From an uncultured Clostridia bacterium (GTDB lineage Bacteria > Bacillota > Clostridia > Oscillospirales > Ruminococcaceae): a DNA stretch of 64,000 nt. Under the pieces are notes generated by a model that searched no databases, was not told where the DNA came from, and saw only the letters and a list, made by a program, of their open reading frames with translations. The position numbers and the translations under genes are program-made. Where the stretch lies: NCBI GenBank assembly GCA_947629335.1, contig CANRDI010000002.1:124001-188000 (forward strand). Reading direction: 5' to 3'. Every line of letters starts with the position of its first letter. Position 1 is the first letter of the stretch. Of the stretch, positions 1 to 64,000 are shown in pieces.

Positions 1-1128
1 ATCCGCATAGCCGAGGTTAATTGCAGCCGTTGCAGAATCGCCGCCGCCGATAATTGTCGTAGCATCAGCCTGCGCGAGAGCTTCGCAAACAGCAACCGTT
101 CCCTTTTTGAGCGTGGGATTTTCAAATACTCCCATAGGACCGTTCCAAACGACAGTTTTCGCGTTCTTTGCTTCGTTTGCGAAAAGCTCCATTGTCTTAG
201 GACCGATGTCAAGTCCCATCATATCTGCGGGTATCTTGTCGGCGTCAACGACCTGAACATCAATGTCGCCGTCAATTGGGTCGGGGAACGCCTTTGCAAT
301 TGTCGCGTCAACAGGGAGCAGCAGTTTCTTGCCGTTTTTCTTTGCCTTTTCGATCATCTCTTTGCAGTAGTCTATCTTTTCGTTGTCAACAAGTGAAGTT
401 CCGACTTCATAGCCCTGCGCTTTGAGGAATGTGTAAGCCATGCCGCCGCCGATTATAAGCGTGTCGCACTTTTCGAGAAGGTTTGAGATAACATTGAGCT
501 TATCCGCTACCTTAGCGCCGCCGAGAATTGCCACAAACGGACGAACGGGGCTTTCAACGGCGTTTCCGAGAAACTCTATTTCCTTGTTCATAAGATAACC
601 TACGGCGGTTTCCTTTACGAACTTTGTAACGCCGACCGTAGAAGCGTGCGCTCTGTGAGAAGAACCAAACGCGTCCATAACGAAAATCTCGTTGTCAACG
701 AGGTCTGCAAGCTCCTTTGAAAGGTTCTCGCCGTTTTTGGTTTCGTCGTTGCCGCGAAAACGCGTGTTTTCGAGAACAACGATCTCTCCGTCGTTCATTT
801 CCGCGACAGCTTTCTTCGCGTTATCTCCGACTACCGTATCATCGGGAGCAAATGTTACCTTGCACTTTACAAGCTCCGCAAGTCTGTCAGCCGCGGGTTT
901 CAGTGAGAATTTAGCCTCAGGGCCGTTCTTCGGCTTTCCGAGGTGAGAGCATAAAACGACCTTCGCGCCGTTTTCAACAAGTTTGTTGATAGTCGGCAGA
1001 GCGGCGGTTATACGGTTGTCGTTTGTGATAACGCCGTCTTTCATCGGCACGTTGAAGTCAACGCGCACCAAAACTTTTTTGCCTTTTACATTAAGATCCT
1101 CTACGTTTTTTTTGTTCAGCTTCGCCAT
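1..1128 (-). CDS. pgk: Phosphoglycerate kinase, 3' end cut by window edge
   Basis: Glycolytic enzyme that transfers the acyl phosphate of 1,3-bisphosphoglycerate to ADP in the cytosol. The reading frame is open from the ATG at 1126-1128 to the window edge (376 codons). The family is about 395-400 residues, so roughly 20 C-terminal residues lie outside. Visible family signatures are the N-terminal RVDFNVP substrate-binding motif, SHLGKP, ENTRF, the [11 protein letters not shown] hinge segment and a C-terminal GGGDS motif of the nucleotide site. An AAAGGA ribosome site lies about 9 bases upstream of the ATG. It has its own sigma-A type promoter. The assignment is secure; only the true end is unseen. 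Confidence 0.97.
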
Positions 1129-1160
1129 AATGTGAAATATCCTTTCTTTACGCTAAAATT

Positions 1161-1176
1161 TGACAGTACCCTGTCA
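1161..1176. promoter_or_regulatory. Perfect inverted repeat in pgk leader, candidate operator
   Basis: TGACAG-TACC-CTGTCA is a perfect 6-bp inverted repeat between the pgk -10 box and its ribosome site, so it would lie at or just after the transcription start. The position suits a repressor operator or a short RNA stem. Which regulator, if any, binds cannot be told from the sequence. Confidence 0.4.
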
Positions 1177-1188
1177 CTTACACTATAT

Positions 1189-1217
1189 ATTGTACAATAT
1201 TTCGGTGAATTTTTCAA
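1189..1217 (-). promoter_or_regulatory. Sigma-A promoter of pgk
   Basis: On the minus strand TTGAAA (plus 1212-1217) and TACAAT (plus 1189-1194) are separated by exactly 17 bases, with pgk starting about 60 bases further on. Confidence 0.65.
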
Positions 1218-1351
1218 GTAGATTTTGGAAATTCTCACGAATTTTTTCTCTCATTCCGTCAATTCCTCTTTTTCGAGCTTAGCGCGGACGAGTGATTGAT
1301 GAATGAGTATTTAATTCTTTAATATTTTATATTTTAATAAGCATACGTTGC

Positions 1352-1420
1352 GGGCTTTACCGTTGACGGGAAATCCGTCAGCGGGAAATCCGTTTACGGT
1401 GAAAACGTCTGCGGTAAGCC
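1352..1420. repeat. Imperfect inverted repeat with internal direct repeats
   Basis: The arms GGGCTTTACCGTTGACG and (reverse complement) GGGCTTACCGCAGACG enclose two near-identical copies of CGGGAAATCCGT. Together they form a strong potential hairpin in the gap between pgk and the LRR lipoprotein gene. The rest of the 1218-1471 gap is AT-rich, and I see no gene in it. Confidence 0.5.
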
Positions 1421-1471
1421 AAAATATCGGTTTTATATACAGTATGAGCATTTAATTTTTATACAAACTAA

Positions 1472-1498
1472 AGCGGGCAAGCAAAAAAACTTACCCGC
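1472..1498 (-). terminator. Terminator-like hairpin after the LRR lipoprotein gene
   Basis: The stem GCGGGCAAG / CTTACCCGC (one mismatch) lies directly after the stop of the minus-strand lipoprotein gene. It is followed on that strand by a weak T-rich stretch (TTTAGTTT). It would close the two-lipoprotein operon. Confidence 0.5.
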
Positions 1499-1507
1499 AG
1501 TGTCGTT

Positions 1508-2272
1508 TTAATGGATATTTTCCAGAATTTCACAGTTCGGAAGTTGTTCCTTTAGCCAGTTTAAATCTTCCTCGCTGATATTATTGTCTTTATAAGTCAG
1601 TGATTGTAAATTTTTAAGATTTGCAAGCGGCTTTATGTCGCTTATCTGATTAAATTCTATTCCGAGGTTTTTAAGATTTGTAAGATTTGCGAGAGGCGTT
1701 ATATCGGTTATTTGATTGCTCGATATATACAAAGTTTCCAGATTTGTAAGATTTGAAAGAGGGGTCAGGTCGCTTATCTTATTGTCGTGTAAAGCGAGAT
1801 AATTCAGCTTTGTCAAATCTTTAAGCGGAGTAATATCGCTTATTTCATTATAACCTAAATACAAGGACGTCAACTCGGTGAGATTTGAAAACATAGATAT
1901 ATCGGTGATTTTATTTGTATAAAATTGCACCTCTTGGAGATTTACCAGTTTTCCTAATTCTTTAATATCTTCGCTTGTAAGTTCGGCAGAATCTAAGCTA
2001 AGTCTTGTGGTCTTGTTTACATCATACGGTTTGCCTTTAATTATCACATTTAAAGGAGATTCAACGGGTCTGCCCGCTGAACTGCTTTCTGACTTGGAGC
2101 TTGAAGAGCTTTCGGACGAACTTTGACTGCTTGATGTGCTTGACGTTATTGAAGATGTTGAACTTGAACTGTTTGACGAAATGTTCTGCTCCGAATTGTC
2201 AGTGCTGTTCTCACACCCCGCCAACAAAAGTGCTGCCGCTAATACTGCCGATAAGATTTTTGCTTTTTTCAT
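1508..2272 (-). CDS. Surface lipoprotein with Ser-rich linker and six leucine-rich repeats
   Basis: A 254-residue protein. Residues 1-20 are a lipoprotein signal peptide ending in the lipobox LLAGC (Cys20), so it should be anchored to the outer face of the membrane. Residues about 25-68 are almost all Ser with Thr and Glu, a flexible stalk. Residues about 70-250 hold six SDS22/internalin-type 22-residue repeats (LxxLxxLxLxxNxIxDIxPL) and a C-terminal cap with WLKEQLPNCEIL. The cap, the region before the first repeat and the repeats closely resemble the C-terminal half of the kinase at 50951-53914. It follows the solute-binding gene by 63 bases, probably as one operon. The function is unknown; ligand or protein binding at the cell surface is inferred. 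Confidence 0.85.
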   Translation of the reverse strand: MKKAKILSAVLAAALLLAGCENSTDNSEQNISSNSSSSTSSITSSTSSSQSSSESSSSSKSESSSAGRPVESPLNVIIKGKPYDVNKTTRLSLDSAELTSEDIKELGKLVNLQEVQFYTNKITDISMFSNLTELTSLYLGYNEISDITPLKDLTKLNYLALHDNKISDLTPLSNLTNLETLYISSNQITDITPLANLTNLKNLGIEFNQISDIKPLANLKNLQSLTYKDNNISEEDLNWLKEQLPNCEILENIH

Positions 2273-2335
2273 TTTTTGTCCTCCTGAAAGTTGTCAATAA
2301 TAGCTTCGGTTTTATAAACAGTTTCTTTTATTTTG

Positions 2336-3952
2336 CTATACAATATCCTTGTACTTTTCTGCTACCTTGTTCTTGAACGACTCAATAACTTCGTCAACAG
2401 AATTGATTCTGCCATCAACAGCATAGCCCTGAACTGCCTCGTTGAATGCGCCCTTGACTACAGAGTCATACGGAGAAGCTGTAACATTTATTCCCTCAAC
2501 AGCCTTGCAGAGAACGCCGAACTGGTGGATACCGCCTTTGTACATTTCGTTAGTAAGATTTGTGGCATTAGAAATCTTATTCATAACCGTCTTGTTGTTT
2601 ACGAAGTCACCGGTTTCCTTTTGATAAGCCTTCATCGAATCGGCGTTTACGGTGTAGAATTCAATCCACTGTTTAGCGAGGTCTTTTGTGTTGCACTTCT
2701 TGGTTACCTGCATGAATGAGCCGCCCCAGTAATATCTTGCGGGACCTTCGCAAAGACCCATAACGCCGTCTTCGCCGCCGGAGAAGTTCTTAGCTATTGT
2801 ACCGTCGCGGTCTGTAAGACCCCATGTAGGAGCGAAGTCGCCCAAAGCCTTACCCTGCTGAACGGTAGGATACCATTCGTCATCCCGCCACTGAGTAGCC
2901 TTTGATACATAGCCCTTGTCTACATAGTCCTTAGCGGTCCGGATAAACTGCTTAGCGAAATCATTAACTTCGAGTTTTCCGTTAACTACCCAAGGCTGAG
3001 GCATCTGGCACTGCATAATCTGCCAGAGACCGCCCTCGGAAGCGCAGAGAGAAACCTGATGCTCAGCATAGAGCTTAGCAGCTGTCGCCTCGAAAGTAGG
3101 CCAGTCTTTTACAAGTTCCTGCATCTCCTCGGGAGTTTTAACTCCGAGATACTGCTCAGCATAGTCTGCTCTGTAAACAAATCCGCCGGGAGTAGCCTGC
3201 CATGTAACAGCTTTAAATTCTCCATTATCGTTTGTTCCGAGGTTAAGAGTATAATCATAAGCGTCGGAGTAATCGCCCTTATTTATTCCTATTTTGGAAA
3301 GCGGAACAGTGTAGTCGCTGTTGGTATATACGGCTGTCCACTCAGCGTCGCAGATGATTATGTCCGCGTCCTGATCGCCGTCGAGGTAAGTTGTATACTG
3401 ATCACGAGCTTCTTCATCATTAGCACCTACCTGTGCCCACTTGATTCTTGCCTTATTAACGCCCGTCTCCTCGCAGAAGAAGTCGATCATAGGCTGAACG
3501 TCGCTGTTTCCCGACCATGCGAGGATAGTCAGTGTTTCCTCATCGCTGTATTTATCGGGTTTGTCGTTGTCGTCGTCGAATATAGGAATATCAAAGTCCG
3601 TATCGTCTTTGGATTCAGCGGAATATGTGTCCGAGTCTTCTTCTGAATCCTGCAGCTTCTTCAAACGCTTTTCGATTTTTTTATCTTCTGTTTTTTCAAA
3701 ACCTTCTTCTAAAATTTCAATGGCTTTATCGATGTCGTCTGACTTCTCATATGCTTCTGCAAGTCCGAGATAAGCGTCGACATTTTCGGGGTCTTCCTTT
3801 AAAATTTCCTCATATGCCTTTATAGCTTTTTTATAGTTGTCGTCAGACATATAGCTTTCTGCGGCGTCAAGCTTGTTTTCGGTGCTTTCGCTGCACCCCG
3901 TCAGCAACAACGCTCCCGCTAAAATTGCCGATAAAAATTTTGCTCTTTTCAT
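2336..3952 (-). CDS. Lipoprotein: TPR module fused to an ABC-type solute-binding domain
   Basis: A 538-residue protein. A signal peptide ends in LLTGC (Cys20). Residues about 28-108 form tetratricopeptide-like helices (YKKAIKAYEEILKEDPENVDAYLGLAEAYEK). An acidic linker (about 110-138) follows, then a family 1 extracellular solute-binding fold (about 140-538) that starts ETLTILAWSG and contains the GDFAPTWG and YYWGGSF segments. Ordinary sugar-binding proteins lack the TPR. No ABC permease or ATPase gene is nearby, so a sensing role is as likely as transport. The signal peptide and leader are nearly the same as in the downstream LRR lipoprotein, and the TPR matches the TPR of the kinase at 50951. 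The ligand is unknown. Confidence 0.85.
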   Translation of the reverse strand: MKRAKFLSAILAGALLLTGCSESTENKLDAAESYMSDDNYKKAIKAYEEILKEDPENVDAYLGLAEAYEKSDDIDKAIEILEEGFEKTEDKKIEKRLKKLQDSEEDSDTYSAESKDDTDFDIPIFDDDNDKPDKYSDEETLTILAWSGNSDVQPMIDFFCEETGVNKARIKWAQVGANDEEARDQYTTYLDGDQDADIIICDAEWTAVYTNSDYTVPLSKIGINKGDYSDAYDYTLNLGTNDNGEFKAVTWQATPGGFVYRADYAEQYLGVKTPEEMQELVKDWPTFEATAAKLYAEHQVSLCASEGGLWQIMQCQMPQPWVVNGKLEVNDFAKQFIRTAKDYVDKGYVSKATQWRDDEWYPTVQQGKALGDFAPTWGLTDRDGTIAKNFSGGEDGVMGLCEGPARYYWGGSFMQVTKKCNTKDLAKQWIEFYTVNADSMKAYQKETGDFVNNKTVMNKISNATNLTNEMYKGGIHQFGVLCKAVEGINVTASPYDSVVKGAFNEAVQGYAVDGRINSVDEVIESFKNKVAEKYKDIV

Positions 3953-4009
3953 TTTGTCCTCCTTAAAGTTGTCAATAATAACTCCGAAACGGAGCTGAAT
4001 AACAAGAAC

Positions 4010-4038
4010 ATTATATCACCTCTGCCGAAATTTGTCAA
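4010..4038 (-). promoter_or_regulatory. Consensus promoter of the two-lipoprotein operon
   Basis: Minus strand: TTGACA (plus 4033-4038), 17-base spacer, TATAAT (plus 4010-4015), a perfect sigma-A promoter 58 bases before the start codon. A small CTCCG/CGGAG stem lies in the leader at about 3982-3994. Confidence 0.85.
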
Positions 4039-4066
4039 CACCGTAAATCAAAAAACTGCAAAAAAC

Positions 4067-4093
4067 AGAGGGAAACCTTTTTGATTTCCCTCT
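4067..4093 (-). terminator. Rho-independent terminator of the GGDEF/EAL-like gene
   Basis: A perfect 9-bp stem AGAGGGAAA / TTTCCCTCT starts 6 bases after the stop codon. On the minus strand it is followed by GTTTTTTGCAGTTTTTT. It separates this gene from the lipoprotein operon downstream. Confidence 0.85.
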
Positions 4094-4099
4094 ATGTTT

Positions 4100-6616
4100 T
4101 TATTTCCCTTTCAGCTTTTCAATAAAGTCGCACGAGTGCAGCGGCTGACCGTTTACTGCGCCGTGTATCAGATCGAAATTGTAATACCGCGTAAGTCCGC
4201 GCGCCTTTTCGTTGTCAACATTTATGACGCAGACCTTCATTCCGTTTTGATGGGCTTTTTCGATAAGAGTTTTCAGATATACCGAGGATATCTCGTCGCC
4301 GTAAAGCCGCTTTGAGCTTATCTTCGTAATGTTTACATACGGCGTTTTAAAAAGCGTTTCCGTCAGAAAACTTCTGCCCTTGTCCTCGCTTATTATGTTT
4401 ACGCCGAGTTTTGAAAAACGTTTCAGGTTTACCGCGCTTTTCGCAAGTGTTCCCGAACTTTCCGAAACCGTTATTCCAAGCGCGTTTGGCGGCAGTTCAT
4501 ACTTTTCGAGAGTTTTTTTAGCCGCGACAACATAATAGTCATTGTCAAGCGCGAAACGCGGATATTCAAAACTAATACGGAAATTCTCATAGCCCAGATT
4601 TCTGACTTCCGCACAAAAAGAACACAGCTTATTTAAGGCATAGTCGTAAAGCTGCTCGATAAGTCCGAGCTGTTCTACCACGGGAAGAATTTTGTCGCGC
4701 GGAGCCATAAATCCCTCGCGTTTCCACAAAAGTTTGCTTTCACAGCTTACAAGCTCTCCCGTTGCCGCGTCCAATATCGGATAATACAGATAATAAAACC
4801 CGTCAAATCCGTTTTGCGCGTCCTCAATTATCATCTTTCTTATGCGAGAGTTTTCGTCAAGCTTGTTTTCCATATTCGGCGAAACGCTAAGCTCGTCTAT
4901 TCCGTTTTCGACTTTTGCAAGACTGAGCGTTTCGGACGCGGCGTTTTCAAACTCTTCTGCTGTGTAAACATCATCGGGGAAGAAATTTACCCGCGCGTAC
5001 ATTTCAATTTTATGGTCTGTGTCGTCATAATACCAGCTCTTGGAAAACTTTCCGAGAACTCTTTTCGCAAAATCGAGCGCAGTTTCTTTTCCCGCATTTT
5101 CGATTATGACGAAAAGTATATCGTTTGAGAAAATATAAACTCTTGTGGGATTTGTCGAAGGAATTGCCGCGATATATTCGGCTATGCTTCCGATTATCCC
5201 GTCCGCGTGCTGATAGCCGTAAGATTTTGTTATGTCTTTGTAGTTTGCAATTTCAAACGAGATGACCGCGCCGCTTACGCCCTTTTGCACGACCGCCGCA
5301 AAATCGTTTTCAAACGCCGTTCTGTTCGGTATTCCCGTTGCAGCATCACGGTACGCAAGCCTTTGCAGATGTTCCTGAGAAAGCGCGAGCTGATTTTCTG
5401 TAAACGAGCGGTAAATAAGCGTAGTCAATACCTGCGTAATGCTTCTTAAAACCTTTCTTTCGCGGTTTGACCAGACCCTGTTCGAAGCGTGCGAAATAAA
5501 CATAAAAACGCCCCTTGCGTCTCCGTTGTCGTAAATTCTCGACAGCGCGCAGCTTCTGTTCTTTTCGCTTTTCGCTCCGCGTATCTCGTCTTCGTCAACA
5601 TAAATTATTGTGTTTATTTCAAGTTCTTCGTTTATCTTGCTGTTCGTGATGAAATCGCTCGAAACAAGCGTGATAGAGCCGTTTTCGTCCCAGTGATATA
5701 CTTTCGGAGGATCTACTTTATCAATACAGAAAATAATTCTGTCGAGCGCAAAATAGTCCTTTACGAGAGGTATTATCCTCTTAAAAGTTTCTACGCTTGT
5801 TTTGCATTTGAGGATACTTGTATAAATGCTGTTTATCAGCATCTGATCTTCAAAATTTTCACCGAGAAGTTTGTTGGCGTTCTGACTGTTTTCAATTTCC
5901 TCGCCTATAACGACGTAAGAGTTCGCAATATTGCTCACAGTCTGCACCATTACATCAAGCAGCGGCGCGTTTTCGTTAATATCGTCAAGGTTTTCTCCCG
6001 CGATTATCCAGTCCGCCGCGATCTTATGCTTTATGCGAATGCTTTTTTTTCGCTGATAGCTCATTTTGTTGAGGTTTATGGATCTTGACTGACCGTCAGC
6101 ACAGGCTATTATGTTTCCGCTTGGAGAAACTATTGCCGAATAAAGACCGTCTACGCGCGCGAAAGGCTGTTGTATAAGTTCGAGATAGTTTTCGCCGAGA
6201 ATATCCCTTAGCGGCGGAAGACTCTTTTCCTTTTCATATGTAAGGGTGAGTTTTTTCTTGATGTTTGTTAAAACCGCGTCTTCAGTATCACATTCAAAAT
6301 ATTCCGAAACATCATGCATCATTCCGAGAAACTCCGTTGAATTTTCGTCCGAACGCTCCGGCGAAGCGGAAATATAATACCACCTGTACGTTTCCTTTAT
6401 TTTAAGGCGCAAATGGGTATTTATCTGTTTTATCCTCCCGTCAATAACGTCGTTTACGACCTCGCAGAAAGGCATATAGTCGTCGGGGTGTATAATATTG
6501 CTCATAAGCGTACAATCTTTATCCTCGCCGAGAAACTCAATCGGAAATCCCGCCTTATATTTCATTGAAAAAGCCAAGTTCCCGCCGTATTTTAAAGCTC
6601 GTTCAAGTTTTGACAT
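4100..6616 (-). CDS. PAS/GAF sensor with degenerate GGDEF and EAL domains
   Basis: An 838-residue soluble protein. I place the start at the second Met (plus 6614-6616) because AGAGGTGA lies 9 bases upstream. In order: a PAS-like domain (about 1-110), a GAF-like sensor region (about 290-410), a GGDEF-fold domain from DAATGIPNR (about 424) in which the signature GGDEF loop reads SNDIL (about 496), and an EAL-fold domain (about 600-838). In the EAL domain the EALLRW motif reads ESKLLW (about 624), DDFG reads EDKG (about 742) and KID reads KIS (about 764). Both catalytic centres therefore look dead, which fits a c-di-GMP receptor or a protein-interaction scaffold. Catalysis is not supported by the visible residues. 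Confidence 0.82.
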   Translation of the reverse strand: MSKLERALKYGGNLAFSMKYKAGFPIEFLGEDKDCTLMSNIIHPDDYMPFCEVVNDVIDGRIKQINTHLRLKIKETYRWYYISASPERSDENSTEFLGMMHDVSEYFECDTEDAVLTNIKKKLTLTYEKEKSLPPLRDILGENYLELIQQPFARVDGLYSAIVSPSGNIIACADGQSRSINLNKMSYQRKKSIRIKHKIAADWIIAGENLDDINENAPLLDVMVQTVSNIANSYVVIGEEIENSQNANKLLGENFEDQMLINSIYTSILKCKTSVETFKRIIPLVKDYFALDRIIFCIDKVDPPKVYHWDENGSITLVSSDFITNSKINEELEINTIIYVDEDEIRGAKSEKNRSCALSRIYDNGDARGVFMFISHASNRVWSNRERKVLRSITQVLTTLIYRSFTENQLALSQEHLQRLAYRDAATGIPNRTAFENDFAAVVQKGVSGAVISFEIANYKDITKSYGYQHADGIIGSIAEYIAAIPSTNPTRVYIFSNDILFVIIENAGKETALDFAKRVLGKFSKSWYYDDTDHKIEMYARVNFFPDDVYTAEEFENAASETLSLAKVENGIDELSVSPNMENKLDENSRIRKMIIEDAQNGFDGFYYLYYPILDAATGELVSCESKLLWKREGFMAPRDKILPVVEQLGLIEQLYDYALNKLCSFCAEVRNLGYENFRISFEYPRFALDNDYYVVAAKKTLEKYELPPNALGITVSESSGTLAKSAVNLKRFSKLGVNIISEDKGRSFLTETLFKTPYVNITKISSKRLYGDEISSVYLKTLIEKAHQNGMKVCVINVDNEKARGLTRYYNFDLIHGAVNGQPLHSCDFIEKLKGK

Positions 6617-7078
6617 TAAAATTATCACCTCTGAAATGCCCACTTTAATATAAAATGTGCATTATTCACTAAAATTTATTAACAAACATAAAAGTTTTTA
6701 TGGAAAATATTCATTTACCGTGTTTATTATACCAAAAAATATTCAACATTTCAAGTACTTTTTTACTATTTTCACAAATTTTTCAATCTGCTATCTGTTC
6801 CTGCCGAGCATATTATACTATAATAGTGTAATCTGTCGTGCTTCGGGAAATTCATAAAAAAAGAAAAAAATTTCGGTCATAATTGTTGTTTTGTATTTTC
6901 CGCAGAATTTGTCAAACAATTTATATAGTACCTTTATTGAATGGTATTTTGCTTTTTTCGGCGGCAGAACAGTCAGCTTATTTTTTTAAGCGCAGGCTTT
7001 ATGAACAGTCAGCAGTCAAATTGCACAAAAAATTATTCTAATATATTTTCAATTTGTGCAATTATTTTTCAAAAACAC
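6617..7078. other. AT-rich gap with one copy of a dispersed motif, no gene seen
   Basis: The 462 bases between the divergent GGDEF/EAL-like gene and the hrcA promoter are very AT-rich. They hold no convincing gene. At 6995-7012 is GGCTTTATGAACAGTCAG, a copy of the dispersed GGCTTT-ACAG-CTGA motif, with a second partial AACAGTCAGC at 6968-6977. Confidence 0.55.
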
Positions 7079-7107
7079 TTGACAAACGTGTAAAATTGTG
7101 TTAAATT
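7079..7107 (+). promoter_or_regulatory. Promoter of the hrcA-grpE-dnaK-dnaJ operon
   Basis: TTGACA at 7079-7084, 17-base spacer, TAAATT at 7102-7107, directly upstream of the CIRCE operator so that bound HrcA would cover the start site. Confidence 0.75.
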
Positions 7108-7111
7108 ATAT

Positions 7112-7138
7112 TTAGCACTCAAAGAGATAGAGTGCTAA
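7112..7138 (+). promoter_or_regulatory. CIRCE operator (HrcA binding site)
   Basis: TTAGCACTC-N9-GAGTGCTAA is a perfect match to the CIRCE consensus, both arms exact and the spacer nine bases. It is followed 21 bases later by the hrcA start. It predicts autoregulated heat-shock control of the whole operon. Confidence 0.97.
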
Positions 7139-7159
7139 AATCAACAAGGAGTGGTTATC

Positions 7160-8209
7160 GTGGAACAGCGCGGAATGAAAATCTTAGCCGCGATTATTGA
7201 CGAATATATCCGTACAGGCGAGCCTGTAGGCTCAAAAACGCTTGCGGAAATGTCCGATATAGGCGTAAGTTCCGCGACGATACGAAACACAATGGCTTCT
7301 CTCGAACAAGAGGGCTATCTTGATCACCCGCATACCTCTGCCGGGAGAGTACCTACTTTTAAAGGCTTTCGGTATTATATAGACAATATTATGAGCCCCG
7401 AACCGCTTTCCGCTGAAAAGATCTCCCGCATAGACGAGCTGCTCGAAAGCGGCGTTACCGACGAGGCGATCGTGGAAAACGCAGGAACGGCGCTCGCGGA
7501 GATAACCAAATGCGCGGCGATCTCCACAAATCATGCGGCAAAGTTTTCTGTCATCTCAAAAGTTGACGTTATACCTACGGGCAGAAGGGTATATGTGCTG
7601 CTCATGATAACATCGAGCGGCGCGATAAAAAATAAAGTCTGCCGAATGGAATTTGACCTTACAAACGAGCAGATGCAGAGCATTTCAAGTTTTCTGAACG
7701 AGCATCTGTGCGGCGTGAACGTCGAAAATATGTCCGAAGAATATGTAAACGGCGTATTTGCCGCCATGAGCGGTTATATGTTGTCTCTTTCGCCGCTGAT
7801 AAACGCAGTTTACGAGCTTTCCGAAGAGATGATGAGAGACAGCGTAGATGTGAGAGGCGAGGCAAATCTTCTTGCCTGTAGGGATTTTGAAACGGACGAC
7901 GTTATGAAATTCCTCGAAAAAAAGGGAGAGCTTACAGAGTTTTTAGACGACGCTTTTTCGGGAATAAACATAAAGTTCGGCGAGGAAAGCGGAACGTTTG
8001 CAATTTCAAATTCCACGCTCGTAAGCACTAACTACTATAAGGACGGGAAACCCGCGGGAACGCTCGGCATAATCGGACCTGTTCGGCTCGATTATCGAAA
8101 GGTTATCCCTTATATAGAATATCTCAGCAAAAAGGTATCGACAATGCTCTCCGGAAATGAGAGCCTTGAAATAGAAAATAAGACGGAAAACAAAGGAGAT
8201 GACTCTTGA
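7160..8209 (+). CDS. hrcA: Heat-inducible transcription repressor HrcA
   Basis: A 349-residue repressor that binds CIRCE and is itself stabilised by GroE chaperonin in the family. The N-terminal winged helix shows VGSKTLAE and SSATIRNTMASLEQEGYL (about 20-57), then HTSAGRVPT. The C-terminal GAF-like region contains the conserved GTLGIIGPVRLDY near residue 315. I choose the GTG at 7160 because AAGGAG (7146-7151) sits 8 bases ahead; a GTG at 7151 would overlap the ribosome site itself. The stop overlaps the grpE start (TGATG). It is the first gene of the chaperone operon and its own target. Confidence 0.96.
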   Translation: MEQRGMKILAAIIDEYIRTGEPVGSKTLAEMSDIGVSSATIRNTMASLEQEGYLDHPHTSAGRVPTFKGFRYYIDNIMSPEPLSAEKISRIDELLESGVTDEAIVENAGTALAEITKCAAISTNHAAKFSVISKVDVIPTGRRVYVLLMITSSGAIKNKVCRMEFDLTNEQMQSISSFLNEHLCGVNVENMSEEYVNGVFAAMSGYMLSLSPLINAVYELSEEMMRDSVDVRGEANLLACRDFETDDVMKFLEKKGELTEFLDDAFSGINIKFGEESGTFAISNSTLVSTNYYKDGKPAGTLGIIGPVRLDYRKVIPYIEYLSKKVSTMLSGNESLEIENKTENKGDDS

Positions 8210-8739
8210 TGAATGAAGAAGAAATATCCGAAGTGAACGAGGAAGAAAAGACTTCCGAAGAAACCGCGGATCAAACGGAAACGGCGGCTGAAAACGAACA
8301 GCCCGAACAGGATAAGACCGCCGAAGAGCTTAAAGCGGTAAAAGACCAGCTTCTTCGGACAATGGCTGAATACGACAACTTCCGAAAGCGCTCACAGCGC
8401 GAAAAGGACGCGCTGAGAGCGGACATCGTGACGAACGTTACGTCGAAATTCCTGCCGATAATGGACAATCTCGAAAGGGCGCTCGCGGCGGAATGCTCAG
8501 ACGAAAACTACAAGAGCGGCGTAAAGATGATCTACGACAGTTTTATGCAGACCCTTTCCGACCTCGGAGTGGAGGAAATAAAGAGCGACGGCGAGATGTT
8601 CTCTCCGAGCTTTCATCAGGCGGTTCAGAAGCTTCAGACTGACGACGCCGAAAGCGGAAAGATTGTTCAGACATTTGCAAAAGGCTATAAGATCGGCGAC
8701 AAGGTAATAAGATTTGCGGTAGTCGCTGTCGCCGAATAG
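8209..8739 (+). CDS. grpE: Nucleotide exchange factor GrpE
   Basis: A 176-residue co-chaperone that releases ADP from DnaK. The first 50 residues are strongly acidic and low in complexity. A long helical region follows with AEYDNFRKRSQREK (about 60-73). The C-terminal beta domain shows SDGEMFSPSFHQAVQ and a GYKIGDKVIRFAVVAV end, typical of GrpE. The ATG at 8209 overlaps the hrcA stop and is served by AAAGGAG at about 8192-8198. An alternative TTG at 8206 is less likely. The length is normal. Confidence 0.96.
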   Translation: MNEEEISEVNEEEKTSEETADQTETAAENEQPEQDKTAEELKAVKDQLLRTMAEYDNFRKRSQREKDALRADIVTNVTSKFLPIMDNLERALAAECSDENYKSGVKMIYDSFMQTLSDLGVEEIKSDGEMFSPSFHQAVQKLQTDDAESGKIVQTFAKGYKIGDKVIRFAVVAVAE

Positions 8740-8790
8740 CGATAAACAGACAGCAAAAACAAATATCAATTATGAAAAGGAGATATAATT

Positions 8791-10626
8791 ATGAGTAAGA
8801 TAATAGGAATTGACTTGGGTACTACAAACAGCTGCGTGTCGGTAATTGAAGGCGGCGAGCCTGTCGTTATCACAAACTCCGAGGGTTCGAGAACAACTCC
8901 CTCTGTTGTAGCGTTTACAAAGGACGGCGAAAGACTTGTCGGTCAGCTTGCTAAGAACCAAGCTGTACAGAACCCCGAAAAGACGGTTATTTCAATTAAA
9001 CGTCATATGGGCAGCGATTATAAGGTTGACATTGACGGCAAAAAGTACACCCCTCAGGAAATTTCCGCGATGATACTTCAAAAGCTGAAAAACGACGCCG
9101 AGGCTTATCTCGGCGAAAAAGTAACGGACGCGGTTATTACTGTTCCCGCATACTTTACGGACAGTCAGCGTCAGGCGACCAAGGACGCAGGACAGATAGC
9201 GGGACTTAATGTTCAGCGTATCATAAACGAGCCGACGGCGGCTGCGCTTGCATACGGAGTTGATAAAGAGGAAGACCAGAACATTGTTGTTTACGACCTT
9301 GGCGGCGGTACGTTCGATGTTTCCGTAATCAACATAGGCGACGGCGTGCAGGAGGTTCTTGCGACCGCAGGTAATAACCACCTCGGAGGCGACGATTTCG
9401 ACCAGAGGATAATTGACTTCCTTAAAGACGAGTTTAAAAAGTCGGACGGAATTGATTTGTCAAACGACAAGTTTGCAATGCAAAGACTTAAAGACGAGGC
9501 TGAAAAGGCGAAAATAGCGCTTTCAAACTCGACCTCGGTAAATGTTTCAATTCCTTATATCACCGCAGACGCAAACGGTCCGAAGCACCTGAACGTTACG
9601 CTTTCAAGAGCAAAGTTCAACGAGCTTACCGCAGACCTTGTAGATATGACAATGGGTCCGCTTAAACAGGCAATTGCCGATTCGGGACTTGAAAAGAGCG
9701 AGATCCATAAGATACTTCTTGTCGGCGGTTCTACAAGAATACCCGCAGTCCAGGATATGGTAAAGAACTTCCTCGGAAAAGAGCCGTTTAAGGGCATAAA
9801 TCCCGATGAGTGCGTAGCTATCGGCGCTTCTATCCAGGGCGGCGTTCTCAATAAGGAAGTACAGGGCATTGTTCTGCTTGACGTTACACCCCTTTCTCTC
9901 GGAATTGAAACGGCGGGCGGCGTATGCACGAGAATGATTGCAAGAAACACCACCATTCCTACTAAGGAAAGCAAGGTGTTCACGACATATGCGGACAACC
10001 AGCCGAGCGTTGATATAAACGTTTTGCAGGGCGAGCGCGAGTTTGCCAAGGACAACAAGTCTATCGGAAACTTCCGCCTTGACGGAATTGCACCCGCGCC
10101 GCGCGGTATCCCGCAGATAGAGGTAACGTTCGACATTGACGCGAACGGTATCGTAAACGTTTCCGCAAAAGACCTCGGTACAGGCAAGGAACAGCACATC
10201 TCCATAACCGCTTCTACAAATATGTCCAAAGAGGACATCGACAAGGCAGTTAAAGAGGCTGAGGCGTATGCGGCAGAGGACAAGAAGCGCAAAGAGGACG
10301 TTGACGCGAGAAACGAGGCGGATTCTATGGTTTACCAGGTAAAGAAGTCAATGACCGACTTCGGCGACAAGGTATCCGCTGATGACAAGGCAAAGGTCGA
10401 GCCGAAGATAACAGCTCTTGAAGAAGCCCTCAAAGGCACGGATATAGAGGCAATAAAGAAAGCCAAAGAAGAGCTTCAGACCGCATTTTACGAGGTTGCA
10501 CAGAAGGTTTACCAGGCAAACGCACCCGAAGGCGCGGCACAGGGCGGCGCGCAGAGCGCGGATAACGGCGGAAATAACGGAAATAACGACGATGGCGCTG
10601 TTGACGTTGAGTACACCGAGAAGTAA
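8791..10626 (+). CDS. dnaK: Molecular chaperone DnaK (Hsp70)
   Basis: A 611-residue ATP-dependent chaperone. The nucleotide-binding domain (about 1-360) shows [11 protein letters not shown] at the start, the [12 protein letters not shown] phosphate loop and [13 protein letters not shown]. The linker and substrate-binding domain include [13 protein letters not shown]. The C-terminal helical lid ends in a Gly/Asn-rich tail and an acidic [12 protein letters not shown]. The length and the compact nucleotide domain are those of Firmicutes DnaK. AAAGGAGA precedes the ATG. It is co-transcribed with grpE and under CIRCE control. Confidence 0.99.
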
Positions 10627-10644
10627 TTGGGTTTAATTATGCTT

Positions 10645-10675
10645 TACGCCGGGCGGTTTTCCGCTGCTCGGCGTA
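10645..10675 (+). other. Hairpin between dnaK and the DUF4241 gene
   Basis: TACGCCG / CGGCGTA with an inner wobble-containing stem forms a GC-rich hairpin 18 bases after the dnaK stop. It has no T-tract, so it is better read as an RNA processing or attenuating structure than as a full terminator. It could raise dnaK levels relative to the genes downstream. Confidence 0.5.
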
Positions 10676-10705
10676 TTGTGCGGCATAAGGAGAAAAGGAG
10701 TATAA

Positions 10706-11761
10706 ATGAACAGCGAACAGGCTAAAGCTGCTTGCGGCGCGCTTTGCGACTGGCTCAAAAACAGGGAAGATTTCGGAAAATTCCCCGCAAAAGCCGAGGC
10801 AACGCATGATTTTGTTATGGACGGCTTGACGTATTACGTCATAAAATATAAAAAGACTGCTCTCGGAAAGTGGTTTATAGGCGTTGCGGGAGGTTATGAG
10901 GGAAATTCTCTCGAAAATTGCGGTCATGTTTTCACGGGCATGAAAGACTTGTATGATGAAAAGACTGCGCTTGACTTAGGGCAGAGAATGGCGGCATTTA
11001 TCCGCGATTTCAACGAACGCGAGGCGATGCAGGAGGCTATGAATGCGCTGTTTAAGAAAAATATGGCGTATGTTCAAAGCAAAACGCTTGACGCTGACAA
11101 AATCGCACAGCAGTTTGTAAAAACCGAAACGCGCGGGTTTACCGAGGTCGGAAAGGTTGATATTACATCGGGGCATGTTGTTGTCGCAGACCCGCTGTGC
11201 TATATAGCTATGGGAAAGTACACCCCCGTATTGGAAAAAGAAATTCCGAACGGTACTTATACCGCCGATATTTCCATCTGCAAAAGCCAACAGGTGGGAC
11301 TGAGAATTTGCACTGCGCGGCTTAAAATAAAGGACGCGAAAGCTGTTCGCTATGAGCTTGCAAAGCCTGTTCCCGAAACCGCGGCAAATGTTTCAAAGAA
11401 CGGCGAGGTCTGGACGGGATACCCCGTAGACGCGGGAATGACGTGCTTTATTGACGCAAAAGGCGCGGATAAAATGGGCGAGTGGATAGATAACTGGCAC
11501 AAGCAAAATCAGGGCAAAAACCACTATGACGACTATTTCGCGGCAATTTTCGCTGAAAGTTATAAAAAACTCCCCGCGTATCAGCGCGAGGGCGGTGATT
11601 TTATCGAATGGACAAATCCTGACACAAACGAAAAGATGGTCATGATTTCATCTGGTTTCGGCGACGGATTTTACCAATGTTTTTGGGGATTTGACGAAAG
11701 CGGAGAAATATGTGAGCTTATAACTCCGCTTGTTGACCCCGACTTGTTTGACAAGAGTTAA
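10706..11761 (+). CDS. DUF4241-domain protein inserted between dnaK and dnaJ
   Basis: A 351-residue soluble protein with no signal peptide or membrane segment. The C-terminal half (about 145-345) carries the marks of DUF4241: VVVADPLCY, PVDAGMTCFIDA, and SSGFGDGFYQCFWGFDESG near the end. The N-terminal 140 residues (LKNREDFGKFPAKAEATHDF, YYVIKYKKTALGKWFIGVAGG) are a separate unassigned domain. GGAGAAAAGGAG precedes the ATG. The gene sits in the heat-shock operon where dnaJ normally follows dnaK directly, 79 bases after dnaK and 37 before dnaJ, so it is probably co-induced. The DUF4241 function is unknown to me; a stress or client-specific role is inferred from position only. Confidence 0.78.
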   Translation: MNSEQAKAACGALCDWLKNREDFGKFPAKAEATHDFVMDGLTYYVIKYKKTALGKWFIGVAGGYEGNSLENCGHVFTGMKDLYDEKTALDLGQRMAAFIRDFNEREAMQEAMNALFKKNMAYVQSKTLDADKIAQQFVKTETRGFTEVGKVDITSGHVVVADPLCYIAMGKYTPVLEKEIPNGTYTADISICKSQQVGLRICTARLKIKDAKAVRYELAKPVPETAANVSKNGEVWTGYPVDAGMTCFIDAKGADKMGEWIDNWHKQNQGKNHYDDYFAAIFAESYKKLPAYQREGGDFIEWTNPDTNEKMVMISSGFGDGFYQCFWGFDESGEICELITPLVDPDLFDKS

Positions 11762-11798
11762 ATCAGTGCGTTAGAGCGTAATAAAAGAGGAAATGACT

Positions 11799-12962
11799 AT
11801 GGCAGACAAAAGAGATTATTATGAAGTACTTGGACTGCAAAAGGGCGCGACTGACGCGGAAATAAAAAAGGCGTACAGAAAGCTTGCAAAGCAGTATCAC
11901 CCCGACCTTAACCCCGATAACCCCGAAGCTGAGGAGAAGTTTAAGGAAATAAACGAGGCAAATCAGGTGCTTTCAGACCCCGAAAAGCGCGCGAAGTACG
12001 ACCAGTTCGGACACGCGGGCGTTGATCCGAGCTATGGCGGCGGAGCAAACTTTACGGGCGGTTTTGACGGAGTTGACCTCGGAGATATTTTCGCGGACAT
12101 TTTCGGAGGAGGATTCGGCGGTTTTGGCGGCGGTTTCTCTTCGAGCCGCGCCGCGGGCGGGAATGCCGCGAAGAGAGGCTCGGATATTGCCGTATCGCTT
12201 GAGATCAGCTTTATGGAGGCATGTAAGGGTGTTTCAAAGGACATCACCGTGAGCTGTCTTGAAGAATGTCCCGACTGTAAAGGCACGGGCGCAGCGGCAG
12301 GAAGCAGCGTAAAGACCTGCCCGGACTGCAACGGCAGAGGCGTCGTTACAGTTCAGCAGCGCAGTATGTTCGGAATGATGCAGACCCAGCGCCCCTGCTC
12401 TAAATGCGGCGGAAAGGGAAAGATAATCGAAAAGCCCTGTCCGAGATGCTCCGGTTCGGGCAGAACTACTCAGACAAAGACCCTGAACGTCAAAGTTCCT
12501 GCCGGAGTAGACAACGGCATAACTCTTTCCGTGCGCGGAAAGGGCGGAGCGGGCTTGAACGGCGGTTCGAGCGGCGATCTGAAGGTAAGGATAACCGTAA
12601 AGAGCGACCCTGTTTTCAAGCGCGACGAGGACGATATACTGATAGATTTTCCGATAACATATATGCAGGCTGTCTGCGGAGCAGAAATAGAAGTTCCGAC
12701 AATTGACGGAATGGTGAGCTATAAAGTTCCCGCAGGAACGCAGCCCGGACAGGTTTTCAGACTTCGCGGGAAAGGCGTTCAGCGCTTGCAGAGAAGCGAG
12801 GGCGACCGCGGCGACCAGCTTGTGAAAATGATAGTCGAAGTCCCGAAAAATCTGAACAAAAAGCAAAAGGAAGCGCTTATAGCTTTTGACGAAACGCTTG
12901 ACGACAAAAACTATGATAAGCGCAAGGGATTTTTTGAAAAGTTAAAGGATATGTTCAAGTGA
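11799..12962 (+). CDS. dnaJ: Co-chaperone DnaJ (Hsp40)
   Basis: A 387-residue J-protein that stimulates the DnaK ATPase and delivers clients. The J domain (about 1-70) contains DYYEVLGL and the HPD tripeptide ([19 protein letters not shown]). A Gly/Phe-rich region (about 75-125) follows, then four CxxCxGxG-type zinc repeats ([32 protein letters not shown]; about 145-215) and the C-terminal client-binding domains with a [10 protein letters not shown] motif. I choose the ATG at 11799 over 11793 because AAAGAGG (11784-11790) then lies 8 rather than 2 bases upstream. It is the last gene of the operon. Confidence 0.98.
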
Positions 12963-13004
12963 ACACTATGGACAAGAGGTTGTCGAAATAACTAAACGGA
13001 ATTT

Positions 13005-13201
13005 GCAGACAGTGTACAGTTTAAAGTGTACAGTGTACAGCAAAGGTATCCGCTAACGCGGATAAAATTCAGATTGTTTTATAATCATAAGAGCGTAAGC
13101 CTACGATAAGGTTTACGCTCTTTCCTATAAATACAATCTAATAATATCCGCCGCAGGCGGATACATTTTACTGATAACTATACACTGTCCACTGTCTACT
13201 G
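13005..13201. repeat. Nested imperfect palindrome after dnaJ, about 197 bp
   Basis: The gap 12963-13224 is almost wholly one folded-back element. The outer arms are AGACAGTGTACAGT (13007-13020) against the reverse complement of ACTGTCCACTGTCT. Next come two short self-palindromes, TATCCGC-TAAC-GCGGATA (13027-13045) and TATCCGCCGCAGGCGGATA (13145-13163). Inside these are AGATTGTTTTATA and TATAAATACAATCT. At the centre is the terminator hairpin. The left arm also has tandem heptamer-like GTGTACA repeats. Confidence 0.7.
13089..13124 (+). terminator. Terminator of the dnaK operon
   Basis: GAGCGTAAGCCT / AGGTTTACGCTC (12 bp with one G-T pair) followed by TTTCC. It is the core of the nested palindrome. 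Confidence 0.75.
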
Positions 13202-13224
13202 AATAATCCTTCCGCGTTTTTTGT

Positions 13225-14529
13225 TCATTTCAGATTCATTACAAGGCTCTTAAAGTGTTTTCCGCGTTCTTCAAAATTCTTGTAAAAACCGTAGCTTGCT
13301 GCGGCGGGGGAGAGTATAACACGTTTTTTTGCGAGCTTATGAGCGGTTTTAACTGCATTTTCCATATCCTGTGCGAATACAACATTCACCGTTGGATTTG
13401 TGATGAGCTTCGCTATTCGCCTGCTCGTGTCGGGCAGAAGCACTATATTTTCCACCCCTCCTAAATTGAGGAAATCTCCTAAAATATCGTATGAGATACC
13501 CCTGTCCATTCCGCCCAATATCAAACAATCCGCTCCGTCAAACGCCTTTACTGCCGCTATAGCCGCTTCGGGAACAGTGCTTATGCTGTCGTTTATATAT
13601 TCTACGCCGTTTATTGAGGCAACTTTTTCGAGCCTGTGTTCAAGCGCTTTGAAATCCGGAAGCGACGACAGACATTTGTTTCGGTCAGCGCCTGCCGCTT
13701 CTGCTGCCGCAAGGGCGGCTGCGATATTATAAACATTGTGCTTTCCGCAAAGCGAGGTCTTTATTTTTTCCGCAGGTATCTCCTCTCCGAAAAGGAAAAT
13801 GCTGCTGCCGTCGGTCGATATGTCGGCGCTGCTGTCGAATGAGGCAGTAAACAGCCTCGCCTTCGTTTCAACGGGCATAAGATCCTTGTTTGCTATTGCA
13901 AATCCGTTTTCGTCCTGAAACCGAGCTATATTGCGCTTTGCGTTTGCATAAGCGTCAAAGCCGATATAGTGGTCGAGATGTTCGGGAAAGATGTTCAGCA
14001 AAACCGAAATGTCTGGCGAATGACGTACAAATTCAAGCTGATGACAGCTCATTTCAAGCACCGCGACCGTTTTTTCGTCCATTTCTTCAAGCCTTTTCAG
14101 CGGCGGAACGCCGATATTTCCGATAAGCATCGAGTTTATCCCGCAAGCTTGTAAAAAATGGTGAATTAGCGAAGAGGTCGTTGATTTTCCCTTCGTTCCC
14201 GTTATTCCGATGATTTTACACGGGTGAAGACGCAGAAGAAGCTCGGTCTGCGTTAAAATTTTTGCTTTGGCGGCGCTGTCGAGCCTGTTTTTTACGATAA
14301 CTCCCGGCGACTGGAGAATAAGGTCGTATTCCGCGCATTTTTCGAGATAATTTTCTCCCGAAATCAGCGTAATATCGGGAATATCAAGCTCGTTCATATC
14401 CGCTGCGGCAATTTCCTTACATACATTCAGCCTCTTTAGAATTTCAAGCCAGCTTTTTCCTTCGCGCCCGAAACCTAAGATAACGACGCGTTTATCTTTG
14501 AATACAGGTTTAAGTTCGTCAAAATTCAT
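13225..14529 (-). CDS. murD2: MurD2-type UDP-MurNAc-L-alanine--L-glutamate ligase
   Basis: A 434-residue Mur ligase. The N-terminal Rossmann part shows VVILGFGREGKSWLEIL. The ATP loop is GITGTKGKSTT (about 108-118), and the central domain has LNIFPEHLDHY (178-188). The C-terminal domain has NDSISTVPEAA (313-323) where classical MurD has the DSKATN-type sequence. That difference, and its four-base overlap with a murL gene, point to MurD2. In the known Xanthomonas pathway MurD2 adds L-Glu rather than D-Glu to UDP-MurNAc-L-Ala. A second, ordinary MurD may exist elsewhere in the genome. The L-Glu specificity is inferred from partner and motif. Confidence 0.85.
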   Translation of the reverse strand: MNFDELKPVFKDKRVVILGFGREGKSWLEILKRLNVCKEIAAADMNELDIPDITLISGENYLEKCAEYDLILQSPGVIVKNRLDSAAKAKILTQTELLLRLHPCKIIGITGTKGKSTTSSLIHHFLQACGINSMLIGNIGVPPLKRLEEMDEKTVAVLEMSCHQLEFVRHSPDISVLLNIFPEHLDHYIGFDAYANAKRNIARFQDENGFAIANKDLMPVETKARLFTASFDSSADISTDGSSIFLFGEEIPAEKIKTSLCGKHNVYNIAAALAAAEAAGADRNKCLSSLPDFKALEHRLEKVASINGVEYINDSISTVPEAAIAAVKAFDGADCLILGGMDRGISYDILGDFLNLGGVENIVLLPDTSRRIAKLITNPTVNVVFAQDMENAVKTAHKLAKKRVILSPAAASYGFYKNFEERGKHFKSLVMNLK

Positions 14530-15845
14530 ATCGAAGCCCTCTTTACAAATGACAGAAATTTTTCGGGAACAAAATTATTCTCGTCAAAAAAACCTATAAG
14601 TTTTTCGGGTCTGTAGTCGGGAAATTTTTCCTCAAACCGTTTCAAAAGCGGTGGAGTGTTTTCTCTGCGCTTTTCGAGCGCCATTGAGAGCGACAGCCTT
14701 ACCTCGTTTTTAGTTCCCACGCATTCAAACGGCTTATCCTCTTTGTCGAGCATAAGCCCGTCGAGCATTTCCGAAAGCTCGGTTTTTTGGAGCATATCAC
14801 ATCCGAATATATCCGCGAGAGTTTTATCGTCAAGAAAAGCCGCAAGCAGAATGTACACATACAGACATTTTGCGCAGTTACAGCACCATACGTCCGTTTT
14901 CCCGCCGAGATTACAGCTTCGGAAAACGGGGAAATACTGAGGATAATTCACAAACTCCCGCGCTATCTGCCATTCGGAAAGCGGGCGCAGCAGACTGAAA
15001 TATTCCGGACAGTTTCCGAATATTCTCGTGCAGTATTCGCGGAAATCTTTCTCAAACTCGGTGGATTTGCTGTATTGGTGGTTTACGTTTTTGCCTTCGA
15101 CATATGTTTCGTTGGCGCTGCTTTCGTTTGACAGAACGATATATTTTGCGTTCAGCATAATGCCGTGGAACAATGCCGAAAACGCAACTACCGCCGAAAA
15201 CGGAGTGTGACCGTTCAAAAAGCCTTTTTTGTTCAGTTCAAGAAGCGTCTTATCGATTGTCCTATGCGGGCAGACAGCATTTGCGGGATCTATTCCTGCC
15301 GCTTTGATACAGCCGAAAGTCGCTTTTTGCTGATTTATGACATAGGGCGTAATGTCCTCGCCCGCTTTTTTCAAAAGTTCAAGCGTCACAACGCTGTCCT
15401 TTCCTCCTCCTACGGGAACGAGCGCGCCGTTTAAAACGCCGTTTGTTTTGGGGAGAGGTTCAGGTTCGGGAGCGGTTATTGTCATAAAGCCGTTGAGGTC
15501 CGTATCAATGCCGTTTCGGTAAAAAAATTCTCCCAAGCCGTTAAAGTACAGTTTTTTCCACCAGTTCTTCTGCCATTCCGAAAGCCCTCCGCACCTTATT
15601 TCAACAGTCGGACAGCAAGCGCACTTCCAGTATGAAACAAGCTCCGCCATACCGAGCGAAAATGCCGCTTCTTCAAGCTGTAAGCGGGAAAAATCCCCGT
15701 TCATATAGTTCTTGTCAAACTCCCATTTCGGATAAAAATGATATTCATCTATCTGAAAATGGAACGTAAGGCTTTTTTCGTTCAGCTCATAGCTGTGGTA
15801 GATAAAAAGCGGGTGTTCTTTGCGAAGTTCTTGAAATTTGCTCAT
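14526..15845 (-). CDS. murL: MurL, UDP-MurNAc-L-Ala-L-Glu epimerase
   Basis: A 439-residue protein that resembles MurL, the ATP-dependent enzyme that inverts the terminal L-Glu of UDP-MurNAc-L-Ala-L-Glu to D-Glu through an adenylated intermediate. Visible marks are a PP-loop-like LVPVGGGKDSVVTLE (142-156, GGGKDS at 146-151), SNESSANE, a HQYSKSTEFEKDF segment, and a late Cys cluster (CNLGGKTDVWCCNCAKC) that could bind metal. Its stop overlaps the murD2 start by four bases, so the two are translationally coupled, which fits sequential steps. Together they replace the need for glutamate racemase in wall synthesis. An N-type PP-loop ATPase of other function is the alternative, less likely given the murD2 overlap. 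Confidence 0.85.
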   Translation of the reverse strand: MSKFQELRKEHPLFIYHSYELNEKSLTFHFQIDEYHFYPKWEFDKNYMNGDFSRLQLEEAAFSLGMAELVSYWKCACCPTVEIRCGGLSEWQKNWWKKLYFNGLGEFFYRNGIDTDLNGFMTITAPEPEPLPKTNGVLNGALVPVGGGKDSVVTLELLKKAGEDITPYVINQQKATFGCIKAAGIDPANAVCPHRTIDKTLLELNKKGFLNGHTPFSAVVAFSALFHGIMLNAKYIVLSNESSANETYVEGKNVNHQYSKSTEFEKDFREYCTRIFGNCPEYFSLLRPLSEWQIAREFVNYPQYFPVFRSCNLGGKTDVWCCNCAKCLYVYILLAAFLDDKTLADIFGCDMLQKTELSEMLDGLMLDKEDKPFECVGTKNEVRLSLSMALEKRRENTPPLLKRFEEKFPDYRPEKLIGFFDENNFVPEKFLSFVKRASI

Positions 15846-15863
15846 AGCTTACCTCTTGTGAGT

Positions 15864-17018
15864 TCAGATAATAACGGGCTTTGCGGTAAAGTCATAGCCG
15901 CACGGACGCGGCGTTTCAAATGAAAGAGCGTAAACGTCTCCGAGCTTTGCCTCGAAAACAGCTTGTTTATGCGCCGAGAGAGAAGTCTTTGAAAGCGCCT
16001 TTAATGATGTGTCAACAGGCAGCGCGCAGTTAATTGCCGACAAAATTTCCCTGCCCCTTTCGTTCATTCCTAAAACGTGTATATAAGCGGGCGGCGCGGA
16101 GCTTATCGCCTTTGTTATCCCCAAAAATCCGCAAAGCGCGGCGCGCCTTATCCTCGCCAGCGTGACGCTTTTATTTTTTGCGAGAAAATACAGCTCGTCG
16201 AGGGTCTTTGCCGTGCGCGAGGCTTTATAAAGCCTGTTTCCGAGACCGTTTATACAGTCGCGTATGTTTTCAAATTCTTCCTGAGAAAGTGTTCTGAGTT
16301 TTGCCAGAACAGCGCGTTCGAGCCGCATTATGTCCGCTGTCGGTTCGTTTATTACGGGCGCAAGCGCTGAATAATCGCCTTTATTTCGTATCATTCGGCG
16401 TATTGCCGACGCGCTTGCAAATCCGTCTGTATTTTCGTCTTCTTCGGCGTCATGCGCGGTTGTACGCTTTATAGTAAAAGGCTTTATGCAGTTTCCGAGG
16501 TCGTCGAGCGCACTCATATATTCTATAGCAAGGGTGTTGTTCGGACTTTGTATGACCTCGCTCACGTCCTCGCTGTAATATTCGGACAGTGCCGCCTGTA
16601 AAGCGGCGGGATAGCTTTTCCCGCGCTGTATCTGCTCGTTGAATTTTTCGGAATGTATACAGTATTCCGTCGCGGCGGACGCTTCTTTCAGCGCGGAAAT
16701 ATCCCCGCTCTCGCTTCCGAACGAAAGCATATCGACACAGCCGAGCGCGGAAATTATCCCCACCGCCCCTCTTGCAAAACCTTCCGCAGACATCAGCGAA
16801 TACCTCGCGGGCAGCTCTATAACGAGATCTACCCCGTTTTCGAGAGCGGTCTTTGCCCGCGCATATTTGTCAAAGATCGCAAGATCTCCGCGCTGGACAT
16901 AATTTCCGCTCATAACGCTTATGATATGCGAAGCGCCCGCCTCGCGGGTCTTTTCGATCTGGTATTTATGACCGTTATGAAACGGATTGTATTCTGAGAT
17001 TATTGCCGCTATATTCAT
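15864..17018 (-). CDS. tmcAL: tRNA(Met) cytidine acetate ligase TmcAL (YlbM family)
   Basis: A 384-residue nucleotidyltransferase-like enzyme. In Bacillus TmcAL uses acetate and ATP directly to make N4-acetylcytidine at the wobble base of elongator tRNA-Met. The N-terminal EYNPFHNGHKYQI (9-21) holds the HxGH nucleotidyltransferase motif. SGNYVQRGDLAIFDKY and GVDLVIELP follow, and SASAIRRMIR (about 200) is the ISSTxIR-like motif. The length is typical. It heads a tmcAL-murL-murD2 operon (18-base gap to murL). It is divergent from acetate kinase, another acetate-using enzyme, which I regard as suggestive context. Confidence 0.93.
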   Translation of the reverse strand: MNIAAIISEYNPFHNGHKYQIEKTREAGASHIISVMSGNYVQRGDLAIFDKYARAKTALENGVDLVIELPARYSLMSAEGFARGAVGIISALGCVDMLSFGSESGDISALKEASAATEYCIHSEKFNEQIQRGKSYPAALQAALSEYYSEDVSEVIQSPNNTLAIEYMSALDDLGNCIKPFTIKRTTAHDAEEDENTDGFASASAIRRMIRNKGDYSALAPVINEPTADIMRLERAVLAKLRTLSQEEFENIRDCINGLGNRLYKASRTAKTLDELYFLAKNKSVTLARIRRAALCGFLGITKAISSAPPAYIHVLGMNERGREILSAINCALPVDTSLKALSKTSLSAHKQAVFEAKLGDVYALSFETPRPCGYDFTAKPVII

Positions 17019-17050
17019 TATATTCCCTCTTTCCGGTATATGATGATTAT

Positions 17051-17079
17051 ATTTTACAACATTTTCCCGATAAAATCAA
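17051..17079 (-). promoter_or_regulatory. Promoter of tmcAL-murL-murD2
   Basis: Minus strand: TTGATT (plus 17074-17079), 17-base spacer, TAAAAT (plus 17051-17056), 33 bases before the tmcAL start. It is divergent from the ackA promoter, with 19 bases between the two -35 boxes. Confidence 0.65.
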
Positions 17080-17098
17080 TAAAATTTTCTAAAAGCAC

Positions 17099-17127
17099 TT
17101 GATTTTTTTTAAAAAATGTTTTAAAAT
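17099..17127 (+). promoter_or_regulatory. Promoter of ackA
   Basis: TTGATT at 17099-17104, 17-base spacer, TAAAAT at 17122-17127, 43 bases before the ackA start. Confidence 0.65.
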
Positions 17128-17170
17128 GTAAGTGGTTATTTATATTCTTTATGAAAGGAAATTTGAAACA

Positions 17171-18373
17171 ATGAAGATCTTAGTTATCAATGCGGGCAGC
17201 TCGTCGCTGAAATATCAGCTTCTTGATATGGACAACGAGAGCGTAATTGCAAAGGGAAACTGTGACAGAATTGGCATTGGCGGTCACATCAAGCACACCA
17301 CCTTCGACGGAAAGGTCGTAGATGTCGATTGCGATTTTCCCACGCACACTGAGGCTTTTGAAAAGCTGGTAGAGGTGCTTACGACGGGCGACGCGGCTGT
17401 TGTAAAGTCAATGAGTGAGATTTCTGCGGTCGGACACAGAGTTGTTCACGGCGGAGAGCAGTTCGGAAAGACAATTCTTGCGGACGACGCTGTTATCGAC
17501 GCTATCGACGCGCTTTCGGAGCTTGCACCCGTTCATAACCACCCGAACGCGCTTGCTCTCAGAGCCTGCAAAAAGGTTCTTGCTCCCGGCACTCCTCAGG
17601 TAGCTGTTTTCGACACGGCATTCCACGCGACAATGCCCGAAAAGGCATATATGTTCGGTATGCCGTATGAGTGTTATGAAAAGTATCATGTAAGAAAATA
17701 CGGCTTCCACGGCACTTCTCACCGTTTTGTCACAAAGGCGCTTGCAGATGCTATGGGCAAGGATATAAAGGATTTGAAGATCGTTTCGTGCCACCTCGGA
17801 AACGGCTCGTCAATAACCGCTGTCGAGGGCGGAAAGTCAATCGACACGACTATGGGCTTTACCCCTTTGGACGGAGTTATTATGGGAACACGTTCGGGAA
17901 GCGTTGACCCGTCGGCTGTTACGTTCATTCAGAACAAAATGGGACTTTCTCCGAAGGAAACAGACGATTATCTCAACAAAAAGTCGGGATTTCTCGGCGT
18001 TTCGGGAGTATCGAGCGACGCGCGCGACCTTGGCGCGGCGGCTGCCGACGGAAACAAGAGAGCAAAACTTGCGCTCGAAATGCTCCGCTATGAGATAAAG
18101 AAGTACATCGGTTCTTATGCGGCAGTTATGAACGGACTTGACGCGGTATTGTTCACGGGCGGTATCGGCGAGAACTCCGACGATTTGCGCGAGGACGTTT
18201 GCTCGAATATGGAATATCTCGGAATAAAACTTGACAAGGCTGCGAACAAGGGGCTTCACGGAAAGCTCGCAAAGATCTCCGCTCCCGACAGCAAGGTCGA
18301 GGTCTGGGTAGTTCCGACAAACGAAGAGCTTCTTATTGCGCGCGACACAAAGGCGCTCGTCGAGGGCAAGTAA
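17171..18373 (+). CDS. ackA: Acetate kinase
   Basis: A 400-residue cytosolic enzyme that converts acetyl phosphate and ADP to acetate and ATP, the main fermentative ATP-yielding step in many Clostridia. It starts MKILVINAGSSSLKYQL, the N-terminal family signature. Internal marks are GHRVVHGG, FDTAFHATMP, the KYGFHGTSHRFV signature, CHLGNGSSI, MGTRSGSVDP and a late FTGGIGENS. I choose the ATG at 17171 because GAAAGGAAA lies just upstream and the family begins there. No pta lies beside it here. A strong terminator follows, so it is monocistronic. Confidence 0.98.
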   Translation: MKILVINAGSSSLKYQLLDMDNESVIAKGNCDRIGIGGHIKHTTFDGKVVDVDCDFPTHTEAFEKLVEVLTTGDAAVVKSMSEISAVGHRVVHGGEQFGKTILADDAVIDAIDALSELAPVHNHPNALALRACKKVLAPGTPQVAVFDTAFHATMPEKAYMFGMPYECYEKYHVRKYGFHGTSHRFVTKALADAMGKDIKDLKIVSCHLGNGSSITAVEGGKSIDTTMGFTPLDGVIMGTRSGSVDPSAVTFIQNKMGLSPKETDDYLNKKSGFLGVSGVSSDARDLGAAAADGNKRAKLALEMLRYEIKKYIGSYAAVMNGLDAVLFTGGIGENSDDLREDVCSNMEYLGIKLDKAANKGLHGKLAKISAPDSKVEVWVVPTNEELLIARDTKALVEGK

Positions 18374-18413
18374 ACGTAATAGGTTTCGTAAAAATCAGCG
18401 CATAGGCGTGAAA

Positions 18414-18446
18414 ATATCCGAGAGTTTTGCTCTCGGATATTTTTTT
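18414..18446 (+). terminator. Terminator of ackA
   Basis: A perfect 11-bp stem ATATCCGAGAG / CTCTCGGATAT with loop TTTTG, followed by six T. Confidence 0.93.
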
Positions 18447-18462
18447 GTGCAATATTGTGCAA

Positions 18463-18498
18463 TAAAAAACCGCCTTGATTTTTGGAAAATCAAGGCGG
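18463..18498 (-). terminator. Terminator of the XRE regulator gene
   Basis: A perfect 13-bp stem CCGCCTTGATTTT / AAAATCAAGGCGG with a 3-base loop. On the minus strand it is followed by TTTTTTA. Confidence 0.9.
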
Positions 18499-18530
18499 AT
18501 ATTTGGTTTATAAATGAACAGCAGAACAGC

Positions 18531-18872
18531 TTAATCCTCGCTTTTCAGTTTAAACGCCGTTTTCAGCAACGACAGCGCCAGCTCTTTTTCACGGTCGGTC
18601 TTTCCGTAGAGCTGTTGCAGCACGCGCAGTGAAAACTCGTCTATACCGAGCAGATTTGTGTTTGATTCAGTAAATATATTACTTATTGAAAATCCCATAA
18701 CCGCGCATATTTTTTCGAGCATTGAAACTGTCGGATTTGCCGTTCCGCGTTCAAGCTGTCCATAATACGACGGAGTTATATCCGCTCTCAAGGCTACCTC
18801 TTCCTGCGACAATCCGCGCTCTTTGCGCAGTTTTCTCAGTCTTTCTCCGTACTTAAAACATTTCTCGTTCAT
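18531..18872 (-). CDS. XRE-family helix-turn-helix regulator
   Basis: A 113-residue protein. The N-terminal Cro/CI helix-turn-helix spans about 8-65 (LRKLRKERGLSQEEVALRAD, YYGQLERGTANPTV). The C-terminal 45 residues are a helical tail without a known ligand domain. I prefer the ATG at plus 18872, with GGGTGATG about 5 bases ahead, over one four codons earlier. It is divergent from the SHOCT membrane protein with 177 bases between them, so it may regulate that gene and itself. The two form a plausible regulator-target pair, but no operator is obvious. Confidence 0.88.
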   Translation of the reverse strand: MNEKCFKYGERLRKLRKERGLSQEEVALRADITPSYYGQLERGTANPTVSMLEKICAVMGFSISNIFTESNTNLLGIDEFSLRVLQQLYGKTDREKELALSLLKTAFKLKSED

Positions 18873-18954
18873 TTCATCACCCAAATTTATTTTAAGTTAT
18901 TATACTAATAATTTCAATATAATATAATAATTATAAAAAATAGTTAAAATAGTA

Positions 18955-18983
18955 TTGACTTTTTTATTGTATTATGTTATAAT
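18955..18983 (+). promoter_or_regulatory. Promoter of the SHOCT membrane protein gene
   Basis: TTGACT at 18955-18960, 17-base spacer, TATAAT at 18978-18983 in very AT-rich divergent DNA. Confidence 0.85.
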
Positions 18984-19049
18984 ACAACTATTGAATGTTG
19001 AAATATGTTCGACAAACAAATTATATATGACAAAACGGAGGTAATCATT

Positions 19050-19610
19050 ATGGCTGAAAAAATCAAATATGAAGATCTGACGCCCGCAATGAAGAAAGCG
19101 TATGACAAGGAGAACAAACTGCGAAAGATTTGGCTGATAATAGGGCTTATAGTTGGCGTGCTGTTTGGGGTAATTATAGTCAATATTTCGCAGGAGACAG
19201 TTGATCCTACAGACATAGTGGTCGGGGTCGTTTTTGCGTGGATGATGAGCGCGATAATAGTGGGCGCTGCACATCAAAGACGCTGGTTTTCCAACATCAA
19301 AAAAAATATGCCTCTTATTCCGTTTGGGCTTATCGCTATGTACTTCACTTTAATTCCCGCGGGAATGTTAGGCTATGGATTAGTGCCGATAGATATTGTA
19401 CGTCTTATTATAAGAAAGCCGCTGATTTTCAATTCGGAAATTCCGAATATAGTGGATACGGAAGAAGTCGCAGAAGAAGCTTATATGCAAGCTGCGAGAG
19501 AGCAGTCAGTAACCGCAAAACTTAACGAACTAAAACAGATGCTCGACAACGGACTTATCTCAAAAGAGGACTTTGAAAACAAGAAAGCCGAAATTCTGAA
19601 CAATATGTAA
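19050..19610 (+). CDS. Membrane protein with C-terminal SHOCT domain
   Basis: A 186-residue protein. Residues about 20-40 (IWLIIGLIVGVLFGVIIV) and 50-70 are two membrane helices, and a third hydrophobic segment is at about 88-115. The C-terminal 30 residues (LNELKQMLDNGLISKEDFENKKAEIL) are a SHOCT motif, a short helical module found at protein ends and thought to mediate interactions. CGGAGG lies 9 bases before the ATG at 19050. It is divergent from an XRE regulator. The function is unknown. A zinc-ribbon coding fragment without its own start follows 7 bases after the stop in another frame. Confidence 0.85.
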   Translation: MAEKIKYEDLTPAMKKAYDKENKLRKIWLIIGLIVGVLFGVIIVNISQETVDPTDIVVGVVFAWMMSAIIVGAAHQRRWFSNIKKNMPLIPFGLIAMYFTLIPAGMLGYGLVPIDIVRLIIRKPLIFNSEIPNIVDTEEVAEEAYMQAAREQSVTAKLNELKQMLDNGLISKEDFENKKAEILNNM

Positions 19611-19617
19611 AGCGTAA

Positions 19618-19746
19618 ATACATATTACATTACTCCCAAATTCCGACAATTCAAACGGCGCAAGATTTTGGGTTTGCGGTTTTTGCGGTTCTTATAACCC
19701 GTTTTCCGCTAAAAGCTGTGAAAACTGCGGTACACCAAAACCTTAA
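19618..19746 (+). pseudogene. Orphan zinc-ribbon fragment without a start codon
   Basis: The frame opening right after a stop at 19615-19617 encodes 42 residues ending in FWVCGFCGSYNPFSAKSCEN and CGTPKP, then TAA. Two CxxC pairs spaced as in a zinc ribbon are hard to get by chance. There is no ATG, GTG or TTG with a ribosome site. I read it as the remnant of a separate gene or of a lost C-terminal extension of the SHOCT protein. A terminator follows 19 bases later. Translation through frameshifting is possible but unsupported. Confidence 0.6.
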
Positions 19747-19764
19747 CAAAATATCATATATTTC

Positions 19765-19794
19765 AAAGGCAAGTTTCGGCTTGCCTTTTGTTTA
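19765..19794 (+). terminator. Terminator after the SHOCT/zinc-ribbon unit
   Basis: Perfect stem AAAGGCAAG / CTTGCCTTT with loop TTTCGG, then TGTTTATT. Confidence 0.85.
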
Positions 19795-19852
19795 TTAGTA
19801 AAAATGCCGAAAAACCCCTTGTAAATTTCAGAAAATATTTATAAATAATATA

Positions 19853-19881
19853 TTGCAGTGCGGAGAAAATAATGGTATAAT
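19853..19881 (+). promoter_or_regulatory. Promoter of the mreB operon
   Basis: TTGCAG at 19853-19858, 17-base spacer, TATAAT at 19876-19881, giving a long 5' leader of about 150 bases to mreB. Confidence 0.75.
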
Positions 19882-19959
19882 ATAAGTTGGCAGTTTATAA
19901 CTTTGAAGACTTCTGATAAAGTGCGTCTGTATTATGAACGGTTTCAGCCGCGGGTATAC

Positions 19960-19999
19960 GGGGCTTTCTCACAGGACTGAAAAGTGATTTTTATACAAG
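19960..19999 (+). repeat. Dispersed 40-bp motif in the mreB leader
   Basis: GGGGCTTTCTCACAGGACTG and then a tail TGATTTTTATACAA. The same two blocks in the same order occur at 38736-38775, after spoIIIAH. It lies inside the mreB untranslated leader. Confidence 0.6.
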
Positions 20000-20035
20000 C
20001 TGAACTTATGATATATTTTCGGAGGAACACAACTA

Positions 20036-21055
20036 ATGTTTGGAATCAACAAGGATATCGGAATTGATTTGGGAACGGCAAACACGCTTGTCTATATGAG
20101 AGGAAAAGGCATTATCATACGCGAACCGTCTGTGGTCGCTGTCGATAAAAAGGCTAATCAGGTGCGCTATGTCGGACAAGAGGCAAAAGAAGTTATCGGA
20201 AGAACGCCGGGGTCTATCGTGGCTGTCCGTCCGCTTAAAGACGGAGTTATCGCGGACTTTGACATGACCTCTATCATGCTCGAACAGTTTATCAAAAAGG
20301 CTCTTAAAGGCAGAGGAAAAGCGAGAGTTATCATATGCATACCTTCGGGAGTTACCGAGGTCGAACGCAGAGCCGTAAAAGAAGCCGCACAGCAGGCGGG
20401 TGCAAAGCGCGTTTCAATCATTGAAGAGCCTATGGCGGCGGCTATCGGCGCGGGACTTCCCGTGGCTGAACCAATGGGCAGTATGATAGTCGATATCGGC
20501 GGAGGTACGAGCGAGGTCGCTATTATCTCTCTGGGAGGAATTGTAACGGCGCGTTCCGTAAGAGTTGCGGGAGACGAGTTTGATTCGGCAATTATAAACT
20601 ATATCAAGAAAAAATACAATCTCCTTATCGGTGAAAGAACAGCCGAGAATATTAAGACAGGAATAGGTTCTGCGGCAAAAACAGACGATAAAGAGCCGGT
20701 TATGGACATACGCGGAAGAAACCTCTTAAACGGGCTTCCCGAAAACATAACCATAAAAAGCGAGGAAGTAAGAGAGGCACTTTCAGAGCCGCTTTCTCAC
20801 GTTATTGAAGCAATAAAGACTACTCTTGAAAAATGCCCGCCTGAGCTTGCGGCGGATATTATCGAGAGCGGGATAATGCTTGCGGGCGGCGGCGCGCTTT
20901 TAAAAGGTCTCGACAAGCTCATTCATGACGAAACGGGAATGCCTGTAAAAATCGCTGAAAGACCGCTTGACTGCGTAGCGGACGGAACGGGAAAAGTTCT
21001 CGAAAATATTGATAAACTTGAGGACGTTTTGTCCGAAGATGAAACTATTTATTGA
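20036..21055 (+). CDS. mreB: Rod-shape actin homologue MreB
   Basis: A 339-residue actin-like ATPase that organises lateral wall synthesis under the membrane. It shows [18 protein letters not shown] (phosphate-1), [13 protein letters not shown] (about 137-149), [17 protein letters not shown] (phosphate-2) and [15 protein letters not shown] (adenosine motif). The length is standard. CGGAGGA precedes the ATG. It is the first gene of mreB-mreC-mreD-PBP2, the classic elongasome order. A single consensus promoter with a 150-base leader lies upstream. Confidence 0.98.
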
Positions 21056-21076
21056 TCTGCTTTATATTACTGAATT

Positions 21077-21940
21077 ATGAAAGAATTTTTCCACAGCGTT
21101 AAATTTAAAATTCTAATCTGTATTGCAGCCCTGCTTTTGGGGCTTATGGCATATGCGGCGGTCACTCTCGGAACAGAAACGCCCCCCGAACAGATCGTAG
21201 GGACGCTTCTGTATCCTTTTACGTCGGCGGCAAACGCTGTCGCAGACGGAGTTTCGGGGTTTATTGACAAACTTGTAAACGCCGACGCTTATAAATCCGA
21301 GAATGAGTCGCTGAAATCCCAGCTTACAGAAATGTATAAAAAGACGAAGGACTATAATTCGCTTTTGGAAGAAAATGCCCAGCTAAGGGAAATGTTGGAG
21401 CTGAAAGAGAAAAATCCCGATTTTATCTTTTCCGAGAGCTGTGACATTATCGCAAGAAACACAAACGATATTTGCAAAGGATTTACTATAGGCTGCGGAA
21501 AAGCGAGCGGAATTTCGCTTAACGACCCTGTTGTAACGTCCGTGGGGCTTGCGGGAAGGGTCACGTCCATTGCGGATAATTACGCCCGCGTTACTACGAT
21601 TTTAAGTCCTCAGGTAAATATCGGCGTTTATTCGACGCGCGCAAAAGCAACCGGCATTATCGAAAACACTATCGAAAGCGCACAAGACGGACTTTGCATT
21701 ATGAGCGGCATTTTGAAGGACGCGGATCTGGCGGTCGGCGACGTTATCTTTACTTCGGGACAGAGCGGATTGTTTCCGGATGATCTTATGGTCGGGACAG
21801 TTGTAGAAATATATGATGACGCAAACGGACTTTCAAAACACGCGCTGATAAAGCCGGCGGTAGATGTTTCAAGCGTCACGACGGCGTTTGTTGTAACGGA
21901 TTTTGACGGAAAGGGCGTGCCTTTCGAGATTGAAGAATAA
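21077..21940 (+). CDS. mreC: Rod-shape-determining protein MreC
   Basis: A 287-residue single-pass membrane protein that couples MreB to the penicillin-binding protein outside. Residues about 7-30 are the membrane helix. Residues about 65-115 are a coiled coil (NESLKSQLTEMYKKTKDYNS, LLEENAQLREMLELKEK). The beta-barrel domain follows, with DPVVTSVGLAGRVTSI and LMVGTVVEI. It lies 21 bases after mreB and has the length usual for Firmicutes. Confidence 0.95.
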   Translation: MKEFFHSVKFKILICIAALLLGLMAYAAVTLGTETPPEQIVGTLLYPFTSAANAVADGVSGFIDKLVNADAYKSENESLKSQLTEMYKKTKDYNSLLEENAQLREMLELKEKNPDFIFSESCDIIARNTNDICKGFTIGCGKASGISLNDPVVTSVGLAGRVTSIADNYARVTTILSPQVNIGVYSTRAKATGIIENTIESAQDGLCIMSGILKDADLAVGDVIFTSGQSGLFPDDLMVGTVVEIYDDANGLSKHALIKPAVDVSSVTTAFVVTDFDGKGVPFEIEE

Positions 21941-21941
21941 T

Positions 21942-22538
21942 ATGAAAAAATCTCTCGGAAACAGGGCGCGAAACCGTCGTGCAGTGATAAGAGCGGTTAT
22001 GAAATGGGTATTTTATTCCGTTCTTATGATCGTGTTTTATCTGTTTTCGTGTAACCCGATAATAAAAGGCTTCTGCCCGCTTTTGCTTATACCGCTGGCG
22101 ACGGCTGTCGCAATGCGCGAGGGCGATCTTGCGTCGGGGATTTTCGGAATGATGTGCGGGCTTATGATGGATATAGCAAACGGAAGCTCGCTTGTAGGAT
22201 TTTACGCGCTGTGGCTTTTGTCTGTGTGTCCTATGATCTCGCTTTTGTCGAGATTTCTTATAAAGGTAAATTTCATTTCCCATTTTGTGATGAACGCGGC
22301 GGTTTCGGCGCTGATAGCGGTTTTGGATATGCTGTTTCTGCACTGGGTCTGGGAGGGAAATCAAAGCGTCGTTTCTTTTATAAGAGTGGTCTTGCCGTCA
22401 TATTTCGGAGCAGTATTGTTCTCCGTTCCTATTTATTTCCTGCTGTCGCTTGTTGTAACGAAAATGTACCCCGACGAGAAGAAAAAGCTCGATTCTTCCG
22501 CCCAGAACAGCGACGAGGAAGAGGAAAAAGACAGTTGA
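21942..22538 (+). CDS. mreD: Rod-shape-determining membrane protein MreD
   Basis: A 198-residue polytopic membrane protein with five or six hydrophobic helices between residues 20 and 175, a basic N-terminus and a charged Ser/Glu tail. The conserved GLMMDI motif (ASGIFGMMCGLMMDIANGSS) typical of MreD lies at about 68-87. I choose the ATG at 21942, one base after the mreC stop, because the family begins with such a basic stretch. Position between mreC and a PBP2 gene supports the call. Confidence 0.9.
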   Translation: MKKSLGNRARNRRAVIRAVMKWVFYSVLMIVFYLFSCNPIIKGFCPLLLIPLATAVAMREGDLASGIFGMMCGLMMDIANGSSLVGFYALWLLSVCPMISLLSRFLIKVNFISHFVMNAAVSALIAVLDMLFLHWVWEGNQSVVSFIRVVLPSYFGAVLFSVPIYFLLSLVVTKMYPDEKKKLDSSAQNSDEEEEKDS

Positions 22539-22738
22539 AGTTTATCGTAAACTGTTTGTGTTTAAATCGCCCCTTGTCAGCAGCAGAATAGTAAATTAAA
22601 ATTGCCTCCGAAGGCTATGTCTTTACTATAACGCTTTCAATTGTCAGCATACGGAACATTAAGTTTATACGATCTGACTGTATCAAAAGTCGGATCTCAG
22701 GCTTTATCGACAGCCTGATACAATATTTGGTGATATAT
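22539..22738 (+). other. Spacer between mreD and PBP2 with one dispersed motif
   Basis: A 200-base non-coding gap in an operon that is usually tight. It contains TCTGACTGTATCAAAAG (22673-22689) opposite GGCTTTATCGACAGCCTGA (22700-22718), an imperfect inverted pair. The second half is another copy of the dispersed GGCTTT-ACAG-CTGA motif. Confidence 0.5.
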
Positions 22739-24814
22739 ATGTCAAAGATAAATTATATTATAAGAACATTGATATTGGCTGCGCTTGTCGTCATTTTATC
22801 GTTTATGTGCGGATTAAAGCTTATGCAGACGCAGATAGTGGACGGCGAAAAATATCTCGAAATAACCAAAACTACCTATACCGCTGAACAGGATGTTGAC
22901 GCGACAAGAGGAATGATAGTCGATTCGTCGGGAAAGATACTTAATACAAATAAGATCGTTTATTCTGTAAATTTACAGAACTTTCTTATGGCAGAGGGCA
23001 TAGAAAACGAAACAATATACAGAGTACTCAGCATATTGAAAAAGAATGGGGAAAAATGGAATGAGAGCCTGCCTATAAGCAAGTCCGCTCCCTATAGCTT
23101 TATGGGCGGGAGTGACAGCGCGGTAAAAAAGCTGAAATCTACGCTTAATATTGCGGATTATTCCTCGGCAGAGGACTGTATATACTGGCTGTATAAAACG
23201 TATGATATCGACGAAAAGTATGACGAAGAAATGCGAAGGCTTATCGCGGGCGTTCGCTATGAAATGACGATAAAGGATTTTTCAAACGAAAACAGGTTTA
23301 CCCTTGCTTCGGGAATAAGCGTCGAAACTGTACAGGAGCTTAAAGAGCTGTCTCAGCTTCTGAGCGGCGTCGATATAACCGAGAGCTGGGAGAGGGTCTA
23401 TCTTGACGGCGACATTTCCGCTCACTACAGAGGTACGGTCGGCGCTATCTCAGCCGACCAGTACAAGGCGCTTAAAGATAAGGGATATTTGCTCAATGAC
23501 GTTATCGGTCTGAGCGGGGCGGAATACTCTTTTGAAAGCGAGCTTCGAGGAACGCGCGGAACGCGCACGATAACATACGGAGCGGACGGAATGATGATCT
23601 CCGACGAGATAACAAAGCCGCCCGTTTCGGGTAATTCTGTTATGCTTACAATTGATACCGAGTATCAGAAGCTGATACAGGAGGCTCTTGATTATCACAT
23701 AAAGTATCTTCAGTCTCCTTCGGCAAGAAAGGATTATCCCCAGAGCTATCTGAGAGAGGACTGTCAGGCGGGCGCAGTCGTTGTTTTGGACGCAAAAACA
23801 GGCGGCGTTTTAGCTATGGCGAGCTATCCGAACTATGATCTGAACGAGTTTGTAGAGGATTATGAGGGCGTTTCGGAAAGAGAATATTCCCCTGTATTTA
23901 ACCGCGCCCTTAACGGAACATACCGTCCCGGCTCGACATTTAAGACGATAACTTCGATCGCGGGTCTCGCAGAAGGTAAAATAGGACTTAACTCGACGAT
24001 AACCTGCGGACATAATTATATGTATTACGCGCCGGGATTTATACCGACCTGTCTCGGCTGGCACGGAGCGATCGATGTGAAAAACGCGCTTAAATTCTCC
24101 TGTAACATCTTCTTTTACGAGACCGCAAGGAGAGTCGGCATTGACGCACTCGCTAAATGGGGAGCAAGATTCGGTATCGGCGAGGATCTGGGATTTGACC
24201 TTTTGATGCAGAACGGGCAGATGAGTTCTTTAGAGGTCTATGAGAAAAACGGGCTTGAGTGGCATGCGGGCGATATTGTGCAGGCAGGCATCGGTCAGTG
24301 CGAAACGCTTGTGACCCCGATGCACCTTGCTGTTCAGGCAATGACCATTGCAAATAAAGGCGTAAGATATGCTCCGCATATCCTGAAATCCGTATATAAT
24401 TATGATTTTTCAGAAAAGATCTATGATTATGAGCCGAAGATAATGGAAGATTTTTCAGACGAACCCGGAATGCTCGATTATATGAACGCCGTAAAAGAAG
24501 GTATGAAGCGCGTAGCTTTAAACGACGGCACTCTTCGCGTTCAGGGCGTGGGCTATGTAAACGCATATAATTATGTCGGGGTCGGAGTAGAAAACGTCGC
24601 AATAAAAACAGGCTCGCCTCAGGTCACTGCAAAGACTTATAACGGAGCTATCATAGGCTTTTATCCCGCAGATGATCCCGAAATTGCTTTCGGAATAATG
24701 CTCGAAGAGGGCGAAGTAGCAAAATATATGGTGGCGAATATAATAAAAGCATATGTTTCGGGTACTATTTCTAAACATTGTGATGAAAACGGAGTTCCGT
24801 TAAGTGCGCTATGA
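22739..24814 (+). CDS. mrdA: Penicillin-binding protein 2-type transpeptidase of the elongasome
   Basis: A 691-residue class B penicillin-binding protein. An N-terminal membrane helix (about 8-30) precedes a dimerisation domain (AEQDVDATRGMIVDSSGKIL at about 50, and AHYRGTVGAIS). The transpeptidase domain has the three active-site motifs STFK (Ser399), SCN (454-456) and KTG (623-625), plus VQAGIGQ. It cross-links peptidoglycan outside the membrane. The ATG at 22739 with GGTGAT upstream is preferred over the TTG at 22727. Position after mreBCD favours a PBP2/RodA partner over a divisome FtsI; no rodA is seen in the window. Confidence 0.9.
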   Translation: MSKINYIIRTLILAALVVILSFMCGLKLMQTQIVDGEKYLEITKTTYTAEQDVDATRGMIVDSSGKILNTNKIVYSVNLQNFLMAEGIENETIYRVLSILKKNGEKWNESLPISKSAPYSFMGGSDSAVKKLKSTLNIADYSSAEDCIYWLYKTYDIDEKYDEEMRRLIAGVRYEMTIKDFSNENRFTLASGISVETVQELKELSQLLSGVDITESWERVYLDGDISAHYRGTVGAISADQYKALKDKGYLLNDVIGLSGAEYSFESELRGTRGTRTITYGADGMMISDEITKPPVSGNSVMLTIDTEYQKLIQEALDYHIKYLQSPSARKDYPQSYLREDCQAGAVVVLDAKTGGVLAMASYPNYDLNEFVEDYEGVSEREYSPVFNRALNGTYRPGSTFKTITSIAGLAEGKIGLNSTITCGHNYMYYAPGFIPTCLGWHGAIDVKNALKFSCNIFFYETARRVGIDALAKWGARFGIGEDLGFDLLMQNGQMSSLEVYEKNGLEWHAGDIVQAGIGQCETLVTPMHLAVQAMTIANKGVRYAPHILKSVYNYDFSEKIYDYEPKIMEDFSDEPGMLDYMNAVKEGMKRVALNDGTLRVQGVGYVNAYNYVGVGVENVAIKTGSPQVTAKTYNGAIIGFYPADDPEIAFGIMLEEGEVAKYMVANIIKAYVSGTISKHCDENGVPLSAL

Positions 24815-24911
24815 TTGATGTTTTTCATTGAAAAGTATTGTGCAAAATTACTAAAATTATTTTGATAAAGTAACAAAAATCACGAAATTTCGCATATAAT
24901 GAAAAAAACTC

Positions 24912-24940
24912 TTTTCATATTTAAGTTTTTGTGGTAAAAT
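24912..24940 (+). promoter_or_regulatory. Candidate promoter of the minD-like gene
   Basis: TTTTCA at 24912-24917, 17-base spacer ending in an extended TGG, and TAAAAT at 24935-24940. A short hairpin GATGTC / GACATC (about 24979-24995) lies just before the ribosome site GAGAGGGGA. Confidence 0.5.
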
Positions 24941-25011
24941 TATATTATAGTATAGAAAAATCTATCCGGCAAATTGGTTGATGTCTGTTTGACATCGGAG
25001 AGGGGAAGATT

Positions 25012-25749
25012 ATGTCACAGATTATTGCGGTCACCGCCGGAAAGGGCGGAACGGGAAAGTCTACTACGTCAGCTAATGTCGCAACGGGTCTGGCTACGCT
25101 CGGTAAAAAGACACTGTTGGTAGAGCTGGATTTCGGTCTGCGCTGCCTGGATATTATGCTCGGAATTAAAGATAAGGTAAAACACGATATCGGCGAATAT
25201 CTTGAGGGGAAAATTGATATTCTTACCGCGACGATAAAGGTAGACAGAGTTCCGAATCTATCTCTCGTCTGTGCGACGAGAAACCCGTTTATTGATATAA
25301 ATGCGGAGAAAATTATGAAGGTCTGCGAGGAAATGCGCCAGTATTTCGATTATATCATAATCGATACGGCGGGCGTAGGAAGCTCGGTTTTCAGCGTTAT
25401 AAAAGCGGCGGATCTTATCCTTATGGTTACGACGCCGGACACGGTATGCGTGCGCGACGGAGCGATACTCTCGGATTTCTTGTATGTCAAGAACTGTATA
25501 AATCAGCGGCTTATTATAAATAAAGTCAGTCCGAAATTCAAAGAAGAGGATATACTTTACGATCTCGACGAAGTTATGGACAGCGTGGGAATACCGCTTA
25601 TCGGCGTTGTTCCCGAAGATGTAAACATTAAGATATGCGGCGCAAAAGGAGAGGCGCTTCCTCCCTCGTGCGGAGGATATAAGGCTTATACCGCTATAGC
25701 GAAGCGTATCGACGGTCAGGACGTTCCGCTTACTATCAGCATAGACTGA
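25012..25749 (+). CDS. MinD/ParA-type ATPase without MinC or MinE neighbours
   Basis: A 245-residue deviant Walker ATPase. Residues 10-17 are KGGTGKST with the signature Lys10. FGLRCLDIMLG resembles the MinD switch I region, and FDYIIIDTAGV is Walker B-like. The usual MinD C-terminal amphipathic membrane helix is not evident; the protein ends DVPLTISID. In Bacillus minCD follows mreBCD, and here this gene follows the same block after a 197-base gap with its own promoter. The position suggests a MinD-derived septum-placement protein. The missing tail and partners leave the target open. Confidence 0.8.
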   Translation: MSQIIAVTAGKGGTGKSTTSANVATGLATLGKKTLLVELDFGLRCLDIMLGIKDKVKHDIGEYLEGKIDILTATIKVDRVPNLSLVCATRNPFIDINAEKIMKVCEEMRQYFDYIIIDTAGVGSSVFSVIKAADLILMVTTPDTVCVRDGAILSDFLYVKNCINQRLIINKVSPKFKEEDILYDLDEVMDSVGIPLIGVVPEDVNIKICGAKGEALPPSCGGYKAYTAIAKRIDGQDVPLTISID

Positions 25750-25795
25750 TTTTTGCGGCAGATAAATATTGGATTTGAAACGGGAGGTGTCTGTT

Positions 25796-26191
25796 TTGAA
25801 TGTTGCGTTGATAGCTCACGATGCCAAAAAAGAACTTATGGTACAGTTTTGCATTGCATACTGCGGAGTTCTTAGCAGATATAATCTTTGTGCTACGGGA
25901 ACGACAGGAAAACTTGTTGCAGAGGCGACGGGTCTCCAGATCCAGCGCTTTTTGAGCGGCTCTCAGGGCGGCGACCAACAGCTTGCTTCGAGCATTAGCT
26001 GTAACGAGATAGACTTACTTATTTTCTTCCGCGACCCGCTTACGATGAAATCACACGAGCCGAACGACGCGAATATTCTTCGGCTTTGCGATGTGCATAA
26101 TATTCCCGTTGCCACAAACATTGCGACCGCAGAGGCTCTTATCCATGCGCTTGAGCGCGGAGATCTGGACTGGCGCGAGTATGTGAGATAG
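25796..26191 (+). CDS. mgsA: Methylglyoxal synthase
   Basis: A 131-residue lyase that turns dihydroxyacetone phosphate into methylglyoxal and phosphate, an overflow bypass of lower glycolysis. Family marks: ALIAHDAKKELM at the start, TGTTGKLV phosphate-binding loop (about 43-50), SGSQGGDQQLA (about 63-73), LIFFRDPL with the catalytic Asp, and HNIPVATN. It starts with TTG at 25796; GGGAGGTG (25782-25789) is 6 bases ahead, and the frame upstream does not match the family. It is 46 bases after the minD-like gene, probably co-transcribed. Confidence 0.95.
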   Translation: MNVALIAHDAKKELMVQFCIAYCGVLSRYNLCATGTTGKLVAEATGLQIQRFLSGSQGGDQQLASSISCNEIDLLIFFRDPLTMKSHEPNDANILRLCDVHNIPVATNIATAEALIHALERGDLDWREYVR

Positions 26192-26227
26192 TTTTTTGCA
26201 AAAAATGCAGAAAGTATGATAATGCGG

Positions 26228-26256
26228 AAAGTGCGTCAAACGGCGCACTTTTTAAT
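26228..26256 (+). terminator. Terminator after mgsA
   Basis: Stem AAAGTGCG / CGCACTTT, followed by TTTAATTT, between mgsA and the MATE gene. Confidence 0.8.
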
Positions 26257-26276
26257 TTAGCAAAATGGTGTGTTAT

Positions 26277-27674
26277 ATGGAAAAGACAGAGAAATTCAGT
26301 TTAAAAATTGTTTTCAGCCGCGCGCTGGTCATAGCAGTGCCGATGATGATACAAAACGGGATAACAAACGCCGTGGGGCTTGTAGACAACGTTATGGTCG
26401 GAAGTCTCGGAACAGAGGCTATAACGGCGGTGTCTATAGTCGGACAGCTTATATTTGTATTCAATCTCGGCATTTTCGGCGGACTGTCCGGTCCGGGAAT
26501 TTACGGCGCACAATATTACGGTCAAAAAAACATAGACGGTTTTCGTCAGACAGTGCTGATGAAGCATTGGATAGGGGCGGCGGTGCTGGCGGTAGGACTT
26601 TTGACGTTTATATTCGGCGGGGAGTTCCTAATTGACCTTTATTTAAAAGGCGAGAGCAATGATATCGACCCCGTGCTTACAATGCAGATTGCAAAAGAAT
26701 ATATGGGCATAATGCTCTGGGGACTGCCGCCGTTTGTGATAACTCAGATATTTGCGGGAAGCCTCCGAGAAACAGGCTCGGCGGTAAAGCCGATGATAGC
26801 GGGGATCGTTTCGGTTGCTGTCGATATAATCGGAAACTGGCTTCTTATCTACGGAAACCTCGGTTTTCCTAAAATGGGCGCAAGGGGCGCGGCGCTCGCA
26901 ACTGTTATCGCGCGTTTTGCAGAACTTTTGGTTATAATTATCCTGATGTATGCGGCAAAGAACAAGCACGAATTTCTTAAAGGACTGTATAAAAAGCTCA
27001 CTATTCCGCTCAGTACCGCAAAAAATCTTATAAAAAAGAGCCTTCCGATATTCTTTAACGAGCTTATGTGGGCGGCAGCGATAGCGCTGTTGACGCAGAT
27101 ATATTCGCATAAGGGAATTGAGATAGTCGCGGGACTGAACATCTCAAACGCTCTTTGCAACCTGCTTAACGTAGTGTTTGTCTCGCTCGGAAATGCTGTG
27201 GGAATAATTGTCGGTCAGTCGCTTGGCGCGTCGCGTTATGATACGGCTAAAAAAGAGGCTTTTGCGCTTATGTGGTTTACGGGAGGAGTAAGTGCGGTTT
27301 TGACAATAATTCTTGTCGCTATATCCGGAGTATTTCCGAATGCTTATGATACCTCTCAGGAGGTACGGGAGTATGCGACGGAGTTTATTTTTGTAACGGC
27401 GCTGTTTTTCCCTGTTCAGGGATTTCTGAACGCGCTGTATTTCACGCTCAGAAGCGGCGGAAAAACGCTTGTGACGTTCCTGTTCGACAGCGTTTATTCG
27501 TGGACGATAGGCGTTCCGCTTGCGGCAATTTTATGCACGTTTACACAAATGCCCGTACTCGGCGTCTACGCAGTAGTACAGGCTCTCGATCTGATAAAGG
27601 TAGCGATAGGCTGTATTCTGATAAATAAGGGCATTTGGGTCAGCAATATTGTTGAAAAACAGCAAACGGAGTAA
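26277..27674 (+). CDS. MATE-family multidrug/cation efflux transporter
   Basis: A 465-residue integral membrane protein with about twelve hydrophobic helices in two similar halves. Features typical of MATE exporters: early IAVPMMIQNGITNAVGLVDNVMVG (residues about 20-43 in two overlapping motifs), GLSGPGIYGAQYYGQ, and the second-half equivalent GNAVGIIVGQSLGA. It exchanges drugs or metabolites for Na+ or H+ across the cytoplasmic membrane; the substrate is not predictable. The start is uncertain: ATG at 26277 or four codons earlier at 26265, neither with a strong ribosome site. The next gene, recO, follows 2 bases after the stop. Confidence 0.92.
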   Translation: MEKTEKFSLKIVFSRALVIAVPMMIQNGITNAVGLVDNVMVGSLGTEAITAVSIVGQLIFVFNLGIFGGLSGPGIYGAQYYGQKNIDGFRQTVLMKHWIGAAVLAVGLLTFIFGGEFLIDLYLKGESNDIDPVLTMQIAKEYMGIMLWGLPPFVITQIFAGSLRETGSAVKPMIAGIVSVAVDIIGNWLLIYGNLGFPKMGARGAALATVIARFAELLVIIILMYAAKNKHEFLKGLYKKLTIPLSTAKNLIKKSLPIFFNELMWAAAIALLTQIYSHKGIEIVAGLNISNALCNLLNVVFVSLGNAVGIIVGQSLGASRYDTAKKEAFALMWFTGGVSAVLTIILVAISGVFPNAYDTSQEVREYATEFIFVTALFFPVQGFLNALYFTLRSGGKTLVTFLFDSVYSWTIGVPLAAILCTFTQMPVLGVYAVVQALDLIKVAIGCILINKGIWVSNIVEKQQTE

Positions 27675-27676
27675 AT

Positions 27677-28429
27677 ATGCTTGTAACATATGACGGGATA
27701 GTAATTTCGAAGCGTGTCGTAGGGGAAAACGGCGTTTATATCGACATTCTTACCGACGAACAGGGAATAATCGAAGCCGCGGCACACGGCGCAAATAAGA
27801 TAAACAGCAATCTTTTGGCTTCATCGGCGCTGTTTTCGTATTCGACATTCTGCCTCAAAAAGTCAAAGCTTAAATATACGGTAAACTCGGCAAAACCGAA
27901 ATTCAGCTTTCATGAACTGGGAAACGATATAGAAAAGCTCGCGCTGGCGTCTTATTTCGCACAGGCGGTAAAATTCTGTACTCCTTCCGAACAGCCTCAG
28001 GACAGTATCGTAAGGTTTTTCGCCATAGCGCTTTATGAAATTATGAACGGACGTTCGCTCGATCAGGTAAAAGCCGCGTTTGAGCTGAGATACAGCGCGG
28101 AGCTTGGGTTTGCGCCTAATCTTATCTCTTGCGACAACTGTGGGAGCTATGAATGTGAGCGGGGAATGTATTTCCTTCCTGAAACTGCACGGCTTATCTG
28201 CGCAGACTGTTTCAATGAAAAATTTGACGGCGAGCATGAACTTTTGTTTCCCGAAACGCTGTTTGCAATGAGAAACATTATTTTCTCACCTTTAGAAAGA
28301 TGCTTTAAATTCGACATTCGGGAAAATGCCGCGAAACAGCTTTCCCATATCTGTGAAAAGCATTTTCTGAACAGCGTTGAAAAAGGTTTTCCTGCTTTAA
28401 ATTATTATAAGAGCCTGTTCTTCCGCTGA
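27677..28429 (+). CDS. recO: DNA repair protein RecO
   Basis: A 250-residue recombination mediator that with RecR loads RecA on single-strand gaps. The N-terminal OB fold (YDGIVISKRVVGENGVYIDI, residues 5-24) is followed by a helical C-terminal domain with a four-Cys zinc site (CDNC at about 152-155, and later ICADCF). The length is typical. The start is 2 bases after the MATE stop, so translation is coupled. Confidence 0.92.
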   Translation: MLVTYDGIVISKRVVGENGVYIDILTDEQGIIEAAAHGANKINSNLLASSALFSYSTFCLKKSKLKYTVNSAKPKFSFHELGNDIEKLALASYFAQAVKFCTPSEQPQDSIVRFFAIALYEIMNGRSLDQVKAAFELRYSAELGFAPNLISCDNCGSYECERGMYFLPETARLICADCFNEKFDGEHELLFPETLFAMRNIIFSPLERCFKFDIRENAAKQLSHICEKHFLNSVEKGFPALNYYKSLFFR

Positions 28430-28474
28430 ATTTTGTGAAATTTGTAAAATAATCAATAATTATCGGAAAAAAAC

Positions 28475-28503
28475 TTGACAAATCAGAGAAATGATGATAA
28501 AAT
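28475..28503 (+). promoter_or_regulatory. Promoter of the YegP-like gene
   Basis: TTGACA at 28475-28480, 17-base spacer, TAAAAT at 28498-28503, 48 bases before the start codon. Confidence 0.85.
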
Positions 28504-28551
28504 AAAAGTAGCATAAACTGATCATAATTTTTTTGAAAGGAATGTTTAAAA

Positions 28552-28932
28552 ATGGGCAAGTTTGAGATCAAAAAAACCAAAAACGGCGGATTTATGTTCA
28601 ATCTGAAAGCGGGAAACGGGGAAATAATCGCTACGAGCGAAACTTACGAATCGCTTGACGCTTGCAAAAACGGCATAAACAGCGTTGTGAAAAACGCTCC
28701 TGAGGCGGCTGTTGAAGACCAGACTGTAGAGGGTTATGCGACCGAGAAAAACCCGAAGTTCGAGGTTTATCAGGACAAAAAGGGCGAGTTCCGTTTCCGC
28801 CTTAAAGCAAAGAACGGTCAGATAATTGCGACCGGCGAGGGCTATAAGGCAAAAGCAAGCTGTAAGAACGGAATTGAAAGCATAAAGAAAAACGCTGTTG
28901 ACGCTAAAGTAGTTGAGGCAGAGGATAAGTAA
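28552..28932 (+). CDS. YegP/DUF1508 family protein with two repeats
   Basis: A 126-residue small basic protein made of two DUF1508 units (about 1-52 and 68-122). Each has the pattern KFE(I/V), F-F-LKA-NG-IIAT-E-Y, then CKNGI-S(V/I)-KNA. GAAAGGAATG lies upstream of the ATG. It has its own consensus promoter and terminator. Members are abundant small proteins of unknown role in many bacteria. No signal peptide is present, so it is cytosolic. Confidence 0.92.
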   Translation: MGKFEIKKTKNGGFMFNLKAGNGEIIATSETYESLDACKNGINSVVKNAPEAAVEDQTVEGYATEKNPKFEVYQDKKGEFRFRLKAKNGQIIATGEGYKAKASCKNGIESIKKNAVDAKVVEAEDK

Positions 28933-28954
28933 GAATAAATATAAACAGTATAAA

Positions 28955-28985
28955 AGGTCTCCGATTTTTCGGAGACCTCAGTTTG
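28955..28985 (+). terminator. Terminator of the YegP-like gene
   Basis: Perfect 10-bp stem AGGTCTCCGA / TCGGAGACCT with loop TTTT, then CAGTTTGT. Confidence 0.8.
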
Positions 28986-29338
28986 TATAGCGGTTCTTAT
29001 CAAACGTTATTTTTCTAAATGACGTACACTCGCCCCTTTTAGAGGTCAGCGCATTATCCGCCTTCGGCGGATAACACTGTTAGAAGCAAGAGGTTAGAGT
29101 TTCAGACTTTAACCTCTTGCTCTTTTTATGTGTAATATTTAGCAAATAATCTCTCAATTTAAACTCTAACCTCTTACCTCTAACTTCTAACCTCTAAATG
29201 GGAAAATTGCGGGCTGCCGCCCCCGCGCCCCCATTGAGGGAAAACTTTTGAAAAAGTTTTACCTCAAACTCCTTTTCAAAACTTTTATGTAACGTGCTGT
29301 AATGGAAACGCGCTTTTTCTTACCTCTAAACGCTCCCC
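28986..29338. other. Gene-free region with palindromes and one 126-bp-family repeat copy
   Basis: No gene is seen here. Contents: the palindrome TTATCCGCC-TTC-GGCGGATAA at about 29054-29074; a long hairpin GCAAGAGGTTAGAGT / ACTTTAACCTCTTGC (29096-29120) followed by TCTTTTTA, a likely terminator; several CTAACCTCT-like direct repeats at 29163-29198; and at 29209-29315 one copy of the 126-bp unit that is tandemly repeated at 33207-33785. Confidence 0.6.
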
Positions 29339-31711
29339 TTATTTCAGTTCCACTACAGTAACTCCTGCTTCGCCTTCGCCGTATTCTCCGAGCCGAAAAC
29401 TCTTTACTGCGGGATTGCGTCTCAGAGCTGTATGAACTGCCGCGCGGAGCGCGCCCGTACCTTTTCCGTGGATAATGACTATCTGTGAAAGTCCCGACAT
29501 AAGCGCGCCCGCGATAAATCTCTCGACTTCGATAACTCCCTCGTCGCCCATCATTCCGCGAATGTCAAGTTCCATACCGCCGCGCCGCGTCATATTTGAC
29601 GTGACGGTTTTCTTTACTTTTCCAATGGGTTGAGCCGCAGTTTTTTTCTCAACAAGCCTTAAATTTTCCGCGTTTGTCTTGACTTTCATAGAACCCGTCT
29701 GGACATAACAAACGCCGTTTATGTTCGGAACGGTCAAAAGCGTTCCCTCGCGGTTCGTATCCGCAAGCCTTACCGTATCGCCCTGCTTGAACGGACGCGG
29801 CGGAACGTAGTTTTCCACCCGCTTTTCAATAACAGGATTAGCCTCGTCCTGCATTTTATTAAGCGCGGAGTTCGCGCGTGACTTGGCGTCAGATATACCC
29901 TTTCTAAGCGCCTCTTTGTCCTTGGTTTTTTTCAGTTCTTCAAGCTCGTTTAAAAGCATATTCGACTGCGCTCTGGTCTGCTCGACAATGCTTAAAGCAC
30001 GCTGACGCGCGTTTTCAAGCTCTTTTTCCTTTTGCGCTTCAAGCTCGGACAGCTTTTGTTTAAGCTCGCTTTCTGTCATTTTCGCGTTTCTTTCGGAGAG
30101 TTCAACACTTGCCCTCAGCTCTTCAAGCTCCCGCCGCGATTGTTCGAGCCTGTCTATTACTTCTTCAAAGCGCTTGTTTTCGGTGCTTACAAGACCTTCC
30201 GCGCTTGAAATAATTCTTTTCGGCATACCCAAACGCTCAGAAATAGCAAATGCGTTCGATTTCCCCGGAACGCCCACAATAAGCCTGTAGGTTGGTTTGA
30301 GCGTTTCAACATCAAACTCGCAGCTTGCATTTTCAACACCGTCCGTTTCCAGTGCGAACATTTTTACTTCCTGATAGTGGGTTGTCGCTAAAACTTTCGC
30401 GCCGCGGTTTTTAAGCTCGGTAAGTATCGCAACTGCAAGCGCCGCGCCCTCTACGGGGTCAGTTCCGCTTCCTAATTCGTCGATAAGCGCAAGAGAATTT
30501 TCTGTCGCATTGTTTACGATCCCGACGACATTCGTCATATGCGAGGAGAATGTCGAAAGGCTTTCTTCTATGCTCTGTTCGTCGCCTATGTCAACAAATA
30601 TCCTGTCGAAAACTCCTATAATACTGCCGTCGCCCGCAGGTATCATCATCCCGCACGCCGTCATAAGCGACAGCAATCCCACGGTCTTTATTGCAACGGT
30701 CTTTCCGCCCGTGTTCGGACCTGTTATGATAAGACAGCCGTATTTGCTCCCTATTTCAACGGAGATCGGAACGGCTGTATCCCTGTCGAGCAGGGGATGT
30801 CGAGCGCGGTTTAGTACAACTTTCGGCTCGTTTACGAGAGTCGGCGTTGTCGCTTTCATTTTTGCGCCCAAATTTGCCTTTGCAAAATACAATTCAAGTA
30901 TCTGTGAAAGTCTGAAATTCTCCGATATTGCCGAGGCATTTTCGCCTATTTCCTCGGAAATTTCGCGCGTAATTCTTTCGATCTCCGCTTGTTCACGGTT
31001 TTTGAGGATACGAATTTCATTGTTCGCCTCGACAACACTCATCGGTTCGATAAAAAAAGTCTGACCTGTTGCGGAAGTGTCGTGGACAAGTCCCGGAACG
31101 TCATTTTTATGCTCGGACTTTACGGGAACGACATACCGCCCGTCGCGCATTGTAACAACCGCGTCCTGCAAAAAATTCCGCTGTGTTTTGTTTTTGAGCA
31201 TACCGTCAAGCTGTTCGCGGATATGCTGACCCTGCCGCGTTATGCGTTTTCTTATCGTTGCAAGCTCCGCGCTTGCATTATCGGACATTTCCTCCTCGGA
31301 CAAAATGCTGTCGGAAATGCGCTTTTCAAGAGACTTTATCGGTGTTAAGCCCTTAAAATATTCCGAGAGAGAACAGTCTGAATTTTCGCACTGTGAAAAC
31401 CAGTCGCACAGCATCGCCGTTTCGCGCAGTACGGCTGCTGTATCCAAAAGTTCCCTAAAACTTAACATACTCCCCGCTGCCGCGCGTTTTAAAGCGTCCG
31501 AAATATCGGGAACTTTCCTGAAACGCGGCGTTCCGAATTTAGCCGACAGCGTAAAGGCGTCGTCGGTTTTTTGAAGTTCGGTTTTTATCTCGTCATAACT
31601 GCGCAGAGGCGTAATTTTCAGTGCTTTGTTATGCGCATAGTCGCTTACTGTTTCATTTGCTAAAAGTTCTAAAATTTTGTCAAGCTCTAATTTTCTATAG
31701 TATTTGTTCAT
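29339..31711 (-). CDS. mutS2: Endonuclease MutS2 with C-terminal Smr domain
   Basis: A 790-residue MutS-family protein. The core and clamp region is followed by the ATPase with GPNTGGKTVAIKT (Walker A), SSHMTNV and LALIDELGSGTDPVEGAALA (Walker B and ABC signature region), a long coiled coil (about 520-610), and a C-terminal Smr nuclease domain with LDIRGM and VIIHGKGTGALR. MutS2 suppresses homologous recombination and in Bacillus also acts on collided ribosomes. I place the start at plus 31711 (MNKYYRKLELDKILELL), where GAGGA lies ahead and the family begins. It lies 7 bases after the TfoX-like gene, and the pair forms an operon. Confidence 0.95.
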   Translation of the reverse strand: MNKYYRKLELDKILELLANETVSDYAHNKALKITPLRSYDEIKTELQKTDDAFTLSAKFGTPRFRKVPDISDALKRAAAGSMLSFRELLDTAAVLRETAMLCDWFSQCENSDCSLSEYFKGLTPIKSLEKRISDSILSEEEMSDNASAELATIRKRITRQGQHIREQLDGMLKNKTQRNFLQDAVVTMRDGRYVVPVKSEHKNDVPGLVHDTSATGQTFFIEPMSVVEANNEIRILKNREQAEIERITREISEEIGENASAISENFRLSQILELYFAKANLGAKMKATTPTLVNEPKVVLNRARHPLLDRDTAVPISVEIGSKYGCLIITGPNTGGKTVAIKTVGLLSLMTACGMMIPAGDGSIIGVFDRIFVDIGDEQSIEESLSTFSSHMTNVVGIVNNATENSLALIDELGSGTDPVEGAALAVAILTELKNRGAKVLATTHYQEVKMFALETDGVENASCEFDVETLKPTYRLIVGVPGKSNAFAISERLGMPKRIISSAEGLVSTENKRFEEVIDRLEQSRRELEELRASVELSERNAKMTESELKQKLSELEAQKEKELENARQRALSIVEQTRAQSNMLLNELEELKKTKDKEALRKGISDAKSRANSALNKMQDEANPVIEKRVENYVPPRPFKQGDTVRLADTNREGTLLTVPNINGVCYVQTGSMKVKTNAENLRLVEKKTAAQPIGKVKKTVTSNMTRRGGMELDIRGMMGDEGVIEVERFIAGALMSGLSQIVIIHGKGTGALRAAVHTALRRNPAVKSFRLGEYGEGEAGVTVVELK

Positions 31712-31718
31712 AAATTCC

Positions 31719-32033
31719 TCATTTTTTCTTTTTCGGTTCGGGAAGTTCTTTGTACATTTCTTCGACAAGCTCACTAAGAAATTCCCTGTCGTCAACATTA
31801 TCGACAAGCAGCATTTCCTTTGCTCCCTCATACGGCAGTTCAAGCGCAGCGCTCGGCATAAGCTTTCGCGCGGAGCTTATGTTTTTTACAAGAAAACGGT
31901 CGTCAAAAATGCCGCCGAAATATTTTCCTCTGTAATAGAGCATATATTCGCCCATCATCTTGCGGCAGGAGATTTCATTCAACTCGGAAAGCTGTCCGAG
32001 CACAAATTCGAGATAAGTTTTTGTTGACGGCAT
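31719..32033 (-). CDS. TfoX/Sxy N-terminal domain protein
   Basis: A 104-residue protein with the TfoX N-terminal fold: VLGQLSE, CRKMMGEYMLYYRGKYFGGIFDDRFLVKN spanning about 24-52, and a late ML-VDNVDD segment, ending in a Lys-rich tail. In Proteobacteria full-length TfoX promotes competence. Single-domain versions in Firmicutes have no settled role. GGAGGAA lies 8 bases upstream of the ATG. It shares a promoter with mutS2. Confidence 0.88.
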   Translation of the reverse strand: MPSTKTYLEFVLGQLSELNEISCRKMMGEYMLYYRGKYFGGIFDDRFLVKNISSARKLMPSAALELPYEGAKEMLLVDNVDDREFLSELVEEMYKELPEPKKKK

Positions 32034-32068
32034 ACACAATTTCCTCCATTTTGAAAGTACTATATACA

Positions 32069-32097
32069 ATTATAATTCCAAACGCGCATTTTGTCAA
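32069..32097 (-). promoter_or_regulatory. Consensus promoter of tfoX-like-mutS2
   Basis: Minus strand: TTGACA (plus 32092-32097), 17-base spacer, TATAAT (plus 32069-32074). Confidence 0.85.
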
Positions 32098-32154
32098 GCA
32101 TAAAATGCCGAAACCTCGGAGATAATATCATCAAACATTTCACGGAGGGATATT

Positions 32155-33141
32155 ATGGGAAAAGAAGAAATAGCTTTTTTTGACGCAAAGCCTTATGATA
32201 AAGAATGGTTCGACAAATTCAACACTGAATACGAAATTCGCTATTATGACGGCAGGTTAAGACCCGCAAATGCGAAACTTGCGGAGGGGTGCAGAGCGGT
32301 GTGTGCGTTTGTAAATGATGTTGTAAATGAAAAGACTATTGACATTCTGTCAAAGCTGAATGTTGAGGTCATCTTAATGCGCTGTGCGGGATATAACAAT
32401 GTCGCTCTTGAAGAAGCGAAAAAACGCGGGATAAAGGTACTGCGTGTTCCTGCATACTCGCCGTATGCTGTTGCTGAACATACAATGGGGCTTATTTTAG
32501 CGCTGAACAGGAAGATCCCGCGCGCTTATATCCGAACGCGCGATTTTAATTTCAGCCTGAACGGGCTTACGGGATTTGACCTTCACGGAAAGACAGCAGG
32601 CGTTATCGGCACGGGAAAGATAGGCAGAGTTTTTATCGACATTTGTAGGGGTTTCGGAATGGAAGTTCTTGCGTTCGACCCGAAGCCTGCCGATATAGAC
32701 GGCGTTAAATATGTTTCAAAAGAAGAACTTTTTAAAAACTCGGATATAATTTCACTTCATTGCCCGCTGACAAAGGAAACGCATTATATCATTAATGAAG
32801 AAGCGCTCAAACTTGTGAAAAAAAACGTGCTTATAGTAAACACTTCCCGCGGAAGTTTAATCGACACAGAAGCATTGTTGTCAGCATTGAATGAAAAGAG
32901 GATAGGCGGTGCAGCGCTTGACGTTTACGAGGAAGAAAGCGGACTGTTTTTCGAGGACAATTCTGACAAGATAGTGACGGACGAGGTGCTTTCGCTGCTT
33001 GTATCGCGCCCAAACGTTATTATAACGTCGCATCAGGCGTTTCTGACAGAAGAGGCGCTGTCAAATATAGCACAGGTGACGCTTAAAAATTTTGAGGATT
33101 ATCTTTTGGGAAGAGAACTTGAAAATGAAGTGCGGTTATAA
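32155..33141 (+). CDS. D-2-hydroxyacid dehydrogenase, D-lactate dehydrogenase type
   Basis: A 328-residue NAD-dependent dehydrogenase. The Rossmann nucleotide motif GVIGTGKIGR lies at about 149-158. Catalytic Arg and Glu lie in VNTSRGSLID and ALDVYEEESG, and the catalytic His in TSHQAFLT. The EESGLFFED insert and the HTMGLILALNRKI segment match fermentative D-lactate dehydrogenases, which reduce pyruvate to D-lactate. GGAGGG precedes the ATG. A different 2-ketoacid substrate is possible. It is monocistronic, ended by a hairpin. Confidence 0.9.
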   Translation: MGKEEIAFFDAKPYDKEWFDKFNTEYEIRYYDGRLRPANAKLAEGCRAVCAFVNDVVNEKTIDILSKLNVEVILMRCAGYNNVALEEAKKRGIKVLRVPAYSPYAVAEHTMGLILALNRKIPRAYIRTRDFNFSLNGLTGFDLHGKTAGVIGTGKIGRVFIDICRGFGMEVLAFDPKPADIDGVKYVSKEELFKNSDIISLHCPLTKETHYIINEEALKLVKKNVLIVNTSRGSLIDTEALLSALNEKRIGGAALDVYEEESGLFFEDNSDKIVTDEVLSLLVSRPNVIITSHQAFLTEEALSNIAQVTLKNFEDYLLGRELENEVRL

Positions 33142-33167
33142 AGATGTAAGACAAAAGAGGAACAAGG

Positions 33168-33197
33168 GGGAAAACCTTTTAAAAAAGGTTTTCCCCC
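33168..33197 (+). terminator. Hairpin after the dehydrogenase gene
   Basis: GGGGGAAAACCTTTT / AAAAGGTTTTCCCCC-type stem right after the gene. It leads straight into the tandem repeat, whose own hairpins have a similar GAGGGAAAAC sequence. Confidence 0.55.
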
Positions 33198-33206
33198 GCG
33201 CCCCCA

Positions 33207-33785
33207 TTGAGGGAAAACTTTTGAAAAAGTTTTCCCTCAAACTCCTTTTCAAAACTTTTATGTAACGTGCCATAATGGAAATGCACTTTTGCTGATTTTT
33301 TTCTTTGCGAGGGCTTCGTCCTCGCACCCCTATTGAGGGAAAACTTTTGAAAAAGTTTTCCCTCAAACTCCTTTTCAAAACTTTTATGTAACGTGCCATA
33401 ATGGAAATGCACTTTTGCTGATTTTTTTCTTTGCGAGGACTTAGCCCCCGCGCCCCCATTGAGGGAAAACTTTTGAAAAAGTTTTCCCTCAAACTCCTTT
33501 TCAAAACTTTTATGTAATGTTCCATAATGGAAATGCACTTTTGCTGATTTTTTTCTTTGCGAGGGCTTCGCCCCCGCACCCCTATTGAGGGAAAACTTTT
33601 GAAAAAGTTTTCCCTCAAACTCCTTTTTAAAACTTTTATGTAACGTGCCATAATGGAAATGCACTTTTGCTGATTTTTTTCTTTGCGAGGGCTACGCCCT
33701 CGCGCCCCCATTGAGGGAAAACTTTTGAAAAAGTTTTCCCTCAAGCTCCCTTTCAAAACTTTTATGTAACGTGCTGTAATTGAAA
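33207..33785. repeat. Tandem array of a 126-bp unit, four full copies and one partial
   Basis: Copies begin at TTGAGGG in 33207, 33333, 33459, 33585 and 33711, exactly 126 bases apart each time. Each unit holds a long stem GAGGGAAAACTTTT / AAAGTTTTCCCTC, a conserved block ACTTTTATGTAACGTGCCAT, and in the full copies a second stem GCGAGGG / CCCTCGC. Sequence differences are few and cluster in the loop of the second stem. A single copy sits at 29209-29315. Because 126 is divisible by three, long reading frames stay open on the minus strand; I do not regard them as genes. It fills the 33142-33860 gap. Confidence 0.93.
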
Positions 33786-33860
33786 CCGCTACTTTGTTCT
33801 AAATGAAATCATTGCGGAATACAATGTACAAATCGGACGAGTAAAAAGGAGGAACTTAAA

Positions 33861-34703
33861 ATGATAAAATCAATAAATATCCCGCTCGCTTCAATTTCAA
33901 AGATATGTATTACGAAACCGATTTCGGAAATTGCCGAGATACATATACGCTCCGGCAGACCCGCCGTATGCGTCTGCGTTTCGGGAGAGATGTTTCCTTG
34001 CAGCGAGCCGTTTTCAGCAAGGGAAATAGCTGACGTCTTCTCGGAGATCTGCGGATATTCCGTATATTCTTTTGAAAACGACATTGCCTGCGGGTTTGTG
34101 ACCATAAACGGAGGTCATCGCGTCGGTATTTGCGGGTCGTGCGTCTACAAAAACGGAAAAATTGAAACAATACGCGATATTTCGGGACTGAATATCCGTA
34201 TCGCACACGAGGTAAAAGGCTGTGCAAAGGGACTTTTTGAGATGATATTTTCGGACAAGCCGCGTTCGTTTTTGCTCGGCGGAAAACCGATGTCGGGAAA
34301 AACTACCGTACTGCGCGATCTTGCACGAGAACTCTCAAAAAAATACCGTGTGACAGTTATTGACACAAGAGGTGAAATATCGGCGACCGTAAAGGGAACT
34401 CCCTCGTTTGACGTCGGACTTAATACCGACGTTCTGTGCGGCTGTGAAAAAACAGACGGCATACTTATGGCGCTTCGTACATTAAGCCCCGAAATCATAA
34501 TTTGCGACGAAATAGGCGATGACGAAAAAGCAATAGAACAGTGCGCCTATTGCGGAACAAAGATCATAGCTTCCGCCCATGCCGAAAATTTCCGCGAACT
34601 ATCCGAACGCCCCTCGACAAGAGCTGTTCTGCCGTATTTCGACAGCGCAGCAATTGTCAAAGACCGCGGAGTAATATCCGAAATACACGTTATGCGGGGG
34701 TAA
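33861..34703 (+). CDS. spoIIIAA: Stage III sporulation protein AA, ATPase
   Basis: A 280-residue secretion-type ATPase of the SpoIIIA-SpoIIQ channel between mother cell and forespore. Walker A is GGKPMSGKTT (about 141-150) and Walker B is PEIIICDEIGDDEKA (about 212-226). The N-terminal FVTINGGHRVGICG segment is typical. GGAGG lies before the ATG. It is the first gene of an eight-gene operon. An AATACAAT about 40 bases upstream could be a sigma-E -10 element, but no clear -35 partner is seen. The length is slightly shorter than in Bacillus. Confidence 0.95.
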   Translation: MIKSINIPLASISKICITKPISEIAEIHIRSGRPAVCVCVSGEMFPCSEPFSAREIADVFSEICGYSVYSFENDIACGFVTINGGHRVGICGSCVYKNGKIETIRDISGLNIRIAHEVKGCAKGLFEMIFSDKPRSFLLGGKPMSGKTTVLRDLARELSKKYRVTVIDTRGEISATVKGTPSFDVGLNTDVLCGCEKTDGILMALRTLSPEIIICDEIGDDEKAIEQCAYCGTKIIASAHAENFRELSERPSTRAVLPYFDSAAIVKDRGVISEIHVMRG

Positions 34704-34707
34704 GTAT

Positions 34708-35184
34708 ATGAGAATTTTTTTGTCGATCGCCGCGTTTTTTATTTGCGCTTATTTGGGAATTAAAAAAAGCCGCGAGATGAAAAAACGAGTTGAATTTATT
34801 GACGAAATCTCTGTCATGCTCAATAATTTTTCAGCAGAAATACGCTTTGGAACTCCCGTTCTTTCCGAGCTTATTTCCCGTGAAAACGGGAGTTTTGCAA
34901 GGCTCGTAAACGAGCGCTATAAAGAACTTTCGGATATTAAAGCCGCATGGGAAAGCGCCTGTGAGACGCTTTCCGAAAAGGCGGAGGAAACCGCGCTTTT
35001 GCGCGAGCTTCTGCCCGCTGTTTCAAAAAGCGGGAGCGAAGGCGCAATCATGACTCTTTCACTGTATTCCGAGCGATTTTCGCGGCTTTATAAACAAGCC
35101 TATGAGGAATATGTAAAAAAAGGAAAGGCGCTTAAACAGATCGGTGCGCTCTGCGGCGCGGCTGCCGCAATTCTTATTATATGA
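34708..35184 (+). CDS. spoIIIAB: Stage III sporulation protein AB
   Basis: A 158-residue protein with an N-terminal membrane helix (residues 1-18) and a C-terminal hydrophobic helix (about 146-158), separated by a helical domain similar to type II secretion GspF. Conserved pieces are EFIDEISVMLNNFSAEIRFGTPVLSELI and the late YEEYVKKGKALKQIGALCGAAAAILI, which define the family. It starts 4 bases after spoIIIAA and acts in the mother-cell side of the channel. Confidence 0.93.
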   Translation: MRIFLSIAAFFICAYLGIKKSREMKKRVEFIDEISVMLNNFSAEIRFGTPVLSELISRENGSFARLVNERYKELSDIKAAWESACETLSEKAEETALLRELLPAVSKSGSEGAIMTLSLYSERFSRLYKQAYEEYVKKGKALKQIGALCGAAAAILII

Positions 35185-35194
35185 GGAATGTATT

Positions 35195-35392
35195 ATGGAG
35201 CTTGATTTGCTTTTTAAGATCGCCGCAGTCGGAATTATTGTCGCAATACTTAACCTTATATTAAAAAAGACCGACCATGACGAACAGGCGGTTATGCTTA
35301 CTGTCGCGGGCATTATAATAGTTCTTTTGATGCTTATACCGGAAATAGAAGAACTGTTCGATACGATAAAGAACGTATTCGGGTTGTGGTGA
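35195..35392 (+). CDS. spoIIIAC: Stage III sporulation protein AC
   Basis: A 65-residue membrane protein with two hydrophobic helices (about 1-22 and 33-53) and the family segment VAILNLILKKTDHDEQAVM between them. The ATG at 35195 follows TGAGGA by 7 bases and lies 10 bases after spoIIIAB. SpoIIIAC and SpoIIIAD are small membrane components of the A-Q complex. The length matches the family (about 66). Confidence 0.95.
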   Translation: MELDLLFKIAAVGIIVAILNLILKKTDHDEQAVMLTVAGIIIVLLMLIPEIEELFDTIKNVFGLW

Positions 35393-35395
35393 GAT

Positions 35396-35782
35396 ATGGA
35401 AATATTGGAGATCTGCGGCGTAGGATTGTTGTCCGCGGTCATTTGTCTTATCCTGCGCAGGGTCAATAATGAAGCGGCTTTTTTGGTAAGCGCGGCGTCG
35501 GCTGTAGTTGTTTTTGCTATGGTCATAAAAATGCTTGTTCCGACGATAAATGCCGTAAAAAGTCTTTCAGAGCAGGCAGGTATAGATCTTCAGCTCGTCG
35601 GGATAATGCTTAAAGCCCTCGCTGTTTGCTATATAACCGCGCTTTGTTCGGGCATTGCCCGCGACGCAGGAGAAAATTCCGCGGCAGTAAAGCTCGAACT
35701 GGGCGGGAGAGCGGCTATCGCGGCAATCTCGCTGCCTGTATTCGTAAATCTTGCAAAACTTGTAACGGGGTTGGTTTATTAG
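35396..35782 (+). CDS. spoIIIAD: Stage III sporulation protein AD
   Basis: A 128-residue membrane protein with three to four hydrophobic helices. Family traits are the early GVGLLSAVICLILRR-like region and the late KAL-VCYITALCSGIARDAGENS and LELGGRAAIAAISLPV. It starts 3 bases after spoIIIAC. In most genomes spoIIIAE follows at once; here a 217-base palindromic spacer intervenes. Confidence 0.94.
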   Translation: MEILEICGVGLLSAVICLILRRVNNEAAFLVSAASAVVVFAMVIKMLVPTINAVKSLSEQAGIDLQLVGIMLKALAVCYITALCSGIARDAGENSAAVKLELGGRAAIAAISLPVFVNLAKLVTGLVY

Positions 35783-35945
35783 AAACTGTTCATAATAAAT
35801 GATCTGCGCTCGATATGGCGCAGATCTTCCGCGAAACTTCGCTCTGAATTTTTTTAATTCATAGAGTACATTTGCGAATTTCAGCATTGTTCTGCGGAAT
35901 ATCAGGCGTTTCGGTTTATTATAGTTCAGTTGTCGGCAAACATAG
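35783..35945. repeat. Nested palindromic insert splitting the spoIIIA operon
   Basis: Between spoIIIAD and spoIIIAE. The outer arms AACTGTTCATAATAAA (35787-35802) and (reverse complement) AACTGAACTATAATAAA pair. Inside are the perfect hairpin GATCTGCGC / GCGCAGATC (about 35802-35827), TTCCGCGAA against TTCTGCGGAA, and CTCTGAATT / AATTCATAGAG. It has the same nested build as 13005-13201 but a different sequence. The remaining bases to 36000 hold no gene. Confidence 0.6.
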
Positions 35946-35999
35946 GTCGGAAAATATTCAGGCAGTATAAAGAGCTGTGGAAATTCGGGGATCATAAAA

Positions 36000-37091
36000 A
36001 TGAAAAAGATTTTTTGGATAATTATGTCGCTTGTTTTAGGCATTTTTCTGCACTCGGAAGCATTTGCCCAAAACGTTGATGAAATATCAGACGAGCTTTC
36101 GGGGGCTGTCACGGACGACGCACGGGATTTCCTGAACGAAAACGAAATAACGCCCGATAATAACGGAGCGGCAAACCTTAAATTTACAGATGTCCTGAAA
36201 AATATATGGGATATGCTCGCCGAAAAGGTAACAGAGCCGCTGAAGGTACTCGGAGCGCTTTGCGGGGCGATACTTCTCTGTACTCTTGCGAACAGCGTTT
36301 CACCCGACAACACCCTTAAAGGAGTCCTGCCTGCTGTAGGAGCGCTTTGCGGGGCGGGTATCTGCGCTTCGGCGATATGCGGAGTAGTAGATGAGGCGCT
36401 TGGCGTTTTAAGCGCCTCGGCAAATTTTATGCTTGTTTTTATCCCGTCATTTGCGGGAATAACGGCGGCGCTCGGCTATGTCGGGACAGCCTCTGCGGTA
36501 AACTTGGCAGTTATAGCCGCCTCACAGCTTTTTTCACAGATATGCGTAAATCTTATCGCCCCTCTTTGCAGTACTATACTGGGGTTTTCAATAGCAGGAG
36601 CTGTCCATCCCGAACTTAAAACAGAAAAAGCGGGAGAAGTAGTAAAAAAGTTTACGGTATGGGGATTGTCGCTTATTATGACGATATTTATGGGCGTGCT
36701 TTCCGTACAGACGGCGGTCGTTTCGGCGTCGGACGGAGCAGCTTTAAAGACCGCGAAATTTCTCGTATCACAGGGCGTACCTATTGTCGGAGGAACTATC
36801 TCCGACGCAGTAGGAACTGTCGGCGGAGGACTTGAGATATTAAAATCAAGCGTCGGAACATATGGGATAATTGCCGCGGCGGTTATGATATTTCCCGTAA
36901 TAGCAACGCTTGTATGTTATCTTGCGATATTTTCCGCCGCAGAAGCCGCCGCGGAAATGTTCGACCTAAAGCCGTTTTCGACGCTCGCCAAAAGCTGTAC
37001 GCAGATAATGTCAATAATACTCGCGGTGTGCGCTTGCTTCCTGCTGTTGAATTTTATTTCGGTTGTCCTGCTTTTTGCAATGACAAAATAA
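36000..37091 (+). CDS. spoIIIAE: Stage III sporulation protein AE
   Basis: A 363-residue polytopic membrane protein. A signal-like N-terminal helix ends at SEAFA (about 22). A short acidic extracytoplasmic region (25-75) is followed by seven or eight hydrophobic helices. Typical segments are GALCGAILLCTLANS, SFAGITAALGYVG and MGVLSVQTAVVSASDGAALKTAKFL. It is a predicted permease-like part of the SpoIIIA channel. It lies 217 bases after spoIIIAD, an unusual gap in this operon. Confidence 0.93.
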   Translation: MKKIFWIIMSLVLGIFLHSEAFAQNVDEISDELSGAVTDDARDFLNENEITPDNNGAANLKFTDVLKNIWDMLAEKVTEPLKVLGALCGAILLCTLANSVSPDNTLKGVLPAVGALCGAGICASAICGVVDEALGVLSASANFMLVFIPSFAGITAALGYVGTASAVNLAVIAASQLFSQICVNLIAPLCSTILGFSIAGAVHPELKTEKAGEVVKKFTVWGLSLIMTIFMGVLSVQTAVVSASDGAALKTAKFLVSQGVPIVGGTISDAVGTVGGGLEILKSSVGTYGIIAAAVMIFPVIATLVCYLAIFSAAEAAAEMFDLKPFSTLAKSCTQIMSIILAVCACFLLLNFISVVLLFAMTK

Positions 37092-37110
37092 AAAAGAAAA
37101 GGAAAATAAA

Positions 37111-37572
37111 ATGAACTTTCTTTCGACAATTTGCGTCGCGTCAATAGCCGCCGCGCTTTTTAAGATAATAGTGCCCGAAAACAAATTTACAAAGCAGATG
37201 TCCGTACTTATAGCCGGCGTTTTCCTGCTTATTGTTATAACAGCATTTGCGGGAACAAGACCCGACCTTGATATAAGCTCGTTTGAAGAGATGTCTGAAG
37301 ACAAGATAAACGATTTTTCGAGCGATGTGAATGAACAGCTCAAAAACGAAGTTTGCGCGGGAATGGAAGAAAAAATAAGGGACATTCTCTCACAAAACGG
37401 GATATATCCTGAGCAAATTCACGTTATCGTTAATATTTCGGGATTGTACGGCATAGATATTACTGAAATAAGGATAGTCCTTGGTGAGAACAGCTCTGAC
37501 GAAATTAGGACGGCGGAGCTTCTTAAAAACGAGATTTCGGAAGATATAAAAATAATGATTTCAAAAAGGTGA
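37111..37572 (+). CDS. spoIIIAF: Stage III sporulation protein AF
   Basis: A 153-residue protein with two N-terminal membrane helices (about 1-20 and 30-48) and a C-terminal soluble domain in a ring-building fold (about 85-153). That domain shows the expected HVIVNISGLYGIDITEIRIVL strand-helix pattern. AAAAGGAAA precedes the ATG. It is 19 bases after spoIIIAE, and its stop abuts spoIIIAG. Confidence 0.9.
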   Translation: MNFLSTICVASIAAALFKIIVPENKFTKQMSVLIAGVFLLIVITAFAGTRPDLDISSFEEMSEDKINDFSSDVNEQLKNEVCAGMEEKIRDILSQNGIYPEQIHVIVNISGLYGIDITEIRIVLGENSSDEIRTAELLKNEISEDIKIMISKR

Positions 37573-37577
37573 AGGAT

Positions 37578-38090
37578 ATGACGATTCTGAGCGAAGGTAT
37601 AAAGCGGTTTTTTTCGAGCGAAAGAGCAAAAAAAATAATTGTCATATGCGGGCTTGCGGCAATGATACTGATACTGTTGAGCAGCTTTTTCGGCAGGAGC
37701 GGTTCAAACGCAGACTCGCAGGACAAAATTTACAGCATTGATTATGAAGAGCTTGAAAAAAAGCTCGAAGATAAGCTCTGCGGGCTTATCCTGCAAATCG
37801 AAGGAGCAGGAAAAGTGAGCGTTATGATAACGGTCGACAGGACCGAACTTATCTTATATGAAAAAAACAGCAAAACAAACGGCTCGGAAAACGATCATTC
37901 CGAAGAAACGGAGGTGGCACTTTCGGGAAACTCAAAAGAACCGCTTGAGATCGGGAAAATAATGCCGACGATACGTTCGGCGGCTATCGTATGTGAGGGC
38001 GCAAAAGACCCCATTATACGCGAGCGTGTGACGAATGTTGCATCAAAAGCGCTTAATATAGGCATTTCAAAAGTCTATGTCGCTTATTGA
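37578..38090 (+). CDS. spoIIIAG: Stage III sporulation protein AG
   Basis: A 170-residue ring-forming channel component. One membrane helix (about 17-36, IIVICGLAAMILILLSSFF) is followed by a ring-building domain with LEDKLCGLILQIEGAGKVSVMI and the late RSAAIVCEGAKDPIIRERVTNV. SpoIIIAG forms a large ring in the intermembrane space. I take the ATG at 37578; AAGGTG at 37567-37572 precedes it, overlapping the spoIIIAF stop. A GTG three codons earlier is the alternative. Confidence 0.93.
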   Translation: MTILSEGIKRFFSSERAKKIIVICGLAAMILILLSSFFGRSGSNADSQDKIYSIDYEELEKKLEDKLCGLILQIEGAGKVSVMITVDRTELILYEKNSKTNGSENDHSEETEVALSGNSKEPLEIGKIMPTIRSAAIVCEGAKDPIIRERVTNVASKALNIGISKVYVAY

Positions 38091-38113
38091 AATTTATTTA
38101 AAGGAGAAAACTT

Positions 38114-38665
38114 ATGAAAATGAAAAGAATCAATCTTATCATCGGGAAAAAACAGATAGCCGTTGCGTCGCTTACGGTTCTTCTCGGAGCGGCTGTTGCG
38201 GTGAATTTCATCGCGCAGAGCGGAAAGAAGAATGTTGCTCCGACCGAAGAAGTCGGCGGAAACTATGGAGATATGGAATATGTTTCCGACAGCAATTCCG
38301 GCAATATTTCAAGCACAGACGGTTATTTTGCGAGCGCAAGGCTCGAAAAACAGCAGGCGCGCGACGAGGCGGCTCAAGTCCTTTCCGTAATGTATCAGGG
38401 TGGGGATATGACCAAAGACGAGCTTAGCGCTACAGAAGCAAACGCACAGGAATTAAGCCGTATAATCGCCAGCGAAAACGCTGTTGAAACAATGCTCAAA
38501 GCACAGGGCTTTGAAGACGCACTCTGCTACATAACCGCGAGCGGAGCGAACATAATCGTAAAAACCGACGGCTTGGACGCGGCGGGCGCGGCAAAGATAA
38601 AAAATGCGCTCTTATCTGAGGTAGAAGTAAGCGCGGATAAGATAACCATAGTCGAAGTAAAATAG
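38114..38665 (+). CDS. spoIIIAH: Stage III sporulation protein AH
   Basis: A 183-residue mother-cell protein that meets SpoIIQ (or its functional substitute) across the intermembrane space. One membrane helix lies at about 13-33. A low-complexity Asn/Ser linker and a C-terminal ring-building domain follow, with LEKQQARDEAAQVLSVM, KAQGFEDALCYITASGANIIVKTDGL and a final ADKITIVEVK. GGAGAAAA precedes the ATG. It is the last gene of the operon. Confidence 0.94.
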   Translation: MKMKRINLIIGKKQIAVASLTVLLGAAVAVNFIAQSGKKNVAPTEEVGGNYGDMEYVSDSNSGNISSTDGYFASARLEKQQARDEAAQVLSVMYQGGDMTKDELSATEANAQELSRIIASENAVETMLKAQGFEDALCYITASGANIIVKTDGLDAAGAAKIKNALLSEVEVSADKITIVEVK

Positions 38666-38668
38666 TTA

Positions 38669-38754
38669 AGACTGTCAATAACGCCCCGTCTTCAGCGCGG
38701 CGTTATCCGCCGAAAGCGGATAACGAGCGCATATCGGGGCTTTCTCAACAGTCT
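38669..38754. repeat. Nested palindrome after spoIIIAH
   Basis: The arms AGACTGTCAATAACGCCCCG and (reverse complement) AGACTGTTGAGAAAGCCCCG enclose GTTATCCGC-CGAAA-GCGGATAAC. The right arm and its following TGATTTTTATACAA match the motif in the mreB leader (19960-19999). Confidence 0.7.
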
Positions 38755-38796
38755 GATATGTGATTTTTATACAAAAGTTTTTGTCCAATAGGATTG

Positions 38797-38841
38797 AAAA
38801 GAGATCGCGGGAGAATTTACGGTTCTCTCGCGGTCTCTTTT
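38797..38841. terminator. Bidirectional terminator between spoIIIAH and spoVM
   Basis: An 18-bp stem starting AAAAGAGATCGCG and ending CGCGGTCTCTTTT (two G-T pairs). It has a T-run on both strands and can end the spoIIIA operon and the convergent spoVM transcript. Confidence 0.85.
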
Positions 38842-38870
38842 GGCGGAAAACAGCAAATTTACGAAATGCC

Positions 38871-38954
38871 TCAGTTCTGCTCGTTCCTTATTCCGAACAT
38901 AAGCCTCAGAAGCCCCGTAAACATTTTCGGACTTTTTACAACAACGACCTTCAA
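38871..38954 (-). CDS. spoVM: Stage V sporulation protein M, 27 residues, TTG start
   Basis: A short frame of 27 codons starting with TTG (plus 38952-38954) and ending TGA. The peptide begins MKVVVVKSPK and continues MFTGLLRLMFG, then IRNEQN. Bacillus SpoVM (26 residues) has the same pattern: MK, Lys7, Pro-Lys at 9-10, Gly14, Arg17, Met19, Gly21 and a charged tail. SpoVM is an amphipathic helix that senses the convex forespore membrane and anchors the SpoIVA coat base. AAAGGAG lies 8 bases before the TTG. The gene follows a small membrane protein gene directly and is convergent with the spoIIIA operon. Confidence 0.9.
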   Translation of the reverse strand: MKVVVVKSPKMFTGLLRLMFGIRNEQN

Positions 38955-38968
38955 GAAAACCGCTCCTT

Positions 38969-39142
38969 TCACTGTTTAAGCAAAAATACTCCCAGAACAA
39001 TAAGCAAAATCGCAATGATAAACAGCATGACTTTGTACGAAAACAGCGAAATACACAAAATTGCCCCTACAAACGCTGCCGCCGCAAGTATCAGAGCTGT
39101 TTTCCCGCCGTTTTTGCGTTTTCGTTTTTTCGGACAACGCAT
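38969..39142 (-). CDS. Small two-helix membrane protein upstream of spoVM
   Basis: A 57-residue protein starting at the ATG at plus 39140-39142, with GAGGTG 6 bases ahead; a GTG three codons earlier overlaps that site. A Lys/Arg-rich start (MRCPKKRKRKNGGKT) precedes two hydrophobic helices (about 16-33 and 36-55), and the protein ends VFLLKQ. Its stop codon overlaps the spoVM ribosome site, so the two are probably translated together, which suggests expression in sporulation. I do not recognise the family. Confidence 0.7.
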   Translation of the reverse strand: MRCPKKRKRKNGGKTALILAAAAFVGAILCISLFSYKVMLFIIAILLIVLGVFLLKQ

Positions 39143-39471
39143 TCTGTTCACCTCGCTTTCACTGCATAATATTCCGAAAAAAATTTTTTGTTACAGTTCG
39201 CGTCACGGTAATCATAAAAAGCAGCAGTTTAAAACATCTTCTGTCGGTTACAGCCATAGCATTTTTGCCCGCCGTATGCGCTTAAAGAGCTTTATCGACA
39301 GTATGAAAGCAAATGTCTTTCGGTATTTATGGAAATATTATTGTTTTGCGCTTTTAGAGGGACTTGACATTTTTTAGGAATACTAAAACGCTCTTTGTCC
39401 CGTATTTCGGCAGCAGTAATATTCAGTTTTAAAAAAATTATTCATTTTATAAAAATGCTTGAAAAAAATAC
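39143..39471. other. AT-rich gap, no gene seen
   Basis: The region between the divergent small membrane gene and the Asp23 promoter has no convincing gene. It contains one copy of the dispersed motif (GCTTTATCGACAGTATGA, 39289-39306) and A/T runs. Confidence 0.5.
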
Positions 39472-39500
39472 TTGTTTATTAAAGAAAATTGTGGTATAAT
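39472..39500 (+). promoter_or_regulatory. Promoter of the Asp23-nusB operon
   Basis: TTGTTT at 39472-39477, 17-base spacer, TATAAT at 39495-39500, 54 bases before the first gene. Confidence 0.75.
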
Positions 39501-39553
39501 ACATTTATGTATATCTTATCTGTAAAAAAATCGGATAGCTATGGAGGAAATTT

Positions 39554-39931
39554 ATGGAAAAAGTCAAAAAGACTACTATCGGAAGCATAAAGGTTTCCGA
39601 AAATGTGATAGTAAAGATCGCTCGTACTGCGGCGCTTGAGATCGACGGAGTAATGCTGAGTCGGGTAGACGGAGAAGATAAGCTCGCAAAACTTACGGGA
39701 AAGCTCCCCGTAAGAGCGAAAATCTCCGGAGAAACAGCGGCGATAAAGATCGATATCCTTATCAAAGAAGGATATAACGCCGTAAAAGCCGCAGAAGACG
39801 TACAAAAGAGCGTGAAATCCGCCGTTCAGAATATGACCGGCTTTACGGTGACAAAAGTGGACGTAAATATCGCGGGAGTTTGTTTTAAAGACGACAGTGA
39901 CGGCGCTGAGGTGGAAAATGGAAAAGCTTAA
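39554..39931 (+). CDS. Asp23/Gls24 family envelope stress protein
   Basis: A 125-residue protein of the Asp23 family (YqhY-like). It shows VSENVIVKIARTAALEIDGV (15-34), an alpha/beta core with AAIKIDILIKEGYNAVKAA, and MTGFTVTKVDVNIAGV near the end. In Bacillus yqhY also sits directly before nusB and is linked to control of fatty acid synthesis. GGAGGAAA lies before the ATG. The nusB start lies inside its last codons. It is cytosolic, with no membrane segment. Confidence 0.92.
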   Translation: MEKVKKTTIGSIKVSENVIVKIARTAALEIDGVMLSRVDGEDKLAKLTGKLPVRAKISGETAAIKIDILIKEGYNAVKAAEDVQKSVKSAVQNMTGFTVTKVDVNIAGVCFKDDSDGAEVENGKA

Positions 39932-40337
39932 AAGAAGCGAAGTCCGCGAGGGGGCGTTTCTGATATTGTATCAGACGCTTTTTGGGACAACTCCCGAAGA
40001 GATCGACGAGCTTAACGCCGAAGCGTTCGATATTGCAAAAAACGAGCAGACGGATGAGTTGGTGCGAGGCGTCTCTGAACACAGCGACGAACTGCTCGAT
40101 ATAATATCGAGATATTCAAAAACGCGCTCAGTTTCAAGAATAGCGAGGGTGAATATCGTTATACTTAAAATAGCAATTTATGAGATGAAATATTGTGAAA
40201 GAGTTCCGAATGCCGCGGCAATAAACGAGGCTGTAGAGCTTTCAAAAAAATATTCTCTCAAATCCGACAGCTCGTTTATAAACGGCATTTTAAATTCGTA
40301 CATGAAAGATTTAGAGGGCGGCAATGCAGAACAATAA
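39918..40337 (+). CDS. nusB: Transcription antitermination factor NusB
   Basis: A 139-residue all-helical RNA-binding protein that with NusE binds boxA in rRNA leaders. Family marks are REGAFLILYQTLFG (about 9-22), RIARVNIVILKIAIYEM (about 77-93) and VPNAAAINEAVELSKKY, then SSFINGIL. The ATG at 39918 is chosen because GAGGTGG (39908-39914) precedes it. The gene overlaps the Asp23 gene end by 14 bases and xseA by 14, a tightly coupled operon. Confidence 0.96.
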   Translation: MEKLKRSEVREGAFLILYQTLFGTTPEEIDELNAEAFDIAKNEQTDELVRGVSEHSDELLDIISRYSKTRSVSRIARVNIVILKIAIYEMKYCERVPNAAAINEAVELSKKYSLKSDSSFINGILNSYMKDLEGGNAEQ

Positions 40338-41526
40338 TACGCTCGTTGTTACTCCGTCGAACGTAAACGGGCTTATAGCGCGGCTTTTAAAGCAGGACGC
40401 GAGACTTCTGAGCCTTTCGGTGCGCGGAGAAATAACAAATCTTCGCGTGGCGTCGTCGGGGCATTGTTTTTTCAGCCTTTCGGACGGCGCGTCAAAGCTC
40501 AGCGCTTCTATTTGGAAAAGCAATTTTCAGAGACTGAAGGTCGATATCTGTGAGGGAATGACTGTTGTTTGCCGCGGAAGCATTTCCGTTTACGAGCCGT
40601 CTGGAACGTACAGCCTTATTTGCAGCGACATTGAGACAGAAGGCGAGGGAGAGCAGTCTGCGGCGCTCGGCGAGCTTGTAAAAAAGTTGAAGACGGAGGG
40701 ACTTTTCGAGAGGAAAAGACCTTTGCCTGAGTTTCCCAAAACAATTGCCGTGATAACATCTCCTACAGGCGCAGTCGTACATGATATTGAAAAAACGCTC
40801 AAAAACCGTTTTCCGTGTGTGAAAATGCTTGTTATTCCGACAATTGTACAGGGTGAAAACGCTCCCGCTTCGATAGTCAGCGGCATAGAATATGCGCAGA
40901 CGACCGACGCGGATGTGATAATTTTTGGGCGCGGAGGCGGAGCGTCCGAGGATTTGAGTGCATTTAACGCAGAAATGGTCGCAAGAGCTGTTTTCAACAG
41001 CAAAATCCCGACGATAAGCGCGGTCGGTCATGAAATAGACATAACTATAGCAGATCTTACGGCGGATAAAACTGTCGCAACGCCGACGGCTGCCGCAGTA
41101 GCTGCTGTTCCGGATAAAGACGAGCTGATACGCCGGCTCGGTATGATAAGTTCTGCCCTCACGGACAAGCTCCGTACAAATCTCAGCCGAAAGCAAGGCG
41201 AGCTTTATGCGCTTAAAGGACGTATATGCGAGCTTATGGAGCGGGAATGTAAAACAAATGAAAAAGAGCTTTTTAACTTGTCGGAAAGAATAAAACGTCT
41301 TATGACAAGGAAAATTGAGATACTTGAAGCGGCTCTCGAAAAAAACCGAGAGATGATATCCGCGCTCGACCCGCTTTCAACTCTTAAAAGAGGATATTCA
41401 ATAGTAAAGATAGGCAAAAAAACAGTGACCGACGCAAAAGAGCTTTCTGTAGGAGAGCGGGTTGAGATCACCCTTAAAAGCGGAAGCGCGGTCGCTGAGA
41501 TAAAGGAAGTAAAAAATGGAGTTTAA
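40324..41526 (+). CDS. xseA: Exodeoxyribonuclease VII large subunit
   Basis: A 400-residue large subunit of the single-strand exonuclease. The N-terminal OB fold (LLSLSVRGEITNLRVASSGH, FSLSDGASKLSASIW) leads to the catalytic region with ITSPTGAVVHDI, a GRGGGASEDLSAFN motif and AVGHEIDITIADLTADKTVATPTAAA. A long coiled coil follows (about 280-350), then the C-terminal PLSTLKRGYSIV. The length is typical. It is coupled to nusB and xseB by overlaps. Confidence 0.97.
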   Translation: MQNNNTLVVTPSNVNGLIARLLKQDARLLSLSVRGEITNLRVASSGHCFFSLSDGASKLSASIWKSNFQRLKVDICEGMTVVCRGSISVYEPSGTYSLICSDIETEGEGEQSAALGELVKKLKTEGLFERKRPLPEFPKTIAVITSPTGAVVHDIEKTLKNRFPCVKMLVIPTIVQGENAPASIVSGIEYAQTTDADVIIFGRGGGASEDLSAFNAEMVARAVFNSKIPTISAVGHEIDITIADLTADKTVATPTAAAVAAVPDKDELIRRLGMISSALTDKLRTNLSRKQGELYALKGRICELMERECKTNEKELFNLSERIKRLMTRKIEILEAALEKNREMISALDPLSTLKRGYSIVKIGKKTVTDAKELSVGERVEITLKSGSAVAEIKEVKNGV

Positions 41527-41701
41527 TTTTGAAGAGGCAATGAAAAGACTTTCGGAAATTTCCGCACTTATGTCCGAGAGCAAAACATCTCTTGACGAAA
41601 GTATGAAGCTGTATACCGAAGCGGCGGAGCTTGTGAGAAAATGCGGAAAATATCTTGACGAGGCAAAGTTAGTGATAGAACAGGCGGAAATGAAGGAATA
41701 A
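41516..41701 (+). CDS. xseB: Exodeoxyribonuclease VII small subunit
   Basis: A 61-residue helical protein: FEEAMKRLSEISALM-S---SLDESMKLYTEAAELVRKC. It starts 11 bases inside the xseA end. It is a little short for the family (about 70-80), lacking the usual acidic tail, but the core helices that bind XseA are all present. The ispA start follows one base after its stop. Confidence 0.93.
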   Translation: MEFNFEEAMKRLSEISALMSESKTSLDESMKLYTEAAELVRKCGKYLDEAKLVIEQAEMKE

Positions 41702-41702
41702 T

Positions 41703-42590
41703 ATGAACGTAAATGAACAGCTGAATGAATACGCTCAGATGACCGAAGAAGCGCTCGGAAAATATATTCCGAGTACTGAATGCCTGCAAAAATCGGTTAT
41801 AGAAGCGGCGCGCTACAGCCTTTCCGCAGGCGGAAAGCGCATAAGACCCGCGCTTGTTATGGAATTTTGCCGCGTCTGCGGAGGAGAACCCGAAACGGCG
41901 CTTCCGATAGCATGCGCGATAGAGATGATGCATACGTTTTCCCTTATCCATGACGACCTTCCGTGTATGGATAACGACGACCTGCGGCGCGGAAAACCCT
42001 CTTGCCACAAGGCTTTCGGAGAAGCGACGGCGCTTCTTGCGGGCGACGCGTTTGCTATAATGCCGTTTGAGATAATAGCGAAAGCGGGACTGAAAAAGAC
42101 AATTTCGGCAGAAGCGGCGCTTAAAATCTCGCAGATGCTCGCGGAGCTTGCGGGATTTGGAGGAATGATAGGCGGACAGACGATAGACCTTGAAAACGAA
42201 AACAAAAAACCGCCTGTTTCGGAAATCCTCGAAATGTACAGAATGAAAACGGGCGCGCTGCTTGAATTTTGCTGTAAGGCGGGATGCATTGCGGCAGGTG
42301 CGGGAGCAGAAAAACAGCTCCCTGCGGGAAGTTTCGGACAGCGTTTGGGGCTTGCATTTCAGATAACAGACGACATTCTCGATATAACCTCCGACGAAAA
42401 GACCCTCGGAAAACCGATAGGAAGCGACAAGGAAAACGGCAAATACACATACGTTTCCGCCGTCGGTATCGAGAAAGCGAAAGAACGTGTTAAAACACTT
42501 ACTGCTCAGGCAAAAGACCTTTTGACTGAGTTTTCGGATACAGAATTTTTGCTTGGGCTTGCAGACGCTCTTGCCGAAAGAAGTAATTAG
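41703..42590 (+). CDS. ispA: Short-chain polyprenyl diphosphate synthase (farnesyl/geranyl type)
   Basis: A 295-residue trans-prenyltransferase that condenses isopentenyl and dimethylallyl diphosphates. GGKRIRPAL (about 40-48) binds diphosphate. The first Asp-rich motif is DDLPCMDNDD (about 85-94) with the two-residue insert of bacterial FPP synthases. The second is FQITDDILD (about 219-227). It lies next to xseB and shares the operon with dxs, so supply and use of isoprenoid units are grouped. The product length (C15 probable) is inferred. Confidence 0.95.
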   Translation: MNVNEQLNEYAQMTEEALGKYIPSTECLQKSVIEAARYSLSAGGKRIRPALVMEFCRVCGGEPETALPIACAIEMMHTFSLIHDDLPCMDNDDLRRGKPSCHKAFGEATALLAGDAFAIMPFEIIAKAGLKKTISAEAALKISQMLAELAGFGGMIGGQTIDLENENKKPPVSEILEMYRMKTGALLEFCCKAGCIAAGAGAEKQLPAGSFGQRLGLAFQITDDILDITSDEKTLGKPIGSDKENGKYTYVSAVGIEKAKERVKTLTAQAKDLLTEFSDTEFLLGLADALAERSN

Positions 42591-42603
42591 GGGGAAGGAA
42601 AAA

Positions 42604-43107
42604 GTGTTAAAATTGCTGATGTTAAATCCTATCATTTCCGTGGGATTTATATCGTGGCTATCGGCACAGATATTGAAGACAATACATTATTCGATAAAAT
42701 TCAAATCATTTAATCCCGAACGTATAACAGGTGCGGGAGGAATGCCCTCGTCGCATTCGTCGCTTGTTGTTTCGGTCATGATTTATACGCTCAGGTTCAA
42801 GGGCTTTTCGAGTACGGAATTTGCTTTTTCGCTTCTTCTTGCGGGCATAGTCATATACGACGCCATGAGCGTCCGCTATAATGCGGGACTTCATGCGAAA
42901 GAGCTGAATAAACTTAGGAAAATTGTCGATGAGCTTGATGATGAAATAGCGGCTCTGGGCGGAAGCGAAGACGACTCCGATATAGAAGAACTTGTAAATC
43001 AGAAAGACCTTAAAGAGTTTTTAGGACATACGCCTATCGAGGTGCTTGCAGGTTCGCTTTTAGGAATACTTATTGCAATGGCATTTCCTGTGCCTGTGAC
43101 CGCATAA
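42604..43107 (+). CDS. YuiD/DUF212 divergent PAP2-family membrane protein
   Basis: A 167-residue membrane protein with hydrophobic helices at about 5-25, 55-78 and 145-165. The core GAGGMPSSHSSLV (about 40-52) resembles the acid phosphatase/vanadium haloperoxidase signature. YDAMSVRYNAGLHAKELN (about 82-99) is the conserved DUF212 block. FLGHTPIEVLAGSLLG closes it. I choose the GTG at 42604, with GGGGAAGGA ahead. Its place between ispA and dxs suggests polyprenyl phosphate metabolism, but this is inference. Confidence 0.9.
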   Translation: MLKLLMLNPIISVGFISWLSAQILKTIHYSIKFKSFNPERITGAGGMPSSHSSLVVSVMIYTLRFKGFSSTEFAFSLLLAGIVIYDAMSVRYNAGLHAKELNKLRKIVDELDDEIAALGGSEDDSDIEELVNQKDLKEFLGHTPIEVLAGSLLGILIAMAFPVPVTA

Positions 43108-43124
43108 AATTTACGGGAGGAAAA

Positions 43125-44981
43125 ATGTATCTTTCAGACGACATAGATCACGATAAGATCTCAAAAATGACCTTGTCTCAGCTGCGAAAACTCTGCAAAG
43201 AACTTCGGGGATGTATTCTGCGTACTACCCTTAAAAACGGCGGACATCTCTCGTCAAACCTCGGAACGGTCGAGCTTACCGTCGCTTTGCACAGCGTATT
43301 TGACGTAAACGGCGGCGACAAGATAATATGGGACGTCGGACACCAGTCTTATGCGCATAAGCTGCTTACGGGAAGATATTCACGATTTGATACGCTGAGA
43401 TCAAAGGACGGTATTTCGGGATTTTCGAGACCGGAAGAAAGCCCTTCTGACGTTTTTATCTCAGGACACAGCAGCACCTCCGTTTCCGCTGCATACGGTA
43501 TTTCCGAGGCCATGAGGCTCAGAGGGGAAAACGGCGCGGTGGCGGCTGTCGTAGGAGACGGCGCGCTTACGGGGGGAATGGTCTACGAGGCTCTCAATAA
43601 CGCCGGAAAAACTGCGTCTAACCTTACGCTTGTTCTTAACGATAACGCTATGTCCATAAGCAAGAACAAGGGCGCTCTTGCGAGGTATTTGGCGCATATA
43701 CGTTCCACAAAAAAATATTATCGTGCAAAAGAACACGTCAAATCTGCTCTTTCGGCAATTCCTGTTGTGGGAAAGCCGCTTGAAGAAATGATAACAGACG
43801 CAAAGCGCCTGCTCAAGAAAACGCTCTATGACAGCAGCAACCTGTTTGAAAATCTCGGATTTACATATATCGGGCCTGTAAACGGACATGATCTCGAAGA
43901 TCTTATAGAGGCGCTTTCGGCTGCGAAATATGTAAAACGCCCGTGTATCGTACACGTTTTCACTCAAAAGGGAAAGGGCTTTAAGCCTGCCGAGGAAAAT
44001 CCGGGAAAATATCACGCCATAGGAAAAGACGGCGAAGCGGTCGAATATAATTCGGACAGTTTTTTTTCGCCGAGAACGTATTCCGAAGTGTTCGGACAGG
44101 AGCTTGTGCGTATAGGAAAAAAAGACAAGCGCGTATGCGCGATAACTGCGGCGATGAAATATGCGGTGGGTCTGAACTATTTTAAGGACTTCTTTCCCGA
44201 AAGGTTTTATGACACGGGAATAGCCGAACAGCACAGCGTAACCTTTGCGGCGGGACTTTCGACAGGCGGTATGCTTCCCGTGTTCGCGGTTTATTCGACA
44301 TTTTTACAGCGCGGTTTCGACCAGATAATACACGACTGCGCGATAGAAAAAACGCACATAACGCTTGCGATAGACCGCGCAGGTTTTGTCGGAGAAGACG
44401 GCGAAACTCATCAGGGAATTTTTGATGTTCCAATGCTGCGTTCTGTTCCGAACACAACAATTTTCGCGCCTGCGTCGTTTGAGGAGCTTAGAAGCTGTTT
44501 AAAGCGCGCAGTATATGAAACGGATTCAATAGCCGCAGTGCGTTATCCCAAAGGAAGCGAACCGCTGTATATTGAGGAAAAATACAAAGCGGCAATGTCG
44601 CCCGCGCGCGATTATTATTACAGCGGAAAAAAGAGCGGAGTTGTCGCTGTTACCTACGGAAGAATTTCGCTGAACTGTGTAAAAGCCTGTGAAAAGTCGG
44701 GCGCGGACTTTATAAGACTTGTAAAGATAAACCCGATATTGAACGAAACGATCGATATTATCGGCAAATACAGCAGAGCGGTCGTGTTTGAGGAAAGCTC
44801 TAAAAGCGGCGGCATAGGCGAGGGAATTGCCTCAAAACTTATGGAAGCGGGATATGAAACACGAGTTGAAATTGTTGCAGTAGACAATGAGTTTGTTCCT
44901 GCGGCGTCTGTCGAAGAACAGTTTGAGATGTACGGATTGTCGGAAAATAAGATGACCGAAAGGCTTTTGAAAAAAAGGTAA
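43125..44981 (+). CDS. dxs: 1-deoxy-D-xylulose-5-phosphate synthase
   Basis: A 618-residue thiamine diphosphate enzyme that condenses pyruvate and glyceraldehyde 3-phosphate, the first step of the MEP isoprenoid pathway. The thiamine site shows VGDGALTGGMVYEALNNAG and NDNAMSISKN (about 140-185), GHQSYAHKLLTGR earlier, and a C-terminal transketolase half with FYDTGIAEQHSVTFAAGLS and DRAGFVGEDGETHQGIFD. GGAGG lies before the ATG. The tlyA start overlaps its stop (TAATG). Confidence 0.97.
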   Translation: MYLSDDIDHDKISKMTLSQLRKLCKELRGCILRTTLKNGGHLSSNLGTVELTVALHSVFDVNGGDKIIWDVGHQSYAHKLLTGRYSRFDTLRSKDGISGFSRPEESPSDVFISGHSSTSVSAAYGISEAMRLRGENGAVAAVVGDGALTGGMVYEALNNAGKTASNLTLVLNDNAMSISKNKGALARYLAHIRSTKKYYRAKEHVKSALSAIPVVGKPLEEMITDAKRLLKKTLYDSSNLFENLGFTYIGPVNGHDLEDLIEALSAAKYVKRPCIVHVFTQKGKGFKPAEENPGKYHAIGKDGEAVEYNSDSFFSPRTYSEVFGQELVRIGKKDKRVCAITAAMKYAVGLNYFKDFFPERFYDTGIAEQHSVTFAAGLSTGGMLPVFAVYSTFLQRGFDQIIHDCAIEKTHITLAIDRAGFVGEDGETHQGIFDVPMLRSVPNTTIFAPASFEELRSCLKRAVYETDSIAAVRYPKGSEPLYIEEKYKAAMSPARDYYYSGKKSGVVAVTYGRISLNCVKACEKSGADFIRLVKINPILNETIDIIGKYSRAVVFEESSKSGGIGEGIASKLMEAGYETRVEIVAVDNEFVPAASVEEQFEMYGLSENKMTERLLKKR

Positions 44982-45709
44982 TGAGAATTGATGTTTATCT
45001 TGCAGATAGGGGCATATGTCCGAGCAGGACAGCCGCCGTGCGGCTTATTGAACAGGGCGGCGTTTCGGTAAACGGAAAAACGGCAGAAAAGCCCTCAATT
45101 GAAGTAAATGACGCAGATGATATCAGAATTTCGGAAGAAAAACAGCTTAAATATGTCGGACGCGGAGGAATTAAGCTTGAAAGGGCGATAGAGGTTTTCG
45201 GCATTTGCCTTGACGGGAAAATCTGCATTGACGTCGGCGCGTCTACGGGCGGATTTACCGACTGTATGCTTCAAAACGGCGCGAAAACGGTTTACGCGGT
45301 AGACGTCGGAACAGCACAGCTTGCCGAAAAATTGAAAAACGACAGCCGAGTAATATCCCTCGAACAGACCGATATCCGCGATTTTTCTCCAAATTTTAAA
45401 GCGGATTTTATCGGTGCAGATGTTTCGTTTATCTCGCAAAAGCTGATATTGCCGCATATATTCCGACTTCTGAAAAGCGGCGGCGAAGCGGCAGTTCTTA
45501 TAAAACCCCAGTTTGAGGCAGGAAATAAAAAACTGCTTACAAAAAAAGGAATAGTAAAAGATGAAAAGATCAGGAAAAAGATAGTCGAAGAGCTTAAAAC
45601 TTTCGCAGAACAATGCGGTTTTACGCTTGTCGGCACAGAGGTTTCCCCGATAAAAGGCGGCGACGGAAACGTCGAATATCTTCTTGGACTGAGAAAGGAA
45701 AATATATGA
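44981..45709 (+). CDS. tlyA: TlyA-family rRNA 2'-O-methyltransferase
   Basis: A 242-residue protein. An N-terminal S4 RNA-binding domain (residues 1-60, MRIDVYLADRGICPSRTAAV) is followed by an FtsJ-type methyltransferase fold. The SAM loop is DVGASTGGFTDCML (about 82-95). VDVGTAQLAEKL and the late KGGDGNVEYLLGL are typical. In mycobacteria TlyA methylates 16S and 23S rRNA. The Firmicutes YqxC group is close and commonly lies, as here, before nadK, argR and recN. Confidence 0.93.
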   Translation: MRIDVYLADRGICPSRTAAVRLIEQGGVSVNGKTAEKPSIEVNDADDIRISEEKQLKYVGRGGIKLERAIEVFGICLDGKICIDVGASTGGFTDCMLQNGAKTVYAVDVGTAQLAEKLKNDSRVISLEQTDIRDFSPNFKADFIGADVSFISQKLILPHIFRLLKSGGEAAVLIKPQFEAGNKKLLTKKGIVKDEKIRKKIVEELKTFAEQCGFTLVGTEVSPIKGGDGNVEYLLGLRKENI

Positions 45710-46560
45710 AAGTTTTAATTGTTTTCAACATGGGAAAAACAGGCGCGGCTACGCAATCGCGCAAAATTGCACAATTCCTTAAAGCTGCGGGAATTACCCC
45801 GTGCATTTTCGGCGAAAACACCGTTTTTGTTGAAAAGGTAGGCGCGGAAGTTGTCGATTCGCCTGAGGGGTGCGATTATATAATAACTGTCGGCGGCGAC
45901 GGAACGATACTTCGCTGGGGAAAAGTAGCGGCGGAGTACGGCATACCGCTTTTAGGAGTAAATTTCGGCAGGCTCGGCTTTATGGCGACCGTCGAAAGCG
46001 AGGACATCTGGAAGATACCCGACATTTTAAACTCAAATCACCCCGTAACGCCGCGAATGATGCTTGATTGTAAACTCATACGCGACGGAGAGGTCATTTT
46101 TTCCGAGCAGGTATTGAACGACGTAACTATTTCCCGAAGCAGCCGTTCAAGACTTCCCGAATATATGATCTACTGCGGCGACAGCGAGGTCACGCGCGTC
46201 CGCGCAGACGGCATTATTTTGAGTACGCCCACAGGCTCTACCGCCTATTCTCTTTCGGCGGGAGGTCCTATAATCTCGCCGGATATGGAGTGTATAGAGT
46301 TCACGGCTCTGTGTCCTCATACTCTCTTCAACCGCACAATGATATTCTCAGCAAAGCAGAACGTGACCGCGCGCGTGTGCCATTACGGCGACAGCACCGC
46401 TACAATTTCCGCTGACGGCGGAACGGCTGTTCCTTTTTTGGAGGGCGATGTTCTTCAGCTTACGAAATACGATAAGGACTTGCTTCTGATCGAAACCGGC
46501 GAAGGATTTTACGGAGTAATTCACAACAAGCTCTTGACGCCGATAAAGGACGGAGAATAA
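45706..46560 (+). CDS. nadK: NAD kinase
   Basis: A 284-residue kinase that makes NADP from NAD and ATP. The YIITVGGDGTILR diphosphate motif lies at about 56-68, then GVNFGRLGFMA (about 86-96), LNDVTISR and the second signature DGIILSTPTGSTAYSLSAGGPIISP. The ATG at 45706 overlaps the tlyA stop and has GAAAGGAAA upstream; the open frame before it does not match the family. Confidence 0.96.
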   Translation: MKVLIVFNMGKTGAATQSRKIAQFLKAAGITPCIFGENTVFVEKVGAEVVDSPEGCDYIITVGGDGTILRWGKVAAEYGIPLLGVNFGRLGFMATVESEDIWKIPDILNSNHPVTPRMMLDCKLIRDGEVIFSEQVLNDVTISRSSRSRLPEYMIYCGDSEVTRVRADGIILSTPTGSTAYSLSAGGPIISPDMECIEFTALCPHTLFNRTMIFSAKQNVTARVCHYGDSTATISADGGTAVPFLEGDVLQLTKYDKDLLLIETGEGFYGVIHNKLLTPIKDGE

Positions 46561-46569
46561 GGAGCGTAT

Positions 46570-47016
46570 ATGAAAAAGAAAGCGCGTCAGCTTCTTATAA
46601 TGGAAATAATTTCGCAAAACGAGGTCGAAACTCAGAACCAGCTTATGCAGCTTCTGAAAGAACGCGGAGTAGATACCGCACAGGCTACTTTGTCGCGCGA
46701 TATAGCGGAGCTGAAGATCGAAAAATGTATGTCGGAGAGCGGCGTTTCGCGCTATTTTTCGGGAGTTTCAAACGAAGAACTGTATTACAGCGAGATTTTC
46801 GCACAGTCTGTCATATCGGTAGATTATGCGGCGAATATTGTTGTGATGAAGTGCCACGCGGGACTTGCAAATGCCGCGTGTAAAGTCGTTGACGAGAGAA
46901 AAATAAGCTCTGTTATGGGGACTATAGCGGGCGACGACACGGTTTTTATTCTCACCAAAACCGAAAATCACGCAAAGGCCCTTTCAATCCAGCTTGCACG
47001 AATGATGAGGAGATAG
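46570..47016 (+). CDS. argR: Arginine repressor ArgR/AhrC
   Basis: A 148-residue regulator. The N-terminal winged helix (about 1-70) shows ENEV-type spacing around IISQNEVETQNQLMQLL and QATLSRDIAELKI. The C-terminal hexamerisation and arginine domain ends with VMGTIAGDDTVFIL (about 117-130), the core arginine motif with its paired Asp residues. It starts 9 bases after nadK. It regulates arginine genes located elsewhere; in Clostridia it is usually beside recN. Confidence 0.95.
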   Translation: MKKKARQLLIMEIISQNEVETQNQLMQLLKERGVDTAQATLSRDIAELKIEKCMSESGVSRYFSGVSNEELYYSEIFAQSVISVDYAANIVVMKCHAGLANAACKVVDERKISSVMGTIAGDDTVFILTKTENHAKALSIQLARMMRR

Positions 47017-47022
47017 TTATTT

Positions 47023-47526
47023 ATGATAACTCATGCGCCCGACAGCAAAACTCTTCAAAAAATGAAAGCAATATGGGAGAATCACAAGGACATTTTAAAG
47101 CCCAACAGAAAAAGCGGAGCGGAAATTTTATCGTATCTTGAAAGCAATTATCCGCTGAAGGAAATTTTTGATAAAGACGCATTGGATGTCGTTTCGGAAA
47201 ATGTTCTGATGAATGAATATGATGCCGAGAAACTGCGCGGTGGACAGCCCGTTCCAAAAGCGTTTTATCTTGAAAACCGAGGCAAAGGAAATAGGTTTTA
47301 TCTTCCCGAAAACAAAGATGATGTTTCGATTTGGGGAGAAGAAATCACGAGAATATTTGTCGGAATTGACATAACGAGCGGATTTTTTACAGTTGAGGGC
47401 AGCAGTTTGCTATGGGACGAGCTTTGCGTTTTTCGGGGCGTTGATGAAGCGGATTTGCAGAATTTTGCGGCAACGGCAATATATATCGAAGCGAAAGAGC
47501 GTATTGAAAGTTTAACAAAGCGATAA
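47023..47526 (+). CDS. Uncharacterised 167-residue protein between argR and recN
   Basis: Cytosolic, with no signal peptide or membrane segment. GAGGAGA lies just before the ATG. Conserved-looking parts are an N-terminal helical region (KMKAIWENHKDILKPNRKSG), a central NRFYLPENKDDVSIWGEEI, and a beta-rich TSGFFTVEGSSLLWDELCVFRG, ending in a helix. I do not recognise the family. It starts 6 bases after argR, so it joins the operon, but recN usually follows argR directly. It is probably a later insertion with its acetyltransferase neighbour. Confidence 0.75.
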   Translation: MITHAPDSKTLQKMKAIWENHKDILKPNRKSGAEILSYLESNYPLKEIFDKDALDVVSENVLMNEYDAEKLRGGQPVPKAFYLENRGKGNRFYLPENKDDVSIWGEEITRIFVGIDITSGFFTVEGSSLLWDELCVFRGVDEADLQNFAATAIYIEAKERIESLTKR

Positions 47527-47570
47527 TTTCTGAAACAGCTGAAAATAAACATTTACGGGTTTAAAAACGA

Positions 47571-48014
47571 ATGGATATTTTTGAAGTCAAAACGGATAAA
47601 AGGGCTTTCATTGACCTGCTTTTACAGGCGGACGAACAAGAAGATATGATAATGCGCTATCTTGATCGCGGAACAATGTATGCGCTTGCGGAAAATGACG
47701 TAAAAGCGGTATGCGTTGTCACCGACGAGGGAAATTCGGTGCTTGAGATAAAGAATATCGCCGTAAGGACGGAATTTCGGCGTATGGGATACGGAAAAAA
47801 GCTTGTTGGATTTGTCGAGAAAAAATATAAAGGTTTATATAATGTCCTGAAAGTGGGAACAGGCGACAGTGAGCTGACGATCCCGTTTTATGAAAAATGC
47901 GGTTTTAAGGAAACGTACAGGGTAAAGAATTTCTTTGTCGATAATTACGACCATCCGATTTTTGAATGTGGAAAACAGCTTATTGATATGGTATACCTTG
48001 AAAAAGCGATTTAA
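47571..48014 (+). CDS. GNAT-family N-acetyltransferase
   Basis: A 147-residue GCN5-type acyltransferase. The acetyl-CoA loop is RRMGYGKKLVGFVEK (about 70-84), preceded by the VLEIKNIAVRTEFR strand. The late ELTIPFYEKCGFKETYRVKNFFVDNY has the usual YxxxGF ending. The substrate is unknown. The ribosome site before the ATG is weak. It lies with the unknown gene 47023-47526 between argR and recN, apparently an operon insertion. Confidence 0.9.
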   Translation: MDIFEVKTDKRAFIDLLLQADEQEDMIMRYLDRGTMYALAENDVKAVCVVTDEGNSVLEIKNIAVRTEFRRMGYGKKLVGFVEKKYKGLYNVLKVGTGDSELTIPFYEKCGFKETYRVKNFFVDNYDHPIFECGKQLIDMVYLEKAI

Positions 48015-48071
48015 GATCGAAAATATAGACGAACGGCTTGGTAAAGGAAAGCAAAAATAAGGAGCAACAAA

Positions 48072-49721
48072 ATGTTAAGAGAGCTGTCAATTGAAAATCT
48101 TGCGGTGATCGAGCGCGGAAACGCTCGGTTCTGCGGCAGCTTTAACGTTTTTACGGGCGAAACGGGCGCAGGAAAAAGCGTCCTTATCGGAGGAATAAAC
48201 GCTATTTTAGGTCAGCGCGTAAGCCGCGACGTTGTTCGTTCGGGCGCGCAAAAGGCTGTTATAACGGCGCTTTTTGACGAGCTTCCGAAATGTGCGGTTG
48301 AAAAGCTGAAAGAGCTTGGATTTGAAGAATGCGACGAGATAGTTTTATCGCGCGAGATATTTGCCGACGGAAAAAGTTCCGCTCACATAAACGGCAGAAC
48401 GGCGACGGCGGCAATGCTCAAAGAACTCGGCAGTTTACTGATCGACATTCATGGTCAGCACGACAACCGCCTTCTTATGTCAAACGAAAGTCAGCTCGAA
48501 ATCCTTGACCGGCACGCGGGCATTACCGACAAAATAAACGCTTATCACGAGTTGTTCGGCGATTTTTCCAAGACCTCGCGCGAGCTGAAAAAACTTATCG
48601 AAGACAACGAAATGAGAGAGTTTAAAATAGAACGATTAAAGTCGGTTATTTCCGAGCTTGAACCTCTCGAACTCGTAAAGGGCGGCGGGGAGCTTCTCGA
48701 ACAGCAGCTCGAAAAAGCGCGAAACAGCGCGAAAATTATGAACGCTCTGCAAAAGGCATATTCCGCGCTTTCGGCGGAAGAAGGAGCAGCGGCGATAGAA
48801 ATGCTTCGTGATTCGATGAATTATCTCGACAGTGTTTCAGATATAGAGCCTAAAGCCGCCGCGCTTTCGTCAAGGCTTTTGGCAATAATAAGTGAAGCGA
48901 ACGATATTTCCGCGGAAATATACACTTCATGCGATAGTTATTCGGACAACAACGAGGCGGAGCTGTCCGACAGAATGTCGCTTTTGAAAACTGCAATGCG
49001 AAAATACAACAGGACAGCTGACGAGCTTGCGGATTATCTTGACGAATGTAAAAACGAGCTTGAAAATTTAGAAAATTCGAGTATGCGCATAGAAGAACTT
49101 GACGAAAAAAAGCATCTTCTTGCAAAACAGGTAAAGTCTTCCGCAGCGGAAATTTCAGAGTTGAGAAAAGCAGCCGCCGAAAAATTTTCAGAGGAAATAA
49201 AGTGCGAGCTTACTTTTCTCGATATGCCCGACGTAAGGATCGTTTTCGCGGTAAATCCCGACAAAATTTCCAAAAGCGGAATGGACGCCGTAGAGCTTAT
49301 GATATCCGCAAATGCAGGTGAGGAACTGAAGCCGATGAACAAAATAGCGTCCGGCGGCGAATTGTCGAGGATAATGCTGGCAATAAAGTGCGTTTTGGCG
49401 AAGAGCGACGATATGCCGACGCTGATTTTTGACGAGATCGACACGGGGATAAGCGGGCGTGCCGCGCAGAAAGTCGGCATAAAGCTCAAAGAGCTTTCGC
49501 GTTCGCGGCAGGTCATGTGTGTAACTCACTTAGCGCAGATCGCCGCAAAAGCCGAAACTCATCTTGCGCTTGAAAAAACCGTGGAAAACGAGCGAACATA
49601 TACGAAAATTTCAGAACTTGACCGCAACGGCAGAGTGAACGAGATAGCTCGCATCATCGACGGAAGCGGAAAGAATGAGGCAAGTCTGAAAGCTGCTGAG
49701 GAAATGCTCTGTGAAAGCTGA
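48072..49721 (+). CDS. recN: DNA repair protein RecN
   Basis: A 549-residue SMC-like ATPase in double-strand break repair. MLRELSIENLAVIERGNARF opens it. Walker A is FTGETGAGKSVLIGGI (about 28-43), and IHGQHDNRLLM (about 129-139) is the Q-loop region. Two coiled-coil arms lie about 160-360. The ABC signature KIASGGELSRIMLAIK and Walker B LIFDEIDTGISG follow. AAGGAG lies before the ATG. It is the end of the operon. Confidence 0.97.
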   Translation: MLRELSIENLAVIERGNARFCGSFNVFTGETGAGKSVLIGGINAILGQRVSRDVVRSGAQKAVITALFDELPKCAVEKLKELGFEECDEIVLSREIFADGKSSAHINGRTATAAMLKELGSLLIDIHGQHDNRLLMSNESQLEILDRHAGITDKINAYHELFGDFSKTSRELKKLIEDNEMREFKIERLKSVISELEPLELVKGGGELLEQQLEKARNSAKIMNALQKAYSALSAEEGAAAIEMLRDSMNYLDSVSDIEPKAAALSSRLLAIISEANDISAEIYTSCDSYSDNNEAELSDRMSLLKTAMRKYNRTADELADYLDECKNELENLENSSMRIEELDEKKHLLAKQVKSSAAEISELRKAAAEKFSEEIKCELTFLDMPDVRIVFAVNPDKISKSGMDAVELMISANAGEELKPMNKIASGGELSRIMLAIKCVLAKSDDMPTLIFDEIDTGISGRAAQKVGIKLKELSRSRQVMCVTHLAQIAAKAETHLALEKTVENERTYTKISELDRNGRVNEIARIIDGSGKNEASLKAAEEMLCES

Positions 49722-49740
49722 ATAAGAAATAATTTATACA

Positions 49741-49782
49741 AATGTTTGGGCTGAAAATATTGTTCAGCCCGAAATTTGTATT
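49741..49782 (+). terminator. Terminator after recN, left flank of the kinase cassette
   Basis: Stem GGGCTGAA / TTCAGCCC (49748-49755, 49763-49770), then GAAATTTGTATTT. The whole stretch AATGTTTGGGCTGAA... to ...CAGCCCGAAATTT is nearly identical to 55281-55324 at the other end of the three-gene cassette. Confidence 0.75.
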
Positions 49783-50078
49783 TCAGACGTTTTTATTTCG
49801 CAAATTGAGGGAAAAACCAATGTTTATGACACTTTTTAGGGATTTGTGCGTAATATGTAAAATTTAGATTACAGAGTTTTTCATTTAGATGATATAATTA
49901 AATTAGGAAAGCTGAAATAGTTTTGGCGGCAGCTTCTTTGATTTTCGCTGTCATACTCTTCTTCAAAAAAATTCTAAAAAATAATAAGCATTTGCTCCCT
50001 GATTTTCGGGGAGCAGGCAGTGCTTTGTATAATTTAATAAAAACAGACTTTGCTTTATGTGCAAAAAAACAACAAATA
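49783..50078. other. AT-rich gap before the phosphatase-kinase cassette
   Basis: No gene with a ribosome site is seen. A hairpin TGCTCCC / GGGAGCA lies at 49993-50015. Confidence 0.5.
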
Positions 50079-50107
50079 TTGACAAAAAGGCTCTTTTGCG
50101 CTATAAT
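50079..50107 (+). promoter_or_regulatory. Perfect sigma-A promoter of the phosphatase-kinase cassette
   Basis: TTGACA at 50079-50084, 17-base spacer, TATAAT at 50102-50107, 70 bases before the first start codon. No operator is evident, so constitutive expression is likely. Confidence 0.93.
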
Positions 50108-50177
50108 ACAATCGGAGTTTTGTGTTGTCAGCGGATTTGGTCGGCATTTTTGCCGCCGATAAGAAAACGAGGGACAT

Positions 50178-50930
50178 ATGAATTATAAAATATTGTATTC
50201 GTGCGTTTGTCATATCGGAAATGTCAGAAGTAAAAATCAAGACAATATTATATGTGACGGAACTTATTTGGAAATAAATGATAAAAATGTTAAGTCTTTG
50301 CTGTGCGGAGTTAAATCATCGAAAACTGCTTCGGTATTCGGCGTTTTTGACGGTCTGGGCGGAGAGGCTTGCGGAGATGTAGCGTCATATATCGCAGCTA
50401 AAAATGCTGCCGAACTAAAGATCAAAAAAGACGCCGTATCAGCTTTGGCTGATTACTGCGACAGAACTAACCGCGAAATTTGTTTTTATGCTGACAATAA
50501 TCAAGTTCCCGCCATGGGAACGACCGCGGCGATACTTGTTTTCACTCGCAAAGAAATTACATTGTGCAATATTGGCGACAGCAAGATTTTCCGATTTTGC
50601 AGAGGTGTTTTAGAGCAAATTTCAACAGACCATGTTATATCCGCCGCATACGGCGTGAAACCCCTGCTTTCACAAAAACTCGGCATCCCTCCGACCGAGC
50701 TTGTGATCGAACCTTATTACGCGCGGAGGCTGTACAATGACGGCGACATTTATCTTATCTGCTCTGACGGGCTTACGGATATGCTTACAACGGCTGAAAT
50801 AGCAAAAACGCTGGCGGCAAATTCCGTAAAAGAGGCTTGTACGGAGCTCCTTAAAAAAGCGCTTTCAAACGGTGGGCGCGACAACACGACAATTATTCTG
50901 TGCAAAATCGAGCGCGAGCGGCTTTTTTAA
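50178..50930 (+). CDS. PP2C-family Ser/Thr protein phosphatase
   Basis: A 250-residue metal-dependent phosphatase, without membrane segments. Motifs in order: GNVRSKNQDN (14-23), VFGVFDGLGGEACG (about 52-65) with the metal-binding Asp, MGTTAAILVF, CNIGDSKIFRF (about 131), LICSDGLTDML (about 193-203) and GGRDNTTIILC at the end. All expected metal ligands are visible. It precedes the receptor-like kinase by 20 bases, the usual pairing of phosphatase and Hanks-type kinase, and should reverse its phosphorylations. The neighbourhood differs from the standard prpC-prkC locus between cell-division and rsgA genes. Confidence 0.93.
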   Translation: MNYKILYSCVCHIGNVRSKNQDNIICDGTYLEINDKNVKSLLCGVKSSKTASVFGVFDGLGGEACGDVASYIAAKNAAELKIKKDAVSALADYCDRTNREICFYADNNQVPAMGTTAAILVFTRKEITLCNIGDSKIFRFCRGVLEQISTDHVISAAYGVKPLLSQKLGIPPTELVIEPYYARRLYNDGDIYLICSDGLTDMLTTAEIAKTLAANSVKEACTELLKKALSNGGRDNTTIILCKIERERLF

Positions 50931-50950
50931 CTCAAAAAAGAGGTATAAAA

Positions 50951-53914
50951 ATGACAAGTGATATTTTGAAGCAAATCTGGCCCGAATGGGAAATAAAAGA
51001 AAAGCCACTCGGAAAAGGTTCATTCGGTATGGTCTACAAAGCCGTCCGCAGCGATTATAACGTCAAAAGTTATGCTGCAATAAAGACGATCTCCATACCA
51101 TCGGATCCTTCTGAAATCGACTCGCTTCGCTCTGAGGGTCTGGACATAGACGCCACAAAAACTCTTTTGCGCGGGATTGTTGACGATTTTGTCAATGAAA
51201 TTCAGCTTATGGAGTCATTTAAGGGCGTTCAGAATATCGTAAGCATTGAAGACTATAAAGTTGTGGAAAAGACAGAAGAGATCGGCTGGGACATATTTAT
51301 AAGAATGGAGCTTCTTACCACTCTTAATACATACATCTGCGACAAGAAGCTGAGCGAAGAAGAAGTCATAAAGCTCGGCTGTGATATATGCTCGGCGCTT
51401 GAAATCTGCAATAAGCGCAATATTATACACCGCGATATAAAGCCCGAAAATATTTTCATAAACGATTTCGGTTATTTCAAGCTCGGTGATTTCGGAATTG
51501 CCCGCAAAATGGAAAATCTGACGATCGGACTTTCCCAAAAAGGCACGTTAAACTATATGGCTCCTGAGGTCGCGGCAGGCACAAATTACGATACTCGCGC
51601 GGATATATATTCGCTCGGAATTGTCCTTTACCGCCTGTTAAACTTAAACAGGCTTCCGTTTTTGGACACCGAAAAACAGCTTTTAAATCCAAACGAGAGA
51701 AAAAGCGCCATAGACCGCAGACTTCGCGGAGAGCCGCTTCCTGCGCCGTGTGACGCTTCTCCCGAAATGGCGGACGTTATACTTCGCGCCTGTGCATATG
51801 ACCCAAACGCACGTTTTTCTTCCGCAGAGGAAATGAAAAAAGCATTAATGTCTGTTGCAAAAGACAGTCATGTGATATCTGGCGGGGATCTTCCCGATAT
51901 GCCGAGCGAACAGTCCCAAACGACTGCCGCCGAACAGGCTGAAACTGCCCCTGTGGATAGATCTCCGAGCGGACTTTCCTCAAAGCGAAATATTTTTATA
52001 GTCATTTTTTCGGTATTTCTGGCGATATTGGGCGCGGGAATCATCATGCTTTTCGTGACGAACTCGCCGTCATATAAGGCGGCGAAAGGGATAGAGCTTG
52101 CCGAGCGTTTTATTTCAGAGCAAAATTATGAACAGGCAATTATCGAATATGAAAAGGTGCTTGAAATAGAGCCGAAAAACGTTGACGCTTATCTTAAACT
52201 TGCCGAGCTGCACGAGAAAAACGGCGACCCGAACAAGGCTCTTGAAGTTCTGCAAAGGGGACTTGAAAACACAAGCGACGATAAAATCAGGCAAAAGTTA
52301 GACGGCACAACCGTTGTCGGGCAGAGCAGCTCGTTTTTCAGCTCACGCCCTGCCGAGGGTTCGCAAAGCGCGCCCGTTTCGGTCAGCTCTTCGAGCGGTT
52401 CCACGGTTTTCCATTCAAGCAGCAGTTCCTCAAAATCATCTTCGAGCAGTCCAGCGAGTTCTTCAAGCAATACCGCAAGTTCCTCAAAATCATCTTTGAG
52501 CAGCTACACAAATTCTTCAAGCAGCACGTCAAATTCTTCAAGAAGCAGTTCGTCATCTCAAAGCGTTCCGACTGTTCCTTCGGGCAACTCGGTTACTATT
52601 CAGGGAATGGTTTTCGACATTGTACAAACGACATATCTGGATTTAAACGACGTCAATATTACAAACTACGACCTTGAAGAAATAAGTCAGCTTGTAAATC
52701 TGACGCATTTAGAGCTGCACAACAATATGATAAGCGACATCACGCCGCTCAGAGATTTGACTAACCTGACGTATTTAAGCCTGCGCGGCAACAGCATTAA
52801 CAATATTTCGTCGCTTGAAAATCTGACGGAGCTTACATATCTTAACCTCAATGAAAATCAGGTAAGCGACATAACTCCGCTTAAAAACCTTACAAATCTT
52901 ACATATCTCGGATTGTACGGGAATAACGTCGGAGATATTTCGTCACTTCAAAATCTTAAAAGTCTTACAGAACTGCGTCTGGACGCAAACGGCGAAATTA
53001 AAGACATATCCGCGCTTGGAAATCTTAAAGATCTTGAAAATCTGAATTTGGACGAAAATCAAGTCAGCAATATCGTTTCCCTAAAAAATCTCACCAAGCT
53101 GAAAGTACTGTATTTAAACGGCAATAAAGTCAGCGACATATCGTCGCTTAAAGACCTCACTAATCTTAAAGAGCTGTGGTTGGGCGACAATCAGATAACC
53201 AATATCGCGCCGCTGGAAAATCTCACAGGGCTGTCGTATTTAAATTTAAGCGGAAATAAATTGAGCAGCATAACGCCGCTCTCCAAACTTCATAATCTGA
53301 CGGGCATAAATCTGGGCGGCACGGGCATAAGCGATATAACGCCGCTTAAAAATCTCACCAATCTGACGGTGCTTCAGCTCGAAAACAACCAGATAAGCGA
53401 TGTTTCAGCGCTTGAAAAACTCACAAAGCTAAATACCTTGTGGCTGAACAGCAATAAGATCACAAGCGTCGCACCTCTTTCAAAGCTTACAAGCCTTGAA
53501 ATCCTGTATCTTAACAACAATCGGATAAGCGACATTTCGCCGCTTTCAGGCCTTAAAAATCTGGTAAGGCTTGACTTCAACCAAAACCTGTTTACCGACA
53601 TAACGCCGCTTAAATATCTCACAAAGTTAGAGCAGATAGATTTGTGCTTTAATCATATAAACGACATTTCGCCGCTTTCAAATCTCACAGAGCTTGAATG
53701 GCTGAACTTGCACACAAATCAGATCACCGACATAACTCCTCTTTCAGGGCTTACAAATCTGACGTATCTTACTTTGTACAGCAATGACGTCAAGAACATT
53801 CAGCCCCTCGCAAAGCTCAGAAAGCTGACAAGCGTGGATTTAGACGATGATAATATCAGTGAAACGGACAAGGCTTGGCTCAGATCTCAGCTTCCAAACT
53901 GCAACGTTTTTTAA
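50951..53914 (+). CDS. Receptor-like Ser/Thr kinase with TPR, Ser-rich and leucine-rich repeat ectodomain
   Basis: A 987-residue protein. A cytosolic Hanks-type kinase (about 12-300) has GKGSFGMVYKA, AAIKTI, IIHRDIKPENIFI, LGDFGIAR and MAPEVAAGT, so it appears active. A Ser/Gln-rich juxtamembrane part precedes one membrane helix (about 347-372). Outside follow a TPR-like pair (about 380-455, YEQAIIEYEKVLEIEPKNVD), a Ser-dominated stalk (about 457-540) and about 18 SDS22-type 22-residue repeats (about 552-975) capped by WLRSQLPNCNVF. PASTA repeats, usual in Firmicutes, are absent. Start ATG 50951 with AGAGGT ahead. The TPR and the stalk-LRR halves match the two lipoproteins at 1508-3952. The ligand is unknown. 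Confidence 0.93.
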   Translation: MTSDILKQIWPEWEIKEKPLGKGSFGMVYKAVRSDYNVKSYAAIKTISIPSDPSEIDSLRSEGLDIDATKTLLRGIVDDFVNEIQLMESFKGVQNIVSIEDYKVVEKTEEIGWDIFIRMELLTTLNTYICDKKLSEEEVIKLGCDICSALEICNKRNIIHRDIKPENIFINDFGYFKLGDFGIARKMENLTIGLSQKGTLNYMAPEVAAGTNYDTRADIYSLGIVLYRLLNLNRLPFLDTEKQLLNPNERKSAIDRRLRGEPLPAPCDASPEMADVILRACAYDPNARFSSAEEMKKALMSVAKDSHVISGGDLPDMPSEQSQTTAAEQAETAPVDRSPSGLSSKRNIFIVIFSVFLAILGAGIIMLFVTNSPSYKAAKGIELAERFISEQNYEQAIIEYEKVLEIEPKNVDAYLKLAELHEKNGDPNKALEVLQRGLENTSDDKIRQKLDGTTVVGQSSSFFSSRPAEGSQSAPVSVSSSSGSTVFHSSSSSSKSSSSSPASSSSNTASSSKSSLSSYTNSSSSTSNSSRSSSSSQSVPTVPSGNSVTIQGMVFDIVQTTYLDLNDVNITNYDLEEISQLVNLTHLELHNNMISDITPLRDLTNLTYLSLRGNSINNISSLENLTELTYLNLNENQVSDITPLKNLTNLTYLGLYGNNVGDISSLQNLKSLTELRLDANGEIKDISALGNLKDLENLNLDENQVSNIVSLKNLTKLKVLYLNGNKVSDISSLKDLTNLKELWLGDNQITNIAPLENLTGLSYLNLSGNKLSSITPLSKLHNLTGINLGGTGISDITPLKNLTNLTVLQLENNQISDVSALEKLTKLNTLWLNSNKITSVAPLSKLTSLEILYLNNNRISDISPLSGLKNLVRLDFNQNLFTDITPLKYLTKLEQIDLCFNHINDISPLSNLTELEWLNLHTNQITDITPLSGLTNLTYLTLYSNDVKNIQPLAKLRKLTSVDLDDDNISETDKAWLRSQLPNCNVF

Positions 53915-53982
53915 GAAATATCTGACCGTTATTTTTGACATTGGCATAATTGCGGCAAGATTTAGAAAGGAAAATCCGAAAT

Positions 53983-55281
53983 ATGAAAAATTTTGAATTA
54001 AAGGATTATGATTTTACGGGCGACGCATGGGAGCTTATGTTAGATGTCGTTGACGACACACAGTTTCTTGATAAAGACGCACAGCTTATATACGATTCTC
54101 TCAAACACCGCCTGAAGATACGCTCTTTCGGCGACTATCTCAGACGCTATATCTATCGGAAGGCGGGCTTGACAGAACCGTTCAGAGAAGTTCCGCTCGA
54201 CGAATATCGGCTTATTATCCAAAGTTCATTTTCCGACAACTACACGCCCGCTTCTTTTACCTCTACAACCGCGAAACTCAGCGCGCTTTCCAAAAACTGG
54301 CTTACACAGCAGACGGTAAGGCGAAATGTGGTTTTCCTGCTCGGTTTCGGGTTGAATATGAGCGTTGATGATGTAAATATGTTTCTCACAAAAGCTCTTC
54401 GTGAACAGAAGATAAATCCCAAAGACCCGTTTGAGGTGATTTGTTGGTACTGCTATAAAAACGGATATAATTTTCTTAAATTCGAGCAGCTTTGGCAGAT
54501 TTATACCGACCTTTCGCCAAACCCGATCGACATTGAAAACTTTAACAGCGAACAGACTGTAAACATCAGAAACTCAATGCGCTCGATAAACGGTGATAAA
54601 GCGCTTGCTGAATATCTGGCGAAGCTGAAAGCAAACGAAAAAATGTCAGTGATAAGCGTTACCGCCAAAAAATGCTTTGACGAATTATATGACGAAGCGA
54701 GAGAACTTATTGCGAAAATGTACAATGCTTATGAATCCGAAGAATACGAAATAGCGGTCAGCGGTTATATTAAAAAACTTTTGTATAATGAACGTGTGGG
54801 AGATATGGAAAAACAAAAGCGAGTCGGGGAGTTCCGCTCAAAGAAAAAAGTGTTTTGCCGCGAGGACATTACGGAAAGCGATATAGAACACATAATCTGC
54901 TCGGCGATCCCGACTGACAGACACGGAAACATTGTCCCCGGCAGAGCCTCAAAATTAAACGAACAGTTTGAGGGAAAGCGCTTTAGCAGACAGCGCATAG
55001 GAGAAATTTTGATGGGCAACATACCGGTGACGCGGTTTGATTTGATAACGCTTAACTTTTTCTTGTTTTCCCAGAAACTGGATGTTTACTCGGATTCCAA
55101 AATACGTTATATTGAGTTTCAACATTCGACGAACAAGATACTCGAAAAGTGTTCTTTCGGAAGATTATATGTGCAAAATCCGTATGAATGTTTTGTGCTT
55201 ATGTGCATTTTGTCAAACGATCCGCTCGGTACTTACGCTGATGTTTTAGAGATGTCCTATAATGTGCTTATTTCAGAATAA
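53983..55281 (+). CDS. Uncharacterised 432-residue partner of the kinase
   Basis: A soluble, largely helical protein with no signal peptide. AAAGGAAA lies 8 bases before the ATG at 53983. Residues about 114-136 (VVFLLGFGLNMSVDDVNMFL) followed by DPFEVICWYCYKNGYNF resemble a segment seen beside helix-turn-helix domains in clostridial regulators. A C-terminal stretch (FSRQRIGEILMGNIPVTRFD, about 325-344) could be a DNA-binding helix-turn-helix, but this is a weak reading. It is in the same transcript as the phosphatase and kinase and is closed by a terminator, so it is a candidate substrate or output protein of the kinase. I do not recognise a named family. Confidence 0.72.
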   Translation: MKNFELKDYDFTGDAWELMLDVVDDTQFLDKDAQLIYDSLKHRLKIRSFGDYLRRYIYRKAGLTEPFREVPLDEYRLIIQSSFSDNYTPASFTSTTAKLSALSKNWLTQQTVRRNVVFLLGFGLNMSVDDVNMFLTKALREQKINPKDPFEVICWYCYKNGYNFLKFEQLWQIYTDLSPNPIDIENFNSEQTVNIRNSMRSINGDKALAEYLAKLKANEKMSVISVTAKKCFDELYDEARELIAKMYNAYESEEYEIAVSGYIKKLLYNERVGDMEKQKRVGEFRSKKKVFCREDITESDIEHIICSAIPTDRHGNIVPGRASKLNEQFEGKRFSRQRIGEILMGNIPVTRFDLITLNFFLFSQKLDVYSDSKIRYIEFQHSTNKILEKCSFGRLYVQNPYECFVLMCILSNDPLGTYADVLEMSYNVLISE

Positions 55282-55324
55282 ATGTTTCGGGCTGAACATT
55301 GCTGTCAGCCCGAAATTTTTATTC
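55281..55324 (+). terminator. Terminator of the kinase cassette, right flank hairpin
   Basis: Perfect 11-bp stem TTTCGGGCTGA / TCAGCCCGAAA (55285-55295, 55305-55315) followed by TTTTTATT. The gatB stop codon lies within the T-run on the other strand. It is near-identical to the hairpin at 49741-49782. Confidence 0.88.
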
Positions 55325-56752
55325 ACTGAGTTTTTTCTTGAGGTATTCCTGAATTGCCTTTGGTGAAGCAAGTCCTTTAAGCGCCTTGTTTGCCTGCCCC
55401 ATAAAGAAGCCGAAAACTTTTTGGTCGCCGTTTTTGTACTGCTCGACGGGCTTTGGATTGTTTGCGATGATCTCGTCGATAGTTTTTGCCAGCAAATCGC
55501 TGTCCTCTTTTATCCAGAGGTCGTCTTTTTCGGCAATATCGTCGGGTTTTTCTCCCGTTTCAATCATCTTTGAGAGAACTATCTTCGTGTTCGACTGCGA
55601 CAATTTATCCGTTTGAAGCAGTTCAACAAGCCGCGCAAAATCTGTTCCGGAAAACTTTAGATCTTCCATATCGACTTCTCCGAGATTTATTCTTCTCGTA
55701 AGCTCGCCGACAATATAATTTGCTATTGCTTTGGGATTATCATATGCGGAAATTGCCTCGTCAAAGAAATCGCATACTTTCTTGTCGCCGACGATTATAT
55801 CCGCGTCAGCCTTTTTAAGCCCAAGCGCATTTACATATCTTTCAACTCTCTGTTCGGGAAGTTCGGGGATAGAATTTCTGATAGCTTCGAGTTCTTCCTC
55901 AGTAAAAATTATCGGAGGAATATCCGGGTCGGGGAAGTAGCAGTAGTCGTGAGCGTCCTCTTTAGAGCGCATTGCCGTTGTTTCTCCGAGCGCTTCGTTA
56001 AAGCGGCGCGTTTCTTGAACTACCTTTTCGCCGTTATCGAGCAGTTCTTCCTGCCTGTCGATCTCAACTTCGATAGCCTTTGCAATTGCTTTCAGTGAGT
56101 TAAGGTTTTTAAGCTCTGTCCTTGTGCCAAGCTCGCTGCTGCCTTTCGGCGCAATTGAAATGTTCACATCGCAGCGTATCGAACCCTGCTCCATTTTGCA
56201 GTCGCATATCCCCGCATACTGCAAAAGCAGCCTTACTTTTTCCATAAACGCTATAACCTCGTCGGCGCTGTGGAAATCGGGTTCGGTTACGATTTCAATA
56301 AGCGGTATTCCGCAGCGGTTGTAGTCCGCGAGCGAAATTCTGTTTACCTCGTCATGCACAAGTTTTCCCGCGTCCTCTTCAAGATGTATGCGGTTTATTC
56401 TGATAGTTTTTTCCTCGCCGTTTACATTTATTTTGACATTGCCCGAAAGGCAGACAGGCCGCGGCATCTGCGAGATCTGATATGCTTTCGGAAGATCGGG
56501 GTAGAAATAATTTTTTCTGTCCCATTTGGTAAACCGCGATATTTCGCAGTTCATCACATAGCCCGCTTTTATGATATATTCTACCGCTTTTTGATTTAGT
56601 ACGGGAAGCGTTCCGGGCATACCGCTGCATACAGGGCAGCAGCGCGAGTTCGGACTTCCTCCGAATTCCGCCGAGCAGGTGCAGAAAACCTTTGAATTCG
56701 TCAGCAGCTCTGCGTGTATTTCAAGTCCCATTGTAGGAAAATATTGGCTCAT
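55319..56752 (-). CDS. gatB: Aspartyl/glutamyl-tRNA amidotransferase subunit B
   Basis: A 477-residue subunit that phosphorylates the mischarged glutamyl or aspartyl end of tRNA. GLEIHAELLTNSKVFCTC (9-26), GGSPNSRCCPVCSGMPGTLP, KNYFYPDLPKAYQISQ and GIPLIEIVTEPD are all family signatures. The C-terminal YqeY-like domain (about 330-477) includes NPKPVEQYKNGDQKVFGFFMGQ. Last gene of gatCAB. Its presence suggests that Gln-tRNA (and perhaps Asn-tRNA) is made by transamidation. Confidence 0.98.
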   Translation of the reverse strand: MSQYFPTMGLEIHAELLTNSKVFCTCSAEFGGSPNSRCCPVCSGMPGTLPVLNQKAVEYIIKAGYVMNCEISRFTKWDRKNYFYPDLPKAYQISQMPRPVCLSGNVKINVNGEEKTIRINRIHLEEDAGKLVHDEVNRISLADYNRCGIPLIEIVTEPDFHSADEVIAFMEKVRLLLQYAGICDCKMEQGSIRCDVNISIAPKGSSELGTRTELKNLNSLKAIAKAIEVEIDRQEELLDNGEKVVQETRRFNEALGETTAMRSKEDAHDYCYFPDPDIPPIIFTEEELEAIRNSIPELPEQRVERYVNALGLKKADADIIVGDKKVCDFFDEAISAYDNPKAIANYIVGELTRRINLGEVDMEDLKFSGTDFARLVELLQTDKLSQSNTKIVLSKMIETGEKPDDIAEKDDLWIKEDSDLLAKTIDEIIANNPKPVEQYKNGDQKVFGFFMGQANKALKGLASPKAIQEYLKKKLSE

Positions 56753-56770
56753 TTTTAAATCCTCCCGCTC

Positions 56771-58219
56771 TTAAAACTTCGGAGCGACAGGCTCAAAACC
56801 CTGCTCCCATGCGTCAGCGATCTGAAGTATCGTCTGCTCGTCAAACCGCTTTCCGATTATTGACATTCCGATAGGAAGTTTGTTTTCGGTATAACCGCAA
56901 GTCGTGGAAATTCCGGGAAGTCCCGCAATATTTACCGTAACAGTGCAGATATCCGCCATATACATTTTTACGGGATCGTTGTCCTGTGCGCCTATCTTGT
57001 ATGCAGGAGTGGGCGCGGTCGGCGTTAAAATAACGTCGCACTCGGCGAAAATGTCGCTGTACTCTTTGATTATTTCCTGTTTCAGCGCGAGAGCTTTCTT
57101 ATAATAAGCGTCGTAATATCCGCTTGAAAGCGCGTAGTTTCCGAGAAGTATGCGGCGTTTTACTTCTTCGCCGAAGCCCTTGTTCCTGCTGTCGATAATA
57201 AGCTCGTTAAACGTTCTTCCCTCGCCTCTGAAGCCGTATTTAATGCCGTCAAAGCGCGAGAGGTTTGAAGCCGCCTCTGCACAGGCAATGAGATAATAAG
57301 CGGGTATCGCATATTTTAGTCCGGGCATTGAGCAGTCAACAAGCACCGCGCCTTGTTTTTCAAGTTCTTTTGCCGCATTCATAACATGCTGTTTTACAGT
57401 ATCGTCAATAGCGTCAGAGTAAAACTCTTTCGGGAGAGCTATTTTAATTCCGCTTATAGGCTTGCCGAGTTTTTCGGTGAAATCGGGAACTTCTGCTCTC
57501 GCCGAGGTCGCGTCATGGCGGTCGTTTCCGCTTATCACATTCAGCATCAGCGCGCAGTCCCTTGCGTCGTTGGCTATAGGTCCTATCTGGTCGAGCGAGC
57601 TTGCAAATGCAACCAGACCATATCTTGAAACTCTGCCGTAGGTAGGTTTAAGCCCCGTAACTCCGCAAAACGAAGACGGCTGGCGTATAGAACCGCCCGT
57701 GTCCGAACCAAGCGCCGCGGGCGCTAAAGACGCCGCAACAGCCGCCGCCGAACCGCCGGAACTTCCTCCGGGAACTCGTTCTAAGTCATATGGGTTTTTC
57801 GTTTTGGCAAAAGCCGAGGTCTGTGTAGAGCCGCCCATTGCAAATTCGTCCATTGATGTTTTGCCGAGCAGTATATATCCCTGTTCGTTGAGTTTTTCTA
57901 TAACTGTCGCATTGTACGGCGGGATAAAGTCCCCAAGCATTTTTGACGCGCAGGTTGTTTTAATGCCGTCCGTGCAGATGTTGTCCTTAATTGCCAGAGG
58001 AATACCCGTAAGCGTTTTGGCGTTTCCCTCGCTTATCAGCTTTTGGGCATTTTCCGCCGCTTTCATTGCCTGGTCTTTGGTGACGGTAATATAAGAAAGC
58101 AGCTTCTCGTCTTTTTCCTCAATGTTTTTAAAATATTCTCCGCAAAGCTCCGCCGCGCTTATTTCGCCGCCGTCGAGCATTTTTCTGAGATCGCGTATTT
58201 TAGCTCTTGTAAAATTCAT
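56771..58219 (-). CDS. gatA: Glutamyl-tRNA(Gln) amidotransferase subunit A
   Basis: A 482-residue amidase that frees ammonia from glutamine. The Ser-cisSer-Lys triad is visible: GIPLAIKDNICTDGI (Lys at about 77), PGGSSGGSAAAVAASL (cis-Ser) and ALGSDTGGSIRQPSSFCG (nucleophile Ser), then LKPTYGRVSRYGLVAFASS. It is 18 bases upstream of gatB. The length is standard. Confidence 0.98.
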   Translation of the reverse strand: MNFTRAKIRDLRKMLDGGEISAAELCGEYFKNIEEKDEKLLSYITVTKDQAMKAAENAQKLISEGNAKTLTGIPLAIKDNICTDGIKTTCASKMLGDFIPPYNATVIEKLNEQGYILLGKTSMDEFAMGGSTQTSAFAKTKNPYDLERVPGGSSGGSAAAVAASLAPAALGSDTGGSIRQPSSFCGVTGLKPTYGRVSRYGLVAFASSLDQIGPIANDARDCALMLNVISGNDRHDATSARAEVPDFTEKLGKPISGIKIALPKEFYSDAIDDTVKQHVMNAAKELEKQGAVLVDCSMPGLKYAIPAYYLIACAEAASNLSRFDGIKYGFRGEGRTFNELIIDSRNKGFGEEVKRRILLGNYALSSGYYDAYYKKALALKQEIIKEYSDIFAECDVILTPTAPTPAYKIGAQDNDPVKMYMADICTVTVNIAGLPGISTTCGYTENKLPIGMSIIGKRFDEQTILQIADAWEQGFEPVAPKF

Positions 58220-58231
58220 TGTACTTACTCC

Positions 58232-58516
58232 TTATTCAACGACCTTTGGTACTACATAGCAGCTATCGGTGTTTTGAGCATTTTGAAGAAGATTTTCTGT
58301 TTCAAACGATTTTTCGGAAATATCCTCTCTCGTATCGCAAAGGCGTATCTCGTTTTTATCCTTTGTGTCGTCATAGGTGAGGTCAAATCCCTTTATCTCG
58401 TCCATAAGGTCAATTATGTCGCTCATTTCGCCCATGACCTTTTCCATGCCTTTTTCATCATAAGAGAGCTTTGAAAGCCCGCAGAGATGTTCGATCGTTT
58501 TCATATCTACTGCCAT
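58232..58516 (-). CDS. gatC: Glutamyl-tRNA(Gln) amidotransferase subunit C
   Basis: A 94-residue small subunit that stabilises GatA-GatB. Helical N-terminal EHLCGLSKLSYDEKGMEKVMGEMSDIIDLMDEI (about 8-42 as a run of short motifs) and an extended C-terminal part ending SCYVVPKVVE, as in the family. AAAGGA lies before the ATG. First gene of the minus-strand gatCAB operon, 12 bases before gatA. Confidence 0.94.
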   Translation of the reverse strand: MAVDMKTIEHLCGLSKLSYDEKGMEKVMGEMSDIIDLMDEIKGFDLTYDDTKDKNEIRLCDTREDISEKSFETENLLQNAQNTDSCYVVPKVVE

Positions 58517-58584
58517 AAGATCAATCCTTTCTTCTGAAAAATATATCGCTGATGATTTTTTTTCAAGAGATAACCATACTATAT

Positions 58585-58613
58585 ATTATAGCTTATTTTC
58601 TCTGATTTTTCAA
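58585..58613 (-). promoter_or_regulatory. Promoter of gatCAB
   Basis: Minus strand: TTGAAA (plus 58608-58613), 17-base spacer, TATAAT (plus 58585-58590). Confidence 0.8.
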
Positions 58614-58842
58614 GTCATATTTCATTTTTTTTGCTATTTTGGAGAAAATGACTATTTTTTTTGAAATTTCGCCCCGCCATTCTTGCAAGTCATCCAAAAA
58701 TTTTGCTTTTAGGGAGTGTTTACAGACAATTTACGAAATGAAAACACAACAGAAATTGCAAATTTGATGTGAAAATCTCCCAAACTGAATAAAAATTATC
58801 GCCAAAATGAAAGTTTAAATTTCTTTTCTTGCAAAAAAGCAC
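58614..58842. other. AT-rich divergent spacer, no gene seen
   Basis: The 433-base gap between gatC and the glutamate synthase genes has a promoter at each end and AT-rich DNA between. I see no T-box, riboswitch or gene in it. Confidence 0.5.
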
Positions 58843-58871
58843 TTGACAAGATAAAAAAATGGTGTTATAAT
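58843..58871 (+). promoter_or_regulatory. Consensus promoter of the split glutamate synthase operon
   Basis: TTGACA at 58843-58848, 17-base spacer, TATAAT at 58866-58871, 78 bases before the first start codon. Confidence 0.92.
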
Positions 58872-58949
58872 ATGAAGGTAATTTATTAAGGAGAATTATC
58901 TTTTCCGCATTTCGGGAGAGATCTCCGTTTTGATTTAAGGAGTGAGGAT

Positions 58950-60065
58950 ATGCTGCAAAAAGAAGGAGAAACGAGGATCCCCGCCGGTTGTGCCATTTCC
59001 GGCTTTATAAACAGAAGCGGCAGACGCACCAGCGGCAGCGTGATAGTTAATTCTATCGCCTGTATGCACGAGCGCTCAAATGGTCTGGGCGGCGGTTACG
59101 CAGGGTATGGGATATATCCTGAGTATAAAAATCAGTATGCGTTTCACGTTTTCTACGATTCAAGCGAAGCAAGGGTAAAGACCGAGGCTTTTCTTGACAG
59201 ACATTTCGACGTGGTAAATCTTTCGAGGATCCCGATAAGGAAAAATCCGAATATTACAGACGAACCGCTTATCTGGCGTTATTTCGTAAATCCCCTGCCG
59301 ACAAAGCTCGCCGACAGCCAGCTTGACGAGAGGACTTTTGTCGCGCGCTGCGTCATAAGGATAAACGACCGCATAGACGGCGCTTATGTATTTTCGAGCG
59401 GCAAGAATATGGGTGTTTTCAAAGCGGTGGGTTATCCGGAAGATGTCGGCGATTTCTACCGTCTTGAGGAATACAGCGGCTATGCATGGACAGTACACGG
59501 AAGATATCCGACGAACACCCCCGGCTGGTGGGGCGGAGCGCACCCGTTTTCGCTTCTTGACTATACGATAGTTCATAACGGTGAGATCTCGTCTTATGAC
59601 GCGAACAGGCGCTTTATCGAGATGTTTGGGTATAAGTGCAATCTGCTTACGGATACGGAAGTTATTACATATATCATAGATTATCTCCACAGAAGGCTCA
59701 ATATGCCGCTTGAGGATGTGGCAAAAGTCATAGCCTCGCCGTTCTGGAGCGAGCTTGAAAGCGGAAAATTCAGCCCTGAGGACACCGAAAAGTACAGACA
59801 TTTCAGAAATGTTTATTCAAGTCTGCTTATCACGGGACCGTTCTCGATAATTTTGGGCTATAACAACGGTCTTATGGCTTTAAATGACAGATTAAAGCTC
59901 CGTTCAATGGTCTGCGCGGAAAAGGGCGACACTATGTATATTTCGTCCGAGGAATGTTCTATCAGAACAATGTGTCCCGACGTTGACAGGATATGGTCGC
60001 CGCGCGGCGGAGAACCTGTCATTGCCGAGCTTGACAAATACGCTGCGGAAAGGGTGGGAAGATAA
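58950..60065 (+). CDS. Split glutamate synthase, glutamine amidotransferase (class II) subunit
   Basis: A 371-residue Ntn-type amidotransferase, matching the N-terminal domain of bacterial GltB as a free polypeptide. A 13-residue leader precedes Cys14 (AGCAISGF), the likely nucleophile after processing. Later motifs are GYAWTVHGRYPTNTPGWWGGAHPFS and DYTIVHNGEISSYDANRRF (class II glutamine site) and LLTDTEVITYI. It hydrolyses glutamine and passes ammonia to the FMN subunit. AAGGAGTGAGGAT precedes the ATG. Its stop overlaps the next start. The arrangement is like archaeal and Thermotoga-type split synthases. Confidence 0.92.
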   Translation: MLQKEGETRIPAGCAISGFINRSGRRTSGSVIVNSIACMHERSNGLGGGYAGYGIYPEYKNQYAFHVFYDSSEARVKTEAFLDRHFDVVNLSRIPIRKNPNITDEPLIWRYFVNPLPTKLADSQLDERTFVARCVIRINDRIDGAYVFSSGKNMGVFKAVGYPEDVGDFYRLEEYSGYAWTVHGRYPTNTPGWWGGAHPFSLLDYTIVHNGEISSYDANRRFIEMFGYKCNLLTDTEVITYIIDYLHRRLNMPLEDVAKVIASPFWSELESGKFSPEDTEKYRHFRNVYSSLLITGPFSIILGYNNGLMALNDRLKLRSMVCAEKGDTMYISSEECSIRTMCPDVDRIWSPRGGEPVIAELDKYAAERVGR

Positions 60066-61570
60066 TGGCGATAAATTTCAATAATCCTCTTTTTGAGATA
60101 ATCAGAAATCCCGACCGCTGTATCAAGTGCAGAGTATGCGAAAGACAGTGCGCGAACGAGGTGCATAAATACGACGCAGATCTGGATAAAATGATCTCAA
60201 ACGAGCAGAACTGCGTTGATTGCCAAAGGTGCGTTTGCCTTTGCCCGACACAGGCGCTGAAAATTCGTCCGAATGAAAATCAGTTTCGCTATAACGCAAA
60301 CTGGAATATGCAGGTCATGGACGAAGTATATAAGCAGGCAAGCACCGGCGGAGTTTTGCTCTCCGCAATGGGAACGCCCAAGGATTATCCCGTTTACTGG
60401 GACAAGATACTTTTAAATGCTTCTCAGGTAACAAACCCGCCTATTGACCCGCTGCGCGAGCCTATGGAAACGAAAACGTTTCTCGGCAAAAAGTCGCAGA
60501 AGATTACCTATGATAAAGAAGGCAAGGCGCATTATGAAAAAACGCCTTATCTTGAGCTTGATGTTCCGATAATGTTCTCGGCGATGTCGTTCGGCTCGAT
60601 CAGCAAGAATGCTCACGAAAGCCTTGCGAGAGCGGCGACAAAGCTCGGCACATATTATAACACAGGCGAGGGCGGACTTCACCGCGACTTCTACAAATAC
60701 GGCGCAAATACCATTTGTCAGGTAGCTTCGGGACGTTTCGGAGTGTTTAAGGGCTATCTTGATGCGGGCGCAGCGATTGAAATTAAAATGGGACAGGGCG
60801 CAAAGCCCGGTATCGGTGGACATCTCCCCGGAATGAAGATAGACGAGGAAATTTCAAAAACCCGTATGATACCCATGGGCGCGGACGCCATCTCTCCCGC
60901 TCCGCATCACGATATATATTCCATAGAGGACTTACGTCAGCTTGTTCTCTCGCTCAAAGAGGCTACAAACTATGAAAAACCCGTTATCGTAAAAATAGCG
61001 GCGGTACATAATATTGCGGCAATTGCTTCGGGAATTGCGCGTTCGGGCGCTGACATAATCGCCATAGACGGCTTCAGAGGCGGTACGGGCGCTGCTCCGA
61101 CGAGAATACGCGATAACGTTGGTATTCCGATAGAGCTTGCGTTGGCAAGCGTTGACGCAAGGCTGCGCGACGAGGGAATAAGAAATGATGTTTCCATTGT
61201 CGTGGGCGGCTCGATACGCTCGGCGGCGGACGTTGTAAAGGCGGTTGCTCTCGGAGCTGACGCGGTTTACATTGCGACAGCGGCTCTGCTTTCGCTTGGC
61301 TGTCATCTTTGCAGAAGCTGCAACACGGGCAAGTGCAACTGGGGTATTGCAACACAGCGCGCCGACCTTGTAAAGCGCCTTAATCCCGATATCGGAAGCG
61401 AAAGACTTGTAAATCTCATAACCGCTTGGAACCACGAAATAAAAGAAATGATGGGCGGAATGGGAATAAACTCAATAGAAGCGCTCCGCGGAAACAGGCT
61501 TATGCTCAGAGGCGTCGGGCTTACGCAAAAAGAGCTTGACATCTTGGGCATAATGCACGCAGGCGAATAA
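60065..61570 (+). CDS. Split glutamate synthase, FMN-binding synthase subunit with ferredoxin domain
   Basis: A 501-residue protein. The N-terminal ferredoxin-like part has two Cys clusters (CIKCRVCERQC, CVDCQRCVCLCP; about 19-60) for 4Fe-4S clusters. The FMN synthase barrel (about 150-500) shows PIMFSAMSFGSISKNAHESL, GTYYNTGEGGLHRDF, EIKMGQGAKPGIGGHLPG, ISPAPHHDIYSIEDL, DGFRGGTGAAPTRIRDN and a late CHLCRSCNTGKCNWGIATQ 3Fe-4S site. It makes glutamate from 2-oxoglutarate and ammonia. It is the central subunit of the cluster. Confidence 0.95.
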   Translation: MAINFNNPLFEIIRNPDRCIKCRVCERQCANEVHKYDADLDKMISNEQNCVDCQRCVCLCPTQALKIRPNENQFRYNANWNMQVMDEVYKQASTGGVLLSAMGTPKDYPVYWDKILLNASQVTNPPIDPLREPMETKTFLGKKSQKITYDKEGKAHYEKTPYLELDVPIMFSAMSFGSISKNAHESLARAATKLGTYYNTGEGGLHRDFYKYGANTICQVASGRFGVFKGYLDAGAAIEIKMGQGAKPGIGGHLPGMKIDEEISKTRMIPMGADAISPAPHHDIYSIEDLRQLVLSLKEATNYEKPVIVKIAAVHNIAAIASGIARSGADIIAIDGFRGGTGAAPTRIRDNVGIPIELALASVDARLRDEGIRNDVSIVVGGSIRSAADVVKAVALGADAVYIATAALLSLGCHLCRSCNTGKCNWGIATQRADLVKRLNPDIGSERLVNLITAWNHEIKEMMGGMGINSIEALRGNRLMLRGVGLTQKELDILGIMHAGE

Positions 61571-61588
61571 CGAAAGGAGCGGTTTGTA

Positions 61589-62026
61589 ATGAAAAGAGTT
61601 TATGTAAATGAAGACTGGTGTCTTGCGTGTCACTTGTGCGAATATTACTGCGCGGCGGCAAATTCGGGCGCGGAGAATATGGTAAAGGCGTTTAAAACCG
61701 ATGGAAAAAAGCCTATTCCGAGAATTAAAGTAGAAGAGGGCGAAAAGGTAAATTTTGCCGTTCAGTGCCGCCACTGCGACGCGAAACCCTGCGTTAAGGG
61801 CTGTATTACGGGCGCGCTTTCGGTGAAAGACGGGGTAGTGTCTGTTGACGAAAGCAGATGCGTGGGTTGTTATACCTGCGTTCTTAGCTGTCCGTTTGGG
61901 TGCATTGTCATTGATGAAGAAGGTCACAGGATACAAAAATGCGACCTTTGCGTAAAGAACCACAACGGCGAACCCGCCTGCGTTCAGGGCTGCCCGAACA
62001 GAGCCGTTGTTTTTGAGGAGAGGTGA
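61589..62026 (+). CDS. Split glutamate synthase, 4Fe-4S electron-transfer subunit
   Basis: A 145-residue HycB/CooF-like ferredoxin with four Cys clusters: CLACHLCEYYC (11-21), CRHCDAKPCVKGC (about 60-72), CVGCYTCVLSCPFGC (about 91-105) and CDLCV---CVQGCP (about 117-137). It should carry electrons from the FAD subunit to the synthase subunit. GAAAGGAG lies before the ATG. It is 18 bases after the synthase gene. Confidence 0.92.
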   Translation: MKRVYVNEDWCLACHLCEYYCAAANSGAENMVKAFKTDGKKPIPRIKVEEGEKVNFAVQCRHCDAKPCVKGCITGALSVKDGVVSVDESRCVGCYTCVLSCPFGCIVIDEEGHRIQKCDLCVKNHNGEPACVQGCPNRAVVFEER

Positions 62027-62030
62027 GGAT

Positions 62031-63260
62031 ATGAATTACGTTATTATCGGAAACAGCGCCGCCGCTGTCGGAACTATTGCGGGTATCCGCGAGATTGACA
62101 GTACGGGCAAGATAACTGTTATTTCTGACGAAAAGTATCACACCTATTCCCGCCCGCTTATCTCATATTGGCTTGAAGGAAAGGTAACGGACAAGAATAT
62201 TTATTACCGCGAGCCGGATTTCTACGAGAAAAACGGTGTTGAAACCATTCTCGGAAAGAAAGTCACGAAAATCGATACCGAGAAAAAGTGCGTGATCTTA
62301 GACGACGGGCTTTCGGTGCCTTATGACAAGCTTATGGCGGCAACGGGCTCAAAGCCGTTTGTGCCGCCGATGAAGGGGCTTGAAAAGGTAAATTATCACA
62401 CTTTTATGACCTATGACAGCGCAAAGGCTATCCGCTCTGAGCTTAAAAAGGGAATGAAGGTGCTTATAATCGGCGCGGGACTTATCGGTCTTAAAGCCGC
62501 AGAGGCGCTTGCCGCACATGATACGGACATTACGGTCATTGACCTTGCGGACAGGGTTTTGCCGTCAATACTTGATGTAAAGGCGGCGGCTATGATGCAG
62601 CGGCATATTGAAAATCACGGGATAAAATTCGTTTTAAAAACGTCTGTTGAGGAATTTTCCGAACATTCCGCAAAGCTGCAAAACGGAATGACCGTCGATT
62701 TCGATATGCTGATAGTTGCCGTGGGAGTAAGACCGAACACCGAGCTTATTTCAGACGCAGGGGGAAAGGTCGAGCGCGGAATTATCACCGATATGACTCA
62801 GAAAACCTCGCTTGACGACATTTACGCGGCGGGCGACTGTACCGTAAGCTATGACGCAGCCGCCGAAACAAATCGTATACTTGCGGTATTGCCTAATGCT
62901 TATTTGCAGGGCGAAACGGCGGGACGAAATATGGCGGGCAGAGAAAACTATTATCTGAACGCTATCCCAATGAATGCAATAGGGCTTTTCGGACTTCACA
63001 TAATTTCTGCGGGCGATTACAACGGCGAGGAATATGTTGAGGAAACCGAGAATACATATAAAAAGCTGGTGTTCCGCGACAATAAACTTAAAGGTTATAT
63101 CCTTATGGGTGATGTTGCGAGAGCAGGAATTTACACGGGAATTATCAAAGAGGGGCTTGACATAAGCGAAGTGGACGAAAAACTGCTTAAAGAAAAGCCG
63201 CAGATGATGATGTTTTCAAAGGAAAGACGCGAAGAAAAGCTCGGAGGTATCATAAAATGA
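62031..63260 (+). CDS. Split glutamate synthase, FAD/NAD(P)-dependent oxidoreductase subunit
   Basis: A 409-residue pyridine-nucleotide flavoprotein of the nitrite-reductase/rubredoxin-reductase type. The FAD loop is YVIIGNSAAAVGTIAGI (3-19), the NAD(P) loop is VLIIGAGLIGLKAAEAL (about 146-162), and SLDDIYAAGDCTVSYD (about 265-280) is the second FAD motif. The ATG at 62031 follows GGTGAGGAT. It probably oxidises NAD(P)H for the synthase. It overlaps the final gene by four bases. Confidence 0.92.
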   Translation: MNYVIIGNSAAAVGTIAGIREIDSTGKITVISDEKYHTYSRPLISYWLEGKVTDKNIYYREPDFYEKNGVETILGKKVTKIDTEKKCVILDDGLSVPYDKLMAATGSKPFVPPMKGLEKVNYHTFMTYDSAKAIRSELKKGMKVLIIGAGLIGLKAAEALAAHDTDITVIDLADRVLPSILDVKAAAMMQRHIENHGIKFVLKTSVEEFSEHSAKLQNGMTVDFDMLIVAVGVRPNTELISDAGGKVERGIITDMTQKTSLDDIYAAGDCTVSYDAAAETNRILAVLPNAYLQGETAGRNMAGRENYYLNAIPMNAIGLFGLHIISAGDYNGEEYVEETENTYKKLVFRDNKLKGYILMGDVARAGIYTGIIKEGLDISEVDEKLLKEKPQMMMFSKERREEKLGGIIK

Positions 63261-63976
63261 AAATAGATGCAAAAAATATCAAATATGCCGAGCTGAATAA
63301 AATAATCCGCGAGAGCGAGGACAGCCGCTTAGAGGTCGAAAATGTTCTGGGTCAGCGCTATATCGGCGCAGGAAGCTCCGAAAAGGAAATACTTGTAACA
63401 GGTACTCCCGGAAACGCCCTCGGAGCATATCTTAACGGCTCGAAGATAGTAGTTTACGGAAACGCTCAGGACGCTATCGGCGACACCATGAACGACGGAG
63501 CTATAATCGTCCACGGAAACTGCGGCGATACCGCAGGATACGCTATGCGCTCAGGCGAAATTTACGTCGAGGGAAACGCAGGCTATCGTGTGGGAATACA
63601 TATGAAGAGCTATAAAGAGCTTTATCCGATAATCGTTATCGGCGGAAAAGTCGGCGATTTTCTCGGCGAATATCAGGCGGGAGGAATTATAATTGTCCTC
63701 GGAATAGACGTTGAGGGATGTCCTGTCGGAAGTTTCTGCGGTACGGGTATGCACGGCGGCGAAATGTTTATCAGAAGCGACGAAGCGCCTAAGGGACTTC
63801 CCGCTCAGGTGTGCTGTTCGGAGGCTACCGCAGAGGAAAAAGAGCAGATTCGCCGTTATATAGACAGATTTGTAAAGCATTTCAAGCACGACACCGACGA
63901 GCTTTTAAGCTCAAAGTTCTATAAGCTCGTTCCAAACTCCGCAAACCCTTATAAACAGCTTTATGTAAACAACTGA
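63257..63976 (+). CDS. Split glutamate synthase, GXGXG-domain subunit
   Basis: A 239-residue protein equal to the C-terminal GltB right-handed beta-helix domain. It has repeated G-x-x-G turns (GTPGNALGAYLNG, GNAQDAIGDTMNDG, GNCGDTAGYAMRSG, GNAGYRVGIHM; about 53-120). This domain supports the ammonia channel and is not catalytic. It overlaps the flavoprotein gene by four bases and ends the operon 24 bases before the window edge. Confidence 0.94.
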   Translation: MKIDAKNIKYAELNKIIRESEDSRLEVENVLGQRYIGAGSSEKEILVTGTPGNALGAYLNGSKIVVYGNAQDAIGDTMNDGAIIVHGNCGDTAGYAMRSGEIYVEGNAGYRVGIHMKSYKELYPIIVIGGKVGDFLGEYQAGGIIIVLGIDVEGCPVGSFCGTGMHGGEMFIRSDEAPKGLPAQVCCSEATAEEKEQIRRYIDRFVKHFKHDTDELLSSKFYKLVPNSANPYKQLYVNN

Positions 63977-64000
63977 TAATGCTGACGCGGCGGAATTTTC

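Follow-up and report, generated by a model that had tools for sequence, protein, structure and literature searches.

The window, a stretch of 64,000 nucleotides (G000:C2:124001-188000) from the 2.48-Mb, 50-contig genome of an uncultured Clostridia bacterium, contains three genes on the + strand that span positions 50178-55281 and encode a PP2C-type phosphatase, a predicted receptor-like kinase, and a protein that we call the partner (Table 1). They are flanked by a gene that we take to be recN and by gatB. Gaps of 20 and 68 bases separate the phosphatase from the kinase gene and the kinase from the partner gene, respectively. A promoter scan of positions 49600-55400 gave 17 matches where 10.7 were expected, and the site ahead of the phosphatase gene is the only one to agree with the sigma-70 consensus at every position. 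We conclude that the three genes form an operon. The first-pass annotation had proposed a three-gene cassette behind a perfect promoter, and the reading frames, Pfam domains, and promoter all agree with it. Chance open reading frames were rejected because the genes are conserved in relatives with their motifs intact, and an RNA element was rejected after finding no Rfam match at gathering thresholds in positions 48000-57000.

Near-copies of one hairpin border the cassette. The hairpin pattern matched twice in the window and never in 100 shuffles, and across the whole 2.48-Mb genome it occurs only at these two sites. A search of 148 loci found it in 10, which belong without exception to the host genome and two sister species, G005 and G007, the genomes that carry the cassette at this site; G007 has it on both sides of the cassette and G005 on the partner side. 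The left hairpin may belong to recN itself, since it begins so close behind the recN stop codon, and the right hairpin is probably the terminator of the operon. A terminator scan reported the left hairpin, and the right one was absent from its output.

Table 1. Features of the cassette and its borders, in window coordinates.
Feature	Position	Strand	Basis or remark
recN-like gene	48072-49721		Pfam SMC_N
Left hairpin, GGGCTGA..TCAGCCC	49748-49770	+	starts 26 bases past recN stop codon
Sigma-70-type promoter, TTGACA-17-TATAAT	50079-50107	+	12/12 consensus positions
PP2C-type Ser/Thr phosphatase, 250 aa	50178-50930	+	Pfam PP2C, E 1.2e-10
Predicted transmembrane Hanks-type Ser/Thr kinase with LRR ectodomain, 987 aa	50951-53914	+	Pfam, catalytic motifs
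Kinase domain, residues 17-296	50999-51838	+	Pfam PF00069 Pkinase, E 5.9e-43
Single predicted transmembrane segment, residues ~348-366	51992-52048	+	Kyte-Doolittle hydropathy only
TPR region past membrane segment, residues 388-444	52112-52282	+	Pfam TPR_19, E 2.4e-10
Ser-rich linker	52313-52585	+	up to 30 Ser/Thr per 40 residues; borders approximate, by eye
Internalin-type LRR ectodomain	52691-53878	+	17 regular repeats and terminal degenerate unit; Pfam LRR_4, E 3e-76
Partner, 432 aa, kinase-associated, HTH-related	53983-55281	+	co-occurrence, profile relation
Partner HTH-protein-like unit 1, residues 109-177	54307-54513	+	hhalign 83.1, nominal E 2.8e-11
Partner HTH-protein-like unit 2, residues 340-411	55000-55215	+	hhalign 41.8, nominal E 4.1e-5
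Right hairpin	55289-55311	+	near-copy of left hairpin
gatB	55319-56752	opposite to cassette	both GatB domains present

Both enzymes of the operon retain the catalytic motifs of their families. The phosphatase combines a PP2C domain with the metal-binding Asp motifs of its class, and all motifs are intact (RSKNQD, FDGLGG, GTT, GDSK, CSDGL, GGRDNTT). The Stp1 model matches it with an E value of 3.5e-38 and 131 bits, against 230 required. For the kinase we took the ATG at 50951 as the start; an alternative GTG-initiated frame of 1004 residues begins within the phosphatase gene. Its Pkinase domain has the glycine loop (GKGSFG), catalytic Lys (AIK), HRD (HRDIKPEN), DFG, and APE elements of a Hanks-type kinase. 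This domain is predicted to be cytoplasmic, and we infer its side of the membrane.

Beyond the putative membrane segment, the kinase continues through the TPR and Ser-rich regions into an LRR array, and the polypeptide ends soon after. The array has 17 LxxLxxLxL units, the first at residue 581 and the last at 934, with a 22-residue step throughout except for one of 23; by eye, a degenerate unit lies at either end, in keeping with an earlier count of about 18. Its best match in the PDB is an LRR entry listed as a Rab family protein (E 6.5e-93), and internalin A structures match with E values of 7e-69 to 3e-67. The 22-residue period is also that of the Listeria internalins, although here the repeats are fused to a kinase through a predicted membrane segment. 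Plant LRR receptor-like kinases have an LRR ectodomain, one membrane segment, and a cytoplasmic kinase. An analogy to them had been drawn at first sight, and it holds for the architecture, of which the domains and their order are seen and the membrane segment is predicted from hydropathy, but not beyond: the order is reversed in the window, with the kinase N-terminal and the LRRs C-terminal past the membrane segment, and the repeats are of the bacterial internalin type, with no sign of common descent with the plant arrangement.

The gene pair resembles PknB/PrkC/Stk1 with PrpC/Stp1, in which a PP2C gene directly precedes that of a kinase that crosses the membrane once and has its extracytoplasmic sensor at the C-terminus. 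The gene order is the same in the window, the kinase is predicted to have the same layout, and both the Stk1-family and Stp1 models match the window proteins below cut-off. Unlike the PASTA kinases, the window kinase has LRR and TPR regions, is accompanied by an additional partner protein, and shows no PASTA domain among 25 of the 31 Pfam families matched. The NCBIfam PASTA-kinase model aligns to residues 94-334 only, with 139 of 450 bits. As a positive control, the same Pfam library detects PASTA domains in two other kinases of the host genome. By these Pfam matches, the contig also carries a PP2C and PASTA-kinase pair, which lies beyond the window and ~31 kb downstream of the cassette, and a second PASTA kinase is encoded elsewhere. 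The LRR kinase is thus an additional kinase, and we rejected the idea that it replaces a PASTA kinase. The contrast between LRR and PASTA sensors that had been suggested is correct for the window kinase itself, but the host keeps its PASTA kinases and, as described below, LRRs are atypical among related kinases.

The partner belongs to no family in the databases that we searched. Against Pfam, NCBIfam, and PADLOC it gave one sub-threshold match (Uteroglobin, 0.034, in Pfam), a label that we set aside as weak. PHROGs gave no consistent match, and a search of the PDB with the partner profile returned two matches, the best with an E value of 1.5 and neither usable. Among 100 relatives examined, eight have partner matches, which are close in the host genome, G005, G007, and G042, all of one genus, and in G080, from another family, and distant in G015, G044, and G038. 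The genus is represented by 43 genomes; four of them have a kinase match with E <1e-60, and these are the same four that have a close partner. In 398 genomes drawn from the phylum, the partner was matched in three, one of them the window's own and the other two over ~60 residues, which marks its large form as rare.

A scan of a genome contig collection with the partner as sole query, which requires short peptide patterns to match exactly and so does not capture every relative, returned 47 loci; 46 contain a partner reading frame, and the remaining one (L058) has a 34-residue match without it. Most are titled as Clostridia, Lachnospiraceae, or Oscillospiraceae metagenome-assembled genomes, many from gut or rumen samples. 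Within 8 kb and on the same strand, a kinase relative is found in 33 of the 46 loci and a PP2C in 24; where the sequence extends 6 kb or more upstream and 2.5 kb or more downstream, the counts are 20 and 12 of 24. Eleven of these 20 kinases lie within 33 bp of the partner, one of them (L046) an 81-residue fragment only; eight of the other nine are separated from it by an exporter gene or more, and one by ~1 kb. Four well-covered loci (L019, L031, L044, and L057) have a partner without a kinase or PP2C, as does L022, which has slightly less context. Across 21 loci, partner, kinase, and PP2C distances correlate pairwise (r = 0.79, 0.80, and 0.73; none of 2000 permutations each reached these values), a correlation to which shared host ancestry also contributes. 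Three divergent partner relatives (L006, L007, and L011, with 28, 22, and 18% identity) adjoin divergent kinases recognised by Pfam Pkinase, and the partner tree and the kinase-domain tree each place the window, G005, and G007 in one clade with support of 1.0. By this co-occurrence, kinase and partner form a conserved core, and the PP2C is a frequent yet dispensable neighbour. The recurrence of the partner with PASTA-less kinases, proposed as a check in the first-pass annotation, was thus borne out in the genus and in most well-covered loci. The idea of a three-gene cassette fares less well as a fixed set: kinase and partner are kept, but the PP2C is missing in two sister species and, in other loci, an exporter gene is added.

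The distant relatives of the partner suggest where it comes from. Three of them (L008, L106, and L107) are, or contain, HTH-like proteins of ~150 residues encoded beside a Ser/Thr kinase. We built a profile, A3, from three such small HTH proteins. Searching with A3 re-found the window partner (E 1.7e-5) and gave matches in 71 of the 398 phylum genomes. In all 15 of the best loci fetched, a kinase or kinase remnant lies beside the HTH gene, a count to be read with the bias that comes from seeding the profile with proteins known to lie beside kinases; one of the 15 has a 74-residue kinase remnant only (L113) and one is the window's own genome. None of the 15 weaker loci fetched has a kinase within 1.5 kb. 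Three further A3 matches with E <1e-18 lie outside the fetched set, as do some weaker ones, and the match in G464 is a member of the query alignment. The small proteins resemble HTH families only distantly: 9 of 16 match Pfam HTH_31 (best E 9.9e-6), 6 HTH_26, and 4 HTH_3, the matches running from 1e-5 upward and those tabulated falling below the cut-off. They also match XRE-type proteins in the PDB weakly (best E 0.003).

We compared the partner with a profile of 17 small HTH sequences using hhalign, the E values being nominal for one comparison. Two parts of the partner align (Table 1, units 1 and 2), with scores above those of the reversed alignment (14.8) and of the best of 120 shuffles (24.4). 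The alignment spans the latter half of the HTH model and the extension that the small proteins have at their C-terminus; with only this half aligned, DNA binding may have been lost in the partner. Comparing the N- and C-terminal parts directly gave no significant duplication, and our two-unit reading follows from the match of both to the small HTH family. We define a kinase-associated HTH-related family here by a profile match above controls and a kinase neighbour, and the partner shows both. It is thus best read as two units descended from this family. Unassignable at first, then, the partner still has no database family but can be related to small XRE-like HTH proteins, and the suggestion that the third gene encodes the output gains plausibility from that relation.

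With moderate confidence, we favour a model in which a receptor kinase signals to its HTH-derived partner, which acts as a regulator. The LRR array, held outside the cytoplasmic membrane on a stalk of TPR and Ser-rich regions, would bind either a ligand, protein or glycan in nature, or another cell. This contact would alter the clustering or activity of the Hanks-type kinase inside, which would phosphorylate the co-encoded, dedicated cytoplasmic partner with its two units related to XRE-like HTH proteins. Phosphorylation would in turn shift the binding of the partner to DNA or protein, with a change in transcription as the simplest outcome, and the PP2C would reset the system.

A fairly unlikely alternative is that the partner does not bind DNA at all and serves as an adaptor, scaffold, or kinase inhibitor, its HTH-derived units docking the kinase and its substrates. 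The 21 Pfam families listed for 44 partner relatives include no HTH, the alignment of each unit is confined to the latter half of the HTH region, unit 2 contains an insertion, and the partner accompanies the kinase regardless of whether a PP2C or exporter is present. However, the small relatives do match, if weakly, HTH families and XRE-type structures, and by eye the segment that precedes the alignment in unit 2 resembles an XRE recognition helix, both of which speak against this alternative.

The kinases beside the small HTH genes differ clearly from the window kinase. We covered seven of them, all from other families, in full (L138-L142, L144, and L145); in L138, for example, the kinase is paired with an HTH protein of 153 residues. 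Five of the seven carry LRRs on the C-terminal side of the kinase domain (L138, L140, L141, L142, and L145), with LRR_4 E values of 9.1e-13 to 2.8e-18; L140 and L141 share one genus. No LRR was found in the L139 and L144 kinases. By these domain matches, four or more additional families combine a kinase that has an LRR sensor with an HTH-related protein. The membrane segment of these kinases was judged by eye.

Among kinases related to that of the window, the sensor varies. Of seven ectodomains scanned, four are NPCBM (one below the Pfam cut-off), one is TPR-like, and two contain nothing clear. Internalin-type LRRs are found in the window, G005, and G007 (LRR_4 E 5.4e-62 and 2e-55 in the two sisters), and BspA-type LRRs in the L043 kinase (1.4e-174) and in the divergent L147 kinase (6.9e-18). 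A strict LRR pattern, which overlooks BspA-type repeats such as those that Pfam detects in L043, counted 13 units in the window, 5 each in G005 and G007, 2 in L052, and 1 in L041, and none in the other kinase reading frames listed. The LRR is therefore not typical of this kinase family; as far as the domain matches go, it is one of several interchangeable sensors, together with NPCBM, TPR, and BspA-type LRR domains.

In many of the partner loci, a gene for a protein of ~780 residues sits between kinase and partner. In all three such proteins scanned, Pfam recognises a pair of FHA stretches together with an ABC ATPase and an ABC-2 membrane domain. This FHA-ABC gene is present in 13 of the 46 loci, and two others (L026 and L053) have a copy cut short by the end of the contig; the weak exporter matches of L033 and L034, which are near-duplicates, cover ATPase parts only. 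In Mycobacterium tuberculosis, PknF and Rv1747 form a kinase operon with an FHA-domain ABC exporter (PMC3908365), and the FHA region of the clostridial protein has Rv1747 FHA structures among its PDB matches (6cah, E 2.7e-6; 6ccd, 1.8e-5). The 13 loci thus resemble PknF-Rv1747, which in the parts of that paper considered here is a two-gene operon with no such partner. Unlike it, the window cassette has no FHA-ABC gene, and Pfam finds no FHA domain across the host genome, so we rejected an FHA exporter encoded elsewhere in it; this route would be unavailable to the host. In other Clostridia, the kinase-partner core probably also acts on the co-encoded exporter.

These loci raise a second alternative, that the exporter is the ancestral output, assisted by the partner, and that the window lineage is a remnant that has lost the exporter and, in the sister species, the phosphatase as well. 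The loci nearest to the window clade in the partner tree (L045 and L012) carry FHA-ABC, which is consistent with this view, as are the link to Rv1747 and the missing PP2C in G005 and G007. We consider it unlikely. The window kinase and PP2C have intact motifs and the operon has kept its promoter, which is not what a remnant would suggest; moreover, the majority of partner loci have no exporter, and two divergent kinase-partner pairs (L072 and L073) lack an adjacent relative of either PP2C or FHA-ABC.

To our knowledge, many bacterial Ser/Thr kinases have unknown substrates and outputs, and their genes rarely point to targets. Here, a candidate target is encoded beside the kinase, the two are conserved together across Clostridia, and other families of Bacillota repeatedly show a simpler pairing of a kinase with a small HTH protein, so that a route from membrane kinase to regulator could be tested with two purified proteins. 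A broader proposal, possible but held more tentatively than the model of receptor kinase and regulator for the window, is that Bacillota have an undescribed class of signalling system built on a membrane Ser/Thr kinase whose surface sensor is exchangeable, being an LRR of internalin or BspA type several times, and which acts directly on its own HTH-derived output. If true, this would be a Ser/Thr counterpart of the two-component systems, and the window cassette, with its LRR array, own phosphatase, and two-unit regulator, would be its most elaborate form among the loci examined. The LRR ectodomain also raises the question of whether such bacteria sense molecules of host, diet, or neighbours through a plant-like receptor architecture.

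The component parts are already known. A Pseudomonas aeruginosa kinase with LRRs was listed by Krupa and Srinivasan in 2005 (PMC1262709), and Vibrio STPKLRR, in which five LRRs precede the kinase domain, is an effector delivered by type III secretion (PMC10237653). Both, like the window kinase, join LRRs to a Ser/Thr kinase domain within a single polypeptide, and the portions of the two papers drawn on here describe no receptor operon with a PP2C and a partner. A review names PASTA and beta-propeller sensors and contains neither the term 'LRR' nor 'leucine-rich' (PMC6213207). In the open-access literature we found no description of an internalin-LRR receptor kinase operon with a PP2C and an HTH-related partner, nor of the kinase-neighbouring HTH family as such; within that literature, the combination appears to be new.

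The sister species give some indication of the history of the cassette. In G007 (L069), the interval from recN to gatB contains the kinase and partner genes and no PP2C. G005 (L070) likewise has kinase and partner adjoining gatB and no PP2C, on a contig that stops short of recN. Local alignment finds a counterpart of the promoter upstream of the kinase in both (scores of 56 in G005 and 46 in G007, against maxima of 29 and 25 in 200 shuffles). The G005 leader retains a piece of the 3' end of the PP2C gene (score 67 versus a shuffle maximum of 23), which points to loss of the phosphatase by deletion. In the G007 leader, the promoter and ribosome-binding region can be aligned and no PP2C remnant was found.

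The cassette is also patchy within the genus, and in G002 and G010 the site is empty, with recN and gatB only ~50-55 bp apart. Patchiness of this kind, together with matches of the kinase to the PADLOC models mad6 (1.3e-58) and PD-T4-6 (6.1e-43), might suggest an anti-phage defence kinase system, but we think this very improbable given that these models are generic for kinase domains, that the partner and PP2C had no PADLOC match in a scan of the three window proteins, that the kinase has a predicted membrane receptor architecture whose surface sensors are swapped, that the flanks are a recN-like gene and gatB, and that no relative was confirmed in IMG/VR or found among PLSDB plasmids. Phage or plasmid cargo was rejected on the same searches, with no confirmed relative among 43 IMG/VR pattern stretches and no PLSDB match. 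One partial, unannotated 4.2-kb faecal record labelled as phage does match. In a gatB tree, the empty-site genomes G002 and G010 group with the occupied G005 and G007 with support of 0.50, and G002 pairs with G005 with support of 0.95, rising to 1.0 when G034 is added. Because empty and occupied genomes group together, the gain or loss of the cassette was probably recent.

The cassette is flanked by a pair of near-identical hairpins, and a pattern search of the whole genome returned two sites, both at the cassette borders. In the sister species G007 the same pattern lies on both sides of the cassette, and in a second sister species, G005, it is present on the partner side. These border hairpins may mark the route by which the cassette was gained or lost. 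In the relative G034 (locus L079), just under 700 bp lie between recN and gatB, at the site that holds the cassette, or nothing, in other relatives; this DNA is rich in repeats and appears to be noncoding.

Genes for BspA-type LRR proteins (Pfam LRR_5) adjoin two kinase-partner loci, L012 and L039; Pfam finds no LRR in the kinases of these two. At a third such locus, L073, the neighbors are two genes that match the LRR region encoded in the window. Fusion with a neighboring LRR protein gene could explain the origin of the LRR kinases.

Coordinates of the features discussed
Feature	Sequence	Positions
Hairpin pair	window	49748-49770; 55289-55311
BspA-type LRR gene	L012	7398-9254
BspA-type LRR gene	L039	6712-9153
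Two LRR-matching genes	L073	5454-8462
Four tandem kinase ORFs before exporter and partner	L014	1-7651
Two tandem kinase ORFs before exporter and partner	L013	1244-7394
PP2C and PASTA-kinase pair	L060 (G000:C2)	209567-213226
Divergent PASTA kinase	L062 (G000:C25)	5585-8914
Kinase and HTH-type protein	L146 (G000:C27)	3500-9500

At L014 and L013, tandem kinase ORFs, some of those in L014 short or cut, precede a single FHA-ABC exporter gene and a single partner gene, as if one output served several sensors.

Elsewhere, the cassette's own genome encodes two kinases in which Pfam identifies PASTA repeats, one of them paired with a PP2C and the other divergent. The same genome contains a second pair, L146, whose kinase has a Ser-rich linker of great length and whose other member is a convergently encoded 144-aa HTH-type protein of the kinase-associated family. 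By eye, Ser-rich stretches lie outside the kinase domain in all four kinases found in the search of this genome.

Near five kinase-HTH pairs (L138, L139, L140, L141, and L144), the kinase gene is followed by a gene for a predicted secreted protein; these proteins resemble one another by eye and are possible candidates for ligands or targets. In Pfam, the L138 protein had no match, and that of L140 matched SLH weakly.
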